DNA from: Pelagibius sp. Alg239-R121
GTDB taxonomy: Bacteria > Pseudomonadota > Alphaproteobacteria > Kiloniellales > Kiloniellaceae
Direction: 5' to 3'
DNA length: 64,000 bases
Assembly: GCF_947331435.1 (NCBI RefSeq)
Contig: NZ_CAMZOF010000008.1
Coordinates: 186,001 to 250,000, forward strand
Every line of letters begins with the position of its first letter. Positions within the stretch are counted from its first letter, which is position 1. Positions 1-64,000 of the stretch are shown piece by piece. A program made the translations under genes and the position numbers. The notes under the pieces are model-generated. The model worked only from the letters and a program-made list of their open reading frames with translations. It was not told the DNA's origin and did not search any database.

Positions 1-466
1 TGAGGTCGCCAAAGTGCCGGGCATTCTCTTCCGGGCCGTGTTGAAACTCGCCTATGTCGTGCGCCATGAGGATGTCGATGCGGTCCAGACCCAGACGTTG
101 CAAACTGGCGTCATAGGAGCGCATGACGCCGTCGTAGGTGTAGTCGTAGACCGGGTGGAAGGGCAGGGGATCGATCATACCGAATTCCATGGGGTCCGGC
201 GCGGCACCTGGCACCAGCAATCGTCCGACCTTTGTGGAGAGGACATGCTGTTTGCCGCGCAGGAGGTCGCCGACAACGCGTTCGGAGCGTCCGAAGCCAT
301 AAAAGGGTGCCGTGTCCACGTAGGAAATACCTGCGGCCAGCGCGGTTTCCAACACGCCTGCAGCGTCTGAACGGTCAAGCGTGGCGAAGTTCCCGCCAAA
401 GGGAGCGCCTCCGACACCGAGCACATCGACTTCGATGTCGGTCCGGCCGATTCTTCGTTTTTGCAT
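1..466 (-). CDS. Aldo/keto reductase, sugar dehydrogenase-like (C-terminus beyond window)
   Basis: Partial gene: the 155 N-terminal residues are in the window and the C-terminus lies beyond base 1. I placed the start at the ATG reading down from 466, giving an N-terminus MQKRRIGRTDIEV typical of the family. The four catalytic residues of aldo/keto reductases are visible: Asp51 and Tyr56 in YVDTAPFYGFG, Lys79 in STKVGR and His136 in LMAHD. The overall look is that of the D-threo-aldose / L-fucose 1-dehydrogenase branch, which oxidises free sugars to lactones with NAD(P). It is divergent from an XylB-type sugar dehydrogenase (694-1452), which supports a sugar-oxidation role. The family is certain; the substrate is inferred. 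Confidence 0.85.
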   Translation of the reverse strand, partial: MQKRRIGRTDIEVDVLGVGGAPFGGNFATLDRSDAAGVLETALAAGISYVDTAPFYGFGRSERVVGDLLRGKQHVLSTKVGRLLVPGAAPDPMEFGMIDPLPFHPVYDYTYDGVMRSYDASLQRLGLDRIDILMAHDIGEFQHGPEENARHFGDL

Positions 467-693
467 CTTTGCTGCCCTTGTCGTCAGGTCGACCGGAATT
501 GTTTACTTGCCCGGCCGTAGGTTCAACATCGACGATAATGACAATCGAACTCAGAGTCTAAATGTGGGTGCTGAGTACAGGCTGTTTGCGGTCTTTCCGG
601 TTCAGCGGTTTTAGTCACCAGGTTTCGGTTCTAGACTAGGATCTGCCCAACCCCTTCTCCATCTGCTCACCTACAGCATCGAGGCTCGCTTAC

Positions 694-1452
694 ATGACCA
701 ATCGCTTTGCCACCTATCCCAGTCTTGAAGATAAAACCGTTTTCATTTCCGGCGGTGCGTCGGGAATTGGGGAGCAGATTGTGCGGGCCTTCGCCGCACA
801 AAAAGCGCGTGTCGGCTTTGTCGATCTGGACGCAGCCGCTAGTGCGGCCCTGGCGGAAGAACTCGGTCCGAACGTCATCTCCGAACTCTGTGACCTGCGA
901 GATGTGGAAAGCCTGAAGGCAGCCTTTGGCAAGTTGCAGGAAAGGATCGGGCCAGCTACGGTGCTGGTCAACAATGCCGCGCGGGACGACCGCCATTCCT
1001 GGCAGGATCTGACCGCCGAATACTTCGACGAGCGTGTTGCGACCAACCTGCGGCATATGTTCTTTGCCATTCAGGCCGTGGCGCCAGGCATGATCGAGGC
1101 AGGCGGCGGTTCCATCATCAATATGGGTTCGAATTCTTGGTGGGAAGCCGGCGGCGGGTTCCCTGCCTACGCAACCTCGAAAGCAGCCGTCCACGGACTG
1201 ACCCGGACCATGGCGCGTGACCTCGGCGACCATCGCATTCGCGTGAATACCGTTGTTCCCGGCTGGATCATGACGGATCGGCAGAAAACGCTTTGGGCAA
1301 CGGAAGAGGCTTTGGAAAACCATGTGAAACGGCAATGCCTGCCTGATCTGATCGAACCGGTTTATGTCGCGCGTATGGTGGTGTTCCTTGCGTCCGACGA
1401 CGCCGCCATGTGCACCGCCAATAACTATATGGTTGAAGCGGGCTCCATTTGA
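694..1452 (+). CDS. SDR oxidoreductase, XylB-type aldose 1-dehydrogenase
   Basis: Classical short-chain dehydrogenase of 252 aa, the usual length. The cofactor loop is GGASGIG (residues 20-26), an Asp near residue 44 suggests NAD preference, and the catalytic pair is Tyr159/Lys163 in YATSKAA with a Ser in MGSNS before it. Segments such as NNAARDDRH, NLRHM, QAVAPGM, VVPG and FLASDDAAMCT closely recall the Caulobacter-type D-xylose 1-dehydrogenase. It would oxidise an aldose to its lactone in the cytoplasm as the first step of a non-phosphorylative sugar pathway. The start ATG at 694 precedes TNRFATYPSLEDK, the normal N-terminus of this subgroup. The exact sugar (xylose, arabinose, galactose or fucose) cannot be read from sequence. 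Confidence 0.85.
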   Translation: MTNRFATYPSLEDKTVFISGGASGIGEQIVRAFAAQKARVGFVDLDAAASAALAEELGPNVISELCDLRDVESLKAAFGKLQERIGPATVLVNNAARDDRHSWQDLTAEYFDERVATNLRHMFFAIQAVAPGMIEAGGGSIINMGSNSWWEAGGGFPAYATSKAAVHGLTRTMARDLGDHRIRVNTVVPGWIMTDRQKTLWATEEALENHVKRQCLPDLIEPVYVARMVVFLASDDAAMCTANNYMVEAGSI

Positions 1453-1473
1453 GAGCGGGTGCGGTTATTTCGG

Positions 1474-1488
1474 CTCCGATAATCGGAG
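1474..1488. repeat. 15-bp palindrome between SDR and LysE-type genes
   Basis: CTCCGAT-A-ATCGGAG is a perfect inverted repeat with 7-bp arms and one central base, lying in the short gap between the SDR stop and the LysE-type start. It is too tight for a good RNA hairpin and has no T-tract, so a protein-binding site for regulation of the exporter is more likely than a terminator. Function is inferred only. Confidence 0.4.
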
Positions 1489-1546
1489 ACTGTTACATCG
1501 AGGCGGGTAAGCTATGCTCGCCTCGAAAATCTCCTTGGAGTATCCC

Positions 1547-2185
1547 ATGCTGAATGGCGCATTACTTTTAGGTTTCGTCGCGGCGGCGCTCGTCGTCCTC
1601 GTCCTGCCCGGCCCCGGCGTGTTCTATGTGATGGCACGGACGCTTGGCCAAGGAACGCGGGCGGGGCTGATTTCAGCCTTGGGATTGTCCGTCGGGGTGT
1701 TTGCACATGTAGCCGCGGCTGTTGCCGGGCTTTCAGCCATTCTGACAACTTCGGCAACCGCTTTCGAAGTTGTCAGAATGTTGGGAGCTGGATACCTGAT
1801 TTACCTTGGCCTGAGCGCCCTTTTGTCTGCAAGAAAAACGAAAGCCGGCGCGGTAACCGCAGCAAGCTCTCTGCCGAGCGGACGCATCTTTCGAGATGGG
1901 GTGATCGTCAGCATTCTAAATCCAAAGATTGCGGTCTTCTTTCTGGCTTTTCTGCCGCAGTTCGTCGATCAGGCCCTGGGTGCGGTGCCGCTGCAGATCC
2001 TGCTGCTCGGCCTTATCTATGCCGCACTGGCGGTGATGACCGACGGCAGCTACGCCCTGCTGGCCGGCAACCTGCGTCACCGGTTGCGCGGGCGATTGGT
2101 CCAGGGGTCGCTGCCCCAATACTTCAGCGGCTTTGTCTACTTGGGTTTGGGTCTGCATACATTGCTGACTGGGCGGCGGGATTGA
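1547..2185 (+). CDS. LysE/RhtB-family exporter
   Basis: Inner-membrane transporter of about 212 aa with the LysE/RhtB pattern: an N-terminal hydrophobic helix ending in LPGPGVFYVMARTLGQG, a glycine-rich second helix (GLISALGLSVGVF) and a conserved NPKIAVFFLAFLPQF segment. The family exports amino acids or related small metabolites. I prefer the ATG at 1547 over the one at 1514 because TTGGAG lies about 6 bases before it and the protein then begins MLNGALLLGF, directly at the first helix. A perfect 16-bp inverted repeat lies inside the gene (1738-1780). Substrate unknown. Confidence 0.88.
   Translation: MLNGALLLGFVAAALVVLVLPGPGVFYVMARTLGQGTRAGLISALGLSVGVFAHVAAAVAGLSAILTTSATAFEVVRMLGAGYLIYLGLSALLSARKTKAGAVTAASSLPSGRIFRDGVIVSILNPKIAVFFLAFLPQFVDQALGAVPLQILLLGLIYAALAVMTDGSYALLAGNLRHRLRGRLVQGSLPQYFSGFVYLGLGLHTLLTGRRD
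1738..1780. repeat. Perfect 16-bp inverted repeat inside the LysE-type gene
   Basis: CATTCTGACAACTTCG (1738-1753) and its exact reverse complement CGAAGTTGTCAGAATG (1765-1780) flank an 11-base loop. Transcribed in either direction it would form a strong stem in the middle of the coding sequence. The reading frame runs through it without disturbance. Confidence 0.9.
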
Positions 2186-2229
2186 TCCGTGAGGTCCGCT
2201 AAATCGTGCTCAAATGAAGGGACTCGCTT

Positions 2230-3021
2230 GTGAGCAGCAGCCATCCCGAGATGGAACGTGAAGTTACAGTCAGGATGATCGTCTATATGGCCGACGAGCT
2301 GGCCGGGTGGTGCGGCAAGGCTACAGAGTTGAGCGCAAACCCAGATCTGCTGGGTTTGGTTGTCGAGCCACATTACCATGGAATTCTACTGGGATTTGCG
2401 TACGACGAGCATGCCCTGTTCGATGATGCCGTCGACGTTTTGTGGAGCTACGACATCATCGAACCTGTCGTGGCCTACGGCGAGGCCGAGACTGTCTTTC
2501 CACGAGTGCCGAACTTCAGTGAAGCCTATCCCGGCGCCCTTCGATTTATTTTAAGTCGCGAGGCGATCCCAAAGAATGCAAGGCGGGTGTATGACGAGAA
2601 GGACAAATTTGGATATGTGTTCGCGAAGTTCGTCACATGGATTGAGTGCTATATGGACGTTCCGGCCGGTGAGCTCCACGATCTCAACGAGGTCTCGGAG
2701 ATCGTTCGTCTCCTCGCCAGTCTTGGCTATCTCGTCAAATCGGACGGCAGCTACAATTTGACGGAGGCAGCTCATTTGCTGGCCGAAAAGTGTCTGGAAC
2801 CGGAGAAGGAAGCGCGCGACCATGCTGGGCTTCGTCAAGAGATGAATGACATGCCGCTGTCCACGCAAACGTTGATAGCCGTTTTTGCTTTGCTGCGTCG
2901 AGCCGACAAAGCAGTGAAGTTCCTGCACTGGCGGCATGGTTGGAAACTCGAAAAAGCCCGGCTGGCTATTGCTCTGTGTTATCCGAAGCTCCAACTGGCG
3001 CAGACGAAAGGCACATCTTGA
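2230..3021 (+). CDS. Unrecognised 263-aa protein
   Basis: I do not recognise this gene. It is a 263-aa soluble-looking protein with no signal peptide or membrane helix. Its start is GTG at 2230, read as MSSSHPEMERE. The middle part (about residues 155-190: LNEVSEIVRLLASLGYLVKS then YNLTEAAHLLAEK) resembles a winged-helix unit, and the C-terminus is basic (FLHWRHGWKLEKAR), so nucleic-acid binding is possible but unproven. Codon use is like that of its neighbours. It stands alone, downstream of and separate from the exporter gene, and is convergent with a degraded gene on the other strand. Confidence 0.7.
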   Translation: MSSSHPEMEREVTVRMIVYMADELAGWCGKATELSANPDLLGLVVEPHYHGILLGFAYDEHALFDDAVDVLWSYDIIEPVVAYGEAETVFPRVPNFSEAYPGALRFILSREAIPKNARRVYDEKDKFGYVFAKFVTWIECYMDVPAGELHDLNEVSEIVRLLASLGYLVKSDGSYNLTEAAHLLAEKCLEPEKEARDHAGLRQEMNDMPLSTQTLIAVFALLRRADKAVKFLHWRHGWKLEKARLAIALCYPKLQLAQTKGTS

Positions 3022-3364
3022 AGTGTTGAGCAAAAAGACCTACTGGGCTCGGGCTCATGCGCAGCATCAGTGGCAAGGCCTTACGTCGCTCATCGGTCAG
3101 TTTATAGGCACGGACGACGTGAGCAATCTCCTCTGCGACAGCGGTTTTGTCCACCTTGCTCAGCCCACGCAGAAATAGGTGCGTTCAGAAAAGATCGTTG
3201 GGCGAGCGTTTGGAAGTCATGATAGAAGCGTTTTCCCGCCGCAGAACACAAACCAACGTGTATTTGTCGTCGTTGCTGAGATCGTTGAAAAGCTCGAAGA
3301 ATTTGGGACCCCCAGTCCTTTGAGTTGAGCCGTCGCTGATTGTTATTCCGACCGTAAGGCCTTT
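2966..3364 (-). pseudogene. Gene remnant with a single in-frame TGA
   Basis: On the minus strand one frame is open from 3364 to 2966 except for a TGA at 3187-3185. The upstream part reads SDGSTQRTGGPKFFELFNDL and continues to KRSPNDLF. After the stop the same frame continues THLFLRGLSKVDKTAVAEE and YKLTDERRKALPL. Both halves have protein-like composition and no frameshift is needed to join them. No ATG, GTG or TTG start is seen upstream, the 5' end runs into the lyase gene, and the far 3' end overlaps the convergent gene at 2230-3021. I read it as a small protein gene inactivated by a nonsense change and loss of its start. An intact short ORF beginning at the GTG at 3154 is an alternative. 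Confidence 0.4.
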
Positions 3365-4446
3365 TCATGCCGGGTGACGGCTTCGGCCATGGCTTCCGTA
3401 TTGACTTCGAGGCTGTCGAACAGATGTCCCGTCCACATCAGGGCGCCGGAGGTGAAAAGAAAGGTCTCTGGCACGACAAGCCATTCCGCGATCCAGACGC
3501 CGCCCGAACGCTCGTGCTGATGTAGAGTGAGCTCGCCGATCTGCTCGCTGCGCTGCCGGCCCAGCCGGGCCACGGCTTCACCGAATTCGGACGCCCGCTG
3601 GTTCTTCTTATGGAGCATGGAGGAGGAGGCACCCTTGCCGATTTCGTAACCTTCGCAGATCTCGCCGATATCCGAGGACGAGAGCAGATTGATATTGTGA
3701 GAGATCTTGCAGAGCGACGCGCAGAGGCTGCCGAGCGATGTCACGATGTCGGCGACGGCATCGCGGGCGTTTTGCCAATGAGGGTCGGCAATTTGCAGGC
3801 CTAGTGTAGCAGCTACCGCCTGCTTGACCGCCAGACCCGTATTGCCCTCATACCTGCTGAGATCGCCGACAGGTCCTCCCATCTGAACCAACAAGCCGCG
3901 GGCGGCAGAGTCTTCAAGCGCCGCTTTCCTGCGCTTCAATTCACTCATCCAGACCCTCAGCTTCGTGCCGAGGGATATCGGCAGTGCGAATTGACCATTC
4001 GTGCGTCCCATCATTCTTGTGACGGCGTTGGCTTCCGCCAACTGCTCCAACCGGTCCATCACTCGATTGAGCTGAATCTGGATGGCATCGGTGCTCTGTT
4101 TCATCTGGAGCGACAGCGCCGTATCCATGATGTCCTGGGTTGTTGCCAGGTAGTGGACATAGGAACCCTGTTCGGACCCGGCCAGGGAGCGCATTTGATT
4201 AACCAGGCCGACGATAGGGCGTCCTACGACGCTCATATCTTCGGCCAGACGGGAACGATCTATCTGTGCGGCGGAAATCGCTTCAATGGTGTCTGCCGCC
4301 ACCGTTGGGATCAGGCCTTCCTGCGCCTGGCATCGCGCCAGAACCTGTTCAACCCGCACCCAGGTTGAAACGGTCTCGCTCTCCGACCAGATGCGCCGCA
4401 TATCGGACGTCGAAAAGCTGTCGCGATACAGCGCCCAGTCAAGCAT
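3343..4446 (-). CDS. Fumarase/aspartase-superfamily lyase, PcaB-like
   Basis: Member of the adenylosuccinate lyase / 3-carboxy-cis,cis-muconate cycloisomerase group, about 367 aa. It shows YLATTQDIMDTALSLQ, the TxQDxxDTA block with acid-base residues, and the mobile signature loop GASSSMLHKKNQRASEFGE. That loop keeps the Ser, Met, Lys and Asn of the family but has Leu and Gln where Pro is usual. I chose the ATG at 4446 (MLDWALYRDSFS): it overlaps the tctA stop as ATGCTTGA and GGAGGCCTGGAGG sits just before it, so the two genes are translationally coupled. The lyase therefore probably acts on the compound the Tct system imports, by beta-elimination or cycloisomerisation of a polycarboxylate. 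Substrate not identifiable. Confidence 0.8.
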   Translation of the reverse strand: MLDWALYRDSFSTSDMRRIWSESETVSTWVRVEQVLARCQAQEGLIPTVAADTIEAISAAQIDRSRLAEDMSVVGRPIVGLVNQMRSLAGSEQGSYVHYLATTQDIMDTALSLQMKQSTDAIQIQLNRVMDRLEQLAEANAVTRMMGRTNGQFALPISLGTKLRVWMSELKRRKAALEDSAARGLLVQMGGPVGDLSRYEGNTGLAVKQAVAATLGLQIADPHWQNARDAVADIVTSLGSLCASLCKISHNINLLSSSDIGEICEGYEIGKGASSSMLHKKNQRASEFGEAVARLGRQRSEQIGELTLHQHERSGGVWIAEWLVVPETFLFTSGALMWTGHLFDSLEVNTEAMAEAVTRHEKALRSE

Positions 4447-5974
4447 CCTCCAGGCCTCCACTGGCAAGCTTGCGGTCCTTCATGATACCACGAATGCGAA
4501 AGGCCATGGCTGCCAGACCGACCAGCAGGAAGGCCAGCGCGATCGGCCGCTCAATGAAGATCAAGGCGCCACCGTCGGACATCAGCATAGACTGACGGAA
4601 GGTCTCTTCTGCGCCCTTGGCCAGCACGAATGAAATGACGAAGGCGGCGACGTTGAAGTCGTACTTACGCATCAGCCAGCCGCCGAAGCCCGCGAAAGTC
4701 ATGACCGTGACGTCGAACAGCGATCCCCGCGCCGAATAGGCCGCGACGAAGGTTGTTAGAAAGATCAGCGGGTAAAGCACTTGGGTCGGGATCTTCAATA
4801 TCAAACGGGCGACCTGGGTTGCACCGAAATATCCGATCAGACCATAGGCGGCGATCCCGAATATCCCACAGGCGAAGAGCTTGTAGACCAGTTCCTTGTC
4901 GGTCAGGAACAGCGTCGGACCGACCTGGATTCCATGGATCAGGAATACGCCGAGCAGGATTGCGCCGATCGTCGAGCCGGGAATCCCAAGGGTCAGCAGG
5001 GGCGCCATGGAGGGGCCTGAAACGGCGTTGTTGGCTGCTTCCGGAGCCGCGACCCCTTCCAGTGCACCCTTGCCCCATTGTTCCGGATTTTTTGCGCGGC
5101 GTTTGCCTTCACCGTAGGAAATAAAGGCGGCGATGGCAGAGCCCAATCCGGGAAGAACGCCGATGCCGGCGCCGATCAAACCGCCGCGCAGGGCGTGTGG
5201 CAGGCAGGGTTTGTATTCCTGCCAGGTCAGGCTGTTGCCATCGTCGAAAGATTTATTGCTTTCAACTTCCCGCGTGTCGTCTTCGGTCGGGTTCGCGGTT
5301 TTGCGACGCTCCTCGAACTGAGCGAAGACCTCACCGAGAACGAAGACACCGATCATCAGTGGCACCAGACCGATCCCGTTCGACAGCTCGAAAGAACCGA
5401 AGGTATAGCGCTCCTCGCCTGAAATGGGATCCAGACCGACCATGGCGACGAGAATTCCGATCAGCGCCGAAGCCAGGCCCTTGAGGATTGATTTTCCAAT
5501 AACCGAGCCGATTACCACAAAGGCCGCGAAATAGATCGCGAAAGTCTCGGGCGGTCCCAGTTTCAAAGCCAGGGCGGCGATGAAGCCAACACCGATGACC
5601 AGCATGATGTCACCCATGAAGTCGCCGATGATCGAGGAGATCGTGGCAACCTTCATGGCCTTTCCCGCCTTGCCCAGACGGGCCAGCGGATAGCCGTCGA
5701 GCTGGGTCGCCGCCGAGGCGGCCGTGCCGGGCGTATTGAACAGGATTGCCGCTATCGAGCCGCCGTAACGGCCGGACTTTCCGATCACGTAGAGAAAGGC
5801 CAGGGCGAAAAGTGGCGGCATGTAGAAAGTGATCGGCAGAAGCATGGCAATGGCGGCTGAAGCCGTCAGGCCAGGCGTAGCGCCGACGATCATGCCGACG
5901 ACCGCGGCCAGCAGAATGGCCAGCAGAAGAACCGGATCAGTGACGACGGAGAGAAGTGCAGGGAAGATTTCCAT
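4439..5974 (-). CDS. tctA: Tripartite tricarboxylate transporter large permease TctA
   Basis: Large membrane subunit (511 aa, normal length) of a tripartite tricarboxylate transporter. It has around 12 hydrophobic segments and family hallmarks: GATPGLTASAAIAMLLPITF near the N-terminus, GSIAAILFNTPGTAASAATQ near residue 80, and the repeat-like GVLPGLGSAIAAFISYGEGK with APEAANNAVSGPSMAPLLTLGIPGS in the second half. It would import a carboxylate using an ion gradient, fed by the periplasmic TctC protein. It sits between tctB and the lyase gene in one minus-strand operon and overlaps the lyase start. Confidence 0.95.
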   Translation of the reverse strand: MEIFPALLSVVTDPVLLLAILLAAVVGMIVGATPGLTASAAIAMLLPITFYMPPLFALAFLYVIGKSGRYGGSIAAILFNTPGTAASAATQLDGYPLARLGKAGKAMKVATISSIIGDFMGDIMLVIGVGFIAALALKLGPPETFAIYFAAFVVIGSVIGKSILKGLASALIGILVAMVGLDPISGEERYTFGSFELSNGIGLVPLMIGVFVLGEVFAQFEERRKTANPTEDDTREVESNKSFDDGNSLTWQEYKPCLPHALRGGLIGAGIGVLPGLGSAIAAFISYGEGKRRAKNPEQWGKGALEGVAAPEAANNAVSGPSMAPLLTLGIPGSTIGAILLGVFLIHGIQVGPTLFLTDKELVYKLFACGIFGIAAYGLIGYFGATQVARLILKIPTQVLYPLIFLTTFVAAYSARGSLFDVTVMTFAGFGGWLMRKYDFNVAAFVISFVLAKGAEETFRQSMLMSDGGALIFIERPIALAFLLVGLAAMAFRIRGIMKDRKLASGGLEDA

Positions 5975-5980
5975 TATTTC

Positions 5981-6451
5981 TTACTCTCTGATCGCATCCA
6001 GCAGATCGAAGACCTCGCCGAATGGCGGGAAGACCCCTAGAAGTTCGAAAAAGACGATGTGGAAGATGAGCGGACAAAGCACGGCTGATAGGGCCAGTCC
6101 AATCCAACTGCGGACCCCAAAGGCGTAAAGCGCGACCGGGGCAACGAGCGCCGTGGGAAGAAGGTATCCGAACCACTGTAAAGACTGTTGATAGATCACA
6201 GCCAACAGGAACAGGCCAATCACCTGCAGCGATGCATCGTCAGCTATGGGGCTATCTGCCGCACGCTCCGTGGCTGGTCTCCGCACGCACGCCAGCTTCA
6301 GCCCGGAAATGATCAGCAATCCGAGTGCCGCGCCGAAGGGAACGATACCGGCCCAGGTTTCGCCGGTTGAGGCGCTCGGCACCTGCCAGGCCCCCCAAAG
6401 TGCCGCGATGCTGAGTACCGCCAGAACTATGCCTTCGAGGATCGCACGCAT
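5981..6451 (-). CDS. tctB: Tripartite tricarboxylate transporter small subunit TctB
   Basis: Small membrane subunit of the Tct importer, about 156 aa with four hydrophobic stretches (ILEGIVLAVLSIAALWGAW, IVPFGAALGLLIISGLKLA, VIGLFLLAVIYQQSLQWFG and a C-terminal pair). The start is the ATG at 6451, preceded by AGGAAGG at about 8 bases. The frame stays open further upstream, but that extension has no transmembrane character and runs into tctC. Only 6 bases separate its stop from the tctA start, so the two subunits are co-translated. The protein partners TctA in the inner membrane. Confidence 0.88.
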   Translation of the reverse strand: MRAILEGIVLAVLSIAALWGAWQVPSASTGETWAGIVPFGAALGLLIISGLKLACVRRPATERAADSPIADDASLQVIGLFLLAVIYQQSLQWFGYLLPTALVAPVALYAFGVRSWIGLALSAVLCPLIFHIVFFELLGVFPPFGEVFDLLDAIRE

Positions 6452-6527
6452 GGCGAACGCCTTCCTGTTACTTTTTGCCAACAGAGGGACGTCCGAACGG
6501 ATCTGTATCCGCCCGGACGTTGGGCAC

Positions 6528-7487
6528 CTATTTGCCAAGCCCGGCAATCAGTGGCTCTGCGTCGGCTTTCATGGTTGTCAGCCCGGTCTTTGCATCCGAT
6601 CCGGTCTGGTAAACCGGGCCTGTACCGCGTTTGACCAAGAGTTCAGCGAATTCGGGTTTTGCTGTGATCTTCTCCAAGGCCGTTTCCAATTTTGTCACGA
6701 TCTCGGACGGCGTGCCCTTGGGCGCGAAGACGATGACAGGCGACGAGACGGCAGCGAAGGGAACACCCAGTTCACCGAACGATGGCACCGCAGCCATGAT
6801 TTCGTCGCGGTCTTTGCTGTTGACCGCCAGTGCGCGAAGCTGTTCCTCGAAACCGGCCAACTGCTGAACGCCGAGGAAACCGAAGTCTGCCTGTGCGCCG
6901 ATGAGCGCAGCGCGGGTTGGTCCGCCGCCTTTGAAGGGGACATCCTGGGCTTCGATATCGTTTTTCGCCAGGAAGCCGAGGCCGGCGACAAAGTGGAAGC
7001 CACCGCGTCCGGAATGCGCCCAACGCAGTGAGCCCGGTTTGGCCTTGGCGGCATCAATAACATCCTGAACGGATTGAAAAGGGCTGTCCTTCGGAACCAT
7101 GATCGAGGTTTTAAGCTGTCCGACCTGGGCAACGAAATCGAAGGATTCCAGCGCGTCGATCTTGGTTTCGCGCATCATGGTCGACAGCAGAAAAGAGCCG
7201 CCTGAAGTCATCATCATGGTGTAGCCATCCGGCTTTGCCCGAACGACGGCATTGGCACCATTGAGGCCACCCGAGCCCGGCTTGTTGACGACGACCACGG
7301 GCACGTCCAGCACACCTTCCGCTGCGGCCGAAATGGCGCGGGCGTAGGCATCGGTGCCGCCGCCAGCCTTGTAGGGCACGACCAGATTGATCGGTCGTCT
7401 CGGCCAATCCGCTGCTAAGCTGCCGGTTGCAACTGCGGTTACGGTGGCTGCCGCGACCAGCCCCGCAAAGAATGATCTCCGTTTCAT
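6528..7487 (-). CDS. tctC: Tct-family periplasmic substrate-binding protein
   Basis: Periplasmic binding protein of 319 aa in the Bug/TctC family. It has a clear Sec signal (MKRRSFFAGLVAAATVTAV, cleavage after SLA or nearby), then ADWPRRPINLVVPYKAGGGT, the standard first strand and ligand loop, and VVNKPGSGGLNGANAVVRA. It captures a carboxylated ligand and delivers it to TctA/TctB. First gene of the tctC-tctB-tctA-lyase operon and divergent from a LysR regulator gene, with the shared control region at 7488-7602. Ligand specificity is not predictable in this family. Confidence 0.93.
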   Translation of the reverse strand: MKRRSFFAGLVAAATVTAVATGSLAADWPRRPINLVVPYKAGGGTDAYARAISAAAEGVLDVPVVVVNKPGSGGLNGANAVVRAKPDGYTMMMTSGGSFLLSTMMRETKIDALESFDFVAQVGQLKTSIMVPKDSPFQSVQDVIDAAKAKPGSLRWAHSGRGGFHFVAGLGFLAKNDIEAQDVPFKGGGPTRAALIGAQADFGFLGVQQLAGFEEQLRALAVNSKDRDEIMAAVPSFGELGVPFAAVSSPVIVFAPKGTPSEIVTKLETALEKITAKPEFAELLVKRGTGPVYQTGSDAKTGLTTMKADAEPLIAGLGK

Positions 7488-7545
7488 CTCGTCCTCCCTC
7501 TAGTTTGTCGGGATCTTTATGCCACAAGGAAAGAGTTGCTAAAAA

Positions 7546-7570
7546 TGCAAATATATTTAGTTTACTTGCA
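7546..7570. promoter_or_regulatory. Candidate LysR operator in the tctC / lysR divergent region
   Basis: TGCAA (7546-7550) and TTGCA (7566-7570) form an inverted repeat separated by 15 AT-rich bases, within the 115-bp region between the divergent tctC and LysR genes. LysR-type regulators typically bind dyads with a T-N11-A core in just such a place and control both genes. The match is to general position and symmetry, not to a known site. Confidence 0.4.
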
Positions 7571-7602
7571 AAAATAGAAAGTGATAACAGCAAGGCGGCG
7601 CC

Positions 7603-8517
7603 ATGAACATCAAAGCCCTTCGGGCTTTCCGGGCTACCCTTTCGGAAGGGTCGCTTGCCGCCGCGGGAGAACAGCTGCATCTCAGCCAACCTGCGGTGAG
7701 CCGCCTGATATCCGCCTTGGAGGGCGAGCTTCGCCTCACGCTCTTTGACCGTAGTGGCCGAAATCTGACTCCCACACCGGAGGGAACGGCCTTTTATCGC
7801 GAAGCGGGCCGTATTCTGGATAATCTGGACGAAATTCCGAAGATCGCCGCTGAAATCCGCGCTGGCCGTAAAGAAAGCCTGCGGATCGTGGCAATGCCGC
7901 GCATTGCGCAGTCATTGGTGTCACCGTCGGTTGGCGCGTTTCTGCGCGGTAATCCAGAGGCGAGCGTCAATCTCGATGTCCGCGCACGACGGGAGGCGGG
8001 AAAGTGGCTGGCCGGCAGGGAGTACGATATCGGTGTAGGCGCGCTGCCGGTTGATCATCCAGAAATTCGCACTGAGTTGCTATTGCGTGTGCGGGCACAG
8101 GCCGTTTTGCCGGCGGGACATCCTCTCGCCAATCGTACTGAAGTGTCCGGCGAAGATCTGGCCGACCAGCCGGTCATTCGCTTGATGCACGGCCTGCTTC
8201 TTCGTGATCAGCTTGATGACATTTTTCGTTCGGCCGGCCTCGAACCCAATCAGAGCTGTGATGTTGCATCGTCCCAACTGGCCTGTGCGCTTGTCGCCGA
8301 CGGCGGCGGGGTTACCATTGCTGATGAATTGGTTGCGTCGCAGATACCCGGGTGCAGGATCAGGCTGGTTCCACTTTCCCCGGCGCGCTGGATGTCGTTC
8401 GGCCTGCTCATTCCGAAAGCCCGAGAACTCTCGGAAGGCTGCAGGGAGTTTGTCAGGATTCTTCAGGAAAAAGCCAAAAGTCTTGCAGAGAGGAGCGAGA
8501 CGATTGAATCAGTTTGA
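7603..8517 (+). CDS. LysR-family transcriptional regulator
   Basis: Standard 304-aa LysR protein. The N-terminal winged helix runs from MNIKALRAFRATLSEGS through LHLSQPAVSRLISALEGEL and LFDRSGRNLTPTPEG (residues 1-65), followed by a two-lobed effector domain starting around residue 90 (KESLRIVAMPRIAQSLV). It is divergent from tctC and so most likely activates or represses the tctCBA-lyase operon in response to the imported compound or its metabolite. The start ATG at 7603 fits the family N-terminus. It is followed by the SDR gene on the same strand, which could be part of the same regulon. Confidence 0.93.
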   Translation: MNIKALRAFRATLSEGSLAAAGEQLHLSQPAVSRLISALEGELRLTLFDRSGRNLTPTPEGTAFYREAGRILDNLDEIPKIAAEIRAGRKESLRIVAMPRIAQSLVSPSVGAFLRGNPEASVNLDVRARREAGKWLAGREYDIGVGALPVDHPEIRTELLLRVRAQAVLPAGHPLANRTEVSGEDLADQPVIRLMHGLLLRDQLDDIFRSAGLEPNQSCDVASSQLACALVADGGGVTIADELVASQIPGCRIRLVPLSPARWMSFGLLIPKARELSEGCREFVRILQEKAKSLAERSETIESV

Positions 8518-8582
8518 TAGCGCTGTTTTACGGAGCATCTACATGACCAGGAATCAACAGCCTGAAATTCGGACGAAACAGA

Positions 8583-9350
8583 ATGACTGATAAAACTCAG
8601 AAAACGGCGCTGGTCACGGGCGCGGCCAGGGGCATCGGGTTGGCGACGGCACATTTGTTTCTCGACCGCGGCTGGCGTGTCGCAATGGTCGACATCGACG
8701 GCGCCGAACTCGGACGCGCTGCCTCCGGTCTGACAGATGTCCTCGCCATAACCGCGGACGTGTCGGACCCCGAACAGGTCGCGGGCATCCGGCAAAAGGT
8801 GTCTGAGCTGGATTCAAGCCTCGCTGCGCTGGTGAATAATGCAGGGGTCGCCGACTTTGGGCCGATTGCCGAGACGACCTTCGATCGCTGGCGCCGTGTG
8901 ATGGCGACCAATCTGGACGGTCCCTTTCTGATGACGCAGGCCTTTACCGAGGCACTCGCGAAAGCGCGCGGGGCCGTCGTCAACATCACCTCGATTTCCG
9001 GCGTGCGTGCCAGCACGCTCAGAGTGGCCTACGGAACCTCGAAGGCGGCGCTTGCTCATCTGACGCTGCAGCAGGCCGTGGAACTCGGAGAACTGGGAGT
9101 GCGGGTCAACGCCGTAGCGCCGGGTCCTGTGGACACCAAGTTGGCCATGGCGGTTCACACCGCGGATATCCGTGCCGCCTATCATGACGCGATCCCGCTC
9201 AATCGCTACGGTCAGGAGGCGGAAATCGCAAACGCGATCGTGTTTCTCTGCAGTGCGGAAGCGAGTTACGTCACCGGTCAGATCCTCGCGGCCGACGGCG
9301 GATTTTCCGCTGCGGGCGTTGGACTGCCATCCTTGCGTTTGTCCGACTGA
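8583..9350 (+). CDS. SDR-family NAD-dependent oxidoreductase
   Basis: Classical SDR of 255 aa. It has the nucleotide-binding loop TGAARGIG (residues 13-20), Asp in MVDIDG suggesting NAD, NNAGVADFG, and the catalytic Ser (ITSIS) with Tyr and Lys in YGTSKAA. The C-terminus ends in VTGQILAADGGFSAAG, as in FabG-like enzymes. It oxidises or reduces a hydroxyl/keto group of an unknown substrate. Its position just downstream of the LysR gene makes it a likely part of the pathway served by the Tct transporter. The start is the ATG at 8583; the ribosome site is weak (GACGAAACAGA). Confidence 0.87.
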   Translation: MTDKTQKTALVTGAARGIGLATAHLFLDRGWRVAMVDIDGAELGRAASGLTDVLAITADVSDPEQVAGIRQKVSELDSSLAALVNNAGVADFGPIAETTFDRWRRVMATNLDGPFLMTQAFTEALAKARGAVVNITSISGVRASTLRVAYGTSKAALAHLTLQQAVELGELGVRVNAVAPGPVDTKLAMAVHTADIRAAYHDAIPLNRYGQEAEIANAIVFLCSAEASYVTGQILAADGGFSAAGVGLPSLRLSD

Positions 9351-9394
9351 ATGGTCGAGCTGCCATAACAACACCTGTTGCGAGATATCAGCCC

Positions 9395-9772
9395 ATGACG
9401 ATCACCGCCAATCAGCAGATCACTTTCCTCTACACTACCGATCTGGAAGCGAGTTCAGCGTTCTACCGGGAGGTCATGGAACTTCCCTTCGCGCTGGATC
9501 AGGGATGCTGTCACATCTATCGCTTAAGCCCGAGCAGTTTTCTCGGGGTGTGCGATATCGCGGATCGGCCCAAGTCGCCCGTCGGGGTCACTGTCTCGCT
9601 GGTAGTCTCTGACGTGGATGCCTGGTGTACGCGTCTGAAAGACAAGAGCGTAGTCTTCGAACGCGAGCCTGGTTACAGCGAAAAGTTCAAGGTCTATGGA
9701 GCGTTGTTCCTGGATCCCAATGGTTACCGTATCGAAATCCAGCAGTTCAGGGATCCGGACTGGAAGGAATGA
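9395..9772 (+). CDS. VOC-superfamily (glyoxalase/dioxygenase fold) protein
   Basis: Small 125-aa protein of the vicinal oxygen chelate fold. It has the two beta-alpha-beta-beta-beta halves: TFLYTTDLEASSAFYREVM at the start of the first, then SLVVSDVDAWCTRL and LFLDPNGYRIEIQQF at the end of the second. Family members are metal-dependent lyases, dioxygenases or binding proteins. The C-terminal metal Glu (in RIEIQ) is present but a matching N-terminal His is not clear, so catalysis is uncertain. Its stop overlaps the start of the following acetyltransferase gene, indicating co-expression. Confidence 0.78.
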   Translation: MTITANQQITFLYTTDLEASSAFYREVMELPFALDQGCCHIYRLSPSSFLGVCDIADRPKSPVGVTVSLVVSDVDAWCTRLKDKSVVFEREPGYSEKFKVYGALFLDPNGYRIEIQQFRDPDWKE

Positions 9773-10200
9773 TGACGCCGGTGATCGTTTTTGCTGAGGG
9801 TGGCCCAGAAGAATCAGTCACGATCGAGACAGAGTTGCTGACTGCCTTACGCAACAGCCTGCAGCAATCCACGAATTCGTCCTTCGTCCTTACCGTCAAG
9901 GAATCAGACGGCAATCTGGTTGCAGGATTGACCGCAGGCTGCTCTTACGGCTGGTTGCTAATTAAGACGCTTTGGGTGGCGGAAAGTTACCGCCGTCAAG
10001 GCTTGGCGCGTAAGCTGATGGCACAAGCGGAGGAGAAAGCTGTCGGTCTGCATTGTCATGGCGTGTGGCTCGATACCTCAAGCCCCGGCGCCATGCGTTT
10101 CTATGAAGGAATCGGTTACGAAATCTTTGGAGAACTAAGGAACGAAGAAGACCAGCTGCCGCCGTCCCACCGGCGATGGTTCATGAAAAAACGGCTGTGA
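9772..10200 (+). CDS. GNAT-family N-acetyltransferase
   Basis: About 142 aa with the GNAT core: LLIKTLWVAESYRRQGLARKLM contains the acetyl-CoA-binding R/Q-x-x-G-x-A/G loop (RRQGLA), followed by AEEKAVGLHCHGVWLDTSS and a C-terminal FYEGIGYEIFGEL strand. It transfers an acetyl group from acetyl-CoA to an unknown amine. I chose the second of two tandem ATG codons, 4 bases after GGAAGGA; the start overlaps the VOC stop (ATGATGA). Frame-open sequence upstream belongs to the VOC gene in another frame and is not part of this protein. Confidence 0.82.
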   Translation: MTPVIVFAEGGPEESVTIETELLTALRNSLQQSTNSSFVLTVKESDGNLVAGLTAGCSYGWLLIKTLWVAESYRRQGLARKLMAQAEEKAVGLHCHGVWLDTSSPGAMRFYEGIGYEIFGELRNEEDQLPPSHRRWFMKKRL

Positions 10201-10272
10201 CCGGGTTTAAAATGGACGTCGGCGCAGCGCTCCTTTAAAAGAAACCTAACAAGTGTTAGGGAGGACCGGTTC

Positions 10273-11412
10273 GTGCAGTTCGATCTGTCCGAAGAGCAAC
10301 GCGCCTTTCGCGATATGGCGCAGGATTTCGCAAGTAATGAAATGGCGCCCCATGCCGCGGAATGGGACGAGGAAAAGGTGTTTCCCGAGGAAACGCTGCG
10401 TAAAGCTGCGACGCTGGGCTTCGGCGGCATTTACATACGCGACGACGTCGGTGGTTCCGGCCTTTCGCGCCTGGATGCAGCGGTGATCTTTGAGGAACTG
10501 GCCGGCGGCTGTACCTCGACCGCCGCCTATATCTCGATCCATAACATGGCCGCCTGGATGATCGATCAATTCGGCAGCGACGAAACGCGACGAACCTTCC
10601 TGCCCAAGCTGACCTCCATGGAGCATTTCGCCAGCTACTGCCTGACGGAACCCAGTGCCGGCTCCGACGCCGCCTCATTGAAGACGCGGGCCGAACGTGA
10701 CGGCGATTGTTATGTGCTAAACGGCACCAAGGCCTTTATCTCCGGTGGTGGACGCAGCGATACCTACGTCGTGATGTGCCGAACGGGCGGCGAGGGGCCG
10801 AAAGGCATCTCTGCGCTGGTCGTGCCCAAGGACACACCTGGACTGTCCTTCGGCAAGCAGGAAAAGAAAATGGGCTGGAACAGCCAGCCGACGGCGATGG
10901 TGATCTTCGAGAATGCCCGCGTAGCGGTTGCTAACCTTCTGGGGAAAGAAGGTGATGGCTTTAAGATCGCGATGATGGGATTGGACGGTGGCCGGATAAA
11001 TATTTCCGCCTGTTCGCTCGGTGGCGCACGCCAGGCCCTCGAAGCGGCGCAGGGCTACATGAATGAGAGAAAGCAATTCGGCAAACCACTGGCTGCGTTT
11101 CAAGCTCTGCAGTTCAAGCTGGCAGACATGGCAACCGAGCTAGAGGCCGCCCGTCTCATGATCCACAGCGCGGCACAGAAGCTCGACGACAACGACCCCG
11201 GTAAGACGGCCTATTGCGCCATGGCCAAACGCTTTGCGACGGATGCCTGTTTTAACATCTGTAACGATGCGCTTCAGATCCATGGCGGCTACGGATATCT
11301 TCGCGACTTCCCAATTGAACGCATTCTGCGTGATCTGCGGGTCCATCAGATTCTGGAAGGCACCAACGAAGTCATGCGCGTCATTATCGCTCGCCATTTG
11401 CTGTCCGATTGA
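10273..11412 (+). CDS. Acyl-CoA dehydrogenase, probably isobutyryl-CoA dehydrogenase
   Basis: FAD-dependent acyl-CoA dehydrogenase of 379 aa. It starts at GTG 10273, preceded by GGGAGGA at about 7 bases. It shows the family segments [15 protein letters not shown] (flavin/substrate loop), [10 protein letters not shown], the subunit-binding [20 protein letters not shown] and the C-terminal [18 protein letters not shown], whose Glu near residue 362 is the likely catalytic base. The next two genes encode 3-hydroxyisobutyryl-CoA hydrolase and 3-hydroxyisobutyrate dehydrogenase, so isobutyryl-CoA to methacrylyl-CoA in valine breakdown is the best assignment. Specificity rests on context. Confidence 0.88.
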
Positions 11413-11455
11413 GCCTCTATTTTTCGAACATCAGATTTTGACAGGAACTCCGATT

Positions 11456-12535
11456 ATGTCTGCAATCGACGAAGTCCTTTTTAAGCGGCGCGGTGCCGTT
11501 GGCTTCATCACGCTGAACCGGCCAAAATCCCTCAATGCGCTGACTCTGGAGATGATCAGGGCGATCGATCCGCAGCTCGACGCCTGGGGATCTGACAACT
11601 CGATTGCGGCGGTTGTCATCCAGGGCGTGGGTGACCGGGCATTTTGCTCTGGAGGCGATGTACTTGCGATCTGGCAGGCGGGGAAATCGGCAAAAGCCCG
11701 TGGCGTGGCCGAAGGTCTTGCAACGGAATTTTTCCGGGAGGAATATCGTCTGAACCGACGCATACATCGTTTCCCCAAACCTTATATCGCACTGATCGAT
11801 GGCATCACCATGGGAGGCGGAGTTGGCCTTTCGATCCATGGGACTTTCCGTGTCGCCACGGAACGAACGCGTTTTGCGATGCCGGAAACCGCAATCGGGC
11901 TCTTCCCCGATGTGGGGGGCGGCTATTTTTTGCCCAGACTTCCCGGGCAGATCGGGCGCTATCTCGCACTGAGCGGCGCCCGTCTTAAAGCGGCAGATTG
12001 TCTGCACAGCGGCCTCGCCAATGCTTTCGTCGAGAGCGCTGACCTGACAGCACTGGAGGCGGCCTTGGCACAAGCCGACTGGACGGGTGAGGCGGCCGAG
12101 GTCGCCAAAAACATCATTGCCGGTTTCTCGAAGGATCCCGGTAAAGCACCTTTGGCCGCCCAGCAGGCGCAAATCGACCGGATTTTCGGCTCAGAGACAC
12201 TCGACGACATTCTTGCGGCATTAATGGCGGAAGAAGGAGATTGGGCGGCAGAGACGCTCAAGGTCCTACAAAGCCATTCACCGACCTCCATGAAGGTGGC
12301 GCTGGAGCAACTGCGCCGTGGCAGCGAGATCGAATTCGACGAGGCCATGACTATGGAATACCGGATGAGCCAGGCTTTTATGGCCGGGCATGATTTCTAC
12401 GAGGGAGTCCGCGCGATCCTGATTGATAGGGATCAAGCGCCAAAGTGGGATCCGGCGACACCGGACGGTGTTTCCGAAGAAGTGGTCGCGCGGCATTTTG
12501 AAACACTTGGGCCTCGCGAACTGACTTTCTCATGA
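11456..12535 (+). CDS. 3-hydroxyisobutyryl-CoA hydrolase (crotonase fold)
   Basis: About 359 aa, the length of HIBCH-type hydrolases rather than of 260-aa enoyl-CoA hydratases. I placed the start at the ATG at 11456 (MSAIDEVLFKRRGAVGFITL) after AGGA; the same frame is open upstream only across the preceding gene. Crotonase features: FCSGGDV and DGITMGGGVGLSIHG form the oxyanion hole, and ETAIGLFPDVGGGYFLPRL carries the Glu and Asp characteristic of the hydrolase. It removes CoA from 3-hydroxyisobutyryl-CoA in valine degradation. The gene follows the acyl-CoA dehydrogenase by 43 bp and precedes mmsB. Confidence 0.9.
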   Translation: MSAIDEVLFKRRGAVGFITLNRPKSLNALTLEMIRAIDPQLDAWGSDNSIAAVVIQGVGDRAFCSGGDVLAIWQAGKSAKARGVAEGLATEFFREEYRLNRRIHRFPKPYIALIDGITMGGGVGLSIHGTFRVATERTRFAMPETAIGLFPDVGGGYFLPRLPGQIGRYLALSGARLKAADCLHSGLANAFVESADLTALEAALAQADWTGEAAEVAKNIIAGFSKDPGKAPLAAQQAQIDRIFGSETLDDILAALMAEEGDWAAETLKVLQSHSPTSMKVALEQLRRGSEIEFDEAMTMEYRMSQAFMAGHDFYEGVRAILIDRDQAPKWDPATPDGVSEEVVARHFETLGPRELTFS

Positions 12536-12575
12536 TTGCTTTCGGGCATAGCATTGAGGCCAATACAAAGGTTGA

Positions 12576-12597
12576 ATGCCGCGATGCAGAGCGGCAT
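12576..12597 (+). other. Small hairpin in the mmsB leader
   Basis: ATGCCGC (12576-12582) pairs perfectly with GCGGCAT (12591-12597) around an 8-base loop, just upstream of the GGGAG ribosome site of the 3-hydroxyisobutyrate dehydrogenase gene. There is no T-run, so it is not a terminator. It could influence processing or differential expression inside the operon. Confidence 0.3.
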
Positions 12598-12617
12598 AGC
12601 GATAGGGAGTTAAACGC

Positions 12618-13505
12618 ATGACGGATATCGGTTTCATCGGACTGGGCAATATGGGTGGCCCGATGGCAAAGAATCTGGTTGGAGCCGGTCATAAGGTGAA
12701 GGGCTTCGATCTAGGGTCGGCGGCCCTGGAAACGGCAAAATCCAACGGTGTTGAAACCGTTACTTCCGCGACTGATGTTCTCCAAGGCAGTGGGGCCGTC
12801 GTTACCATGCTGCCGGCCGGCGAGCATGTCCGTTCGGTCTATCTTGGAGAAGAAGGATTGATCGCTCAGGCGGAGCCGAACACGCTCTTCATTGATTCCT
12901 CGACTATCGACGTTACGAGCTGCCGGGAGGTTCACGACGCCGCTGCTGCTGCTGGACACTTGATGCTCGACGCGCCGGTATCCGGTGGTGTCGCAGGTGC
13001 GGATGGCGGGACCTTGACCTTCATGGTCGGTGGATCGGATGACGCCTTTGCCCGTGGCGAGGCCTTGTTCGAGATTATGGGACGCAATATCGTTCATGCC
13101 GGTGGTGCGGGGAACGGCCAGGTTGCTAAGGTCTGTAATAATATGATCCTCGGCATCTCCATGCTTGCGATTTCCGAGGCCTTTACTCTGGGCGAAACAC
13201 TTGGGCTCGCGCCGGAAAAACTGCAGGAAATCAGCTCCACTTCTTCGGGGTCCTGTTGGGCAATGCTGAACCACAATCCGGTGCCGGGGCTGGTCGAGAC
13301 TGCTGCTGCCAACCGTGACTACAAGCCCGGATTTGCTGCCTTTATGATGCAAAAGGACCTGAGGTTGGCCCAGGCCGCAGCGCACCAGGCCGGTGTGCCG
13401 ACACCCCTGGGTGCGGAGGCCGCTGCGCTCTATACCATGTTCGTAAAATCAGGCCGGGGCGATTTGGATTATTCGGCCATCATCAAGATGTTACAGGAAA
13501 CCTAA
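12618..13505 (+). CDS. mmsB: 3-hydroxyisobutyrate dehydrogenase
   Basis: Beta-hydroxyacid dehydrogenase of 295 aa. The N-terminal Rossmann motif is GFIGLGNMGGPMAKNL (residues 5-20), the substrate signature is DAPVSGGVAGADGGTL, and the catalytic Lys lies in GNGQVAKVCNNM. It oxidises 3-hydroxyisobutyrate to methylmalonate semialdehyde with NAD, the step after the hydrolase encoded immediately upstream. The start ATG at 12618 follows GGGAGTTAAACGC. No methylmalonate-semialdehyde dehydrogenase gene is present in the window, so the last step must be encoded elsewhere. Confidence 0.93.
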   Translation: MTDIGFIGLGNMGGPMAKNLVGAGHKVKGFDLGSAALETAKSNGVETVTSATDVLQGSGAVVTMLPAGEHVRSVYLGEEGLIAQAEPNTLFIDSSTIDVTSCREVHDAAAAAGHLMLDAPVSGGVAGADGGTLTFMVGGSDDAFARGEALFEIMGRNIVHAGGAGNGQVAKVCNNMILGISMLAISEAFTLGETLGLAPEKLQEISSTSSGSCWAMLNHNPVPGLVETAAANRDYKPGFAAFMMQKDLRLAQAAAHQAGVPTPLGAEAAALYTMFVKSGRGDLDYSAIIKMLQET

Positions 13506-13615
13506 AGGTTGTATAGCCATAGGGCTCGTGACCACTTAATCAAGTTTTAACGTCCTCACGTCATGATTGGGATGAAACATCTGCGCCCACATGAACATTA
13601 TGATGCGAGGTTGCC

Positions 13616-14089
13616 GTGAAGGCCTCATATTTAGAGACGATTAGCTTGGTTGAACGCCTGCACCGCCAGTGTCTTGAGGTGGTCAAATCCGAACTGGATC
13701 GTATGGGCGTACGCGATCTCAACAACGTTCAGGCCTTGATCCTGTTCAATATCGGTGATGAAGAGCTGACGGTCGGCGAGCTGACCCAGCGTGGCTATTA
13801 CCTGGGATCGAACGTTTCCTATAACGTTAAGAAGATGGTCGAAAACGGCTATCTGATCCAGGAACGCTCGCTGCACGATCGCCGTTCTTTTCACGTCCGG
13901 GCTTCTGAAACCGGCCTGAAGATCTGCCAGTCCCTGGGACAGCTGTTCGATCAGCATGCCGAAAACGGCCTGCAGAATGCGCAGCTTTCCGATGATACGC
14001 TGAAATCCGCCAACGAAACCCTGGCGCGTCTGCAGCAGTTCTGGTCCGTTCCGGCACAGTTTTCGAGCAGAATGTCACCGGCTGCCTAA
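13616..14089 (+). CDS. MarR-type winged-helix regulator, LdtR-like
   Basis: 157-aa winged-helix protein starting at GTG 13616 (GAGG about 5 bases upstream). It carries the dimer helix SLVERLHRQCLEVVKSEL and the DNA-recognition segment RGYYLGSNVSYNVKKMVENG, then the wing SLHDRRSFHVRAS. This matches the alphaproteobacterial LdtR-like MarR group, whose members are linked to cell-wall and stress genes. The gene is alone, with a 110-bp leader and a very strong terminator right after it. Target genes are unknown. Confidence 0.82.
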   Translation: MKASYLETISLVERLHRQCLEVVKSELDRMGVRDLNNVQALILFNIGDEELTVGELTQRGYYLGSNVSYNVKKMVENGYLIQERSLHDRRSFHVRASETGLKICQSLGQLFDQHAENGLQNAQLSDDTLKSANETLARLQQFWSVPAQFSSRMSPAA

Positions 14090-14140
14090 GTTTAACCTAC
14101 TAAAGGCCAGGCCGTATCGTCTTGCCGTATCTCCCACATA

Positions 14141-14185
14141 AACCACCTGCCAAAGCGTTTCTTGCACGCTTTGGCAGGTGGTTTT
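14141..14185 (+). terminator. Strong Rho-independent terminator after the LdtR-like gene
   Basis: Perfect 18-bp stem: AACCACCTGCCAAAGCGT (14141-14158) and its exact complement at 14166-14183, with a 7-base loop TTCTTGC. The 3' arm runs into TTTT. The 5' arm begins AACC, so the same structure is less effective on the opposite strand. Confidence 0.9.
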
Positions 14186-14302
14186 GTGTTTCCAGAGGCA
14201 ACTTGCTTGAAATTTCCAGTCGGACGCCCAAAGTCGAATCTATACGGTATTAACTGAGTCCGTCGTGCAATAGCTGAGACGCAACGGCGGCAAGAAGGGG
14301 TT

Positions 14303-14413
14303 ATGATCTACAAGATTGTTATTGCGCGTCCGATCTCTGCCCGGTCCGCGCGGCACGAACGCTTAGGACGATTGTTTTCCAAGATATTCCGTTGCTTTGG
14401 GTTTCGAGCCTGA
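14303..14413 (+). CDS. Possible 36-aa small basic protein
   Basis: Short ORF starting ATG at 14303 directly after AAGAAGGGGTT, reading MIYKIVIARPISARSARHER and ending with FRCFGFRA. It is strongly basic with an aromatic C-terminus, somewhat like small DUF1127-type proteins but without their signature, so I do not assign a family. It lies in the otherwise empty 14186-14470 stretch. It could equally be chance. Confidence 0.22.
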   Translation: MIYKIVIARPISARSARHERLGRLFSKIFRCFGFRA

Positions 14414-14470
14414 TGGGCAACCCGTTTCTCAAGGCCTGTCTCATTGCCTCGCATAGCCTTTAAAGTCCTG

Positions 14471-14557
14471 ATGAGTGACATCTCCCAAAACCTCCCCGTC
14501 GGCCAAGGTATTGGCAAGGACCTAAATTCATCTGTTTGGCTGAATTTGATCGCATGA
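14471..14557 (+). CDS. Possible 28-aa leader peptide coupled to the DUF6898-like gene
   Basis: A mini-ORF from ATG 14471 (MSDISQNLPVGQGIGKDL) ends in TGA at 14555-14557. That stop overlaps the ATG of the following gene at 14554 as ATGA. The downstream gene has no good ribosome site of its own, so translational coupling from this leader would explain its expression. Evidence is arrangement only. Confidence 0.25.
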   Translation: MSDISQNLPVGQGIGKDLNSSVWLNLIA

Positions 14558-14766
14558 AAGAGACCGATGTCATCGTCGAATTCGTGCGACTCGGCGCTTA
14601 TGTCAGAGTATCGGCGATGCATGCGCCGACCATGATTGAAGCGATCATCGTGGGCCCACCATCGGCAGGGGAGTATGTCTTGCGACAAAATGCCCTGCGA
14701 AAACTGAAGTATCTTCTCTCGAAATCGCAGACCGTTGGTAGTGCTCGCCCCGGAATTCTTGCCTGA
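14554..14766 (+). CDS. DUF6898-like small protein
   Basis: About 70 aa, MKETDVIVEFVRLGAYVRVS then IIVGPPSAGEYVLRQNALRK and LKYLL. The VIVEF-RxGAYVxVSA pattern and the GE--L--NA--KL-Y-L ending resemble a small protein family widespread in alphaproteobacteria (I believe DUF6898, recalled and not searched). Function unknown; it is soluble, with one beta-rich part and a C-terminal helix. I took the ATG at 14554; a TTG at 14536 in frame is the alternative. Neither has a clear ribosome site, but the ATG overlaps a leader ORF stop. Confidence 0.6.
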   Translation: MKETDVIVEFVRLGAYVRVSAMHAPTMIEAIIVGPPSAGEYVLRQNALRKLKYLLSKSQTVGSARPGILA

Positions 14767-15386
14767 TAATACTAAAGTATAGTTTTACTGTTTGGTCTTA
14801 GCAGCGCAGTCGCTTGGGCGATTGTGACTGACGTTCAGGCTGGCGGAATGTGTGCCCGAACTTCCATTCAAAAGACTTCGAATAAAGCTTCAATAATATG
14901 GATTGCCGTACCAGAAAATGATCCTTTGCCACTGAAACGACGCAGTTTGAATGCCTTTTGGATCCCTACAACACCGTAAGCGGCTATGGATGATCTCACA
15001 CGTTCTGTCCGCAGCCGTCAGGTCGTCCGGCGCGCAATTGGTTCTTTTTTAAAAAATGCAATCGAAGTGAGAATTATTTGAAGAGTTAATAAACAAATAG
15101 GTTTGTGACTTTTGTTTGTTACACCTGTTCCAATTGTTGTTATTGGATCAGGTGGTGCGGCTTAAACAGATGATTTTTGAGATTTTCCGTGAGCCGCACC
15201 ATGAGGACGAAGCCTCGATCTTGTCCGGTTGTCGGTTGACTAGAACGCCGTCCAACTCGCTCTGTTTTACAGATAGTAGTATCTGAAAACACCATTTAAA
15301 CAATAAGTTAGAGGCTTGCACGCTGAAAGCACAGCGACCTGATTCTTAACTTGAGCAGCCGGTCACGTCTCGGAAGAGTGGAATGA
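14767..15386. other. 620-bp non-coding region with several hairpins
   Basis: No credible ORF on either strand. It is AT-richer than its surroundings around 15040-15120 (TTTTTTAAAAAA at about 15045-15056 and several TTTG/CAAA stretches). Three stem-loops are seen: 15123-15153, 15153-15201 and 15263-15291 (TGTTTTACAGATA paired with TATCTGAAAACA, one bulge). The last could end mucR transcription arriving from the right. A small RNA gene or regulatory leader is possible. Confidence 0.5.
15123..15201. ncRNA. Candidate structured RNA: two adjacent stem-loops
   Basis: Stem 1: ACCTGTTCCAAT (15123-15134) with ATTGGATCAGGT (15142-15153), one mismatch, 7-base loop. Stem 2: TGGTGCGGCT (15153-15162) with AGCCGCACCA (15192-15201), perfect 10 bp, 29-base loop. 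The two stems abut with no gap and lie in a gene-free stretch, which suggests a folded transcript. No promoter or T-tract is obvious, so strand and ends are unknown. Confidence 0.3.
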
Positions 15387-15830
15387 TCAGGCAGCTTTAC
15401 CGCGTCTGCGAGTCTGCTTTGCACCGCGGCCAAGCCCAATTTTCTTTGCAAAGGCAGACCGCTGTGCAGCGTAGTTGGGAGCAACCATAGGATAGTCGGA
15501 TGCCAGTCCCCACTTTGCCCGGTATTCTTCCGGAGTCATGCCGTAGGAGGTCCGAAGGTAACGCTTCAGCATCTTCAGTTTTTTGCCATCTTCGAGACAG
15601 ACGATGTAGTCGGGCGTGATTGATTTGCGCACGGATACGGCAGGTTTCGGCGCTTCAGCGGCGCCGGGAGTTCCATTGTTCAAATCCATGAGAGAGTCAT
15701 GGACGGCCTGTATGACGCCGCGCAGCTCATCGCTGGCGACCGGGTTATTGCGCACGTAGGACGCGACAACATCCGATGTCATTCGCAAAATATCTTTGGA
15801 AGTCAGTTGTGAGGTTACAGGTTCAGTCAT
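15387..15830 (-). CDS. mucR: MucR/Ros-family transcriptional regulator lacking most zinc ligands
   Basis: About 147 aa. The start ATG at 15830 gives MTEPVTSQLTSKDILRMTSD, the normal N-terminal oligomerisation region; extension to 15881 adds atypical residues. The DNA-binding part starts with SITPDYIVCLEDGKKLKMLK and continues through SYGMTPEEYRAKWGL, SDYPMVAPNYA and a basic tail ending KQTRRRGKAA. In zinc-binding Ros proteins this segment is C-x2-C ... H-x3/4-H. Here the second Cys is Asp (CLED) and the first His is Tyr (KRYL), as in the zinc-independent MucR variants. It would bind AT-rich promoters as a global regulator and probably its own upstream region. Confidence 0.88.
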   Translation of the reverse strand: MTEPVTSQLTSKDILRMTSDVVASYVRNNPVASDELRGVIQAVHDSLMDLNNGTPGAAEAPKPAVSVRKSITPDYIVCLEDGKKLKMLKRYLRTSYGMTPEEYRAKWGLASDYPMVAPNYAAQRSAFAKKIGLGRGAKQTRRRGKAA

Positions 15831-15880
15831 TTTTATTCCGCTTAATCTCAGAAATACTGTATTTTGAGCAAAAATTTGCA

Positions 15881-15967
15881 CAACTATAAAATAATGTCAA
15901 CTATTCAGTTGTTTCAGTGAGTTGTGTTGTCGAACAGGCCAAGATTTTTTTGCGATCATGCAACTAT
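15881..15967. repeat. Three CAACTAT direct repeats upstream of mucR
   Basis: Exact CAACTAT copies lie at 15881-15887, 15898-15904 and 15961-15967, all in the AT-rich stretch upstream of mucR (51 to 137 bases from its start codon). The second copy is also part of CAACT-ATTC-AGTTG, a short dyad. Ros/MucR proteins are known to bind AT-rich sites in their own promoters, so these are candidate autoregulatory sites. The rest of the 15831-16158 gap shows nothing else. Confidence 0.45.
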
Positions 15968-16158
15968 TAATTGGTATTGTTTTTAATCTCCTGATCCGGC
16001 GCATATGGGCGCTGAATTTGACTCATTCTGTTGTAATTAGGTGTCCTGCACAGCTTTTCATCGCGCGAGTGCCTATGTTAGTGTCCGCCCGCATTTGACC
16101 GGCTCTGCAATTGAGCGGCATGCGCTTAGCGGTACAGATTTCAGATTTGGTGAGACTC

Positions 16159-16596
16159 ATGACTGAGAAACCGATTGCGATAGCCTCGGATCACGCAGGC
16201 TTTGAACTAAAATCTCTGCTCGCCAAGGACCTTGAGGCTACGGGCCATGAGGTGTTGGACCTGGGAACCTATGGTCCTGAATCGGTCGACTACCCGGATT
16301 TCGGGGTCGCGCTTGCACAAGTTATCGAACTCGAAAAGGCGGACCGAGGCGTTCTGGTCTGTGGGTCGGGGATTGGGATTTCGATTGCGGCGAACCGGAA
16401 CCCTTCGGTGCGCGCTGCTCTGTGTCACGACGAAACGACGGCGAGGCTCGCCCGTGAACACAATAATGCAAACGTGCTGGCCCTTGGCGCACGCACAACC
16501 GGCGTAGAAGTGGCAAAGGAATGTCTTAAGACTTTCCTGGCGACCGATTTTGCCGGTGGTGAACGCCACGAGCGCCGGGTCTCTAAACTGGGTTAA
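16159..16596 (+). CDS. rpiB: Ribose-5-phosphate isomerase B
   Basis: 145-aa RpiB/LacAB-family isomerase. It shows [13 protein letters not shown] at the N-terminus, the phosphate loop and catalytic Cys in [14 protein letters not shown], and [17 protein letters not shown]. It interconverts ribulose 5-phosphate and ribose 5-phosphate in the pentose phosphate pathway. The start ATG at 16159 gives the canonical N-terminus; an in-frame ATG at 16111 would add 16 residues with no family match. It is followed 41 bp later by glyA, an association frequent in this bacterial group. Confidence 0.93.
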
Positions 16597-16637
16597 TTTA
16601 TTCGTTTCACCTTGGACATAGTTGGAGAACCGGCGCC

Positions 16638-17948
16638 ATGACTGCAGTCACCTCGAAGGCTGTTTCTGAGAACGCTTTCTTTTCCGCCGGCCTGGCGGAG
16701 ACCGATCCCGAGCTCGCGGAAGCGATTCGCGACGAGTTATGCCGTCAGCAAGACCAGATCGAACTCATTGCCTCAGAGAACATTGTTTCGCGGGCGGTGC
16801 TCGAGGCTCAGGGCTCGGTTTTGACGAATAAATACGCCGAGGGCTATCCGGGGCGCCGCTACTATGGCGGCTGCGAGTTCGTCGATGTGGCCGAAAGCCT
16901 GGCCATCGAACGCGCGAAAAAACTCTTCAATTGTAACTTCGTCAATGTGCAGCCCCATTCAGGCGCACAGGCTAACCAGTGTGTGATGCTTGCACTGCTC
17001 AAACCGGGCGATACGATTCTGGGACTGTCTCTCTCCGCCGGCGGTCATCTCACCCACGGGGCGAGGCCTAACCTATCGGGCAAATGGTTTAACGCTGTCC
17101 AGTATGGCGTGAAGGAAGAAGACGGTCAGATCGATTTCGAAGAGGTCGAAGCTCTGGCACGCGAACATCAGCCCAAGATGATTATCGCCGGCGGTTCTGC
17201 CTATCCGCGGCAGATCGACTTCGCGCGATTTAGAGAGATTGCGGACGAAGTTGGGGCCTTTTTTCATGTGGATATGGCGCACTTCGCTGGGCTGGTTGCC
17301 GGCGGTGTCCATCCAAGCCCGTTGCCCCACGCCCATGTGGTCACCACAACGACCCACAAGACGTTACGTGCCGGTCGCGGTGGCATGATCCTTTCGAACG
17401 ATCTGGATCTGGGAAAGAAGATCAATTCAGCGGCATTTCCCGGGTTGCAGGGCGGACCCCTGATGCATGCGATCGCCTCCAAAGCAGCGGCCTTCGGGGA
17501 AGCTCTGAAACCGGAGTTCAAGACCTATTCGCGTACAGTGGTCGAAAATGCCAAGACCTTGGCCGACGTTCTGATGGAGAATGGCTGTGATATCGTGTCC
17601 GGCGGAACCGACACGCATTTGATGCTGGTCGATTTACGTCCGAAGGGGCTCACCGGTAATATCGCTGAGGAAAGCCTGGATCGAGCGGGAATCACCTGCA
17701 ACAAGAACGGCGTTCCCTTCGATCCGGAAAAACCGACCGTCACTTCGGGCATTCGGCTTGGCACGCCGGCGGGGACGACCCGCGGTTTCGGGCCGACGGA
17801 ATTTACCCTAGTCGGCGAATTGATCAGTCGCGTACTGGACGGACTGGCCGCGAACCGTGAAGATAACAGCAAGATCGAATCGGAAGTCAGATCGGAAGTG
17901 GTGGCTTTGTGCCGGCGTTTCCCGATTTATCCGGATTTGGCAGTATAA
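16638..17948 (+). CDS. glyA: Serine hydroxymethyltransferase
   Basis: PLP-dependent SHMT of 436 aa, full length. Signatures: [51 protein letters not shown], and the PLP lysine Lys241 in [14 protein letters not shown]. It converts serine and tetrahydrofolate to glycine and methylene-tetrahydrofolate in the cytoplasm. The start ATG at 16638 lies behind GGAGAACCGGCGCC. It is the first of a tight plus-strand series leading into nrdR and the riboflavin genes. Confidence 0.97.
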
Positions 17949-18007
17949 GTAGAGAAGTTGGTTTGAATTCTGTGTTGGGTGACCTACGGGTCGCTGGGAG
18001 GGGGAAT

Positions 18008-18466
18008 ATGCGCTGTCCGTTTTGCGGTCATGAGGACACTCAGGTCAAAGATTCAAGGCCGACCGAGGACCATTCCGCCATCCGGCGACGCAGGCAGTGT
18101 CCGAATTGTGCCGCGCGCTTTACGACCTTTGAGCGGGTGCAGCTTCGAGAGCTGACCGTTGTTAAGGGCAGTGGTCAGCGTGAACCTTTTGATCGTGACA
18201 AGCTTGCGCGCTCAATGACCATTGCTCTGCAGAAGCGACCGGTGGATCGGGATCGTGTCGAACGCGTGATCAACGGCATTGTACGTCGGCTGGAGTCGTC
18301 GGGCGAAAACGAGATCCCGACCAAGCTGATCGGCGAGTTGGTGATGGATGCCCTGGCGACACTCGATCAGGTGGGCTACGTCCGTTTTGCGTCGGTCTAT
18401 CGCGATTTCCGCGAAGCCCGGGATTTTGGTGAGTTCGTTGGCAAGCTCGGTATCGACCAGGATTGA
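18008..18466 (+). CDS. nrdR: Transcriptional repressor NrdR
   Basis: 152-aa regulator of ribonucleotide reductase genes. The N-terminal zinc ribbon has Cys3/Cys6 ([11 protein letters not shown]) and Cys31/Cys34 ([15 protein letters not shown]), followed by an ATP-cone domain ([19 protein letters not shown]). The start ATG at 18008 follows GGGAGGGGGAAT; the frame is open upstream to 17909, but that is the 3' end of glyA read in another frame. The nucleotide-loaded cone controls binding to NrdR boxes. The 3' end overlaps the likely ribD start. Confidence 0.96.
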
Positions 18467-19586
18467 GAAAACAGACACCGCGTTTCTGAACGCGGCGCTC
18501 AATCTTGCGGCACGTGGCCTGGGCTCTGTAGCCCCAAATCCGGCCGTCGGATGTATTCTGGTAAATGATGGACGCGTGGTCGGTCGCGGCTGGACACAGC
18601 CCGGCGGGCGTCCGCATGCCGAAACCGAAGCTCTGCGTCAGGCGGGCTCCCAAGCCCAGGGCGCCTGTGCCTACGTGACGCTGGAACCCTGCGCGCACCA
18701 CGGCCGGACCCCTCCATGCGCCGACGCCTTGATTGAAGCCGGTATTTCTCGCTGTGTGGTCGCCTTGCAGGACCCTGATGAACGCGTTCAGGGGCAGGGG
18801 ATTGCAAGGTTAAGGGCGGCTGGGGTCGAAGTGTCGCTTGGTCTCTGTGCTGACGCGGCAAGCGAGACCAACGAGGGTTTTTTGCGGCGGGTCACCGAGG
18901 GGCGTCCATTGGTTACGCTCAAGATTGCTTCGACCCTGGATGGCCGCATTGCGACCCACAGCGGTGAAAGCCAATGGATAACCGGGCCGAAAGCAAGGGT
19001 GCGCGGCCACCTGATGCGCGCGTCCCATGATGCGATCATGGTCGGCAGCGGCACTGCGTTGACTGATAACCCGCGTCTTGACGTGCGCTTGCCGGGTCTG
19101 ACCGAACGATCGCCTCTGCGCATTGTGATCGATAGGCGGCTGCGTCTGCCTCTGCAGCATGATTTGGTCGTCAGAGCAAAGGAGCAGCCGACTCTGCTGG
19201 TGACCAAGACGGACTCTAATGCCGCGCGCCTGCAGGGTTACCGCGACGCCGGTGTCGAAGTTCTGGAGACTTCCGATGGAAAAGACGAGGCGATCTCGCT
19301 GGCGGCGGTTTTACAGTCCTTGGGCAGGCGGGGCATAACTCGTCTTCTTGTCGAGAGTGGCGGCACACTTGCCGGGAGTCTCTTTGCTGCCGATCTCGTC
19401 GATCGGATTGCATGGTTCCGCTCCGGCGGCGTGATTGGCGGAGATGGAATGCCGGCGGTCTCGGGTTTTGGCCTCGATCGCCTCAAAGAAATGCCGAAAT
19501 TTTCACTTCGTTCTTCGATAGCACTTGCAGAGGACCGCTTAGAGGTCTTCCATCGTCGTAACTTCCAATCATTAGGATCGACCTGA
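18429..19586 (+). CDS. ribD: Bifunctional deaminase/reductase RibD
   Basis: Riboflavin pathway enzyme, about 385 aa. The N-terminal pyrimidine deaminase has the zinc motif PHAETEAL and [12 protein letters not shown]; the C-terminal reductase starts near [16 protein letters not shown] and contains [20 protein letters not shown]. It deaminates and then reduces the ribosylamino-pyrimidine intermediate. No ATG is available near the N-terminus: GTG 18429 and TTG 18438 are in frame, both overlapping the nrdR 3' end. GTG is my choice but the TTG, with GGTGAG before it, is nearly as good. Confidence 0.93.
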
Positions 19587-19588
19587 CT

Positions 19589-20182
19589 GTGTTTACCGGA
19601 ATTGTATCTGATCTGGGAAAGCTTCGCTCCCTGGAGGGCAGAGAGATACTGCGTCTCGAGGTTGAGACCTCCTATGACCTCGATACGGTTGATATCGGCG
19701 CGTCGGTCTGCTGTTCCGGCGCTTGTCTGACAGTGGTCGAAAAAGGGGATGGCTGGTTTGCTTTCGAAGCCTCCCACGAGACCTTGGCAAAGACGACCAT
19801 GGGGGCATGGCAGGCGGGTATGGTGATCAATCTGGAACGCGCGCTCAAGGTCGGCGACGAACTGGGCGGGCATCTTGTCTCCGGACATGTCGACGGCGTC
19901 GGCAAGGTCACGCGGAAGGAGCAGGACGGGGAGTCCTGGCGTTTCAACTTCGAGGTGCCGGAAGATCTTTCGGCCTTTATCGCTCCGAAGGGCTCCGTCG
20001 TAATCGACGGCGTGTCTTTGACCGTGAACGAGGTCGAGGGCAATGTGTTTGGAGTTAATATCATCCCGCACACTGCCGCCGTTACCACCTTCGGCAGCCT
20101 TAAAGAAGGCGACCGTGTAAATCTCGAGATCGATATGCTTGCGCGCTACGTGCAGCGCCTGTTGGAAAGGGACCGGACATGA
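19589..20182 (+). CDS. ribE: Riboflavin synthase alpha subunit
   Basis: 197 aa with two homologous lumazine-binding barrels. The first starts [17 protein letters not shown] and contains [13 protein letters not shown]; the second contains [15 protein letters not shown] and [18 protein letters not shown]. It dismutates two dimethyl-ribityl-lumazine molecules into riboflavin. The start is GTG at 19589, 2 bases after the ribD stop. Its own stop overlaps the ribBX start (ATGA), so expression is coupled along the operon. Confidence 0.95.
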
Positions 20183-21318
20183 ATACGCCAGAACAGGAGC
20201 CCTGGCGCCTGACCTTCAGCGAGGTCGTTTCCTCGCCGGAGGACGTGATCGAAGAAGCCCGCAACGGCCGGATGTTTATCCTGGTCGACGACGAAGGACG
20301 CGAAAACGAAGGCGACCTGGTGATCCCCGCGCAGATGGCAACGCCGGAAGCGATCAATTTCATGGCCAAATACGGCCGTGGGCTCATCTGCCTTGCTATG
20401 ACCGGTGATCGGATCAAGGAACTGGGCCTGCCGCTGATGGCTCATAAGAATGAATCCCGCCATGAAACCGCCTTTACGGTTTCCATCGAGGCTAAGGAGG
20501 GCATCACAACAGGAATCTCTGCGCCCGATCGGGCGCACACGGTGGCCGTGGCGGTTGATCCCAGTAAGGGCGCCCAGGATATCGTGACCCCCGGACATAT
20601 TTTTCCGCTGGTGGCCCGCGAAGGCGGCGTTCTGGTCCGCACCGGTCATACCGAAGCGGCCGTCGATATCGCCCGGCTGGCAGGACTGAGCCCGGCCGGT
20701 GTGATTTGCGAAATCATGAACGACGATGGGACTATGGCCCGGCGGGACGATCTGATCGCCTTTGCCCAGAAGCACGGCCTGAAGATTTCGACCATTGCAG
20801 ACCTGATCGCTTATCGCAGGCACAACGACCACATCGTCGAACGCACGCTGGTTACCAAATTTAAGAGTGGTTTCGGTGGCGATTTCAATATGGCGATCTA
20901 CGTCAATCAGGTTTCCTACGCTGAGCACGTCGCCCTCTGGAAGGGTGATCCCGCAAGTGTCGATGAGCCGGTATTGGTGCGCATGCACGCGCTCAATGTC
21001 CTTGATGACGTTCTGGGCGATGACACCAGCGGCAAGGCCGGCGAACTTCAGAGGTCCCTGGAGATCATCGGCAAGGAGGGACGGGGCGTGATCGTCCTGA
21101 TCCGGGAGCCCTCGCCGAAGAGCTTGTCGGAGACCTTACGGGCGCGTATAGGGGAGGCGCCAAAAACCACAGGCGATCTGCGTGACTACGGTGTTGGCGC
21201 TCAGATACTCTTGGATCTGGGCGTTCGGCAGATGATATTGCTGTCCAACACACAGCGGACCATTGTCGGGCTGGAGGGTTATGGGCTGGAGGTCGTCGAT
21301 CAGCGGCCGATCGATTGA
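20179..21318 (+). CDS. ribB: DHBP synthase with a degenerate GTP cyclohydrolase II domain (RibBX type)
   Basis: 379 aa. The N-terminal dihydroxybutanone-phosphate synthase domain is intact: [16 protein letters not shown], the [19 protein letters not shown] region, and [18 protein letters not shown] with [17 protein letters not shown]. The C-terminal half is recognisable as GTP cyclohydrolase II from [12 protein letters not shown] and [18 protein letters not shown]. However, the three zinc cysteines (normally SECLTGD and CDCG) are absent; the segment reads [19 protein letters not shown], and the usual RQEGRG is REPSPK. I therefore expect only DHBP synthase activity, with GTP cyclohydrolase II encoded elsewhere. 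Confidence 0.92.
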
Positions 21319-21376
21319 CAGTTGCCGAAGGCCCGCGAAGAGATACAGATAGAAAATCGAGTGACAGGCAAGAGAC

Positions 21377-21841
21377 ATGGATGACGCGCCCCACATTCTG
21401 ATCGTGGAAGCCCGCTTCTACGAAGAGATCGCTGACGAGCTGGCGAAAGGCGCTATCGCCGAACTGGAAAAATCCGGTGCGACATACGAGCGTCTGACGG
21501 TGCCGGGCACCTTCGAGATTCCAGCCGCGATCCGAATGGCGATCCGTTCGATGGATTTCTATTCGGGCCGCCGCCGCTTTGACGGCTATATTGCGCTTGG
21601 CTGCGTCATTCGCGGCGAGACGAGCCATTACGACTATGTCTGCGCTGAATCGGCCCGCAAGCTTCAGGACCTGGCCTGTGGTTACACCTTGGCATTGGGA
21701 TATGGCATTCTGACCTGCGAAAATGCAGATCAGGCCTGGGCTCGAGCTCGGATTACAGAAAAGAACAAAGGCGGTGATGTCGCACGCGCTTGCCTGGATA
21801 TGGTGGAAGTGAAACATCGCTTTCACCTGTTCCCGCGGTAA
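21377..21841 (+). CDS. ribH: 6,7-dimethyl-8-ribityllumazine synthase
   Basis: 154-aa lumazine synthase, full length. ILIVEARFYEEIADELAKGA begins the fold, VPGTFEIPAAIRMA carries the substrate loop, GCVIRGETSHYDYV the phosphate-binding strand, and LALGYGILTCENADQAWARA the C-terminal part. It joins the pyrimidine from RibD with the four-carbon unit from RibB. It follows ribBX by 58 bp and is followed by nusB after 10 bp. Confidence 0.95.
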   Translation: MDDAPHILIVEARFYEEIADELAKGAIAELEKSGATYERLTVPGTFEIPAAIRMAIRSMDFYSGRRRFDGYIALGCVIRGETSHYDYVCAESARKLQDLACGYTLALGYGILTCENADQAWARARITEKNKGGDVARACLDMVEVKHRFHLFPR

Positions 21842-21851
21842 GGAGAACAGG

Positions 21852-22382
21852 ATGCCGTCAATGGACACCAATGGCTCGCCCGAAAAGCCACAAGCGCGCG
21901 GCCGGCGCAAGGGTACGCTGAAGCGCAGCCTCGCACGCTTGGCCGCTGTTCAAGGTCTTTATCAGCTTGAATTGTCCGGCGGAAATGCGGGCGGCGTGGT
22001 TGAGGAGTTCCTGCGCCATCGCCTTAACGATGAGGTGGATGGCCTGGATCTGTCTGAGGCAGACCGCGACTTGCTGACGGTTTTGATTAAGGGCACGACG
22101 GCAGAGCGGGATCGCCTGGATGACATGCTGGCAGCTGTCCTCAGCGACGATTGGCCAATCGATCGCCTGCAGACGTTGCTCAAGGTTCTGCTTCGGACTG
22201 CGGTCTACGAACTCTCGGAGCGACTCGACACACCGGTTAAGGTCGTAATCAGCGAATATATGGATCTGGCCCACTCCTTCTTCAGCGAGAAGGAGCCCGC
22301 CTTGGTTAACGGGGTTCTCGATCGTATCGCGCACAGCTTGCGTCCGGAAGAATTGGAAGAGGACGGCGAAGTCTCGTCTTGA
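21852..22382 (+). CDS. nusB: Transcription antitermination factor NusB
   Basis: 176-aa all-helical NusB. The basic N-terminus (RGRRKGTLKRSLARLAAVQGLYQ) is the RNA-binding entry helix, and the C-terminal part has TPVKVVISEYMDLAHSFFSEKEPALVNGVLDRIA, the most conserved block of the family. With NusE it binds boxA RNA during rRNA transcription. The start ATG at 21852 follows AAGGAGAACAG. The gene sits between ribH and thiL, the classical order. Confidence 0.95.
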   Translation: MPSMDTNGSPEKPQARGRRKGTLKRSLARLAAVQGLYQLELSGGNAGGVVEEFLRHRLNDEVDGLDLSEADRDLLTVLIKGTTAERDRLDDMLAAVLSDDWPIDRLQTLLKVLLRTAVYELSERLDTPVKVVISEYMDLAHSFFSEKEPALVNGVLDRIAHSLRPEELEEDGEVSS

Positions 22383-22405
22383 GACCGCAGAGGATTTGCG
22401 CAGCC

Positions 22406-23389
22406 ATGTCCGGAGAATTCGACCTCATAGAGCGTTTTTTCGCACCGCTAGCCAAAGATAGAGCCGGCACCTTCGAACTGAAGAACGATGCTGCGATTCT
22501 GCCTGACGTTCCAGGTTGCTCGATTGTCGTGACGGCAGACAGTCTTGCAAGCGGCGTCCATTTCCTCCCCGAGAACCCGCCCGAACTCGTGGCCAAGAAA
22601 TGCTTGCGCGTTAACCTTTCTGATCTCGCAGCCATGGGAGCCAAACCTCTCGGCTATCTACTGGCCCTGGCGCTGCCGAAGGGTGCGAACGAGGAATGGG
22701 TCCGCCGGTTCAGTGAGGGACTCGCGGAGGACCAGTCGGAATTCGGGCTCTCGCTTTACGGTGGCGATACGGTTGCGACTGACGGTCCTCTGTTGATTAC
22801 CATCATCGCTTTTGGCTCGACCCCACAGGGTGGGGCGCTCGGGCGTAATACCGCCCAGACCGGCGATTTGATCTATACCTCGGGCACTCTCGGTGATTCG
22901 GCTCTTGGATTGCGCGCATTCCGCGGAGAGCTGCCGGAGTTGGACGACGTTGCTGCCGCACGCTTGAGGGATCGATATCTGCTGCCGCGACCTCGCTGCC
23001 GGCTTGGAGAGCGGTTGTTGGCGGGCGGTTTGGCTCATGCCGCGATGGATGTATCGGACGGCCTGGTGGCCGACCTGGGGCATATCTGCAAGGCTTCGAG
23101 GCTGGGTGCCGAGATTTCGGTGTCAAATCTCCCGCTTTCTGCTGCCGCGGCTGCCGTCCTTGAGACAAATCCGGGATTGGGTTCCGCTATCCTTGGCGGC
23201 GGCGACGACTACGAGTTGCTGTTCACGCTTGCCCCCGAACACAAGGGTGAAATCGCGAAGCTGGCTCTCGATCTCGATCTTCCGCTGACCTGCATTGGAA
23301 AAATGGTGCAAGGTGACAAGGTCGAGGTTTTTGCCCCGGATGGGACAAGGATCGAAGTTGACGAGCCAGGCTGGAATCACTTGTCCTGA
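22406..23389 (+). CDS. thiL: Thiamine-monophosphate kinase
   Basis: About 327 aa. MSGEFDLIERFFAPLA at the start, LKNDAAILPD and VVTADSLASGVHF (metal and ATP loops), KCLRVNLSDLAAMGAKPLGY, YGGDTVATDGPLLI and AMDVSDGLVADLGHI are all hallmark segments. It phosphorylates thiamine phosphate to the diphosphate cofactor. I use the ATG at 22406 with GAGGA about 11 bases upstream; a TTG at 22379 in frame would overlap the nusB stop. Last gene of the nrdR-to-thiL run. Confidence 0.93.
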   Translation: MSGEFDLIERFFAPLAKDRAGTFELKNDAAILPDVPGCSIVVTADSLASGVHFLPENPPELVAKKCLRVNLSDLAAMGAKPLGYLLALALPKGANEEWVRRFSEGLAEDQSEFGLSLYGGDTVATDGPLLITIIAFGSTPQGGALGRNTAQTGDLIYTSGTLGDSALGLRAFRGELPELDDVAAARLRDRYLLPRPRCRLGERLLAGGLAHAAMDVSDGLVADLGHICKASRLGAEISVSNLPLSAAAAAVLETNPGLGSAILGGGDDYELLFTLAPEHKGEIAKLALDLDLPLTCIGKMVQGDKVEVFAPDGTRIEVDEPGWNHLS

Positions 23390-23565
23390 GGCTTCACGAG
23401 TCTCCAGAAGCACAGCAGACACTCCTCTTTTCCATTTGTTTTTAAAGAAAAAATGCCACTCCCGTGGGCTTGCTTTACCTTTGATTCATCATGCTGCGGT
23501 ACGACTTGTTTTAGGTCGCGGAGAATCCTTCTTTCGGCCGGTGGGTTGAACCGCGGCAGATTTCG

Positions 23566-24006
23566 ATGAAACGGATTGTGATCTTACTGCTCGTGTTTCT
23601 CGTGTTGGCGGGTGGCGCCGGTGGCGCCGCCTGGTGGTTCCTGCTGCGCGAACCTGAGGGCGAGCTTGAAGTTGTCGAGGAGCCGGTTGTTGAGTCAGCC
23701 TTCATCGAATTCCTGCCTATGATCCTGCCGATTATCGAAAAGGGCCGGATCACCAGCCAGGTAACCATGACGGTCGTGATCGAACTGCCGGAAGGCGAAG
23801 ATCAGAACCGTGCCGAGATGTACAAGCCGAAGCTCAGAGATCTTTTCTTCTCCGAGCTCCACGCGCTTTTTGCTCTGAAATACGTCACAGACCGCGGTTA
23901 TGACGGTGAGATCGTCAAGAAACGCCTGATGACAGTTGCCGAGAAGATTGTCGGGCGCGATGTCCTGCGTGGGATCGAGCTGCAAAAGTCGAACTACCCC
24001 AGCTAA
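23566..24006 (+). CDS. Membrane-anchored FliL-like protein
   Basis: 146 aa with one N-terminal transmembrane helix (MKRIVILLLVFLVLAGGAGG then AAWWFLL), an acidic linker (EGELEVVEEPVVE) and a C-terminal domain beginning FIEFLPMILPIIEKGRITSQ. This layout, a helix, an acidic linker and a small domain with VTMTVVIELP, resembles FliL, the flagellar stator-associated protein. The match is weak and no flagellar gene is nearby, so I call it FliL-like only. It would sit in the inner membrane facing the periplasm. Confidence 0.6.
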   Translation: MKRIVILLLVFLVLAGGAGGAAWWFLLREPEGELEVVEEPVVESAFIEFLPMILPIIEKGRITSQVTMTVVIELPEGEDQNRAEMYKPKLRDLFFSELHALFALKYVTDRGYDGEIVKKRLMTVAEKIVGRDVLRGIELQKSNYPS

Positions 24007-24141
24007 CCCTACGGTTCTGTGCTGTTTGAGGTTTGGTTCTCTGCAACCTTGCCGATCGAATCTGCGGTATTGCAGATTTTCCAACCCTTGCGGCGTGTGC
24101 AGGCTATCCGGTGTTTAATCACTGAAATACCGGAGCCAATC

Positions 24142-24438
24142 ATGAATTTTGCTGTTTTGTTTGAAGATGATGATAGCCGTGCGGATAAGCGGGCAGAGCA
24201 TATGTCCGCGCACCTCGCCTTTTTGGAAGCGAATACCAGCAACATCAGCACCGCCGGTCCGCTGACGGATACTTCCGACGGCAGTTCCGCGGGCGGCCTT
24301 TGGCTGGTTACCGCAGAAAGCGCCGAGGCAGTTCAGGAACTTGTTGAACAGGATCCCTTTTGGCCGACTGGACTCCGCAAAGCGGTGCGCATCCTCAAAT
24401 GGACTCAGGTCTTTGCGGACGGTAAGCGACAAATATGA
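24142..24438 (+). CDS. YciI-family protein
   Basis: 98 aa with a ferredoxin-like fold. MNFAVLFEDDDSRADKRAEH, then SAHLAFLEANTSNISTAGPL, then GGLWLVTAESAEAVQELVEQ and DPFWPTGLRKAVRILKW; the H-x-A-FL and DPF motifs are those of YciI-like proteins. Function is generally unknown. The start ATG at 24142 follows CGGAGCCAATC; the frame is open farther upstream without family match. It may form a pair with the following PhzF gene. Confidence 0.85.
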   Translation: MNFAVLFEDDDSRADKRAEHMSAHLAFLEANTSNISTAGPLTDTSDGSSAGGLWLVTAESAEAVQELVEQDPFWPTGLRKAVRILKWTQVFADGKRQI

Positions 24439-24508
24439 CCGAGACTGGACTCCTCTTTCTTTCAGCTTGCCGTTACCGTGGGGGCCGCACTGCTGCTAGG
24501 ACTATGGA

Positions 24509-25444
24509 ATGGCCAATTACCGGCTAGAACGCCCTTACGTCGTCGTCGACGTTTTCACTAAAACTCAGTTCGGCGGCAACCAGCTTGCCGTTATCACCGA
24601 CGCGCGCGGTCTGACCACCGTTGAGATGCAGCGAATTGCGGCCGAATTCAACTTTGCCGAGACCTCCTTTGTGTTGCCGCCGGTTGATCCAGAGAACACG
24701 GCCCAGGTCCGGATCTTCACGAGGGCGCAGGAGGTGCCGTTTGCAGGCCACCCAAACGTAGGGACGGCATTTGTCATTGCGCGGGAAAGGATCCTAGTCG
24801 GCGCTTTCGAAGATGGGTGCATGCGGTTCGAAGAAGCTGCGGGCCTGGTTGAAGTACGCCTGGTGAGAGACGAAACAGGCGTGCAGGGAGCTACCATCAC
24901 GGCGCCACGAAAACTGGAAGTGGGAGCCTTGATCGATCCGGCCGTTATGGCGCGCTGTGTCGGGTTGGATGAAGACGCTATTTTGCTGGATCACCACAAA
25001 CCGCAGAGCGCTTCTGTTGGTTTGCCGTTCTTTATTGCGGAACTGGACCTGACTTCGCTTTCGAGGGCGCATGCCGTGCTGGGCGCATTTTCAGAGGCCG
25101 GGATCGGGCAGGGTTATGCGGATGCTTCTGGCCGTTTTTCCGCATTTGTCTATGCCCGCCTTGGCGAAGGCCATGACCGATTGCGTGCCCGTATGTTCGC
25201 CCCTTTGAGCGGCAATTTCGAGGATCCGGCGACCGGCAGCGCTTCGGCGGCCTTGGGCGCCTATCTCGCCAAACTCAATCCGGCACCGGACGGGGATTTC
25301 CGTATCGAGATTGAGCAGGGTGTCGAGATGGGCAGACCCAGTGAGATTACGCTCGACCTGCGAAAGTCGGGCGGTGAGGTCCGGGATGTAAAGGTGACCG
25401 GTCTCTGTGTCCAGGTGATGCGCGGCGTCCTGACGATCGATTAG
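24509..25444 (+). CDS. PhzF-family isomerase-like protein
   Basis: 311 aa, the usual length. YVVVDVFTKTQFGGNQLAVI at the N-terminus, the catalytic Glu in FNFAETSFVLPP, FTRAQEVPFAGHPNVGTAFV, and MFAPLSGNFEDPATGSASAA in the second half are the PhzF signature blocks. The family folds like diaminopimelate epimerase and isomerises or acts on unsaturated carboxylates. No phenazine genes are present, so this is a generic PhzF-like enzyme of unknown substrate. Confidence 0.92.
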   Translation: MANYRLERPYVVVDVFTKTQFGGNQLAVITDARGLTTVEMQRIAAEFNFAETSFVLPPVDPENTAQVRIFTRAQEVPFAGHPNVGTAFVIARERILVGAFEDGCMRFEEAAGLVEVRLVRDETGVQGATITAPRKLEVGALIDPAVMARCVGLDEDAILLDHHKPQSASVGLPFFIAELDLTSLSRAHAVLGAFSEAGIGQGYADASGRFSAFVYARLGEGHDRLRARMFAPLSGNFEDPATGSASAALGAYLAKLNPAPDGDFRIEIEQGVEMGRPSEITLDLRKSGGEVRDVKVTGLCVQVMRGVLTID

Positions 25445-25462
25445 CTTGTCGAGTTTTGGTTT

Positions 25463-25900
25463 TTATCCACTCTTGGTCTTCCCGTAGGTAAAGAGCGCGA
25501 TGGCGGCGACCGCCAGTGCAGTGGCGGCGATCTGATAGGCGTTGATGCTTTCCCGGTAGACGAAGACACCGACGCCAATCGAGGTAGTGAGGATCGAAAT
25601 CACTGCGTAGAGGGTGTATTGAGATGCGCCGAATTTGTTGAACAGCAGGAAGAAGCCAACGAAGGTGATGAAGAAGCCGAAACCGCTGATAACCATCATC
25701 TTCCAGTTTTCCGCCACATAAACTGCGTCGTTCGGAGTCTTGGCGACTAAGCCAGCAGTCACGAAAAACCCAAGACAGGCCAGGACGGCGAACCCGATAA
25801 AGAGAAAAGGGTTCTCCGGCGTTGCCGCGCCGCGCTGTCCGTAAACGAAGATCGCGTTGCCGACGGCGGCGAGAGTGGCGAAGAGAAGAGGCTGCAACAT
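25463..25900 (-). CDS. EamA-like small membrane protein
   Basis: 145 aa with about five hydrophobic helices and no soluble domain. The C-terminal half (SQYTLYAVISILTTSIGVGVF, YRESINAYQIAATALAVAAI) matches half of an EamA/DMT transporter, including the GxxxxRE-x-G-like turn before the last helix. Such half-size proteins work as dimers; substrate unknown. It is convergent with phzF and stands alone. Confidence 0.7.
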   Translation of the reverse strand: MLQPLLFATLAAVGNAIFVYGQRGAATPENPFLFIGFAVLACLGFFVTAGLVAKTPNDAVYVAENWKMMVISGFGFFITFVGFFLLFNKFGASQYTLYAVISILTTSIGVGVFVYRESINAYQIAATALAVAAIALFTYGKTKSG

Positions 25901-26085
25901 CAGAGAATCCGGCGTGGTTTGTTGTGAAGGCCGCAGCTTTGCAGCGTCACGCGCTCTTGTCGACCGGATTGGACGGGCGCTCGAATAACAGCCCGATTTT
26001 TTGCTCGAGCGGGCGGGTTTGTGAAATTGTCACCGAGACAATCTGAGCGCTTGCCCGGCGGCCACCAGGCATTATTGTCGCGGGC

Positions 26086-27270
26086 ATGTTCCATGATGCC
26101 AATATAAGAAACGTCGGTCTGCTGGCGCTCTGCCAGGCCTTTGCCATGTGCTGCAACGTGATGATGGTGACCATGGCGGCATTGGTCGGTCAGAATCTCG
26201 CGCCAGACGGCTCCCTGGCAACCTTACCCTTCGCTCTGCAGTTCATCGGTATCATGCTCACCACGGCGCCCGCATCCTTCATGATGAGCCGCTACGGGCG
26301 CCGCTATGGCTTCAGTCAGGGTGCGGTGCTGGGGATTATTGCCGGATTGGTCTGTGCGCTGGCCGTGTTCGACCGCAGCTTTCTTATCTACTGCATCGGT
26401 TCTCTGGTCTACGGCGCTTTCGGTGCCCACGCCACTTATTACCGCTTTGCGGCCGCTGACGCAGCGAAGCCCGAGTCTAAGGGGCAAGCTATATCGCTGG
26501 TTATGGCCGGCGGCATCGTTGCCGCGATCCTCGGCCCGGAACTGGCGAAGTGGTCCCGTGACTTGTTCGAGCCAATATTTTTTGCTGGCAGCTTCATCGT
26601 GGTTTCTGTGCTCAGCTTTTTGGTGCTGATCATCGTACAGTTCATCCGCATTCCGACGCCAAAGCGTGAGAAGAACAGCAAGGGTGGGCGGCCAATGTCG
26701 GAAATCGCCCGTCAGCCGGCCTTCGTCGTGGCCGTGCTCTGCGGCATGATCGGTTATGGCGCGATGAACCTGATCATGACGGCAACGCCCCTGGCTATGT
26801 TGGCCTGTGGGCATAGTTTCAACGATTCCGCCTTCGTGATTCAGTGGCACGTGCTTGGCATGTTTGCACCCTCCTTCTTTACCGGCCATCTGGCCAAAAG
26901 ATTCGGCGTAGAACGTATTCTGCTGGTCGGCGGGCTACTTATTCTGGGCTGTATTGCGGTCAACCTCTCAGGAATTGAATTGGAGCAATTCTGGGGCGGA
27001 TTGATCATGCTTGGACTGGGTTGGAACTTTCTCTTCGTTGGCGGCAGCATTTTGCTGACTTCGACACATCAACCCGAAGAGCGGGGCAAGGTTCAGGCTC
27101 TGAACGAATTCCTCACCTTTTCGACCGTGGCAATCACCGCCCTGTCTTCCGGCGCTCTGTTCCACAACTTCGGTTGGGAAGTGGTAAACCTCGGGGTTCT
27201 AGTACCCGTCATAGTGGTTCTGATTGCGATCGTCTGGTTTCTCCGTCAGAAGCGTACGGTTCCCGCCTAA
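26086..27270 (+). CDS. Major facilitator superfamily transporter
   Basis: 394 aa with about 12 transmembrane helices. The loop between helices 2 and 3 reads MMSRYGRRYGFSQGAVLG, an MFS A-motif-like G-R-x-x-G-R element, and the related loop in the second half is HLAKRFGVERILLVGG. It would move a small molecule across the inner membrane. The start ATG at 26086 gives MFHDANIRNVGLLALCQAFA. No linked regulator or enzyme gene helps to assign a substrate. Confidence 0.9.
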   Translation: MFHDANIRNVGLLALCQAFAMCCNVMMVTMAALVGQNLAPDGSLATLPFALQFIGIMLTTAPASFMMSRYGRRYGFSQGAVLGIIAGLVCALAVFDRSFLIYCIGSLVYGAFGAHATYYRFAAADAAKPESKGQAISLVMAGGIVAAILGPELAKWSRDLFEPIFFAGSFIVVSVLSFLVLIIVQFIRIPTPKREKNSKGGRPMSEIARQPAFVVAVLCGMIGYGAMNLIMTATPLAMLACGHSFNDSAFVIQWHVLGMFAPSFFTGHLAKRFGVERILLVGGLLILGCIAVNLSGIELEQFWGGLIMLGLGWNFLFVGGSILLTSTHQPEERGKVQALNEFLTFSTVAITALSSGALFHNFGWEVVNLGVLVPVIVVLIAIVWFLRQKRTVPA

Positions 27271-27435
27271 GCCTTCTAAGCCCAACCATTTGGGGGATGC
27301 CGAAGCGCCTTTGGGACAAGGTGTTGCCATCGTTATACGATTCTGGCACTTTGCGGCGCGATTTGCGCCAAGGGCGCTGATTCCAGCCTTTACCGGCCAT
27401 TCGAGTCGGGCAATTTTGAGGGGGAAGGTTCTTAG

Positions 27436-29532
27436 ATGTCGACAGAGTTATTGGTTTCCATTGGTTGCGGCGTATTCGCGCTGCTCTATGGAATTTGGGC
27501 GGCGCGTTCTGTCTTGGCCGCTGACGCCGGAACGGCCCGCATGCAGGAGATTGCAGCGGCTATTCAGGAAGGCGCACAAGCTTATCTGAACCGTCAGTAC
27601 CGGGCGATTGGCCTGGTCGGCGTTGTGATCTTCGTGATCCTTGCCCTGGTGTTCGGCATTGCCGACGGTATCGGCTTTCTGATTGGTGCGATTCTGTCAG
27701 GCCTGACCGGGTACATCGGTATGAATGTCTCGGTCCGGGCGAATGTCCGCACGGCCCAGGCCGCGAGCAATAGCCTGTCGGAAGGCTTGAGTGTTGCGTT
27801 CCGGTCAGGTGCTGTCACCGGCATGCTGGTTGCCGGTTTGGCCCTGCTTGCAGTTGCAGGCTATTACGCAATTCTGCTTCAGATGGGCTTTGAAGGTCGC
27901 CACCTGATCGTACCTCTGGTTGCGCTCGGTTTTGGTGCTTCTCTGATTTCCATCTTTGCTCGTTTGGGCGGCGGCATCTTCACCAAGGGTGCTGACGTTG
28001 GTGCCGACCTGGTCGGTAAGGTCGAAGCAGGCATTCCTGAAGACGATCCCCGGAACCCGGCGGTCATTGCAGATAACGTCGGTGACAACGTCGGCGACTG
28101 CGCCGGCATGGCCGCAGATCTGTTCGAGACCTATGTGGTGACCATCGTGGCCACCATGGTTCTGGCCTCGATTTTCTTCGCGGGCACCGACGTCATGGTT
28201 CAGATGATGGCTTACCCGCTGGTGATCGGCGGTGTCTGCATCGTCACCTCGGTCATCGGAACTTTTTTCGTTCGCCTTGGTGCGAGCCAGAACATCATGG
28301 GGGCGCTCTACAAGGGCTTTATCGCTTCTGCTGTGCTCTCGGCTGTAGCGCTCTGGTTCGTGACGGACTGGGTGCTTGGAACGGGTACCACCTTCAACGT
28401 CAACGATGTCGAGTTTACGGGAAGTGACCTCTTTTATTGTGGTCTTGTTGGGCTGGTGATTACGGGTGGTCTAATCTGGGTCACCGAGTACTACACCAGC
28501 ACTGAGTACCGTCCGGTTCGCAGCGTCGCGGAATCCTCGGTCACAGGTCACGGCACCAACGTTATCCAGGGGCTTGCCGTCTCTATGGAGGCGACGGCTA
28601 TTCCGGCACTGATTATTGTAGCGGGTATCATCGTTACATATCTGCTGGCTGGGTTGCTGGGCATCGCTATCGCGGTTACGACCATGCTTGCCTTGGCTGG
28701 CATGGTGGTTGCACTCGACGCCTACGGTCCGGTGACCGACAACGCCGGCGGTATCGCCGAGATGGCTGAGCTGGATGACTCGGTGCGTAAGACCACCGAT
28801 GCGCTGGACGCAGTCGGCAACACGACCAAGGCCGTCACCAAGGGGTACGCGATCGGTTCTGCAGGTCTGGGTGCTCTGATCCTCTTCGGTGCCTATACCG
28901 CGGATCTGGAGCATTTCATCGAATCCGGAGCAATCTCGGCAGAGGGCGTGGACTTCTCCTTGTCGAACCCCTTCGTTGTTGTTGGGCTCTTCATGGGCGG
29001 TCTTCTTCCGTACCTCTTTGGGGCACTCGGCATGACGGCAGTCGGCCGTGCAGCTGGTTCGGTCGTGATCGAAGTGCGCCGTCAGTTCAAGGATATCCCG
29101 GGCATTATGGAAGGCACGGGCAAGCCTGAGTACGGCCGCTGTGTCGACCTGCTGACAAAGGCTGCCATCAAGGAAATGATCATTCCTTCGATGCTGCCGG
29201 TCCTCTCGCCTATTGTACTCTACTTCGTGATCGACGTGATCGCGGGGCAGGCGGCTGCTCTGTCTTCGCTGGGTGCGATGCTCCTGGGCGTGATCGTGAC
29301 CGGTATCTTCGTGGCAATATCCATGACCGCCGGTGGCGGCGCCTGGGACAACGCCAAAAAATACATCGAAGACGGCAATCACGGTGGCAAGGGCTCTGAG
29401 GCTCATAAGGCTGCTGTGACCGGTGACACAGTCGGCGACCCTTACAAGGATACTGCCGGTCCTGCTGTCAACCCGATGATCAAGATCACCAATATCGTGG
29501 CCTTGATGCTTCTGGCGGCTCTCGCGGGCTAA
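27436..29532 (+). CDS. hppA: Membrane-bound H+-translocating pyrophosphatase
   Basis: 698 aa with about 16 membrane helices, full length for the family. The pyrophosphate-binding segments are [55 protein letters not shown], and at the C-terminus [19 protein letters not shown]. The sequence [15 protein letters not shown] has Lys465 at the position that distinguishes potassium-independent proton pumps from potassium-dependent ones (which have Ala), so this should be the K+-independent H+ pump. GAGGGGGAAGG precedes the ATG. It stores the energy of pyrophosphate hydrolysis as a proton gradient and ends in a good terminator. Confidence 0.97.
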
Positions 29533-29574
29533 CAGCTCACTCAGCTGTTGGTTCGGGTAACCGAACGCTAAAAG

Positions 29575-29619
29575 ACCCTGGTACTTTGGTTCCTTTCGGA
29601 CCTGAGTGCCGGGGTTTTT
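29575..29619 (+). terminator. Rho-independent terminator after hppA
   Basis: ACCCTGGTACT (29575-29585) pairs with AGTGCCGGGG (29605-29614) allowing G-U pairs, with an inner GGTTCC/GGACC stem, followed by TTTTT (29615-29619). Two smaller dyads lie just upstream (AACAGCT/AGCTGTT at 29531-29550 and GTTCGG/CCGAAC at about 29551-29566), so there are three stems in a row. Confidence 0.8.
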
Positions 29620-29803
29620 CTTTGGAAAATAGCCGCACTTCAGAGATCATTGCTTGTTGATCCATCGCAGCAATCGAGGTTTCGGCGGATCAAAAGCACT
29701 TGAACTGATAGAATTTGAATTACGAATGTATAAACAAACGCGTTAAAACTGCGCTCGCTGAAGTTATATTGAGTGTCCGAATTCGTTGAATGAGAGGACG
29801 GAA

Positions 29804-30664
29804 ATGACGCCGAATGTTACGGCCTTTTTCCATGAAGGCACTAATACTGTCAGTTATGTCGTCGCCGAGGCATCCGGACAAAGCTGTGCGATCATCGATT
29901 CGGTGCTCGACTATGACCCCAAGTCCGGCCGCACCCAAACAAGTGCGGCAGACGAGATGATTGCTCATGTCAGGCGTGAGGGTCTCAAGGTCGAGTGGAT
30001 CCTGGAGACCCATGCCCATGCTGACCACCTCTCGGCGGGCAGTTATTTAAAGAGCGAACTCGGCGGCAGAATCGGAATCGGTACGAACATTGTCGCGGTG
30101 CAGTCGGTGTTTAAGGACATTTATCACCTGGAAGCCGAGTTTCCAGTGGATGGCTCGCAGTTCGACGAGCTGTTCGTAGACAACGCGCGTTTCACCCTTG
30201 GGGCGCTTGAGGGCAAGGTCCTCTGGACACCAGGTCATACGCCCGCCTGTATCACCTACCTTTTTGGTGATGCCGCCTTCGTTGGCGACACCCTCTTTAT
30301 GCCTGATTTCGGAACCGCAAGGGTGGATTTTCCTGGTGGAGACGCCAGCGTTCTCTATGATTCCATTCACCGCATCTTGGCTCTACCAGACGCGACCCGG
30401 CTCTTCATGTGTCACGATTACGGGCCGAATGGACGGGATTATGCCTGGGAGACAACGGTAGCTGCTCAAAAGGCGGAAAACATCCACGTCGGCGCGAACC
30501 GTAGCCGGGAGGAATTTATCGGCTTCCGGACCGAGCGCGACTCCTGCCTCTCAATGCCGGAACTACTGCTGCCATCGATCCAGGTGAACATCAGGGCAGG
30601 GGCTCTACCCGACGAGGAAAGCAACGGCATCTCCTACCTCAAGATACCGCTCAATGCCCTATGA
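29804..30664 (+). CDS. Persulfide (sulfur) dioxygenase, MBL fold
   Basis: 286 aa metallo-beta-lactamase-fold enzyme of the ETHE1/BLH type. The metal motif ETHAHADHLSAGSYLK (near residues 66-80), TPGHTPACITYLFGD, the typical VGDTLFMPDFGTARVDFPGG and MCHDYGPNGRDYAWETTV are all present. It oxidises glutathione persulfide to sulfite, protecting cells from sulfide. I placed the start at the ATG at 29804 after GAGAGGACGGAA; a TTG at 29786 is in frame but has no site. The 270-bp region upstream holds the hppA terminator and an AT-rich stretch. No BigR-like regulator gene is adjacent. Confidence 0.92.
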   Translation: MTPNVTAFFHEGTNTVSYVVAEASGQSCAIIDSVLDYDPKSGRTQTSAADEMIAHVRREGLKVEWILETHAHADHLSAGSYLKSELGGRIGIGTNIVAVQSVFKDIYHLEAEFPVDGSQFDELFVDNARFTLGALEGKVLWTPGHTPACITYLFGDAAFVGDTLFMPDFGTARVDFPGGDASVLYDSIHRILALPDATRLFMCHDYGPNGRDYAWETTVAAQKAENIHVGANRSREEFIGFRTERDSCLSMPELLLPSIQVNIRAGALPDEESNGISYLKIPLNAL

Positions 30665-30721
30665 CATCGCACGGCTGAGACAGTGAGTCCTATGGTTTCT
30701 AAGCCAACTTAGAGAGGATGG

Positions 30722-31231
30722 TCAGCGCGGCCGCTGGCTCTCGCGACGTCCGCCGCCGCCCAGGATTGTGCCGGGAACGGAACTGCCGATATTGCCGAAG
30801 ATCTGTTGTAGTACCGTCAACTCGCGGCCTTCGGTCGGTGTTGTGCGCGACACGGGATCGATGATCTGTCCGTCTGCCAGCGTATAGGCTTTCGTGTCGT
30901 CCACCTTGCCGGTGCCATCAAAGGTGACGACCAGGACATTCCGCTCCAGTATCTCTGGTTTGAAAAAGGCAAATTGGGTGCTTTTGTGACCCACGTAATA
31001 CCATTTCCGGTCTTCGAAGGTTGAAATCGTCGAAGGAGAGCCCAGACGTTCTGCAACCTGACGACGGGAATGTACGCCGGTTTCGATTTCGCCGATCGCT
31101 TCCGGATCCGGCAGGTTGCCCCGGACCTGAATATCGTTCGAACAGCCTGAGACCAGGAGACCGAGCGCACAGCTGCCAGCCAACAAGGCGGCACGGTGGC
31201 GTCTTAAGACTTTACGACGGGTACTTTGCAT
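30722..31231 (-). CDS. bamE: Outer-membrane assembly lipoprotein BamE (SmpA/OmlA)
   Basis: 169-aa lipoprotein. The signal peptide ends in the lipobox LVSGC, giving an acylated Cys around residue 30. The SmpA/OmlA domain follows: GEIETGVHSRRQVAERLGSP, then FEDRKWYYVGHKSTQFAFFK, and VLVVTFDGTGKVDD. It is part of the BAM machine inserting outer-membrane proteins. The start ATG at 31231 gives MQSTRRKVLRRHRAALLAGS; an extension to 31291 is not signal-like. It is divergent from the cytochrome chaperone gene, a gene order seen across Rhodospirillales relatives. Confidence 0.9.
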   Translation of the reverse strand: MQSTRRKVLRRHRAALLAGSCALGLLVSGCSNDIQVRGNLPDPEAIGEIETGVHSRRQVAERLGSPSTISTFEDRKWYYVGHKSTQFAFFKPEILERNVLVVTFDGTGKVDDTKAYTLADGQIIDPVSRTTPTEGRELTVLQQIFGNIGSSVPGTILGGGGRRESQRPR

Positions 31232-31491
31232 CGTTTTCTGCCGAGTAATCTCTGTAAGCGGTCTGTATTGATGGCCCGGGCTGCCTATCAACCCGGATTG
31301 TACCGAGCTGCCAACTTATCGAATCTTGATTAAGTCGGGAAACACAGGCATTTCAATACGACAGAACGCTTTATATCGTGTCGGCAGCGTCGCGTGAAGC
31401 ATGAAACCCGGTGGTTGGGTGCCGATTGCTCTCCTTGCATGAAAAAAAAGGCGTAAGTCAGCCTCTATTTCGGTTCATTAGGTCGTAAATT

Positions 31492-32037
31492 ATGGTGCTA
31501 AGACGGCTTTTTCGCCGGGACCCTCCAGAAGACCCTACGCGGGAACTCTATGGCAGGATCGTTGCGCAGGCCCGCCAACCAGCGTTTTACAGCGCCTGCG
31601 GCGTTCCTGACACCGTGGATGGCCGCTTCGATCTGATCGTGCTTCATGTTTTCTTGGTGATGAACCGTTTGAAACAGGAACATGACCGTAGCTCGGCAGC
31701 GTCCCAGGCGTTGTTCGACCTGCTGTTTTTAGACATGGACCAAAGCCTGCGAGAGATGGGAGTGGGCGATGTTGGCGTCGGAAAGCGGATTAAATCCATG
31801 GTTCAGGCCTTTTATGGCCGCCTGTCTGCCTACGAATCGGCTCTGAAATCTGGAGAAGAGGCACTTAAGGACGCATTGAAGCGCAATCTCTTTGGTACAG
31901 TTGAAGTGAACGACGATCAAATCGACGCCTTGAGTACCTACGTTCAGGCAGAAGTTTCCAGCCTTGACGGGCAAGAGATGGAGGGTTTGATCCTTGGTCA
32001 GGTTCGATTCGGCCCCTTGTCGGAAGGCCGGCATTAG
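31492..32037 (+). CDS. Ubiquinol-cytochrome c chaperone (CBP3-like)
   Basis: 181 aa of the Ubiquinol_cyt_C_chap family. YGRIVAQARQPAFYSACGVP, DTVDGRFDLIVLHVFLVMNR and DMDQSLREMGVGDVGVGKRI are the conserved blocks; the family helps assemble cytochrome b of the bc1 complex. The start ATG at 31492 gives MVLRRLFRRDP. It is followed by the DUF177 gene. The 260-bp divergent region before it (31232-31491) shows no clear element beyond an AT-rich stretch around 31310-31380. Confidence 0.9.
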   Translation: MVLRRLFRRDPPEDPTRELYGRIVAQARQPAFYSACGVPDTVDGRFDLIVLHVFLVMNRLKQEHDRSSAASQALFDLLFLDMDQSLREMGVGDVGVGKRIKSMVQAFYGRLSAYESALKSGEEALKDALKRNLFGTVEVNDDQIDALSTYVQAEVSSLDGQEMEGLILGQVRFGPLSEGRH

Positions 32038-32211
32038 GCCTGGGAGCTGTGCTTTTACACACAGAGCAGGGGAGTGTTCTTCACCTTGAATCCTGACAGC
32101 CGCGGATTGGCGGGAACAAGCCTCTAAATGAAGGCATAAAAAGGCGTTGACCGGGGTAGGCTGTCCCCCTAATGTGCGCCGCTTTCTGCGGATAAATTCA
32201 AAGGCGTAGCG

Positions 32212-32826
32212 GTGAAAGCGGATCCTGTGGAAGCTGGTATCGGACAAGAATCTCTCGAATTCAGTCGTGTGATTTCGATGGACGACTTGAATCCAGGCGT
32301 GATCGAACGCCGGTTTTCTGCCGATGAAACGGAATGTGCAGCCCTGGCCGCACGTTTTGGCGTAACTGCACTACGAAATGTGCTCGCGACCGTTGTTTTG
32401 CGCCGCAAGGCTCGGGGTGATCTGGTTGTTCTGGAAGGCGACTTAACGGCCGAGGTCGAGCAACCCTGTGTCGTGACGCTTGAAGCGGTGAACGAATCGG
32501 TGAACGAAAGCTTCGTTTTGCGATTCACGCTGGATTCGGCCAAAGCGGAACTGGACGTGACGATTGACCCGGAAGCGGACGATCCGCCTGAAGCGGTCGG
32601 ACCGGAAGGTATTGATGTGGGTGAGGTGATTGCGCAGCAGTTGTCTGTGGCAATCAACCCCTATCCCAGGGCGCCTGACGTCGAAATGGAAGAAGTGGTT
32701 TTGTCGAGCGCGCCAAAAGGCGCCGGCGAGACCAAAACTGACGAGAAGAACGAGAAACCAGCGGGCCCCAACCCCTTTGCTGTTCTCGAGACGCTGAAAA
32801 GCGGCAAAGAAGACAACGATCGTTAG
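32212..32826 (+). CDS. yceD: DUF177 (YceD) family protein
   Basis: 204 aa starting at GTG 32212. LEFSRVISMDDLNPGVIERR, ARFGVTALRNVLATVVLRRK, and later VVTLEAVNESVNESFVLRF match the YceD/DUF177 pattern of an acidic protein encoded just before rpmF. The group is linked to ribosomal RNA accumulation. The acidic stretch DPEADDPPEAVGPEGIDVGE is typical. The C-terminal part (PAGPNPFAVLETLKSGKEDN) is common to members encoded next to L32. Confidence 0.9.
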   Translation: MKADPVEAGIGQESLEFSRVISMDDLNPGVIERRFSADETECAALAARFGVTALRNVLATVVLRRKARGDLVVLEGDLTAEVEQPCVVTLEAVNESVNESFVLRFTLDSAKAELDVTIDPEADDPPEAVGPEGIDVGEVIAQQLSVAINPYPRAPDVEMEEVVLSSAPKGAGETKTDEKNEKPAGPNPFAVLETLKSGKEDNDR

Positions 32827-32849
32827 TCCGGTCGGGCTTGCCGCAAGGG

Positions 32850-32855
32850 TATAAT
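32850..32855 (+). promoter_or_regulatory. Possible -10 box before rpmF
   Basis: A perfect TATAAT lies 71 bp before the rpmF start codon in the yceD-rpmF gap, but no good -35 hexamer is found 16-18 bp upstream. A separate rpmF-plsX-fabH promoter here is possible. Confidence 0.3.
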
Positions 32856-32925
32856 TTGGCTATGAAGCGGCGGTGCGCTCACGTGCCGGCGTAACGATAG
32901 CCCAGTGAAAGATGGATAGAGAGCT

Positions 32926-33105
32926 ATGGCTGTTCCAAAGAGTAAAATTTCCCCCTCGCGCCGTAACATGCGCCGCGCCCACGATGCGCTTGCGTCAAAC
33001 AGCTACCATGAGTGCTCAAACTGTGGTGAACTGAAACGACCGCACCACGTTTGCGCTTCTTGCGGACACTACGACGGACGTGAAGTCGCCGAGACGGAAG
33101 CATAG
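32926..33105 (+). CDS. rpmF: 50S ribosomal protein L32
   Basis: 59-aa ribosomal protein. [20 protein letters not shown] at the start, then the zinc ribbon with Cys30, Cys33, Cys43 and Cys46 (ECSNCGEL and [14 protein letters not shown]). Binds the large ribosomal subunit. The ATG at 32926 is preceded by GATAGAGAGCT. The yceD-rpmF-plsX-fabH order is highly conserved in bacteria. Confidence 0.97.
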
Positions 33106-33168
33106 TGCGGTTGCGGCTGGGTTGAGTTGGCCGATGGTCCCTGCTGACGTTTGGCGAAAGTAGGTTTT

Positions 33169-34215
33169 GTGAACGACCGTCTGACCATAGCACTTGATGC
33201 GATGGGGGGAGATGCCGCGCCGCGCGTGGTTGTTGGTGGTGCCGAAATGGCCTGCGAACGCTTCCCTGAAGTCGACTTTCTGATGTACGGGCGAGAGGAC
33301 GAGGTTGCGCCTCTGCTCGACCGGTCAGAGCGCCTCAAAGCAGTAACGACCCTTATTCACACCGATGACGTGGTCCGCAGCGGCGATAAGCCGTCGGTCG
33401 CGCTTCGTGCCGGCCGTAAATCCAGCATGCGTTTGGCGATCAATGCCGTGCAGGAAGGCCATGCCGCAGGCGTCGTCTCGGCCGGAAACACCGGCGCGCT
33501 GATGGCGATGGCGAAATTCGTCCTGAAGACCCTGCCTGGGGTTGACCGACCGGCGATTGCTTCCTTTTTCCCGACCCTGCGCGGCGAATCGGTGATGCTC
33601 GACCTGGGAGCTAACCTGAACTGCGATGCCGATAACATCGTCGACTTCGCGGTTATGGGAAATGCCTTTGCTCGCTGCGTTCTGGGTATTCTTCAGCCTT
33701 CCTACGGCCTCTTGAACGTCGGCTCTGAAGACATCAAAGGTCATGAATATCTGCAGGACGCCAGTGCGATTCTCCGCCGTGCCAATCTGCCGGGCGAATT
33801 TGTTGGTTTCGTCGAAGGCGACGATATCGCCAAAGGCAGCGTTGATGTTATCGTTACGGATGGTTTTACCGGAAACGTCGCGTTGAAAACCGCGGAGGGC
33901 ACGGCGAAGCTGATCAATGAATATGTACGCCAGACCTTCAAAAGCTCTTTATTGGCAGGTATCGGTTATGTGTTGGCGCGCTCGGCAATGCGCAAGCTGC
34001 GCAAACGGGTCGATCCGCGAGTCTATAACGGTGCCATCTTCCTCGGCCTGAACGGCGTGGCGGTGAAAAGTCATGGTGGAACGGACGCGCTCGGATTCGC
34101 CAATGCCATCGGTGTCGCGATCGACATGGCAAATCACGGGGTCATTGAGAAAATCCAACAGGATTTCGCGAACTTGACCCGCCAACAACCGGAAGCGCAG
34201 GCGGCAGCCGTTTAA
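33169..34215 (+). CDS. plsX: Phosphate acyltransferase PlsX
   Basis: About 348 aa. [19 protein letters not shown] at the N-terminus, [29 protein letters not shown] and [20 protein letters not shown] are PlsX hallmarks. It makes acyl-phosphate from acyl-ACP, the first step of phospholipid synthesis. I chose GTG at 33169 ([15 protein letters not shown]) with GTAGG before it; a TTG at 33151 is in frame and possible. It ends 1 base before fabH. Confidence 0.95.
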
Positions 34216-34216
34216 T

Positions 34217-35191
34217 ATGACCATCAGATCACAGGTAAAGGGCTGCGGGTCCTATCTTCCCGCAAAACGAGTCACGAACGCCGAACTGGCCGAACGCATC
34301 GATACCTCCGACGAATGGATTACCCAGCGTACCGGGATACGGGAGCGACGTATCGCGGCCGAGGGCGAGCACACTTCTCATTTGGGGGTCAAGGCCGCCC
34401 GGGATGCGCTGAACGACGCGGACATGACAGCCGATGATGTCGATCTGGTGATCTGCGCGACCGCAACGCCCGACGATACCTTTCCAGCCACCGCGACCCG
34501 TATCCAAGAAGGCCTCGGGATGGTCCGAGGTGCTGCCTTTGATGTCCAGGCGGTTTGCAGCGGCTTCGTGTATGGGCTTTCGATAGCTGACAACTTCATC
34601 AAGAGCGGTCAGGCAAAGACCGCACTTGTGATCGGGGCCGAAACCTTCTCCCGCATTCTCGATTGGAAAGACAGAGGTACCTGTGTCCTGTTCGGCGACG
34701 GTGCCGGTGCTGTCGTCCTTTCTGCGGAAGAAGGCGAGGGTACGACGGATGACCGGGGCATTCTTTCGACCCACCTTTATTCGGACGGACGGCACCGTGA
34801 AGCGCTCTACGTAGACGGCGGCCCGTCAACGACAGGAACCGCCGGTTTCCTCCGCATGGAAGGCAAAGAGGTCTTCCGGCACGCAGTGGTGCGCATGGCC
34901 GAAGCCATAGACACAGCGCTGGAGACCAACAATCTGACGGCGGCGGATGTGGATTGGCTGGTACCGCACCAGGCAAACCTGCGCATCATAGAATCTATGG
35001 GGCGGCGTCTGAAGCTGCCCGACGACCGTGTGGTCAAAACGGTCGACAAACATGCCAACACATCGGCGGCCTCGATCCCTTTGGCGTTGGTCGAAGCGAC
35101 CCGTGACGGACGCATCAAGCCTGGCGACCTGGTGCTGATGGAAGCTATGGGTGGCGGCTTCACCTGGGGTTCCGCTCTGGTCCGCTGGTGA
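34217..35191 (+). CDS. fabH: 3-oxoacyl-ACP synthase III
   Basis: 324 aa ketoacyl synthase. The catalytic triad is visible: Cys114 in [12 protein letters not shown], His in [13 protein letters not shown] and Asn in [26 protein letters not shown]-type N-terminal text ([16 protein letters not shown]) and the [14 protein letters not shown]-terminus fit. It starts fatty-acid synthesis by condensing acetyl-CoA with malonyl-ACP. Its start is 1 base after the plsX stop. Confidence 0.97.
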
Positions 35192-35363
35192 TATTTGCCG
35201 GCTGTATTTCGTCCGCAATAGTAGACTTTTCTATTTAAACCCTTTAACGAAGCTTGGTGCGAAACTGTGTAAAGTTTGGCGCCCATCCATCAGTAGTCGT
35301 TGTATGTTTGACGCTTTGAGAGCGATGGGGTAACGTTGAAAAAATGGGGAGTGGAGGGGGCCA

Positions 35364-35669
35364 ATGGCCGAGGCTACAATAACTCGCGCCGATTTAAGCG
35401 AAGCTGTTTACCAGGAAGTCGGGCTATCTCGTAACGAGTCTGCAGATCTGGTGGAAACAGTACTGAATGAAATTTCCAGTGCTCTTGTTCGGGGGGAAAT
35501 GGTGAAGCTGTCATCGTTTGGAAGCTTCTCTGTTCGACAAAAGGGCCAGCGTATCGGGCGCAATCCTAAAACCGGTGAAGAAGTGCCCATTCTCCCGCGG
35601 CGTGTTTTGGTGTTTCGTGCCTCGCATGTATTGAAAAACCGAATAAACAAATCTCTATCTTCGTCGTAA
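35364..35669 (+). CDS. ihfA: Integration host factor alpha subunit
   Basis: 101-aa HU/IHF-fold protein. [20 protein letters not shown] at the N-terminus, [20 protein letters not shown] then [19 protein letters not shown], the beta-arm carrying the intercalating Pro. It bends DNA as a heterodimer with IhfB. The start ATG at 35364 follows GGAGTGGAGGGGGCCA, a strong ribosome site. Upstream, TTAACG and TGTAAA about 18 bp apart at around 35245-35274 could be its promoter, weakly. Confidence 0.95.
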
Positions 35670-35676
35670 GGGCGAT

Positions 35677-35694
35677 GTCTTCCTTGAGGAAGAC
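35677..35694 (+). other. Hairpin between ihfA and the MerR gene
   Basis: GTCTTCC-TTGA-GGAAGAC is a perfect 7-bp stem with a 4-base loop, starting 8 bases after the ihfA stop. There is no T-tract. It may stabilise the ihfA transcript end or dampen read-through. Confidence 0.4.
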
Positions 35695-35738
35695 GGATAC
35701 GTAGATAGGGGGCGCCGACAAGGAGTCACCGCTGTAAA

Positions 35739-36140
35739 ATGCCTGCTAGCCGCGCTGCTGGTAAATCCCATGCCGCCTTTCGAACCATTAGTGAAGTTTC
35801 GGAAGATCTGGATGTTCCACAACATGTCCTAAGGTTCTGGGAAACCAAATTCAATCAAGTCAAACCGTTAAAGCGGGGTGGTGGCAGACGCTATTATCGT
35901 CCTGAAGACGTTGATCTTTTGCGACGTATCCGCGAACTGCTTTACACGGATGGTTACACCATCAAAGGTGTCCAGAAGCTGCTGCGCGAAGGCCATGGCA
36001 AGTTGGAGCCCGAAGTGGAAGAGACGGCGGAATTGCCGCTAAGTCAGCCGCCAACCGCCAAAACCAAGAAAAGCGAGTTGCAGGAAATCGTCACGGAACT
36101 CAGTGAGTTGCGGGATATGCTGCGTGCAGCCAAGGGCTGA
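35739..36140 (+). CDS. MerR-family transcriptional regulator
   Basis: 133 aa with one MerR-type winged helix at the N-terminus: [58 protein letters not shown]-terminal coiled coil ([20 protein letters not shown]) probably mediates dimerisation. No metal-binding cysteines are seen, so it is not a CueR/ZntR-type sensor. A MerR gene directly after ihfA is a common alphaproteobacterial arrangement; its target is unknown. Confidence 0.9.
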
Positions 36141-36286
36141 CGGCGCCAGGGATTGATCCTTGGACAAAGGCTTCCAGAACGACCGGGGACAGGCGTGGCG
36201 GCGAGGTTCTCTCGAGTGCTCCGAACGTTCAGCGCCACCTGTAGATCTACACTCCCGCGCCGCGTAAGATTTTCTATTTGAGCCCA

Positions 36287-36315
36287 TTGCGTTGCCGATA
36301 ACGCCAGAGTATATA
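36287..36315 (+). promoter_or_regulatory. Promoter for tRNA-Pro
   Basis: TTGCGT (36287-36292) and TATATA (36310-36315) with a 17-bp spacer form a good sigma-70 promoter about 60 bp before the tRNA. A GC-rich discriminator (AGGCCACCCTGCGGC) follows, as is usual for stable RNA genes. Confidence 0.65.
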
Positions 36316-36374
36316 AGGCCACCCTGCGGCATGCGGGGCCGGGGATGATCAGAGCCCCATAAGAGATTTTCGTT

Positions 36375-36451
36375 CGGAGCGTGGCGCAGTCTGGTAGCGC
36401 ACTTGGCTGGGGGCCAAGGGGTCGCAGGTTCGAATCCTGCCGCTCCGACCA
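36375..36451 (+). tRNA. tRNA-Pro (GGG)
   Basis: 77-nt tRNA with the CCA end encoded. The acceptor stem CGGAGCG pairs with CGCTCCG, the D stem is GCGC/GCGC with an AGTCTGGTA loop, and the anticodon stem CTTGG/CCAAG holds loop CTGGGGG with anticodon GGG at 36409-36411. The T stem GCAGG/CCTGC encloses TTCGAAT. Reads CCC (and CCU) codons. Confidence 0.97.
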
Positions 36452-36597
36452 ATTCCTTCCCCCGTATCTTCTTTCCCTGCTTTAAGCTGACGCAAGAAGC
36501 ACACTTGCGATCTCTATCTTGAATCGATCCTGATTTTGAATTGACCCGTTACGGCCTGCGCATGGGGTGGCGTCAAACGCCCGTGGCATTGCTTCCC

Positions 36598-37404
36598 CTA
36601 CGCCTGTTCGATTGGATTTTCGCCCTCGTATGTCCAGCGGTAGTCTGGTGGTGTCGGCCCCTTATTGCGCCCGCCTTGTTCCATTTGCTCCCAGGCATGG
36701 GCGACGATGCCGATTGACCGAGAAAGGCAAAAGAGGCCACGGGCCAGTGGCGGCGCAAAGCCTAGCTCTGCGAAGATGACCGCTGTAGCGCCGTCAATGT
36801 TCATGGGAACCGCTCTGCCCGCTTTGCTTTCCAGGTAGCTTTGGACGGCTGTGCCGATAGCGCCAAACCGACCAGACACGACGCCATTCCTGGCGGCGTC
36901 CTCAACAAGCGCGAGAAGGCGGGGAGCCCGCGGATCACGTGGTTTATGAAACCGGTGGCCGAAGCCCGGGATATACTTACTCTTTTCGGTCTGCCAGACG
37001 TCGATCCTGCGTGAGGTCGCATCTTCAAGAGGAACCCCTTCCGCCGCACAATGCGCGATCTCGTGATAGAGTTCTACGGACTGTTCGCCGGCACCGCCGT
37101 GCACGTCATCAAGAAAGTTGACTGCCGAAGCCAAAGCGCCGTTGAGGTTCAACCCGCAGGTGACAGCCATACGGGCCGCGGCGATGGAGGGCGCCTGCGG
37201 GCCGTGATCTACGGCTGCGACCAGGGCGCATTCAAGCAACTTAGCTTCGGCGTCACTGGGGAGCTCGCCACGGGTCATCAGCCAGATCATTTGGGGCAGG
37301 GTGACACTCCCGATCAAATCCTCGATCGGGCGGCCACGCATCTGGATCCGGCCCGGCGCCATATCAATGATCGAAGTGCGCCACCAATCGCTGACGTCGC
37401 TCAT
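36598..37404 (-). CDS. Citryl-CoA lyase-like protein (short citrate synthase fold)
   Basis: 268 aa, well below the 370-430 aa of citrate synthase and equal to the citryl-CoA lyase group. The fold's catalytic residues are visible: His in AAVDHGPQAPS, His in YIPGFGHRFHKPRDPRAPRL, and Asp in AVPMNIDGATAVI. Enzymes of this group split a citryl-CoA-like thioester to acetyl-CoA and an oxo-acid. It overlaps the upstream CoA-transferase gene by 4 bases (ATGA), so the pair likely activates and then cleaves one substrate. The exact acid is unknown. Confidence 0.85.
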   Translation of the reverse strand: MSDVSDWWRTSIIDMAPGRIQMRGRPIEDLIGSVTLPQMIWLMTRGELPSDAEAKLLECALVAAVDHGPQAPSIAAARMAVTCGLNLNGALASAVNFLDDVHGGAGEQSVELYHEIAHCAAEGVPLEDATSRRIDVWQTEKSKYIPGFGHRFHKPRDPRAPRLLALVEDAARNGVVSGRFGAIGTAVQSYLESKAGRAVPMNIDGATAVIFAELGFAPPLARGLFCLSRSIGIVAHAWEQMEQGGRNKGPTPPDYRWTYEGENPIEQA

Positions 37405-38612
37405 AGGACTTTCTCCTTTACCAGCTTATCGATCTCTTCGGTGCTTAGCCCAAGTGCGCCGTAAACTTCGTAATTATGTTCTCCGAGTTGGGGCGGCGGG
37501 CTCTTCACCGCGGGCGCTTTGCCATCCAGCTTGATTCCCGTACGCATAACCTGAATGTCTCGTTCTGCACCCGGTACGTCGGCAAAAGCTCCGATCATGC
37601 CACGTTCGCTTATTTGAGGCTGCTCCAATACCTCCGGGACATCCAAGACCCTCCCAGCCGGGACACCTAACCGGTTGAGCTCAGCCGCCCAGTCCTTTGC
37701 AGGACGGGTTTTAAGGGTTTTCTCCAGTTCCAGCTTTAGGGCCGCCCGGTTTTTCTTACGAAGCTCCCGGCTGATGAAATCGGAGTTCCGCAACAGGTCT
37801 TCTCGTGCCAGGAGCCTACACAGACTCTCCCATTGTTCCTGCTTATTGGCGGCAATATTGAGGGGGGCATCGGCTGTGAGGAAGGTCCCCGAGGGAGCCG
37901 AAGTGAAGTTCTCGTTGCCGTTTGCACTTGGGTGTTGACCAGCGATCAACCAGTTGGACAGGACCCAGCCCATAGTGGCCATGGTGGCTTCAAGCATCGA
38001 CACGTCAATGAAGCTGCCGCCTTCAGATGTACTGCTGTTGGAATCACGCCCCTGAAGTGCGGCAGAGATGGCAAATGCCGCGGTCAGCCCGCCGATGGTG
38101 TCGCTTATGGGGTAGCCGACGCGATAGGGCGCGGTGTCCGAATCACCGGTAATGCTCATGACGCCGGAGACGCCCTGAATAATCTGATCGTACGCCGGCA
38201 GATCGCGCCAGGGACCATCCTGGCCGAAGCCGGAGATGGCACAATAGATAAGGCGTGGGTTGATCTCCCTGAGCACATCCCAACCCAATTTCAGGCGCTC
38301 CATGACTCCGGGCCGGAAGTTCTCAACCAGGACATCGGCCGACAGCACTAGTTTTTTCAACAGTGCGGCGCCTTTGGGATTCTTCAGATTAAGAGTTATC
38401 GATTGTTTTCCTGCGTTCTGCGCGAGAAAAGAAACCCCCATAAATTTATGATTCAGCGTTTGATCGGCCCCAAGCTGCCGCGCCAGGTCGCCGCGCCCTG
38501 GTACTTCAACCTTAATCACCTCCGCTCCCAGATGAGCGAGCTGATGGCAGCAAAAGGGGCCAGCAAGCACGTTCGACAGGTCAAGGACCCGAATTCCAGA
38601 TAAAGGGTGCAT
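37401..38612 (-). CDS. CaiB/BaiF (class III) CoA-transferase
   Basis: 403 aa, full length. LSGIRVLDLSNVLAGPFCCH, LGAEVIKVEVPGRGDLAR, then ADVLVENFRPGVMERLKLGW and YCAISGFGQDGPW are standard blocks, and SFIDVSMLEATMATMGW carries the catalytic Asp. It transfers CoA from a donor (often succinyl-CoA) to a carboxylic acid. It is directly coupled to the lyase gene downstream and divergent from an IclR regulator, forming a small catabolic module. Confidence 0.92.
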   Translation of the reverse strand: MHPLSGIRVLDLSNVLAGPFCCHQLAHLGAEVIKVEVPGRGDLARQLGADQTLNHKFMGVSFLAQNAGKQSITLNLKNPKGAALLKKLVLSADVLVENFRPGVMERLKLGWDVLREINPRLIYCAISGFGQDGPWRDLPAYDQIIQGVSGVMSITGDSDTAPYRVGYPISDTIGGLTAAFAISAALQGRDSNSSTSEGGSFIDVSMLEATMATMGWVLSNWLIAGQHPSANGNENFTSAPSGTFLTADAPLNIAANKQEQWESLCRLLAREDLLRNSDFISRELRKKNRAALKLELEKTLKTRPAKDWAAELNRLGVPAGRVLDVPEVLEQPQISERGMIGAFADVPGAERDIQVMRTGIKLDGKAPAVKSPPPQLGEHNYEVYGALGLSTEEIDKLVKEKVL

Positions 38613-38736
38613 AGCAGTCCGTTCCTTGCATGAACTTCTCTCGTCGGCCTTTATCTATGTCGCTGGTTGTTCTGTCTGCAAGAATGACGTTCTGCTATTC
38701 TGCTGAAGAGAACGCAGTACGAGGAACAAGGCAGAG

Positions 38737-39414
38737 ATGAAGGAACAACGCGTCGAAGCGGTAGAGCGGGCTCTTTCCATCCTGGAGGCTTTTGGCGAAG
38801 ACAGGCGGCAATCGACGCTGGCGCAACTCGCTGAGGAAACCGGGCTCTATAAAAGTACGATTTTGCGGCTTTCGGCCTCATTGGAGCGCTTTGGGTATTT
38901 GACTCGTGACGAGGCTGGGCTTTTTCGTCTCGGTCCCAGTGTGTGGCGGTTGGGATCCATCTATAGGCGCAGCTTCGATCTTGGTGAACGGATTCGCCCC
39001 GAATTAAGGCAGCTGGTCGAGGAAACCGGTGAGACCGCATCCTTCTATGTCAGGGAAGCAGCGGAACGCGTGTGCCTCTACCGGGAGAACTCCCGGCACC
39101 CAATCCGACACCATTTGGATGAAGGCGTTCGTCTGCCGATGGACCGCGGGGCTGCTGCTCATGCGCTGCGCGCCTTCACAGGGGCGCAAGATGAGGCAAG
39201 TGACGAGATCAGAAGTGCAGGCTTTTATGTGTCCGTTGGAGAGCGGAACCCTGATCTATCGGCGGTCGCGGTCCCCTTATTAGGCCGGGACGGGCACCTA
39301 AGGGGCGCTCTTGCCGTCTCAGGGCTAACATCTCGCTTTGCACAGGCCGAACGTACGCGGAGCATCTCACTGTTGAAAGCTGCTTCAACAAGGCTTTCCA
39401 AGTTGCTGGATTAG
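38737..39414 (+). CDS. IclR-family transcriptional regulator
   Basis: 225 aa. N-terminal winged helix: AVERALSILEAFGEDRRQST, LAQLAEETGLYKSTILRLSAS and LERFGYLTRDE. The effector-binding GAF-like part follows (ELRQLVEETGETASFYVREA, PMDRGAAAHALRAF). It is divergent from the CoA-transferase/lyase pair (125-bp gap) and most likely controls it in response to the substrate. It is slightly shorter than the usual 240-270 aa but both domains are recognisable. Confidence 0.92.
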   Translation: MKEQRVEAVERALSILEAFGEDRRQSTLAQLAEETGLYKSTILRLSASLERFGYLTRDEAGLFRLGPSVWRLGSIYRRSFDLGERIRPELRQLVEETGETASFYVREAAERVCLYRENSRHPIRHHLDEGVRLPMDRGAAAHALRAFTGAQDEASDEIRSAGFYVSVGERNPDLSAVAVPLLGRDGHLRGALAVSGLTSRFAQAERTRSISLLKAASTRLSKLLD

Positions 39415-39418
39415 CGCA

Positions 39419-39458
39419 TTTTTTTGCGGTTTTTTCTGCAGTTTTTGAATGCAAAAAA
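39419..39458. other. Phased A/T tracts (predicted DNA bend)
   Basis: Homopolymer tracts T7 (39419-39425), T6 (39430-39435), T5 (39442-39446) and A6 (39453-39458) have centres spaced about 10.5, 11.5 and 11.5 bp, close to the helical repeat. Such phasing gives intrinsic curvature. They lie between iclR and the DUF1344 gene, and could serve a promoter or a nucleoid protein; the T-runs may also help end iclR transcription. Confidence 0.5.
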
Positions 39459-39608
39459 CAGCGTGTCCCGCGGGTGTCACAGCGGCACGGATGCGGCCTT
39501 TTACTGACACACTTTTGCTCGGATCTTGTCCCTTCTCGGTTGTGGTTGTCAGACATACATTTAACCACGCAACTTATTGTAAATCGTAACCAAATTGGGA
39601 TACAGACT

Positions 39609-39863
39609 ATGAAAAAGTTACTGACTGCACTCTCCGTTCTCGCGTTCTTGGGTTTTGCCGGCGCGGCCAATGCAGAAGAAGCTTCCGGTCGCATCGCCAT
39701 GGCCGATCCTGGAACCAACACCTTGACCCTTGAAGACGGCACGACCTTTGAGGTTGTCGAGGGTGTTCCGCTTGACGGTCTGGCACCTGGAACCGAGGTC
39801 ACGGTTTCTTTTGAGCAGCAAGACGGCAAGAACGTTGCAACGTCGATCGCACCTGCTCAGTAA
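39609..39863 (+). CDS. DUF1344-family secreted small protein
   Basis: 84 aa with a Sec signal peptide (MKKLLTALSVLAFLGFAGAA, cleavage after ANA) and a mature part of about 60 residues: EEASGRIAMADPGTNTLTLE, DGTTFEVVEGVPLDGLAPGT, VTVSFEQQDGKN. The GxI--D---NTLTLEDGT-F pattern is that of DUF1344, a small periplasmic beta-rich protein of unknown function. The start is the ATG at 39609; the frame is open upstream but that part has no signal character. Confidence 0.8.
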   Translation: MKKLLTALSVLAFLGFAGAANAEEASGRIAMADPGTNTLTLEDGTTFEVVEGVPLDGLAPGTEVTVSFEQQDGKNVATSIAPAQ

Positions 39864-39882
39864 GCGGTTGCACTGACGCTGA

Positions 39883-39908
39883 GGGCACGGGTCGAAAGAC
39901 CCGTGCCC
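39883..39908 (+). terminator. Stable hairpin after the DUF1344 gene
   Basis: GGGCACGGGTC and GACCCGTGCCC form a perfect 11-bp GC-rich stem with a GAAA tetraloop. The T-run after it is poor (CTTGCTC), so it is a weak intrinsic terminator or an RNA-stabilising end. Confidence 0.6.
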
Positions 39909-40016
39909 CTTGCTCAAAGGTTTTGAAATTTTAAAGCGGCGACCGACCTGTCGGTTTGCGCGAGGCTTGTCGGCTTTCCTGGCTCACCAAGGGTGTTGCC
40001 AGGTGAGCAGGTGGGG

Positions 40017-40889
40017 TCAATTTGTTTTTGTCGTGTCCGGATTTGACGCTGTCACCTTCGGGCAGGCATCGATGCTGTCGTCGAGAGATGCCCAGGCGTC
40101 TTCCGGCGCGAGATGGGCCAGTTGGGCCACCTTGAGCTGACAGCGGATATCCGAAATGGGGATGACCGTTGTCTCGCCCGCAATCGGTACGCTTAGGCTC
40201 TGGCCGTTACCGCCGGGTACCGAAAGCTTTGCCGTGCGATAGCCCCGCACGATCCCCAGTAAATTGCCGGTTTCACCGTTGAATACGCCACCACCGCTGG
40301 TGCCGTAGCTCACTGTCGCGTCGATCAGGCTGATCGGTCCGCGCGTGATGGAGCCTGGATCGTCATTCGCCTGCACCACCTGGCTGACGAAACCGTTGAC
40401 GACTGTCACGCGGCGTCCCCAGGGGAAGGAAACCACCCAAATGTTTTCACCTAAACGCGCGTCTCCCTGAAAACGGACCGGCGTTGCGCCTAGCGGGACC
40501 GTTTCGAGCAGTGCGATATCCTTTTCCGCGTTGACGGTCAGGATCTGCGCTTCGGTGCGCTCTGCATGACCGGGCAGGGCGACGAAAACCTTTTGGGAAA
40601 CCTGGGGTTCCAATAAATGGGCCGTGGTGACGATATAGGATCGATCACTATCCAAGGCAAAAACCACGCCGGAGCCGGTACGTCGACGGCCATCCTCACG
40701 TTCGGTGAAGAGTTGAACCGAGGAGGAGAGAGCGGATTCGATAATCGTGTCGGCCGTTGTTTCTGGCTTCACTGTCGCACAAGCGGTGGCGCTCAAAAGC
40801 ATTCCAACGCCGACAAAGCGGGCAATCCGGCGCAGCACCGGCGCCGGCCGGTCGAAGATATTGGGTAAGGCGAAGAAGGATCTTGTCAT
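40017..40889 (-). CDS. Trypsin-like serine protease, probable lipoprotein
   Basis: 290 aa. The chymotrypsin-fold triad is visible: His in YIVTTAHLLE, Asp in NAEKDIALLETV and Ser in GTSGGGVFNGE. There is no PDZ domain, unlike DegP. The N-terminus has a hydrophobic stretch ending LLSATACATV, so a lipobox Cys around residue 37 is likely and the protein would be anchored in the periplasm. Upstream lies a long gene-free region. Substrate unknown; a surface or quality-control protease is plausible. Confidence 0.85.
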   Translation of the reverse strand: MTRSFFALPNIFDRPAPVLRRIARFVGVGMLLSATACATVKPETTADTIIESALSSSVQLFTEREDGRRRTGSGVVFALDSDRSYIVTTAHLLEPQVSQKVFVALPGHAERTEAQILTVNAEKDIALLETVPLGATPVRFQGDARLGENIWVVSFPWGRRVTVVNGFVSQVVQANDDPGSITRGPISLIDATVSYGTSGGGVFNGETGNLLGIVRGYRTAKLSVPGGNGQSLSVPIAGETTVIPISDIRCQLKVAQLAHLAPEDAWASLDDSIDACPKVTASNPDTTKTN

Positions 40890-41525
40890 CTCTATATCCG
40901 CTGTTCAAATCCACCTGTGGCAAAATTGTGATACCAGAATTATGGTTAACACTTAGTTATCGCCTGTCTACAATTTCCACTCATTTCTCGTTCGGTTTTC
41001 AAAAACACCGTTGCAAATTTGCCTAAACACGAACCTGGCCGCTCACTGGTGATGAACGCGATTGGCGATTTTTCCTAATGCCTTGTGCTTGGCGGCTGCA
41101 GTGCGGTTGGCAAGGGAAAGCAGGGAGAAGCTTACCCAAGAACGTTCTTAATAGAGTGCAGGAAAGTATTGAAACTCCACAGGTTTTAGGCTTATTCTTT
41201 TAGGTGATTTTAAGCAGGCTGTTTTTGTGCGGGCGAATTGTGGCATTCCCTGCCTTTCGAAAGTTATAGTGTCGCGGGTATTCAGGCAGGGGGAATGCCG
41301 TATCACGAAAAGTGCAAATCTGTGTGAAGCATGACAAAGTTGGGCAGGGATTCAGCTTTGAACGCGGATTCGAACCAAACGAACGGGGCCTCTAGAAACA
41401 CCCAAATCAGGTTCGCTGCGTTCGCTTCGCGTATTGTTGGTTTACCTATGTTCGTCGGTCGTCGTATTGTCTCGGTTGCGACCACTCCTGGCGATACAAC
41501 CTCGAGATATTGACGAGTAAAATTT
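40890..41525. other. 636-bp gap upstream of the T6SS locus
   Basis: I see no convincing gene. A 60-codon ORF at 41331-41513 lacks protein-like features. CTTTCGAAAG, a 10-bp palindrome at 41254-41263, is followed directly by TATAGT (41265-41270), but no good -35 box stands at the right distance. The T6SS promoter probably lies in this gap. Confidence 0.4.
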
Positions 41526-42650
41526 ATGGCGTCGCAAGAAAACTTGGATTTTGAGGCATTGCTGGCTCCCATTGAGGGCGAAAACAGTGCCGGCGAGAAC
41601 TTGAGGGACGATGCCTCGCCGACCTCGGTCTACTATCAGATCAAGGATGCGCGTTCAGCAGCACGGGCGGCCGAACGCAATATGGAGATGGATGAAGAGC
41701 CTTCGGGCTTTCTTGATGAATGGCGCTCCATCCTCGAATTATCACCTGATGTGATCGCTACCCGATCGAAAGATCTGGAATTAGCGTCCTGGCTGACCGA
41801 AGCTCTGCTCCGTGCCAACGGATTTGGCGGCTTGCGCGACGGCTTTCGTCTCATTCACGGTATGATCGAGAACTTCTGGGATGATCTTTATCCGCTTGAA
41901 GACGAGGATGGCGTAGAGACCAAGGTTGCGCCTTTGACCGGATTGAACGGTGATGGCGGCGACGGCACCCTGATTCAGCCGATCCGCAAAGTTTTGATCA
42001 CACAGGGCAGTTCGGACGAGCCTTATGCCTACTGGCAGTACGAGCAGGCCGGCGAACTAGCGAAGGTTGCGGACGAAGAAAAACGCCAAGCCAGAATCGC
42101 GGCCGGCGCTTTGACCATGGAACAGATGACCCGCGCGGTTTCGGAAACCCCGGCGGCTTTCTACAGCGAACTGGTTGACGATCTCAAAGCCGCCCTTGAG
42201 GAGTTTGCGAAGGTAAATGCGCTTCTCGATGAAAAGTGCGGCATGGATTCGCCACCGGCATCGAACATCCGAAATCTGTTGCAGGCTATACTTGATGAGG
42301 TCGGTTTCCTGGCGAAGGACAAGCTGGTTGTCGATGCGCCGGCCGCCGAGGATGGTGAGGGTGCCGAAGCAGGAAATGCTGCGGAAGGCGGTGGTCAAGC
42401 AGGGGCGGGACCAGCTGTCGCAGGAGTCATTGCGAACCGCGAGGACGCTTTTAATACGCTGCTTAAAGTCGCAGACTATTTCCGGAAAACGGAACCCCAT
42501 TCGACGATGTCCTACACGCTGGAAGAATTGGTGCGTCGCGCTCGAATGCCTTTGTCGGACCTGCTTGTCGAGCTGATTCCCGATGCAGAGGCCCGTCGCG
42601 GATTCCTGATGCGCGCGGGTATCGCACCACCGGCAGAGGATGGATATTAA
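41526..42650 (+). CDS. tssA: Type VI secretion protein TssA
   Basis: 374 aa TssA/ImpA-family baseplate-sheath cap protein. The N-terminal ImpA domain is clear: LDFEALLAPIEGENSAGENL, then RSKDLELASWLTEALLRANG, FGGLRDGFRLIHGMIENFWD and DLYPLEDEDG. The C-terminal half ends YFRKTEPHSTMSYTLEELVR and ARMPLSDLLVELI, as in Agrobacterium-type TssA. It coordinates sheath polymerisation at the distal end. First gene of the locus; 229 bp separate it from tssB. Confidence 0.93.
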   Translation: MASQENLDFEALLAPIEGENSAGENLRDDASPTSVYYQIKDARSAARAAERNMEMDEEPSGFLDEWRSILELSPDVIATRSKDLELASWLTEALLRANGFGGLRDGFRLIHGMIENFWDDLYPLEDEDGVETKVAPLTGLNGDGGDGTLIQPIRKVLITQGSSDEPYAYWQYEQAGELAKVADEEKRQARIAAGALTMEQMTRAVSETPAAFYSELVDDLKAALEEFAKVNALLDEKCGMDSPPASNIRNLLQAILDEVGFLAKDKLVVDAPAAEDGEGAEAGNAAEGGGQAGAGPAVAGVIANREDAFNTLLKVADYFRKTEPHSTMSYTLEELVRRARMPLSDLLVELIPDAEARRGFLMRAGIAPPAEDGY

Positions 42651-42797
42651 TGAAGCCGGTGGTCGCGCGATGACGGCCGCCGGATAGATCGTAGAGAGAT
42701 CAGAGGATTAAAATGCAGGGACGGCAGTCGCCGGGTAAAGTTTTTGGTAATTTGTGTTAGAATGAACGGCGAAATGTAAGGCCGTTGGAGAGTGTTC

Positions 42798-42887
42798 ATG
42801 GCAGCCGCGGATTTCATGGCGCTTAGGTGCGTTGCAAGCGCGGCAATTCATACAGTACGAGCAACCGAGGACAGGGATCATGGCTAG
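42798..42887 (+). CDS. Possible 29-aa leader ORF overlapping the tssB start
   Basis: ATG at 42798 follows TTGGAGAGTGTTC, a good ribosome site, and opens a 29-codon frame ([20 protein letters not shown] ...) that ends at TAG 42885-42887, just past the tssB start at 42880. Such an overlap could couple or repress tssB translation. No homology is claimed and it may be chance. Confidence 0.25.
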
Positions 42888-43410
42888 TATTCACAAAAAG
42901 TTGGAGCGCGTTCGTAAGCCGCGGGTTCACATCAGCTACGACGTCGAGACCGAAGGCGCCGTCGTGCAGAAAGAGCTGCCGTTTATTGTTGGTGTCATGG
43001 GGGATTTCTCCGGCGACCCGACAGAACCTCTGGCGTCCTTGAAAGACCGGAAGTTCGTTCAGATTGACAGGGACAACTTCAATCAGGTCATGGGGCGGAT
43101 TAACCCGGGACTGCAGATGAAGGTCGAAAACACACTCAAGGGCGATGACAGTGAAATGGCCGTCGACCTGAAGTTCCGTTCAATCGAGGATTTCGAGCCG
43201 GGCGCTGTGGTCAATCAGGTGCCGGCACTGAAAAAACTTTTGGAAACCCGCAATCAACTGCGCGATTTGATGAGCAAAGTCGATCGCTCGGAAGATCTCG
43301 AAGCTCTGCTGGAAAAGGTTTTGCAGAACAAAGATGCCCTCTCGGAACTCCAAGGTGAGTTGGGTGTCGAAGAACCGGCTGAAGGCGACGAGGATAAAGG
43401 GAGCGAGTAA
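42880..43410 (+). CDS. tssB: Type VI secretion sheath small subunit TssB
   Basis: 176 aa. [60 protein letters not shown] are the diagnostic TssB/VipA segments. It builds the contractile sheath with TssC. I chose the ATG at 42880 with GAGGACAGGGATC before it, giving the canonical N-terminus; the frame is open to 42832 without match. Its stop overlaps the tssC start (TAATG). The C-terminus is acidic ([13 protein letters not shown]). Confidence 0.96.
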
Positions 43411-44909
43411 TGAGCCAGACCGAAACAGATGCCAAAGCCGAAGCCCAAACAACAGAGGCTGAAGGCGAAGTCAGCCTGCTGGAGCAGGCGATTGGCGCAA
43501 CCAAGCAGACTGAACCGGAGCGCGCGACGGAGCTCCTAAAGACGCTGACCGAAGAAGCCCTCAAGGGTACGGTCAGTTACAGCAAAAACCTGACCGTCAC
43601 TTTCAATCAGGCCATTTCGGAAATCGACGCAGCAATGTCGAAGCAGTTGGCTGCGGTCATGCACAACGAGAAGTTCCAAAAACTGGAAGGCTCCTGGCGC
43701 GGACTACATCACCTGGTGATGAACTCCGAAACCAGTGCCACGCTTAAGATCCGGATGATGAACGTCTCGAAGCGTGATCTTTACAAGGATCTGAGCAAGG
43801 CCGTTGAATTCGATCAAAGCCAGACCTTTAAGAAGATCTACGAGAACGAGTTCGGTACTCCGGGTGGCGAGCCCTTTGGTGCGATGATCGGTGACTACGA
43901 GTTTACCAATCATCCCGAGGATGTTGAGCTGCTCAGCAGTATGTCGAATGTGGCGGCAGCATCCTTCGCACCGTTCATTTCGGCCGCGGGTCCAAAACTC
44001 TTCGGGTTTGATGATTACAACGAGCTTTCGAAGCCGCGTGATCTCGAAAAGATTTTCGAATCGATTGAGTATGCGAAATGGCGTTCGTTCCGTGAGAGCG
44101 AAGATTCACGTTTCGTCAGCCTCGTGATGCCACGTGTGCTGGCGCGCCTGCCTTATGGTGAAAACACCAAGCCGGTCGAGGAATTCGGCTTCGAGGAAGG
44201 CGAGATGGATGCCAGCGGTGCAGCCAAGCCGATGGGCCACGAAGAATACACCTGGATGAATGCTTCCTACGTGATGGGCACTAATCTAACCAACGCCTTT
44301 GCACAGTATGGCTGGTGTACCGCCATTCGGGGCGCGGAAGGCGGCGGCCGGGTCGATGATCTGCCTAGCCACGTCTTCATGAGTGACGATGGCGATCCCG
44401 ATCAGAAATGCCCGACGGAGATCGGCATTACCGACCGGCGTGAAGCCGAACTCAGCAAGCTTGGTTTCCTGCCGCTCTGTCACTACAAGAACACCGATTA
44501 CGCCGTGTTCTTCGGTGCTCAGACCACGCAGAAACCAAAGAAGTACGACCGGCCCGAGGCCACTGCGAACGCGGCGATTTCTGCCCGCTTGCCTTACATG
44601 ATGGCGTCTTCACGTTTTGCCCATTATCTGAAAATCATGGCGCGGGACAAGATCGGCTCCTTCATGGAAGCTTCGGATTGCGAAGACTGGCTAAACCGCT
44701 GGATCCTGAACTACGTCAACGGCAATGCCAGTTCCGGTCAGGAAATGAAAGCCAAGTATCCCTTGGCAGAAGCCAAGGTGCAGGTGAAGGAAGTTCCCGG
44801 TGCACCGGGGTCCTATAATGCCGTGGCTTGGATGCGTCCGTGGTTGCAGATGGAAGAGCTCACAACTTCCATGCGGATGGTTGCCAAAATTCCTCAAATC
44901 GGCGGCTGA
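43410..44909 (+). CDS. tssC: Type VI secretion sheath large subunit TssC
   Basis: 499 aa. [54 protein letters not shown], then [20 protein letters not shown] and the conserved [20 protein letters not shown] are VipB/TssC blocks. It pairs with TssB in the sheath. Two tssC-type genes follow each other here, as in the Agrobacterium TssC41/TssC40 pair; this one is the closer to standard TssC. Confidence 0.96.
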
Positions 44910-45027
44910 TCACGCCGATTAAGGGGATGTCCGGCGCCGACGATTGCTGTTGCAGTGGCCGACCGGCTGACGAGAGTCAGCCGGTGGTCCCTCACAGATC
45001 GAAGCCAATCCGGACGGAAGTGCTGTT

Positions 45028-46569
45028 ATGACTCAAGCCGCAGTAACGCTCGCCGGTGTCTCCGCCGCACTTCGGGAGCGGCGTTCCGAGGCCGTGGGCA
45101 GTACGAGCCAGGCAACGGGTGTGCTGGGTGACGGTGACCGGCTGCAGTCCTTTCTTTCGACCTCGCATATCGTCCAGGGTCTGCGCCTGTGGTTCGGCGA
45201 CGGCAAGCTGCTCGAACCGCCGTGTGACAGAAATGCGATCCTGTCGGCACTGGACCGGGATATTGCGTACCTGGACCGATTGCTCTCTGAGCAGGTCGAC
45301 GCAATTCTTCATCATACGCGTTTTCAGAAACTGGAAGCTTCCTGGCGCGGTGTGGATTATCTGGTCGATCAATCCGATGACGAAGCGGGCGTAAAAATCA
45401 AATTGCTCGATATCTCGTGGGCTGAGGTCACGCGGGATATGGAACGTGCGATTGAGTTCGACCAGAGTCAGCTCTTTACCAAGATCTACGAGAACGAATT
45501 CGGTATGCCGGGCGGTGAACCCTATGGCGTGCTGATCGGCGATTACGAGGTCAGGCACAAGCGTGGCAAGAACCATCCGACTGACGATGTCTCGACGATG
45601 AAGTCACTTGCGCAGGTCGCTGCGGCGGCCTTTTCACCCTTGATCGTTGGTGCCGCGCCCGAGTTGCTGGGGCTGGACAGCTTCCGGGACCTGGGGATCC
45701 CACTTGATCTCAGCGCGGTTTTTAAGCAGCCGGAATATGATCGCTGGCGCTCGCTGCGGGAACTGGAGGACTCGCGTTTTATTGGCGTCACTCTTCCGCG
45801 CATCTTGATGCGCTTGCCTTATAGAGATGGGGCGGCGCCGGACTACGGCTTCCGCTATATCGAAACTGTCTCCGGCAATGACGACAGCCGTTATCTCTGG
45901 GGCAGTGCCGCTTATGCTTTCGGTGGTGTTCTGATTAGGAATTTTTTCGACAGTGGCTGGTTCGCCGATATCCGCGGCGCGGCGCGGGATGTGGTCGGGT
46001 ACGGATTAGTGCCTGGACTGACCGTGCAAAGCTTTGGGACGGATCGCAGGGGCATTGCAATCAAGTACTCCAGTGACGTTTCTATTTCTGAAATTCAGGA
46101 GATGGAACTCAGCAATCTGGGTTTCATCCCCTTGAGCAAATGCTCCAACAGTGAATTCTCAGTTTTCTACAGCAATCAGTCAGTCCAGAAGCCGCAAACC
46201 TTTGACCGGGCATCGGCCAATGTGAATGCAAGGCTTTCCGCCATGCTGCAGTACATCCTCTGTGTTTCACGTTTCAGTCATTACGTGAAGGTCATGGGGC
46301 GCGACCGGGTTGGCTCTTTTATTTCTGCCGAGGAGTGCCAGGATTTCCTTCAGCGCTGGCTCCTGAACTACTGCTCGGCCGTCGATGGGGCTTCGCCGGA
46401 ACAAAAAGCGAAGTACCCGCTCCGCGAAGGTCAAGTCGCTGTGCGCGAAACACCGGGGCGTCCGGGCGTGTATGCCTGTACGGTTCATCTGCAGCCGCAC
46501 GCACAGCTCGATCAAGTTATTTCGACGTTCAAACTCGTGACGGAACTTTCTTCCGTCGGTCCCGCTTGA
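45028..46569 (+). CDS. Second TssC-family protein (TssC40-like)
   Basis: 513 aa TssC paralogue. [40 protein letters not shown] and GEPYGVLIGDYEV repeat the TssC signatures, and the C-terminal SRFSHYVKVMGRDRVGSFIS block matches. The N-terminus (residues 1-60) differs and the middle is divergent, consistent with the TssC40 form of Agrobacterium. It may form part of the sheath or baseplate with or instead of the other TssC. The start ATG at 45028 gives MTQAAVTLAGVSAALRERRS. Confidence 0.92.
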   Translation: MTQAAVTLAGVSAALRERRSEAVGSTSQATGVLGDGDRLQSFLSTSHIVQGLRLWFGDGKLLEPPCDRNAILSALDRDIAYLDRLLSEQVDAILHHTRFQKLEASWRGVDYLVDQSDDEAGVKIKLLDISWAEVTRDMERAIEFDQSQLFTKIYENEFGMPGGEPYGVLIGDYEVRHKRGKNHPTDDVSTMKSLAQVAAAAFSPLIVGAAPELLGLDSFRDLGIPLDLSAVFKQPEYDRWRSLRELEDSRFIGVTLPRILMRLPYRDGAAPDYGFRYIETVSGNDDSRYLWGSAAYAFGGVLIRNFFDSGWFADIRGAARDVVGYGLVPGLTVQSFGTDRRGIAIKYSSDVSISEIQEMELSNLGFIPLSKCSNSEFSVFYSNQSVQKPQTFDRASANVNARLSAMLQYILCVSRFSHYVKVMGRDRVGSFISAEECQDFLQRWLLNYCSAVDGASPEQKAKYPLREGQVAVRETPGRPGVYACTVHLQPHAQLDQVISTFKLVTELSSVGPA

Positions 46570-46593
46570 AGTGATTTCTGAAAGGATCAAATT

Positions 46594-47415
46594 ATGGCCT
46601 TAAACGCAAAAGAGCTCTACCAGGCGGGTAATCTGGCCGATGCAATTTCCGCCATGAACGATGAGGTTCGCAGTAACCCAGTCGATCAGGGACGGCGCGG
46701 TTTCCTGGCCGAATTGCTCTGTTTTTCAGGCAATCTGGAGCGCGCTGACAAGCTGCTTGATGTTATTTCGACCCAGGATCCGGACGTGGCTGTCGGCGTC
46801 GCCATGATCCGGCAGTTAATCCGGGCTGATCGAGCGCGGCGCGAACTGTTTAGTGCCGGCCGGGTGCCGGAGTTCCTGGAGAAGCCGTCAGAATCTCTGA
46901 GCAAACACCTTGAAGCAGTGACGCTATTTCGCCAAGGCGATGCCGCATCGGCGGCGAAGCTGCTCGAGGAAGCGGAAGCGGCGCGTTCGAATCTCAGCGG
47001 AAGCAGCAACGACAAGCCGTTCGATGATTTCAGGGACCTGGACGATCCGACGGCTTCTTTCTTTGAAGTTTTAACCTCTACCGGCAAGTATTTCTGGGTC
47101 GAGATGTCGCGCGTCCGGGAAATGGAATTCCACGCGCCAGAACGCCCCATGGACTTGATCTGGCGCCGGGCCTCGGTCGACGTTGTTGAAGGTCCGGACG
47201 GCGACGTTTTTATACCCGCGATCTACGTTCCGCCGGCTGACGCTCTCGAGGAGGGGCAGGAGGTCGACGATCAAGCTCTTCTCGGACGAAGCTCCGACTG
47301 GATCGGTGAAGAGGGCAGTCCTGCACGGGGCGTGGGGCAACGTTGTTTTCTGGTCGGAGATGATCTTGTGCCGATCATGCAGCTTGAATCCCTTCAGTTC
47401 AACGTAGAGGCCTGA
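46594..47415 (+). CDS. tagJ: Type VI accessory protein TagJ (ImpE)
   Basis: 273 aa ImpE-family protein. KELYQAGNLADAISAMNDEV, RSNPVDQGRRGFLAELLCFS, GNLERADKLLDVISTQDP form a short TPR-like N-terminus, and the C-terminal domain contains FRDLDDPTASFFEVLTSTGK, YFWVEMSRVREMEFHAPERP and DLIWRRASVDVVEGPDGDVF. TagJ binds the TssB sheath subunit and ClpV. It sits between the second tssC and tssE, as in the Agrobacterium imp operon. Confidence 0.93.
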   Translation: MALNAKELYQAGNLADAISAMNDEVRSNPVDQGRRGFLAELLCFSGNLERADKLLDVISTQDPDVAVGVAMIRQLIRADRARRELFSAGRVPEFLEKPSESLSKHLEAVTLFRQGDAASAAKLLEEAEAARSNLSGSSNDKPFDDFRDLDDPTASFFEVLTSTGKYFWVEMSRVREMEFHAPERPMDLIWRRASVDVVEGPDGDVFIPAIYVPPADALEEGQEVDDQALLGRSSDWIGEEGSPARGVGQRCFLVGDDLVPIMQLESLQFNVEA

Positions 47416-47422
47416 GGGTCCT

Positions 47423-47917
47423 ATGGCGCGGATCGATCCCGATCAACCTATCCTGCCGTCGGTTCTCGATCGCTTGCTTGACGATCATCCGGACGAAAGC
47501 AGGGATCGGCCGAAATCGCGTGGCCAGCCTTTGCTTGAGTTGCGCAACGCCATTCGCAGGGATCTGGAAGCGCTACTCAATACGCGCCGGCGCCATCTTT
47601 CCTGGCCGTCCGGACTGAAGGAACTTGAGCATTCCTTGATCAACTTCGGTATCCCTGATGTGACACGGATTGATGTTGCGACTCAGCAGGACCGGGAAAA
47701 TTTCTGCCGCGAGCTGGAGTTGGCGATCCGTAGGCATGAACCGCGATTCCAGTCGCTGAAAGTCGTTATGCTCGACAATGCGGAGCCGCAGGACAGGACG
47801 CTGCGCTTTCGTGTGGACGCTTTGGTCTATGCCGATCCGACCCCCGAGGCGATGATCTTTGATTCCAGCCTGGACCCTGTGACCCACAATTTTTCGGTGA
47901 CCAAGCCCAATGGCTGA
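47423..47917 (+). CDS. tssE: Type VI baseplate subunit TssE
   Basis: 164 aa gp25-like protein. ILPSVLDRLLDDHPDESRDR, LLELRNAIRRDLEALLNTRR, then LEHSLINFGIPDVTR and RVDALVYADPTPEAMIFDSS are typical. It forms part of the baseplate with TssF and TssG. The 3' end overlaps the tssF start by 8 bases, which couples the two genes. Confidence 0.94.
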   Translation: MARIDPDQPILPSVLDRLLDDHPDESRDRPKSRGQPLLELRNAIRRDLEALLNTRRRHLSWPSGLKELEHSLINFGIPDVTRIDVATQQDRENFCRELELAIRRHEPRFQSLKVVMLDNAEPQDRTLRFRVDALVYADPTPEAMIFDSSLDPVTHNFSVTKPNG

Positions 47918-49736
47918 TGAACTGCTGCCATATTACAATCGTGAACTCACTTACGTTCGCAAGCTGGCGGCTGAATTCGCCGATGCGCATCCTAAAATCG
48001 CCGGTCGACTAAGATTGAGTGCGGATGCGGTGGAGGATCCGCATGTTGCAAGATTGATTGAGGGATTTGCCTATCTGACTGCGCGCATCCGGCACAAGAT
48101 CGATGACGATTTTCCGGAGCTGACCGATGCCCTGATCGGGGCACTCTATCCGCATTATCTGGCGCCGATTCCCTCAATGTCTATCGTCCAGTTTGATTGT
48201 CAGGCGGATCACACCGGGTCCTATGAGGTGCCGCGACAAACAGAGATCGAGACCGAACCTGTTGGCGGCGAAAGCTGCCGCTTTACGACCTGTTACGATA
48301 CGACGATATGGCCTATCGCCGTGGAAAATGCCAGCCTGTCGGGCCGCCCCTTGGCGGCTCCCGCCAATCCGCGCGGATCCGGTGCCGTGGCGGTCTTGCG
48401 CTTGAGCCTGAAATGCCTGACCAAGGAAATGACCTTTACTCAGCTGGGTCCGGAAACCCTGCGGTTTTTCCTTCGGGGCCAACCTCAGCAGGTGCTGCCT
48501 CTGCAGGAACTGTTGTTCAACAATGCGGTTTCAATTGCTCTGGCTGATGGGGTTTCGGACCCAAATCCCGTCATATTGGGTCCGGATGCGATCAAACAGG
48601 TTGGCTTCGAAAGAGACGAAGGTGTCCTGCCATATCCGGCGCGGTCATTTGTTGGCTATCGTCTCTTGACCGAGTATTTTGCCTTCCCCGAAAAGTTCCT
48701 GTTCTTCGATTTGAGCGGCCTTGAGAGTAAGGTTTTGCTCGATGCCGGCAATAAACTCGAAGTTTTCATTTACCTAAATCGCTCCTCGAACGATCTGGAA
48801 CGCAGCGTTACGGCTGAAACCTTTGCGCTCGGCTGTACGCCGATGGTGAATCTTTTCGAACAACGTGCGGAACCTATTGCGCTGAATCAGACGTCCCACG
48901 AACACCGCGTGGTCCCGGACGCCAGACGCGAAGGTGTCACCGAAGTTTTTTCGATCGACTCGGTCACCATGTCGTCGCCAGACGGCGATACCATGGATGT
49001 GGCGCCGTTCTATTCTCTAAAGCACAGTGGTGATCCGCGCCGCGACCATCGCTTTTGGCAGGCTGCAAGGCGTCCGGCAGGTCAGTTCGACCGTGGTACC
49101 GAAGTCTACCTGTCCATGGTGGATCTCGACTATACACCCTCTATGCCTGCAAACTGGACGGTATCTGTCGGCATCACCGGGTTGAACCGTGACCTGCCTG
49201 GAAAGCTGCCCTATGGGGGTGGCCATCCTTATCTGCAACTGGTGGAGGGAGCTTCTCCGGTCGCCAAGGTCAACTGCCTGACTGCGCCGACCGAAACGCT
49301 GCGCCCGCCGGCTGGTCCGAGGGGATATTGGCGTCTCATCTCTCATCTCAGCCTGAACCACTTATCGATCACCGATGCTGAAAGCGGCGAAGGAGCCGAT
49401 GCGTTGCGTGAAATCCTGAAGCTCTACGATTTCAGGGATTCGGCCGAGACACGCGGCGTGATCGATTCCGTCTTGTCCGTTAAGAACCGGCGGGTCGCCG
49501 CACGCGCTGCGTCGTTGGGCGTGGGTGGGGTTTGCCGTGGCATGGAAGTTGAAATCGAGTTCGACGAGAAGGGCTTTTCCGGTAGCGGCCTATTCCTTCT
49601 GGCACAGGTGCTCGAACGCTTCCTCGGCCTCTATTGTTCCATCAATTCATTCACCCGTCTGACCGCCCGTGTGAAGGGGCGTTCTGGAGTACTGCGGAAA
49701 TGGCCACCAAGAGCCGGCGACCGGACTCTTCTCTGA
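47910..49736 (+). CDS. tssF: Type VI baseplate subunit TssF
   Basis: 608 aa, the usual size. LLPYYNRELTYVRKLAAEFA, DAHPKIAGRLRLSADAVEDP, HVARLIEGFAYLTARIRHKI, DDDFPELTDALIGALYPHYL are the canonical N-terminal blocks, and the C-terminal part has GFSGSGLFLLAQVLERFLGLYCSINSF-like text. It scaffolds the baseplate around the VgrG spike. It overlaps both tssE and tssG. Confidence 0.95.
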   Translation: MADELLPYYNRELTYVRKLAAEFADAHPKIAGRLRLSADAVEDPHVARLIEGFAYLTARIRHKIDDDFPELTDALIGALYPHYLAPIPSMSIVQFDCQADHTGSYEVPRQTEIETEPVGGESCRFTTCYDTTIWPIAVENASLSGRPLAAPANPRGSGAVAVLRLSLKCLTKEMTFTQLGPETLRFFLRGQPQQVLPLQELLFNNAVSIALADGVSDPNPVILGPDAIKQVGFERDEGVLPYPARSFVGYRLLTEYFAFPEKFLFFDLSGLESKVLLDAGNKLEVFIYLNRSSNDLERSVTAETFALGCTPMVNLFEQRAEPIALNQTSHEHRVVPDARREGVTEVFSIDSVTMSSPDGDTMDVAPFYSLKHSGDPRRDHRFWQAARRPAGQFDRGTEVYLSMVDLDYTPSMPANWTVSVGITGLNRDLPGKLPYGGGHPYLQLVEGASPVAKVNCLTAPTETLRPPAGPRGYWRLISHLSLNHLSITDAESGEGADALREILKLYDFRDSAETRGVIDSVLSVKNRRVAARAASLGVGGVCRGMEVEIEFDEKGFSGSGLFLLAQVLERFLGLYCSINSFTRLTARVKGRSGVLRKWPPRAGDRTLL

Positions 49737-50857
49737 TCGACGAACTGTTTCGCGAACCTCACCGCTTCGGGTTTTACCAAGCGGCGAGACTGCTCGAATC
49801 GGCTGAGAAAGCGCGTGCGCGCCGTCGCGGACCCGAAAGCGAATCTGAAGGCGATGGCGAGCATGACAACGGCCATGATGCCCGCCGGAACAGCTATGGG
49901 GTCGTGGGTGAAGATACGCCACCCGGCCTCGAGGCCGTAAGGTTCCGCGCCTTACCTGCTTTACACTTTCCGCCCAACGAAATTAGCCGGGTTGTTCAGC
50001 CGGAAGTCGAAGGCAAGGGAGAGAAGAGCGCTCCTCCGGTGGAGATGACAGTCGGCTTCATGGGGCTCACCGGACCGAGCGGAGTTTTACCTGCTCACTA
50101 TACGGAGACCTTGATTCGCGAGACCCGTTCTAAGAACACGGCTCTACGTGACTTTTTCGACCTCTTTAATCACCGGGTCATATCACTGTTTCTTCGGGCC
50201 TGGGAAAAGTACCGGCTGCCTCAGGTCTACGAGCGCACGGGGCGGGAACGGGAAGATCCGATAACCGCGAGCCTCTTCGCGATGATCGGCTTCGGAGAGA
50301 GCAACCTCCGCAAGCGTCTGGCATTTGACGACCAATTGCTGCTGCACTACGGCGGTCATCTAAGCCATTCGCCGCCGTCCGCCGTCGCTCTGGAAGCTCT
50401 GTTGTCAGATTTTTTCGAACGCAAGGTAGAGATCGACCAGTTTCAAGGCCGTTGGCTTAGCTTGGCAGCGGACGAATGCACGTCACTGCCAGCGAACCCG
50501 GTCATGGACCCGGGTTTCTGCCAGCTGGGTGTCGACGCTGTTGTCGGATCCCGGGTCTGGGATGTGCAGAGCAGTTTCCGGATTCGGATGGGGCCGTTGA
50601 GTTACGCACAATTCTCGGCCTTTATGCCCGAAGGTGGAGAATTGCTGAAGCTCGCCCAGATGACCCGCTTGTTCGTCGGGGCGGACAAGAGCTTTGACGT
50701 ACAGCTGACCTTACGCGGGGACGAAGTCCCATTGTTGCAGCTTTCCAATGAGCAGGAGGGACCTGGGCCGCGCCTGGGATGGAACACCTGGTTCAGTCAG
50801 AGTAGTCAGCGCGGTGACGTTTCCGATGCCGTGTTCTCATTGGACAATTACGAATAA
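49700..50857 (+). CDS. tssG: Type VI baseplate subunit TssG
   Basis: About 385 aa. LIDELFREPHRFGFYQAARL, VRFRALPALHFPPNEISRVV, VGFMGLTGPSGVLPAHYTET and LRDFFDLFNHRVISLFLRAW are TssG hallmarks. I chose the ATG at 49700 inside the tssF 3' end (MATKSRRPDSSLIDELFREP), preceded by GGAGTACTGCGGAA; the frame is open to 49634 but that part is TssF sequence in another frame. It binds TssF as a 2:1 wedge. A charged, low-complexity insert (RARRRGPESESEGDGEHDN) sits near residue 40. Confidence 0.93.
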   Translation: MATKSRRPDSSLIDELFREPHRFGFYQAARLLESAEKARARRRGPESESEGDGEHDNGHDARRNSYGVVGEDTPPGLEAVRFRALPALHFPPNEISRVVQPEVEGKGEKSAPPVEMTVGFMGLTGPSGVLPAHYTETLIRETRSKNTALRDFFDLFNHRVISLFLRAWEKYRLPQVYERTGREREDPITASLFAMIGFGESNLRKRLAFDDQLLLHYGGHLSHSPPSAVALEALLSDFFERKVEIDQFQGRWLSLAADECTSLPANPVMDPGFCQLGVDAVVGSRVWDVQSSFRIRMGPLSYAQFSAFMPEGGELLKLAQMTRLFVGADKSFDVQLTLRGDEVPLLQLSNEQEGPGPRLGWNTWFSQSSQRGDVSDAVFSLDNYE

Positions 50858-50870
50858 ACGGGGAAAGTGA

Positions 50871-52421
50871 ATGAGTTCTTGGGATGCGGGGTATATCTCC
50901 GACATTGAGTATGTGCCCGGCTTTTATAAGCAGCAGGCGCCCGTTTATCTGAATTTTGCCTGCCTGTTAAACGGATACGAGCCGGTCGCGCTCGAGCGCG
51001 GTTTTACCTATTGCGAACTCGGCTGCGGGCAGGGGCTGACCGCGATCATGCTGGCGGCAGCAAATCCGCAGGGCGAGTTTCACGCCATGGATTTCAATCC
51101 CGCGCATATCGTAAGGGCGAACGATCATGTCGCCGAGACCGGACTCTCCAATATCACGTTTCATGAGCGAGGCTTCGACGACTTTGCCGAAGGGCGGGTC
51201 GAGGACTTGCCGCAGTTCGATTTCATCACGATGCACGGTGTCTACAGCTGGATCAACGATGAGAACAAGCAGGCAATCGTAAAGTTTCTCTCCCGCTATT
51301 TGAAACCGGGCGGGGTCGTCTACGTCAGTTACAACTCGATGCCCGACACGACGGCTGGTTTGCCGCTTCAAAGGATGTTTAGCGAATTTGCGCGTCTTAT
51401 GCCTGGGCGCAGTGACCTTCAGGTCGAGCGGGCCTTAAAGTTCGCCACCGAACTGCGCGACAGTGGTTCCCCTTTCTTTGCCGACAATAAACGGCTCGAC
51501 TACCTGATCAAGACCTGGGAAGGCGAAGGCGGGCACTATCTGGCCCACGAGTACCTCAATGCGCATTGGACTCCGCTCTATCACGCAGATGTTGCGAGAG
51601 ACCTGGCGCCAGCCAAGCTATCCTTTGTCGCCACCACCATTCTACTTGAGAACTTTCCCGATCTTTCCCTGAAGCCGGAACAGCGAGAGGTCCTCGACAA
51701 GATTCAGATTCCCGAAATTCGCGAGACCTTCAAAGACTATTTCATTTCGCGCACTTTACGTCAGGACGTCTTCGTCCGTGGTGCGCGCCGGATGAGCCGG
51801 AAACGTCAGGCGCAGCTCTTCACGGAACTTTCGCTCGCCAGTGTGATTCCGCGTCAGGATGCTTCGACGAAAATCTTGTCACCGCGTGGACACATCGAGG
51901 TGGCTGCGGACGTTTATAATGAAGTGTTCGATGCACTTGCCCAGTCGCCATTGTCCATGGGTGAGATTATGAAGCTTCCCTCGATCAGGAATCATCCAGA
52001 TTCAACCATGCAGGAGATCGCAGGCATCCTGATTGGCTCCAATCAGGCACAGCCAATGTGTTCTTCGGCGCGGGGTACGGAAGCGAACAGCTTGCGCGCT
52101 TTTAATCATGCTATGCTCAAGCAGTCGCGCACAGACAACAGTCAATTGTCAGGTGCCTTGGCGTCGCAACGACTCGGAAGTGCGGTTCCGGTCACCAGCC
52201 TCGAAGCTTTCACATATTGGGGATTCTGCGAAGGATTGTCAGACGACATGGACGCATTTGCGTCGGTCGTTTGGCAGACCTACGAGGATCGTGGCGAGCG
52301 CATGCTAAAGGGTGGAAAAGCGATCGAAGGCCGAGAAAACAACCTACAGCACGTATCTGAAAAACTTCAGGAAGTTCTGACTCTCAAGAAGCCGATCTGG
52401 GAGGCGTTGGGTATGCTTTGA
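50871..52421 (+). CDS. SAM methyltransferase with methyltransferase regulatory domain
   Basis: 516 aa. Class I SAM-dependent methyltransferase: motif I YCELGCGQGLTAIML (residues 45-60), acidic motif FHAMDFNPAHIV, and later FDFITMHGVYSW. It is followed by a second domain (from about residue 190) with FKDYFISRTLRQDVFVRGAR, which matches my memory of the methyltransferase regulatory domain. It starts 14 bases after tssG on the same strand and precedes clpV, so it belongs to the T6SS locus although no core T6SS role is known. Target (protein, lipid or small molecule) unknown. Confidence 0.85.
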   Translation: MSSWDAGYISDIEYVPGFYKQQAPVYLNFACLLNGYEPVALERGFTYCELGCGQGLTAIMLAAANPQGEFHAMDFNPAHIVRANDHVAETGLSNITFHERGFDDFAEGRVEDLPQFDFITMHGVYSWINDENKQAIVKFLSRYLKPGGVVYVSYNSMPDTTAGLPLQRMFSEFARLMPGRSDLQVERALKFATELRDSGSPFFADNKRLDYLIKTWEGEGGHYLAHEYLNAHWTPLYHADVARDLAPAKLSFVATTILLENFPDLSLKPEQREVLDKIQIPEIRETFKDYFISRTLRQDVFVRGARRMSRKRQAQLFTELSLASVIPRQDASTKILSPRGHIEVAADVYNEVFDALAQSPLSMGEIMKLPSIRNHPDSTMQEIAGILIGSNQAQPMCSSARGTEANSLRAFNHAMLKQSRTDNSQLSGALASQRLGSAVPVTSLEAFTYWGFCEGLSDDMDAFASVVWQTYEDRGERMLKGGKAIEGRENNLQHVSEKLQEVLTLKKPIWEALGML

Positions 52422-52481
52422 GCAAAAACAAAGTGCTGTCGCAAAAGGCTCATTTTGGTACTGTAAGAATAGGGCTTACGG

Positions 52482-52493
52482 TTTTCGCGAAAA
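52482..52493. promoter_or_regulatory. Palindrome upstream of clpV
   Basis: TTTTCGCGAAAA is a perfect 12-bp palindrome 60 bp before the clpV ATG, inside the 131-bp gap after the methyltransferase gene. TTACG and CGTAA flank it imperfectly. It is a candidate operator for a second transcription unit, clpV-hcp-vgrG. Confidence 0.4.
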
Positions 52494-52552
52494 TAGCGTA
52501 AAACTACAAATCGGATGCATACATATGAATTGCATCACGAGAAGGGGGACAG

Positions 52553-55264
52553 ATGGCTGCAGTGGATTTAAAAGCGCTAGTCGGTAAACTGAATACGACC
52601 TGCCGGACATCGCTCGAGAGTGCGGCGGGGCTCACGCTTTCACGCAGCCACTACAATATTGAGATCGAGCATTGGCTCTTAAAGATTCTTGAGAGCAACA
52701 ACACCGACCTGCAACTTCTGCTACGTCATTATGAAATCGATGAATCACGGCTCATTGCAGATCTGACGAAAGTCCTCGACAAAATTAAGACCGGCAACAG
52801 CCGGGCTCCTGCGCTTTCGCCACAAGTCGTGAAGCTTGCACGCGAAGCCTGGGTGCTGGCGTCTCTGCAATTCAGTGCGCCGAAAGTACGGTCCTGTCAT
52901 TTGCTTTGTGCGCTGCTGCTTGACGATGGCCTGTCGCCGATCGCAAGAGAGAGCTCAGCCCAGTTCGCGCGAATCCCCGCTGATGTACTGCAGCGCGACA
53001 TGATGAAGATTGTTGCCGACAGCGACGAAGCTATCGGCGAGGCAGCCGCCGCGGTCAGCGAAGGTGGTGGCGCACCGGCGGCGCCCGCCGGCGCTACCGG
53101 AGGTACGGCTTTAGCGCAGTTCACCATCAACCTCACACAGCGAGCCAAGGATGGTTCGATTGATCCTGTCCTGGGGCGCGATCCCGAGGTCAGGCAGATC
53201 GTCGATATCCTGACTCGGCGACGTCAGAACAACCCGATCCTGACTGGAGAGGCCGGTGTAGGTAAGACGGCTGTCGTCGAAGGTTTTGCTTTGCGCCTTG
53301 CGTCGGGAGACGTGCCGCCCGCTTTGCAGAATGTTGCACTCCATACGCTCGATCTCGGTCTGTTGCAGGCCGGTGCCGGTGTAAAGGGAGAGTTCGAAAA
53401 TCGATTGAAATCGGTCATCGAAGAAGTCAACGCCTCGCCGACGCCGATTATCATGTTTATTGACGAAGCCCACACCCTGATCGGGGCTGGCGGACAAGCC
53501 GGGCAGGGCGATGCGGCCAATCTTCTGAAGCCGGCGTTGGCCCGAGGTGAGCTGCGGACAATCGCCGCGACGACCTGGGCGGAATATAAGAAATACTTTG
53601 AGCGGGATGCGGCTCTGGCACGGCGCTTCCAGGTGGTGAAGGTCGAGGAACCAACCGAGGCCGTTGCCATCGAGATGATGCGCGGGCTGGTTGAGACGCT
53701 GGAGGCCCACCACGGTGTTCGCATTCTCGATGAAGCCGTAATCGATGCAGTTCGATTGTCTCATCGTTACATTCCCGGACGCCAGTTGCCCGATAAGTCA
53801 GTCAGCCTGCTGGATACCGCCTGTGCTCGTGTCAACATGAGCCAGGCCGCCGTGCCGCCAGAGATCGAAGATCGTCGGCGGCGCCTTGAGCAATTGGATG
53901 TGGAGATGGGCATCCTGGAGCGCGAATCCGTAACAGGTGGCGCCCACGCGACAAAACTTGGCGAGATCGCCGAGCAGAAGGAGCGTGTCAGCGGGGAACT
54001 GGCGGACCTTGAGGAGCGTTGGTCCAAGGAACGCGAACTGATTGATGGCATTCGTGACCTCCGCGACAAACTGGAAGCCGCACATGGCGGGAACGGTGCA
54101 TCCGAAGGTGAGGCGGCCAAAGATGGAGCTGAGGAGGGAGCCGAGCCAGCGGAACCGGCGTCCGAAGAGGACATGAAGAAATGGCTGTCCGAACTCGCGG
54201 ATCTGAATTCACAGCTTGATGACCTGCAGGGCGAAGCGCCCTTGTTACAGGTTTGTGTCGACGGTCAGGCCGTGGCCGCCGTTGTGGCCACCTGGACCGG
54301 TATTCCGGTTGGACGGATGGTTTCAAACGAGATACGCCAGGTCCTCAATATCAAAGAAGACTTGGAGAAGCGGATTATCGGGCAGTCTCATGCATTGGAT
54401 GCTATCGCCCAGGCCATGCGGACCTCCCGTGCCAAGCTGACAGACCCGCGTAAGCCAATCGGTGTGTTTCTGTTTTGCGGGACAAGCGGTGTCGGCAAGA
54501 CTGAAACGGCGCTCTCGCTTGCCGAGCTTTTGTATGGCGGTGAACAGAACGTCACGACGATAAACATGTCGGAGTTCAAGGAAGAACATAAAGTCTCCAC
54601 CCTGATGGGATCGCCACCAGGCTATGTCGGTTACGGCGAGGGGGGCGTCTTAACAGAAGCCGTCCGGCGCAGGCCCTACAGTGTCATTCTGTTCGATGAG
54701 ATGGAAAAGGCACACCAGGGCGTGCAGGACGTGTTCTATCAGCTGTTTGATAAGGGTATGTTGCGCGATGGCGAAGGGCGCGATATCGATTTCAAGAACA
54801 CCGTTATAATTATGACGTCCAATGCCGGCACGGATACTATCGCCGGCCTTTGCGACGATCCGGAGACCATGCCCGATGAGGCAGGGTTGGCCGAAGCCTT
54901 GCGTCCGGAATTATTAAAGGTATTTAAGCCGGCGTTTTTGGGACGCGTAACGCTGGTACCGTACTTCCCGCTGAGCGACGATGTCATCAAAGGTATCGTC
55001 AAGCTGCAGCTAAACAGGGTCGCAGCCCGTGTGCGGGAAAACTACAAAGCGGAGTTTAGTTACGACCCCGGTTTGATCGATTCGATTGCCGAGCGTTGCA
55101 AAGAAAATGAGAGCGGGGCTCGGAACATCGAAAGTATTCTCTCCCGAACTATGTTGCCTGAAATGTCAGCGTTGTTCCTTGAGCGTATGGCTGAAGGCGG
55201 CGAAATCACAGACGTCAGTGTTTCGGTAGACGAAAGCGGCGGTTTTGAGTACCGTATCGGGTAA
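52553..55264 (+). CDS. clpV: Type VI AAA+ ATPase ClpV (TssH)
   Basis: 903 aa. The N-terminal Clp-N domain is followed by AAA1 with Walker A GEAGVGKTA (around residue 230) and Walker B IMFIDEAHTLIGAGG, a middle coiled coil (about 430-560, Glu/Lys/Arg-rich), and AAA2 with GTSGVGKTETA (around 643) and VILFDEMEKAH. It disassembles contracted TssB/C sheaths for reuse. The 131-bp gap upstream suggests its own promoter. An alanine/glycine-rich linker (GGAPAAPAGATGGTA) separates the N-domain from AAA1. Confidence 0.97.
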   Translation: MAAVDLKALVGKLNTTCRTSLESAAGLTLSRSHYNIEIEHWLLKILESNNTDLQLLLRHYEIDESRLIADLTKVLDKIKTGNSRAPALSPQVVKLAREAWVLASLQFSAPKVRSCHLLCALLLDDGLSPIARESSAQFARIPADVLQRDMMKIVADSDEAIGEAAAAVSEGGGAPAAPAGATGGTALAQFTINLTQRAKDGSIDPVLGRDPEVRQIVDILTRRRQNNPILTGEAGVGKTAVVEGFALRLASGDVPPALQNVALHTLDLGLLQAGAGVKGEFENRLKSVIEEVNASPTPIIMFIDEAHTLIGAGGQAGQGDAANLLKPALARGELRTIAATTWAEYKKYFERDAALARRFQVVKVEEPTEAVAIEMMRGLVETLEAHHGVRILDEAVIDAVRLSHRYIPGRQLPDKSVSLLDTACARVNMSQAAVPPEIEDRRRRLEQLDVEMGILERESVTGGAHATKLGEIAEQKERVSGELADLEERWSKERELIDGIRDLRDKLEAAHGGNGASEGEAAKDGAEEGAEPAEPASEEDMKKWLSELADLNSQLDDLQGEAPLLQVCVDGQAVAAVVATWTGIPVGRMVSNEIRQVLNIKEDLEKRIIGQSHALDAIAQAMRTSRAKLTDPRKPIGVFLFCGTSGVGKTETALSLAELLYGGEQNVTTINMSEFKEEHKVSTLMGSPPGYVGYGEGGVLTEAVRRRPYSVILFDEMEKAHQGVQDVFYQLFDKGMLRDGEGRDIDFKNTVIIMTSNAGTDTIAGLCDDPETMPDEAGLAEALRPELLKVFKPAFLGRVTLVPYFPLSDDVIKGIVKLQLNRVAARVRENYKAEFSYDPGLIDSIAERCKENESGARNIESILSRTMLPEMSALFLERMAEGGEITDVSVSVDESGGFEYRIG

Positions 55265-55362
55265 ATATTCCCAACGGATTCAAAGCCGCAAAAATCGCGG
55301 GATTTATTTGTTGAGCCCGCAGTCAAAGCAAACTGTAACGTTCTTTTGGAGGTAATCAGACC

Positions 55363-55839
55363 ATGGCGATTTACGTAAAGTATGAAGGTATAGACGGCGA
55401 TGCGACTCATCAGGATCACAAAAAATGGATCCAGGTTGAGTCGATGCAGTGGGGCACAGGCCGTGCGATCATGACGACCACCGGCAGCACGACCGGCCGT
55501 GAAGCCTCCGAGCCTTCGGTCAGTGAAGTCACCTTCGCTAAAGTGCTTGATTCTTCATCTGCGCATCTTTTCACCGAAGCGACCACCGGTGTCGTCGGCA
55601 AAAAGTGCGAGATCCACCTCGTCAGCACGGGTAGCCCTGGAGAGCTATATTTGACCTATGAGCTGACCAATTCCCTTGTGTCGGGATACAGTGTCAGCAG
55701 CGGTGGTGATCGCCCCAGTGAATCGGTGAGCGTCAACTTCACCAAGGTCGAAATGAAATACACGCCTTTCGACGAAAACCATAAGGCGGGCTCGCCGATT
55801 CCGGCCGGTTACGACATGACGACGACCAAGAAGGTCTGA
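55363..55839 (+). CDS. hcp: Hcp tube protein (TssD)
   Basis: 158 aa Hcp1-family protein. MAIYVKYEGIDGDATHQDHK, KWIQVESMQWGTGRAIMTTT, SEPSVSEVTFAKVLDSSSAH, then SVSSGGDRPSESVSVNFTKV are the typical blocks. It forms hexameric rings stacked into the inner tube and can carry effectors. TTTTGGAGGTAATCAGACC upstream of the ATG at 55363 is a strong ribosome site, consistent with the high expression Hcp needs. No C-terminal effector extension. Confidence 0.97.
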   Translation: MAIYVKYEGIDGDATHQDHKKWIQVESMQWGTGRAIMTTTGSTTGREASEPSVSEVTFAKVLDSSSAHLFTEATTGVVGKKCEIHLVSTGSPGELYLTYELTNSLVSGYSVSSGGDRPSESVSVNFTKVEMKYTPFDENHKAGSPIPAGYDMTTTKKV

Positions 55840-55960
55840 TCCTATTCGGTTTGATCTTGCGGCCTGCGGGACGATTTTTTTCCTCGTGTCGTGGGCTGCA
55901 AGTGTGACTGCTAGGGTTCAATAAGTCGTTCGCACGGCATTAGGGGGCACAGCACCGATC

Positions 55961-57880
55961 GTGGCTTGGGAACAAGAAGGCAGGCTCCTGACCATCGAAA
56001 GTCCTTTGGGGAAAGATAAGCTTTTGCTGTCTTCTCTTGAAGGTGAGGAGCAGTCGTCGCGCCTGTTCCGTTTCGATCTCGAGCTGCTTTCTGAAGATCT
56101 AGAGATCGACCCCAACAAACTGCTCGGAAAGAACGTTTCTTTTAGCGTTAGGCTATGGGGTACGGATGAGCTCCGCTGGTTTGACGGCATTGTCAGGCGT
56201 TTTGCTGCTGGCGGGATCGCAGGTCAGGGCCTGCGCAGTTATCGAGCGGAAATCGTTCCCAAGTTTTGGCTTTTGACCCGAACGTCTGATTGTAGAATTT
56301 TCCAGGAAAAAACCGTCAAGACGATCATTGAAGATGTCTTTTCCGACGCCAGTTTTTCTGATTATGAATTTGATATAAACACAGATTCTCCGACGCTTGA
56401 ATACTGTGTTCAATTCAACGAAAGCGATTTCAATTTCGTATCGCGTTTGATGGAGCGTTTCGGATTTTATTATTTTCATAAACACGAGCAAGGCAAGCAC
56501 ACACTGGTGATCGCCGATCATAAGGGCGCATATGAAGATGCGACCCAATCGGAGGTCGAGCACAGACCAGGCAACGTTTCGGGTGGCATAATTAACTCCT
56601 GGGTTCCCAGCCACGAGTTCAAGACCGGAAAGTGGGCACAGCACGATTATAATTTCACTACCTCGGCGACGGAATTGAAGGGGCAGGCGAATACGGTCCT
56701 GAAGAATTCGGAATTTAAGAAGTATGAGATCTATGAGTACCCGGGTCTCTATTCGACCACCGGCGAAGGAACCGCGGCGACCAAGCTGAAAATGGAAACC
56801 GAAGAGTCTTCGTACAAGACGGTTGAAGGCGGTGGCGACTGTGCGAGTTTTTCACCCGGCTACAAATTTACAATTTCCAAACATGAGATCGATTCTGAGG
56901 TTGATCAGGAATATGTCCTGTCGCGGGTCATTCACCATGGGCGAGACCCGACGTTTTTGGGCGGCGCCGGTCAAACCGCGAGCTATGCCAACGAGATTGC
57001 CTGCGTGCCGAGCGACATTGTTTTGCGCCCGGAACGCATTACGCCCATCCCCAGAGCCAATGGCCCCCAAAGTGCGGTCGTCGTTGGTCCGTCGGGAGAG
57101 GAAATCGATGTCGATGAACATGGCCGCGTCCATGTGCAGTTTCATTGGGACCGCTATGGCGAAGATAATGAAAAGAGTTCCTGCTGGCTGCGCGTAACGC
57201 AGATGTGGGCAGGTAAAAACTGGGGCACCGTTTTTACGCCGCGTGTCGATATGGAAGTCATCGTCAGTTTTCTTGATGGCGACTATGATCGGCCGCTGGT
57301 CACTGGCTGTGTCTACAACGACCAGAACAAACCACCCTACAGCTTACCTGCAAATAAGACTCAGAGCGGGATTAAGAGTCGCAGTTCGAAAAGCGGTGGT
57401 GCAGAGGATTTCAACGAGCTTCGGTTCGAGGACAAGAAGGGCGAAGAAGAGGTCTATTTTCATGCGCAGAAGGACTTTATGCGCAAGGTTGAGAACGATG
57501 ACACGCTGGAAGTCGATCACGACCAGAAAATCACGGTTACGAACGACCGGACGATCGAAGTTTCGGACGGAAATGACAAACTGACAGTTGCTACAGGAAA
57601 CAGGACGACGACCGTTTCCAAGGGAAATAAAAAGCTGTCGGTCAAGCTGGGCAACATCGACGTTAAGGCCGACGCCGGAAAAATTACGGTCGAGGCCATG
57701 CAGTCGATCGAATTGAAGGTTGGGTCCAATACAATCAAAATCGATCAAAGTGGTATTAAGATCAAAGGCTTGATGGTCACCGTTGAGGGCAGCATCAAGA
57801 CAGATGTGAAGTCGCCGATGACGACGGTTGAGGGATCTGGAATGCTGACCGTCAAAGGTGGAATAGTTATGATCAATTAA
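55961..57880 (+). CDS. vgrG: VgrG spike protein (TssI)
   Basis: 639 aa with gp27/gp5-like architecture. LLSSLEGEEQSSRLFRFDLE begins the gp27-like part, GEEIDVDEHGRVHVQFHWDR and MWAGKNWGTVFTPRVDMEVI cover the core, and the C-terminus is the gp5-like beta-helix (DKLTVATGNRTTTVSKGNKK, SVKLGNIDVKADAGKITVEA). It ends GMLTVKGGIVMIN with no extra effector domain. The start is GTG 55961; AGGGGG is 14 bases upstream, so the ribosome site is loose. The next gene is on the same strand after 89 bp. Confidence 0.95.
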   Translation: MAWEQEGRLLTIESPLGKDKLLLSSLEGEEQSSRLFRFDLELLSEDLEIDPNKLLGKNVSFSVRLWGTDELRWFDGIVRRFAAGGIAGQGLRSYRAEIVPKFWLLTRTSDCRIFQEKTVKTIIEDVFSDASFSDYEFDINTDSPTLEYCVQFNESDFNFVSRLMERFGFYYFHKHEQGKHTLVIADHKGAYEDATQSEVEHRPGNVSGGIINSWVPSHEFKTGKWAQHDYNFTTSATELKGQANTVLKNSEFKKYEIYEYPGLYSTTGEGTAATKLKMETEESSYKTVEGGGDCASFSPGYKFTISKHEIDSEVDQEYVLSRVIHHGRDPTFLGGAGQTASYANEIACVPSDIVLRPERITPIPRANGPQSAVVVGPSGEEIDVDEHGRVHVQFHWDRYGEDNEKSSCWLRVTQMWAGKNWGTVFTPRVDMEVIVSFLDGDYDRPLVTGCVYNDQNKPPYSLPANKTQSGIKSRSSKSGGAEDFNELRFEDKKGEEEVYFHAQKDFMRKVENDDTLEVDHDQKITVTNDRTIEVSDGNDKLTVATGNRTTTVSKGNKKLSVKLGNIDVKADAGKITVEAMQSIELKVGSNTIKIDQSGIKIKGLMVTVEGSIKTDVKSPMTTVEGSGMLTVKGGIVMIN

Positions 57881-57969
57881 GTGTTCTCTATGTGACAAGA
57901 GGTTCAATCAGGAACTTTGGAATAGTGTGGTGGATCAACTGGGAAACATGGCGAAGGTGAGCGGTTAAA

Positions 57970-58548
57970 ATGACAGCACTCACGAAAGTCCAAGCCTCGA
58001 CAGCGGCCGAAGTCTGCCGTCTGTACGAGTTGGACCCAGATGCTGCAGCGCTGCTCGACGACACGTCAACGCCGGCTTCGTTTATCGAGCGGTTGATGGA
58101 AGAGCAGCGGTTTGCCGATGCTGCGCGTTTCCTCGCCTATGCCCTGCCGAAGCGTGAGGCCGTATGGTGGGCTTGCCTCTGCGCCCGTGCGGTGACGAGC
58201 GGTGAGGTGTCGCCGGACAATCTCGCGGCATTGGATGCCGCCGAAGCCTGGGTCTATAAGCCGGTTGATGAGAACCGCCGGAAAGCCATGGCGCTTGCTG
58301 AAAAAACACCGATGGATACGTCAGCAAGCTGGGCCGCTGTGGCAGCTTTCTGGAGCTCCGGGTCCATGGCGCCAGAGGATGCGCCGGTTGTGCCGCCGGG
58401 CGAAGAGCTGACGGGCGCTGCGGTTTCTGGCGCTGTTATTCTTGCCGCTGTTCAGACCGAACCCGAGAATGCGCCAGAGAAGTACGCGAGATTTTTAACT
58501 CAGGGCCTCGATGTTGCCCGTGGAGGCAGCGGCCGGGATGGCGACTAG
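57970..58548 (+). CDS. Unrecognised 192-aa protein of the T6SS locus (possibly DUF6931)
   Basis: I do not recognise this gene with confidence; it may be DUF6931. It is predicted soluble and helical, Ala-rich, with FIERLMEEQRFADAARFLAY, LPKREAVWWACLCARAVTSG and AEAWVYKPVDENRRKAMALA as its clearest segments. Two W-rich turns (VWWACLC and ASWAAVAAFW) stand out. No signal peptide or membrane helix. It lies between vgrG and fha, where adaptors, effectors or immunity proteins often sit, so an adaptor or accessory role is a fair guess but only inferred from place. Confidence 0.7.
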   Translation: MTALTKVQASTAAEVCRLYELDPDAAALLDDTSTPASFIERLMEEQRFADAARFLAYALPKREAVWWACLCARAVTSGEVSPDNLAALDAAEAWVYKPVDENRRKAMALAEKTPMDTSASWAAVAAFWSSGSMAPEDAPVVPPGEELTGAAVSGAVILAAVQTEPENAPEKYARFLTQGLDVARGGSGRDGD

Positions 58549-58654
58549 AGGCCGTGGTCGAAAGGATTTCCCGGTTCCTAATATCCTGGCATGGCCTGCG
58601 GCTGCCATGCGTGTGTAGTATGGGTGCGACACGCGGAACGTACCTGAGAAAATC

Positions 58655-60223
58655 ATGATACTGAGAATGACAATTGTCGGTGACGTCAGACCGACGGATC
58701 CGCAGGATATCAGCCATAGTTTCGGTGCCCAGGGCGGCAGGATCGGACGCGGGCTGAGCAATGAATGGGTTCTGCCGGACCCTCATATGTCGAAAAACCA
58801 CTGCTCTGTCCTCTATCGCGACGGACAATTTGTGCTCACCGACACCTCGACAAACGGCGTCTTTGTTAATGGCTCGCCTGAGCGCATGGAGCGGGGATCG
58901 ACGGTCACGCTCGCCGATGGCGACAGCCTGAAAATCGGCGACTACGAGATCAGACTCGAAGTTGACGAATCAGCAGAGTCTGGCGATTTGGCTCCAGCCG
59001 AAGATCTTGATTCCTTCGCGCAGGTTCTTGGTGTGGGAATTGGCGAGGATCTCGATCCATTTGAAATCAATTCAAAGCAACAGGATAAGGAAGCGCCTGC
59101 TCCTGGGCCGGCTGCATCACCTGATGTCTTGGGTGTGGGAGCGAATGATCCCTTTGATGATCTCCTGGACCAGCCGGCGACCGGGCCATCCCGCGAGGAT
59201 CCTTTGTTCGCTGGCACCGGTGTATCGGGCGCCGTGATTCCGGAAGACGACGATCTGTTTGACGACCTTTTGCCGAGCGGTGCCACGGGGCGGGAAGCCC
59301 CTGTGGAACCCGTTCCTTCGGAACAGGATCATGTGCCGTCGGCGAATGAATTCTTCCAACCGCCGAAGGTATCGGGCGATCAGATCCCCGATGACTGGGA
59401 CGCCGATGATTTGTTGGGTGGAGCGCCGGAAACACCGGCACCTGCACCACCGGCCAGCCCTCCACCGGCCAGCCCTCCACCGACCAGTCCTTCATCAACC
59501 AGTCCTCCGCCGCGGCCAGAACCTGTGATGCCCGCGCAGGGGCAATCTGCTGCGCCTGAACCGGTTCCACCGCCCGCTCCGCCGCAGCCAGCACCGCAGG
59601 CGCCGGCGGCAGTCTCTCCGCAGATGCCGGTTTCGGACGCGGAGGCGGCTCTGTTACGCGCGTTCCTGGAAGGCGCCGAGATGACCGAGTTGGATATTCC
59701 CGAGGCTGCAAGGATTGAGCTTATGCGGACGGTCGGACAGACCTACCGCGATCTGGTCCGCGGGCTCGTCGAGGTTTTAAAGGTGCGCCAGACGATCAAG
59801 AACGAATTTCGGCTTGATCAAACCATGATCCGTGCAGACTCGAACAATCCTTTGAAATTTACCGTAAATGTTGAAGAAGCCCTGAAAGCGATGCTTAGCA
59901 ATACCAGCCGCGGATATCTGACGCCGCGACAGGCAGTGGACCAGGGGTTTGCGGACATCAAGGCGCATCAGATTGCGGTCATGGCGGGCATGCAGGTTGC
60001 CTTACAAGCCTTGCTGACGCGTTTCGATCCAAAGGAACTGGAAGATCGCCTGACGGAAAGTTCGGTCCTGGATAAGGTTCTGCCGGGCTCGAAAAAAGCG
60101 CGCTATTGGGAACTCTTCACGCAGCTTTATGCGGAAATTGCAAAGGAGGCTGAAGACGATTTTCATGGTCTCTTTGGCCGGGAATTCGCACGCGCTTACG
60201 AAGAACAGGCGAAAAAGGTGTAA
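58655..60223 (+). CDS. tagH: FHA-domain scaffold protein (TagH/Fha)
   Basis: 522 aa. The N-terminal FHA domain (residues 1-105) has the phosphothreonine pocket: GRIGRGLSNEWVLPDPHMSK then NHCSVLYRDG and TDTSTNGVFVNG. A long acidic and proline-rich linker (about 110-325) holds a 15-bp tandem repeat. The C-terminal TagH domain begins around VSDAEAALLRAFLEGAEMTE and includes LKFTVNVEEALKAMLSNTSR. It links threonine phosphorylation to T6SS activation. No PpkA kinase or PppA phosphatase gene is in the window. Confidence 0.93.
   Translation: MILRMTIVGDVRPTDPQDISHSFGAQGGRIGRGLSNEWVLPDPHMSKNHCSVLYRDGQFVLTDTSTNGVFVNGSPERMERGSTVTLADGDSLKIGDYEIRLEVDESAESGDLAPAEDLDSFAQVLGVGIGEDLDPFEINSKQQDKEAPAPGPAASPDVLGVGANDPFDDLLDQPATGPSREDPLFAGTGVSGAVIPEDDDLFDDLLPSGATGREAPVEPVPSEQDHVPSANEFFQPPKVSGDQIPDDWDADDLLGGAPETPAPAPPASPPPASPPPTSPSSTSPPPRPEPVMPAQGQSAAPEPVPPPAPPQPAPQAPAAVSPQMPVSDAEAALLRAFLEGAEMTELDIPEAARIELMRTVGQTYRDLVRGLVEVLKVRQTIKNEFRLDQTMIRADSNNPLKFTVNVEEALKAMLSNTSRGYLTPRQAVDQGFADIKAHQIAVMAGMQVALQALLTRFDPKELEDRLTESSVLDKVLPGSKKARYWELFTQLYAEIAKEAEDDFHGLFGREFARAYEEQAKKV
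59447..59506 (+). repeat. Four 15-bp tandem repeats in fha
   Basis: Units at 59447-59461, 59462-59476, 59477-59491 and 59492-59506: two exact CCACCGGCCAGCCCT copies, then CCACCGACCAGTCCT and TCATCAACCAGTCCT. They encode Pro-Pro-Ala/Thr-Ser-Pro type units in the linker of the FHA protein. In-frame slippage here would change linker length without a frameshift. Confidence 0.9.
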
Positions 60224-60498
60224 TTCGAAATAGTCTTGTAAGAACGGGTAAAAAGCGGCGCCGCCACGATTGATAAATCTGTGTTACTGTTGGCGGATTG
60301 GCGATTCGGGATGATGGGGAATGCCTTGAGGCGCTGGCATTTTGGAGCGTTGAAGGGCCATCTTGAGCGTGGAGTGCGATCGGGCTTGATTGAAACAACC
60401 AAGAACGTAAATCGTGTTCTAATCGATTGAATGAGAGACTGGTTCACGCTTCGCTTTGAGTCGAAGCAAACGGTCAGCCTCTAGCGGGGAGAACAAAT
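60224..60498. other. 275-bp gap between fha and tssJ
   Basis: Long for an internal gap in this locus. A 39-codon frame (60311-60430) looks like chance. TTGATT and TAAATC about 16 bp apart at around 60386-60413 could be a weak promoter for tssJ-tssK-tssL-tssM, giving this locus a third transcription unit. Confidence 0.3.
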
Positions 60499-60960
60499 GT
60501 GAGATTGATCTATTGCCTGTTCGCGGCTTTGCTTGTGCTTGGCGGCTGCGCGGAAAAGAAACCGTCTCCAACGGTGATCGACCTCTCGATCTCCGCCGCA
60601 CTCAACATTAATCCTAATGCACAGGGGCGGGCGTCCCCGGTTGTACTTCGGGTGTATCATCTGACATCGCCAAATGCCTTTGAGGAAGCCGATTTCTTTC
60701 AATTGTTTGAACAGGACGCAGCGATCCTGGGCCAAGACATGATCGGCCGCGAAGAGATTATCGTTACGCCTGGGGCAGCGCAGAAAGTTTCTCAGGAGGT
60801 TGGGCCTGAAGTGCGGTATTTGGGCGTAATTGCTGCATATCGCGAGACAGAGACATCTGTATGGCGCGCAATGGGGGATGTGGTTCCAGAGGAGATTAAT
60901 GGCTACGCCGTTCAAATCGACGCTCTTGCAGTATCCTTGGCGAAATCCGAGGACGATTAA
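60499..60960 (+). CDS. tssJ: Type VI outer-membrane lipoprotein TssJ
   Basis: 153 aa lipoprotein. The signal peptide (MRLIYCLFAALLVLGGC) ends in the lipobox LGGC with Cys around residue 17. The TssJ/VasD domain shows SAALNINPNAQGRASPVVLR, VYHLTSPNAFEEADFFQLFE and LGVIAAYRETETSVWRAM. It anchors the TssL-TssM membrane complex to the outer membrane. The start is GTG 60499 behind GGGGAGAACAAAT. Confidence 0.94.
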   Translation: MRLIYCLFAALLVLGGCAEKKPSPTVIDLSISAALNINPNAQGRASPVVLRVYHLTSPNAFEEADFFQLFEQDAAILGQDMIGREEIIVTPGAAQKVSQEVGPEVRYLGVIAAYRETETSVWRAMGDVVPEEINGYAVQIDALAVSLAKSEDD

Positions 60961-61043
60961 GGTTATGGGCGAGTGGGTGAGGCAGGAGCTGCCTGCATTC
61001 CGGCGTTCCGAAGTACGGCAGGGAATGAGCCGAGAGGCAATAT

Positions 61044-62378
61044 ATGGCATGGGATAACAAAGTTGTCTGGTCCGAGGGGATGTTCCTCCAGACCCAGCAC
61101 TTTCAGCAGAGCGATCGTTATTTTGAGCGATTGGTCCGCGGGCGGGTCGACGGTATTCGTCCCTACGCCTGGGGGGTACAGGATCTTCAGATAAACCGTG
61201 ATCTTCTGACCACTGGTAAGTTTGCCGTCAGTGTGTGCAGAGGTATTCTCGAGGACGGGACGCCTTTCAGCATACCTGATGACACCAATCATCCGCCGCC
61301 TCTGGATTTGCCCGAGAATGCCCGCGACTGCATTGTCTATCTTGCCCTGCCGGTGCGCCAGCCCGGCGGCTCCGAATTCGACCTCTCGGACTCCGACGAA
61401 GGTGTCGCGCGATACACCGCAGAGGAAGTCGAAACCGTCGATTCGAATATGGGAACGGAAACCGTTTCTAACATGCGTGTCGGCAAACTGCGGCTGCGCT
61501 ATCTGCTGGAGACGGATGAACGTGCCGGATATGTCTGCTTAGGGCTCGCGCGGATTGTCGAGGTGCGTGCAGATAAGAACGTGGTGCTTGACGAACGCTA
61601 CATTCCACCTTGCCTGGATTGCGCCGCTTATTCTGTTTTGAGCGGTATGATCAGTGAAATTCTCGGCCTGACGCACCATCGGGGTGAAGCATTGGCAGGA
61701 CGGGTTTCTGAATCCGGCACCAAAGGCGTTGCCGAAATTGCCGATTTCCTGCTGCTCCAGGCCGTAAACAGGTACGAACCCGTGCTGGCTCACCTGTCGT
61801 CGTCGGCGAATGTTCATCCGGAGGCCTTTTATTCTCTGGCACTGTCGATCGCCGGAGAGCTCGCGACTTTCACTGCACCCGGAAAACGCCCGGGAAAATT
61901 CGGCATTTACCGGCACGACGATCTCCAGGGAAGCTTTACGCCGGTCATGAAGGAACTGCGGCAGTCTCTGAGCGCGGTGCTGGAACAGACGGCCGTGCCG
62001 ATACCTCTGCAGGAGCGCAAGTACGGTATTCACGTTGCTGCTTTGGCGGATAAGGGGCTCCTGAGTAACTCAAGCTTCGTTCTGGCGGTGCGTGCCGATT
62101 TACCGGTCGAGACCCTGCGGCGGAGTTTTCCGAACCAGGCCAAGATCGGTTCTGTGGAACAGATCCGCGAACTGGTCAATGTTGCGCTGCCGGGTATTTC
62201 TTTGCGTCCGCTGCCGGTTGCACCCAGGCAGATCCCTTATCATGCCGGCGTGACCTATTTCGAGTTGGATCAAAGCGGGCAATATTGGAAACAGCTCAAA
62301 AATTCCGGCGGTATCGCCATCCATGTTTCGGGCGAGTTTCCACGGCTTGAAATGGAACTCTGGGCCATTAGGAATTAG
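61044..62378 (+). CDS. tssK: Type VI baseplate-membrane connector TssK
   Basis: 444 aa. MAWDNKVVWSEGMFLQTQHF, QQSDRYFERLVRGRVDGIRP and YAWGVQDLQINRDLLTTG are the signature TssK start; the C-terminal domain has SLRPLPVAPRQIPYHAGVTY and FELDQSGQYWKQLKNSGGIA then IHVSGEFP. It links the baseplate to TssL and TssM. The ATG at 61044 follows GAGAGGCAATAT. Confidence 0.96.
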   Translation: MAWDNKVVWSEGMFLQTQHFQQSDRYFERLVRGRVDGIRPYAWGVQDLQINRDLLTTGKFAVSVCRGILEDGTPFSIPDDTNHPPPLDLPENARDCIVYLALPVRQPGGSEFDLSDSDEGVARYTAEEVETVDSNMGTETVSNMRVGKLRLRYLLETDERAGYVCLGLARIVEVRADKNVVLDERYIPPCLDCAAYSVLSGMISEILGLTHHRGEALAGRVSESGTKGVAEIADFLLLQAVNRYEPVLAHLSSSANVHPEAFYSLALSIAGELATFTAPGKRPGKFGIYRHDDLQGSFTPVMKELRQSLSAVLEQTAVPIPLQERKYGIHVAALADKGLLSNSSFVLAVRADLPVETLRRSFPNQAKIGSVEQIRELVNVALPGISLRPLPVAPRQIPYHAGVTYFELDQSGQYWKQLKNSGGIAIHVSGEFPRLEMELWAIRN

Positions 62379-62446
62379 TGGCCCTGGTGGGTGAACGGAT
62401 GAAGAAAAAAAGGGCATTGGAACAACGTGCCTGAGGGGTTTAAAGC

Positions 62447-63832
62447 ATGAGCGACGACGATCCCTTTGATGAGGACCGCACGGTTTTGCGACCGACACCG
62501 GGCGGGCGCCGTCCGGGTGCAGGTCAAGCCGGAAGCGATTCCACACAGATGCCCGGTTCCGACAGGTCAACGGCGGATCGGGACAGGCCCGCATCGTCCC
62601 GGCGTGCGACAGCAACGGTGGCGGCTGCGGATCTAAGTCAGGCGAGCTTTAATCCGTTGGTTGGGGCGGCGACCTCTCTTTTAGGACTCGCCATTCGCTT
62701 GAAAAACTCAGGCCAGCTTAAGGATGTCGACAGCCTGCGCCGCCGGGTTATCGAAGAGGTCAAAGCTTTCGAACGACGGGCCAACGAGACTGGTTTGACG
62801 CCACAGTCGGTTCGTGCCGGCCGCTACGCCCTATGTGCGACTCTCGACGACCTGGTCCTCAATACTCCTTGGGGCGCGGCCAGCGCCTGGGGGCAGCAAA
62901 GTATGGTCGCTTTGTTCCACAATGAGACCTCAGGCGGAGAAAGATTTTACGACCTGCTCGAAAAACTGGAGCGTGATCCCGGCCGATATCCCGAAGTCCT
63001 TGAGCTGATGTATCTCTGCCTGTCCTTGGGTTTCGAGGGACAGTACCGGGTGATGACGCGCGGTTCCATCCGGCACGGTGAGGTTCGCGAGGGACTTTTC
63101 AGATTGATCCGGTCCCGGCGCGGTGATTTCGAACGCGATTTGTCCCCCCGTTGGCGCGGTGTCGATGCCGGCCACAAACCTTTGAGTTCCTATGTTCCGC
63201 TGTGGGTGATCGCGGTTGGCACGGCCGCGTTCGTTACTCTGATGTTCGTTCTCTTCAGTTACAGCCTGAATAACGATTCAGATGTCGTTGCTCTGGAGTT
63301 GCAGAATCTGCCCCCAAGCGGTCCGGTCACACTCGCGCGTGCGGATGCGCCCCCGCCGCCGCCGCCGCCCGAAATCAAGTCGGAGCTGTTGCCGCGGATT
63401 AAGGGGTTCCTTGAGGATGAAATCGCGCAGGGCTTGGTCGTGGTGAGCGAGGATGTGCAAGCCCTGACGATCCGCGTGCGCAACAAAGGGCTGTTTGGAT
63501 CGGGCAGTGCGGTGGTGCAGGACCGTTTTCAGCCAATTCTGGAACGTATAGGTACGGCCTTGAAGACAGAACCTGGGAAAATCATTGTTGCCGGACACAG
63601 CGACAACGTTCCAATTCGCACGGTCCGCTTCCCCTCCAACTGGCATCTATCACTGGCCCGCGCTTCATCAGTGGCAAAAATTTTGACCGGCTACCTCCAG
63701 GATCCCGGCCGTATGTCGGTGGATGGCCGCGCGGACAACGAACCGATCGCCTCGAACAAGACCGCCGAAGGACGCGCCGAAAACCGGCGGATTGAAATCA
63801 TCCTGATCAAGGAAGGAGCGGTGATACAATGA
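62447..63832 (+). CDS. tssL: Type VI membrane protein TssL with OmpA-like domain
   Basis: 461 aa. N-terminal cytoplasmic DotU domain: LSQASFNPLVGAATSLLGLA, AIRLKNSGQLKDVDSLRR and RYALCATLDDLVLNTPWGAA. One transmembrane helix (VPLWVIAVGTAAFVTLMFVL) lies at about 249-268, then a proline-rich hinge and an OmpA peptidoglycan-binding domain (IIVAGHSDNVPIRTV and NKTAEGRAENRRIEIILI) near residues 377-455. The OmpA extension replaces the separate TagL protein of other systems. It anchors the complex to the cell wall. Confidence 0.96.
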   Translation: MSDDDPFDEDRTVLRPTPGGRRPGAGQAGSDSTQMPGSDRSTADRDRPASSRRATATVAAADLSQASFNPLVGAATSLLGLAIRLKNSGQLKDVDSLRRRVIEEVKAFERRANETGLTPQSVRAGRYALCATLDDLVLNTPWGAASAWGQQSMVALFHNETSGGERFYDLLEKLERDPGRYPEVLELMYLCLSLGFEGQYRVMTRGSIRHGEVREGLFRLIRSRRGDFERDLSPRWRGVDAGHKPLSSYVPLWVIAVGTAAFVTLMFVLFSYSLNNDSDVVALELQNLPPSGPVTLARADAPPPPPPPEIKSELLPRIKGFLEDEIAQGLVVVSEDVQALTIRVRNKGLFGSGSAVVQDRFQPILERIGTALKTEPGKIIVAGHSDNVPIRTVRFPSNWHLSLARASSVAKILTGYLQDPGRMSVDGRADNEPIASNKTAEGRAENRRIEIILIKEGAVIQ

Positions 63833-63960
63833 CACGGCGAACCCGCTCTATTCCAGTGACCAGAGATTTTGGCCTGAGGTCCCGCACTCTGCAGCTTCTG
63901 CGGGTTTGGCCCCATAGCACAAGCCTTTCAGCGAGAGAGGGGGGCCGACAGGATGTCTAA
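63829..63960 (+). CDS. Possible 43-aa coupling ORF between tssL and tssM
   Basis: ATG at 63829 overlaps the tssL stop as ATGA, after GGAAGGAGCGGTGATACA, and opens a 43-codon basic frame (MTRRTRSIPVTRDFGLRSRT ...) ending at TAA 63958-63960, past the tssM start at 63953. It could couple tssM translation to tssL or be a small protein; chance is also possible. Confidence 0.3.
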   Translation: MTRRTRSIPVTRDFGLRSRTLQLLRVWPHSTSLSAREGGRQDV

Positions 63961-64000
63961 GCTTGTCGATATACTACGCTCACGCTGGTTCATTACCTTT
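63953..64000 (+). CDS. tssM: Type VI inner-membrane protein TssM (start only)
   Basis: The first 16 codons, MSKLVDILRSRWFITF, match the beginning of TssM/IcmF, a cytoplasmic stub leading into the first transmembrane helix. The ATG at 63953 follows GGGGGGCCGACAGG. The rest, expected to exceed 1100 residues, lies beyond the window. It follows tssL, as is usual. Confidence 0.8.
   Translation, partial: MSKLVDILRSRWFITF

Follow-up and report, generated by a model that had tools for sequence, protein, structure and literature searches.

A predicted PKMT/KmtA-family methyltransferase gene conserved next to tssG in type VI secretion clusters of alphaproteobacteria

The nearest characterised enzymes to the methyltransferase considered here (MT) methylate outer-membrane adhesins and not parts of the type VI secretion system (T6SS). 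In Rickettsia, PKMT1 and PKMT2 (OM PKMT R) have OmpB as substrate, AdoMet is contacted by Asp 102/74 and His 146/118 (PKMT1/PKMT2), and Leu103/Ile130 of PKMT1 (Leu75/Ile102 of PKMT2), near the SAM site, affect OmpB binding (accessible text of PMC11784438); no T6SS link is reported in the text available on these enzymes. KmtA of Acinetobacter Tol 5 (OM PKMT A) methylates more than 130 lysines of the trimeric adhesin AtaA. According to the same accessible text, the Leu/Ile residues of OmpB recognition are likewise not conserved in KmtA, the target lysines of PKMT and KmtA follow no sequence consensus, Rhodobacterales members are reported only in the KmtA cluster, which is marked by a charged motif (Lys282-Arg295 of KmtA) and by C-terminal blocks, and T6SS is unmentioned in the account of KmtA (PMC11784438). 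Few bacterial proteins are known to be methylated at multiple lysines.

On the secretion side, post-translational control is described mainly as phosphorylation in the available part of a T6SS regulation review (PMC10482370). The threonine phosphorylation pathway (PpkA, PppA, TagF and Fha/TagH) is a cluster-encoded, protein-modifying accessory module. A methyltransferase-domain protein, Tsb1 of Bradyrhizobium sp. LmicA16, has been linked to a rhizobial T6SS; we compare it by description, and unlike our proposal for MT it is put forward as an effector in the part of the report available (PMC10879055). Looking for a Tsb1 counterpart in the one genome family tried, we found other T6SS-linked MTs and no named match. 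Two other candidate precedents were discarded as being of a different kind: the Re87 gene of R. etli, which belongs to a putative effector/immunity module and is a truncated homologue of O-methyltransferases, and P. fluorescens Tfe7, a proposed effector homologous to rRNA methyltransferases. In the open-access literature searched (most subscription papers being outside reach), we found no paper on a PKMT in T6SS clusters, nor one on protein lysine methylation in T6SS. As far as these papers go, a T6SS-dedicated branch of the known PKMT/KmtA family may be undescribed, the Tsb1 report being possibly related.

The window analysed here is a stretch of 64,000 nucleotides from Pelagibius sp. Alg239-R121 (NZ_CAMZOF010000008.1, positions 186,001 to 250,000). 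It carries T6SS genes in the order tssA-tssB-tssC1-tssC2-tagJ-tssE-tssF-tssG-MT-clpV-hcp-vgrG-DUF6931-tagH-tssJ-tssK-tssL (Table 1), and the cluster, which is complete, runs on past the window end with tssM-tagF-pppA and a ppkA-type kinase. Since ppkA, pppA, tagF and tagH are all in this cluster, the threonine-phosphorylation module is present. The MT ORF is intact, with 516 codons from an ATG start to a TGA stop and zero internal stops, and it is the single PF10119 gene in the whole genome. The preliminary description put it 14 bases after tssG and before clpV on the same strand; placement and strand are right, while the distance from the tssG stop to the MT ATG is 13 nt. The gap of 131 nt between MT and clpV is not close. 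No promoter- or terminator-like site was seen in either gap by a simple consensus scan, which is weak evidence. Because the 3' neighbour varies among lineages and the 5' neighbour is nearly always tssG, MT is probably the final gene of the tssA-tssG operon.

Table 1. Features of the T6SS cluster in the window (positions from the first letter of the window).
Feature	Coordinates	Strand	Support
tssA	41526..42650	+	PF06812
tssB (sheath small subunit)	42832..43410	+	PF05591
tssC1 (sheath large subunit), lysine-rich	43410..44909	+	
tssC2 (second sheath large subunit)	45028..46569	+	PF05943, PF18945
tagJ/impE	46594..47415	+	PF07024
tssE (gp25-like)	47423..47917	+	PF04965
tssF	47910..49736	+	PF05947
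tssG (baseplate), overlaps tssF	49700..50857	+	PF06996, 1.9e-98
MT, predicted PKMT-type protein methyltransferase gene, 516 aa	50871..52421	+	Pfam, alignment, predicted fold
clpV (tssH)	52553..55264	+	AAA_2, ClpB_D2-small, AAA_lid_9
hcp (tssD)	55363..55839	+	PF05638
vgrG (tssI), lysine-rich	55961..57880	+	
DUF6931 protein gene	57970..58548	+	PF22011, 2e-55
tagH/Fha (FHA domain)	58655..60223	+	
tssJ	60499..60960	+	PF12790
tssK	61044..62378	+	TIGR03353
tssL (DotU + OmpA)	62447..63832	+	

In the MT protein, Pfam recognises a methyltransferase domain (residues 43-156) and MethyTransf_Reg (PF10119, 222-303, 1.3e-24). The motifs ELGCGQG (motif I, 49-55), D74, HGVYSW (122-127) and HEYLN (226-230) were identified, together with a C-terminal middle/CTD-like region. 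The best PDB matches by phmmer were R. typhi PKMT2 (8e-20, residues 10-303) and R. prowazekii PKMT1 (1e-17), and the homology with PKMT1/2 covers the AdoMet and dimerisation regions. With the AlphaFold model (pLDDT 88, pTM 0.90), the top eight Foldseek chains were all PKMT1 or PKMT2, with 536-552 alignment columns for 516 residues and TM of 0.64-0.70. Next came the H3K79 methyltransferase Rv2067c, and generic methyltransferases cover far less of the protein. Identity to the PKMT chains in the fold alignment is 16-18%, and the rmsd of 6-7 Å indicates that the domains are oriented differently from those of the Rickettsia enzymes. Apart from these orientations, the four-domain PKMT fold extends along the full length of the predicted model.

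The residues of the SAM site are conserved. D74 and H122 align with Asp74 and His118 of PKMT2; like Y223, H226 and E227, they do not vary among 22 homologues. An HGVxSW-like motif is common to MT and the Rickettsia enzymes, its nearest solved relatives. The Leu/Ile pair of the Rickettsia type (cluster R), which affects OmpB binding there, is replaced in the alignment by F75 and F102. Given the PKMT1/2 sequence and fold matches, the preserved SAM Asp/His and the Phe at the OmpB-recognition positions, comparative sequence analysis and the predicted model assign MT to the PKMT/KmtA family but not to its Rickettsia type. It likely belongs to the KmtA type, given its kinship with Rhodobacterales copies, which the accessible account places in the KmtA cluster, and KmtA, compared by description, also does without the Leu/Ile residues. 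The earlier reading of a class I methyltransferase with a probable regulatory domain holds for the class and for MethyTransf_Reg, but the protein is not simply regulatory, having the PKMT/KmtA architecture as a whole. This whole-length architecture makes protein lysine methylation the specific prediction.

The order tssG-MT-clpV is kept in three congeners, with MT identity of 77-80%. MT lies 3' of tssG in every congener, in Shinella, Mesorhizobium and Aureimonas, and in about nine further sampled genera, the order being tssG-MT-kinase in Shinella and Mesorhizobium and annotated as tssG, MT and protein kinase in Aureimonas AU20. A class survey of 387 genomes recovered seven genomes from five family codes in which MT is the next gene downstream of tssG and co-directional with it. 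Further orders include tssG-MT-clpV (G476), tssG-MT-kinase (G460, G449 and G450), tssG-MT-hcp (G605) and tssG-MT (G829), and altogether the pair was seen in genome families f1, f21, f41, f48, f56, f62 and f65 besides Shinella, Mesorhizobium and Aureimonas. In Rhodospira/Roseospira, MT is shifted within the T6SS cluster, as MT-kinase-clpV (with a PpkA kinase) or tagF-MT-pppA. Like T6SS accessory (tag) genes, MT is thus located in the cluster, co-directional and conserved across lineages. The preliminary description held that the close spacing argues against chance, and the adjacency is indeed conserved well beyond chance over many lineages, which makes a T6SS-tied role likely. The same order, which it proposed to look for in other genomes, was recovered widely for tssG-MT and only in part for clpV, whose position next to MT is lineage-specific and often taken by a PpkA-like kinase.

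Within the family, the T6SS-linked MT copies essentially make up a single branch. When MT copies are labelled by presence "in a T6SS cluster", the maximum-likelihood tree of 63 rows requires 3 label changes and that of 71 rows 2, whereas shuffled labels need 17-19; 0 of 500 shuffles was as low as observed. Support for the T6SS-type branch is 100/99 in the 63-row tree, and the separating branch has 82/79 in the 71-row tree, which contains one very long branch, so that the split from the other branch is good but not perfect. This other branch (roseobacters, Azospirillum, Rhizobium and others) was never beside a T6SS in our sample. In the TssF tree, MT is confined to one clade (100/100), where it occurs in 11 of 21 members. 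The MT gene is under purifying selection: its pN/pS among congeners is about 0.18-0.20, similar to the values for tssG and vgrG, although only the sense of this ratio is safe since synonymous sites are near saturation. Congruence between MT and Tss distances gives r of 0.59-0.77 (Mantel p of 0.02-0.06), weak support from six clusters only.

The linkage has limits. Considering the whole MT family across the class, 20 of 69 genomes with TssG have a member vs 54 of 318 without TssG, a mild co-occurrence (Fisher p of 0.03), and the T6SS-type branch is therefore the proper basis for judging the linkage. Even there, a few orphan copies exist: one in a genome where no TssG was found (G335), second loci in G187 and G835, and one in Azospirillum cavernae. 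The wider family is consequently not confined to T6SS-bearing genomes, and the T6SS-type branch has these few exceptions. The preliminary description had stated that occurrence independent of T6SS would speak against its proposal, and this is what we found for the family at large and for the few T6SS-type orphans. In addition, MT is missing from roughly half of the T6SSs of this subtype and from each of the eight other genomes with a T6SS found in the order, which means that MT is not required for T6SS. MT is an optional T6SS accessory and not a core part.

Among the alternatives to a T6SS substrate, MT could resemble KmtA and the Rickettsia PKMTs in methylating a protein of the outer membrane or surface, with the T6SS operon providing co-expression only, for example if the surface were modified when the T6SS weapon is made. 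The closest characterised relatives do methylate surface proteins, and the family tracks secreted or surface proteins, since non-T6SS relatives are found beside RTX/type I secretion genes (Rhodospirillum rubrum plasmid) and, in Azospirillum, among glycosyltransferase genes clustered with one for an RTX-type calcium-binding protein. We consider this unlikely, however, because the T6SS-linked copies have a branch of their own and remain in T6SS clusters even after moving, and no surface-protein gene accompanies MT in the readable clusters.

Another possibility is that MT is itself a T6SS effector that would methylate target-cell proteins after injection, as has been proposed for Bradyrhizobium Tsb1. 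This would agree with the description of Tsb1 as a possible T6SS effector with a methyltransferase domain (available part of PMC10879055) and of the structural relative Rv2067c as secreted into macrophages (available part of PMC10739865). Nevertheless, MT is in the structural block after tssG and not behind vgrG, hcp or PAAR in most clusters, and no immunity-like partner recurs, the next gene being clpV, a kinase, hcp or vgrG; location and missing partner make the effector role less likely. Pfam also shows methyltransferase domains only, with no effector marker domain, and we regard this role as quite improbable.

We give just as little credit to MT being carried along in the operon as a methyltransferase of unrelated function, with a small molecule, a lipid or RNA as substrate. 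The N-terminal domain on its own also matches generic methyltransferase models, BioC, UbiG and ArsM among them, far below the cut-offs, and orphan copies exist, but the full-length predicted-fold match is specific to protein lysine methyltransferases and the linkage recurs across many lineages and positions. Finally, a recent chance insertion next to tssG without functional meaning might be suspected from the many T6SSs of the same subtype or order without MT and from the mild class-wide co-occurrence, but it is very improbable in view of the recurrence of tssG-MT in many genome families and the 2-3 label changes where 17-19 are expected.

We suggest instead, as the probable reading, that MT is a lysine methyltransferase of the PKMT type, dedicated but optional, with at least one T6SS protein as its substrate. 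A cytoplasmic enzyme of the PKMT/KmtA family would have become an accessory dedicated to a single alphaproteobacterial T6SS subtype, one with tagJ and two tssC genes, where its gene would in most lineages close the tssABCC-tagJ-EFG block. With SAM as methyl donor, the enzyme would most likely modify several lysines on T6SS proteins of the producing cell, with a presumed effect on assembly or firing. The likeliest substrates would be proteins of the tube (Hcp), sheath (TssB/TssC1) and spike (VgrG), all rich in lysine; a membrane-complex or regulatory protein, modified in step with the PpkA/PppA/TagF/TagH threonine-phosphorylation switch, seems a less likely target. Genes of this switch adjoin MT in several clusters, where MT is a neighbour of ppk or is flanked by tagF and pppA. 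The two modules would differ in chemistry, methylation instead of phosphorylation, and MT is the rarer.

Within the window, TssB, TssC1, Hcp and VgrG have 6.6-7.8% lysine vs 2.4-4.5% in the other T6SS proteins. Lysine content was rejected as an indicator of the substrate, as these four proteins are equally lysine-rich where MT is absent, with no clear difference. Across ten T6SS proteins, no lysine column significantly separates MT-bearing from MT-lacking clusters; as PKMT/KmtA enzymes have no sequence consensus, this is no refutation of T6SS-protein methylation. The modification of sheath, ClpV or effector proposed earlier could not be traced to any such substrate. Targets are known for a minority of PKMT-family enzymes, and since MT keeps to T6SS clusters, the list of possible substrates is short. 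A whole branch tied to T6SS clusters across many alphaproteobacteria suggests that some T6SSs are methylated.

A full-length degenerate MT paralogue was found in two congeneric genomes, divergent beside tssA (L140:3527-5035 in G187 and L159:12361-13869 in G835). It has lost the GCG of SAM motif I, the HGVYSW His of the SAM site and the HEY motif, while the reading frame is kept with 86% identity. Judging from these losses, it is likely a pseudoenzyme in the T6SS cluster. More tentatively, this T6SS subtype might be controlled by lysine methylation (of the tube, sheath, spike or membrane complex) as a second post-translational layer beside threonine phosphorylation, with the dead copy beside tssA having a structural or regulatory part in one lineage; we see this as possible, though somewhat doubtful.

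Some additional observations concern the clusters themselves. In G408 (L073:6697-11078), tssF, tssG and MT are each seemingly split into two frames, due to sequencing error or to a decaying cluster. Adjoining the orphan T6SS-type MT of G187, one 509-aa protein (L074:7526-9055) has a VipA (TssB) followed by a VipB (TssC) domain, and no other T6SS genes were recognised nearby. The DUF6931 gene, between vgrG and tagH in the window, recurs 3' of vgrG in many MT-type T6SS clusters, and its product is a possible, unrecognised T6SS accessory protein. The tssC pair (43410-46569) is unequal: TssC1 is lysine-rich and 97% conserved in the genus, and TssC2 is arginine-rich and more variable. The tssC1/tssC2 pair recurs throughout the MT-bearing T6SS subtype.
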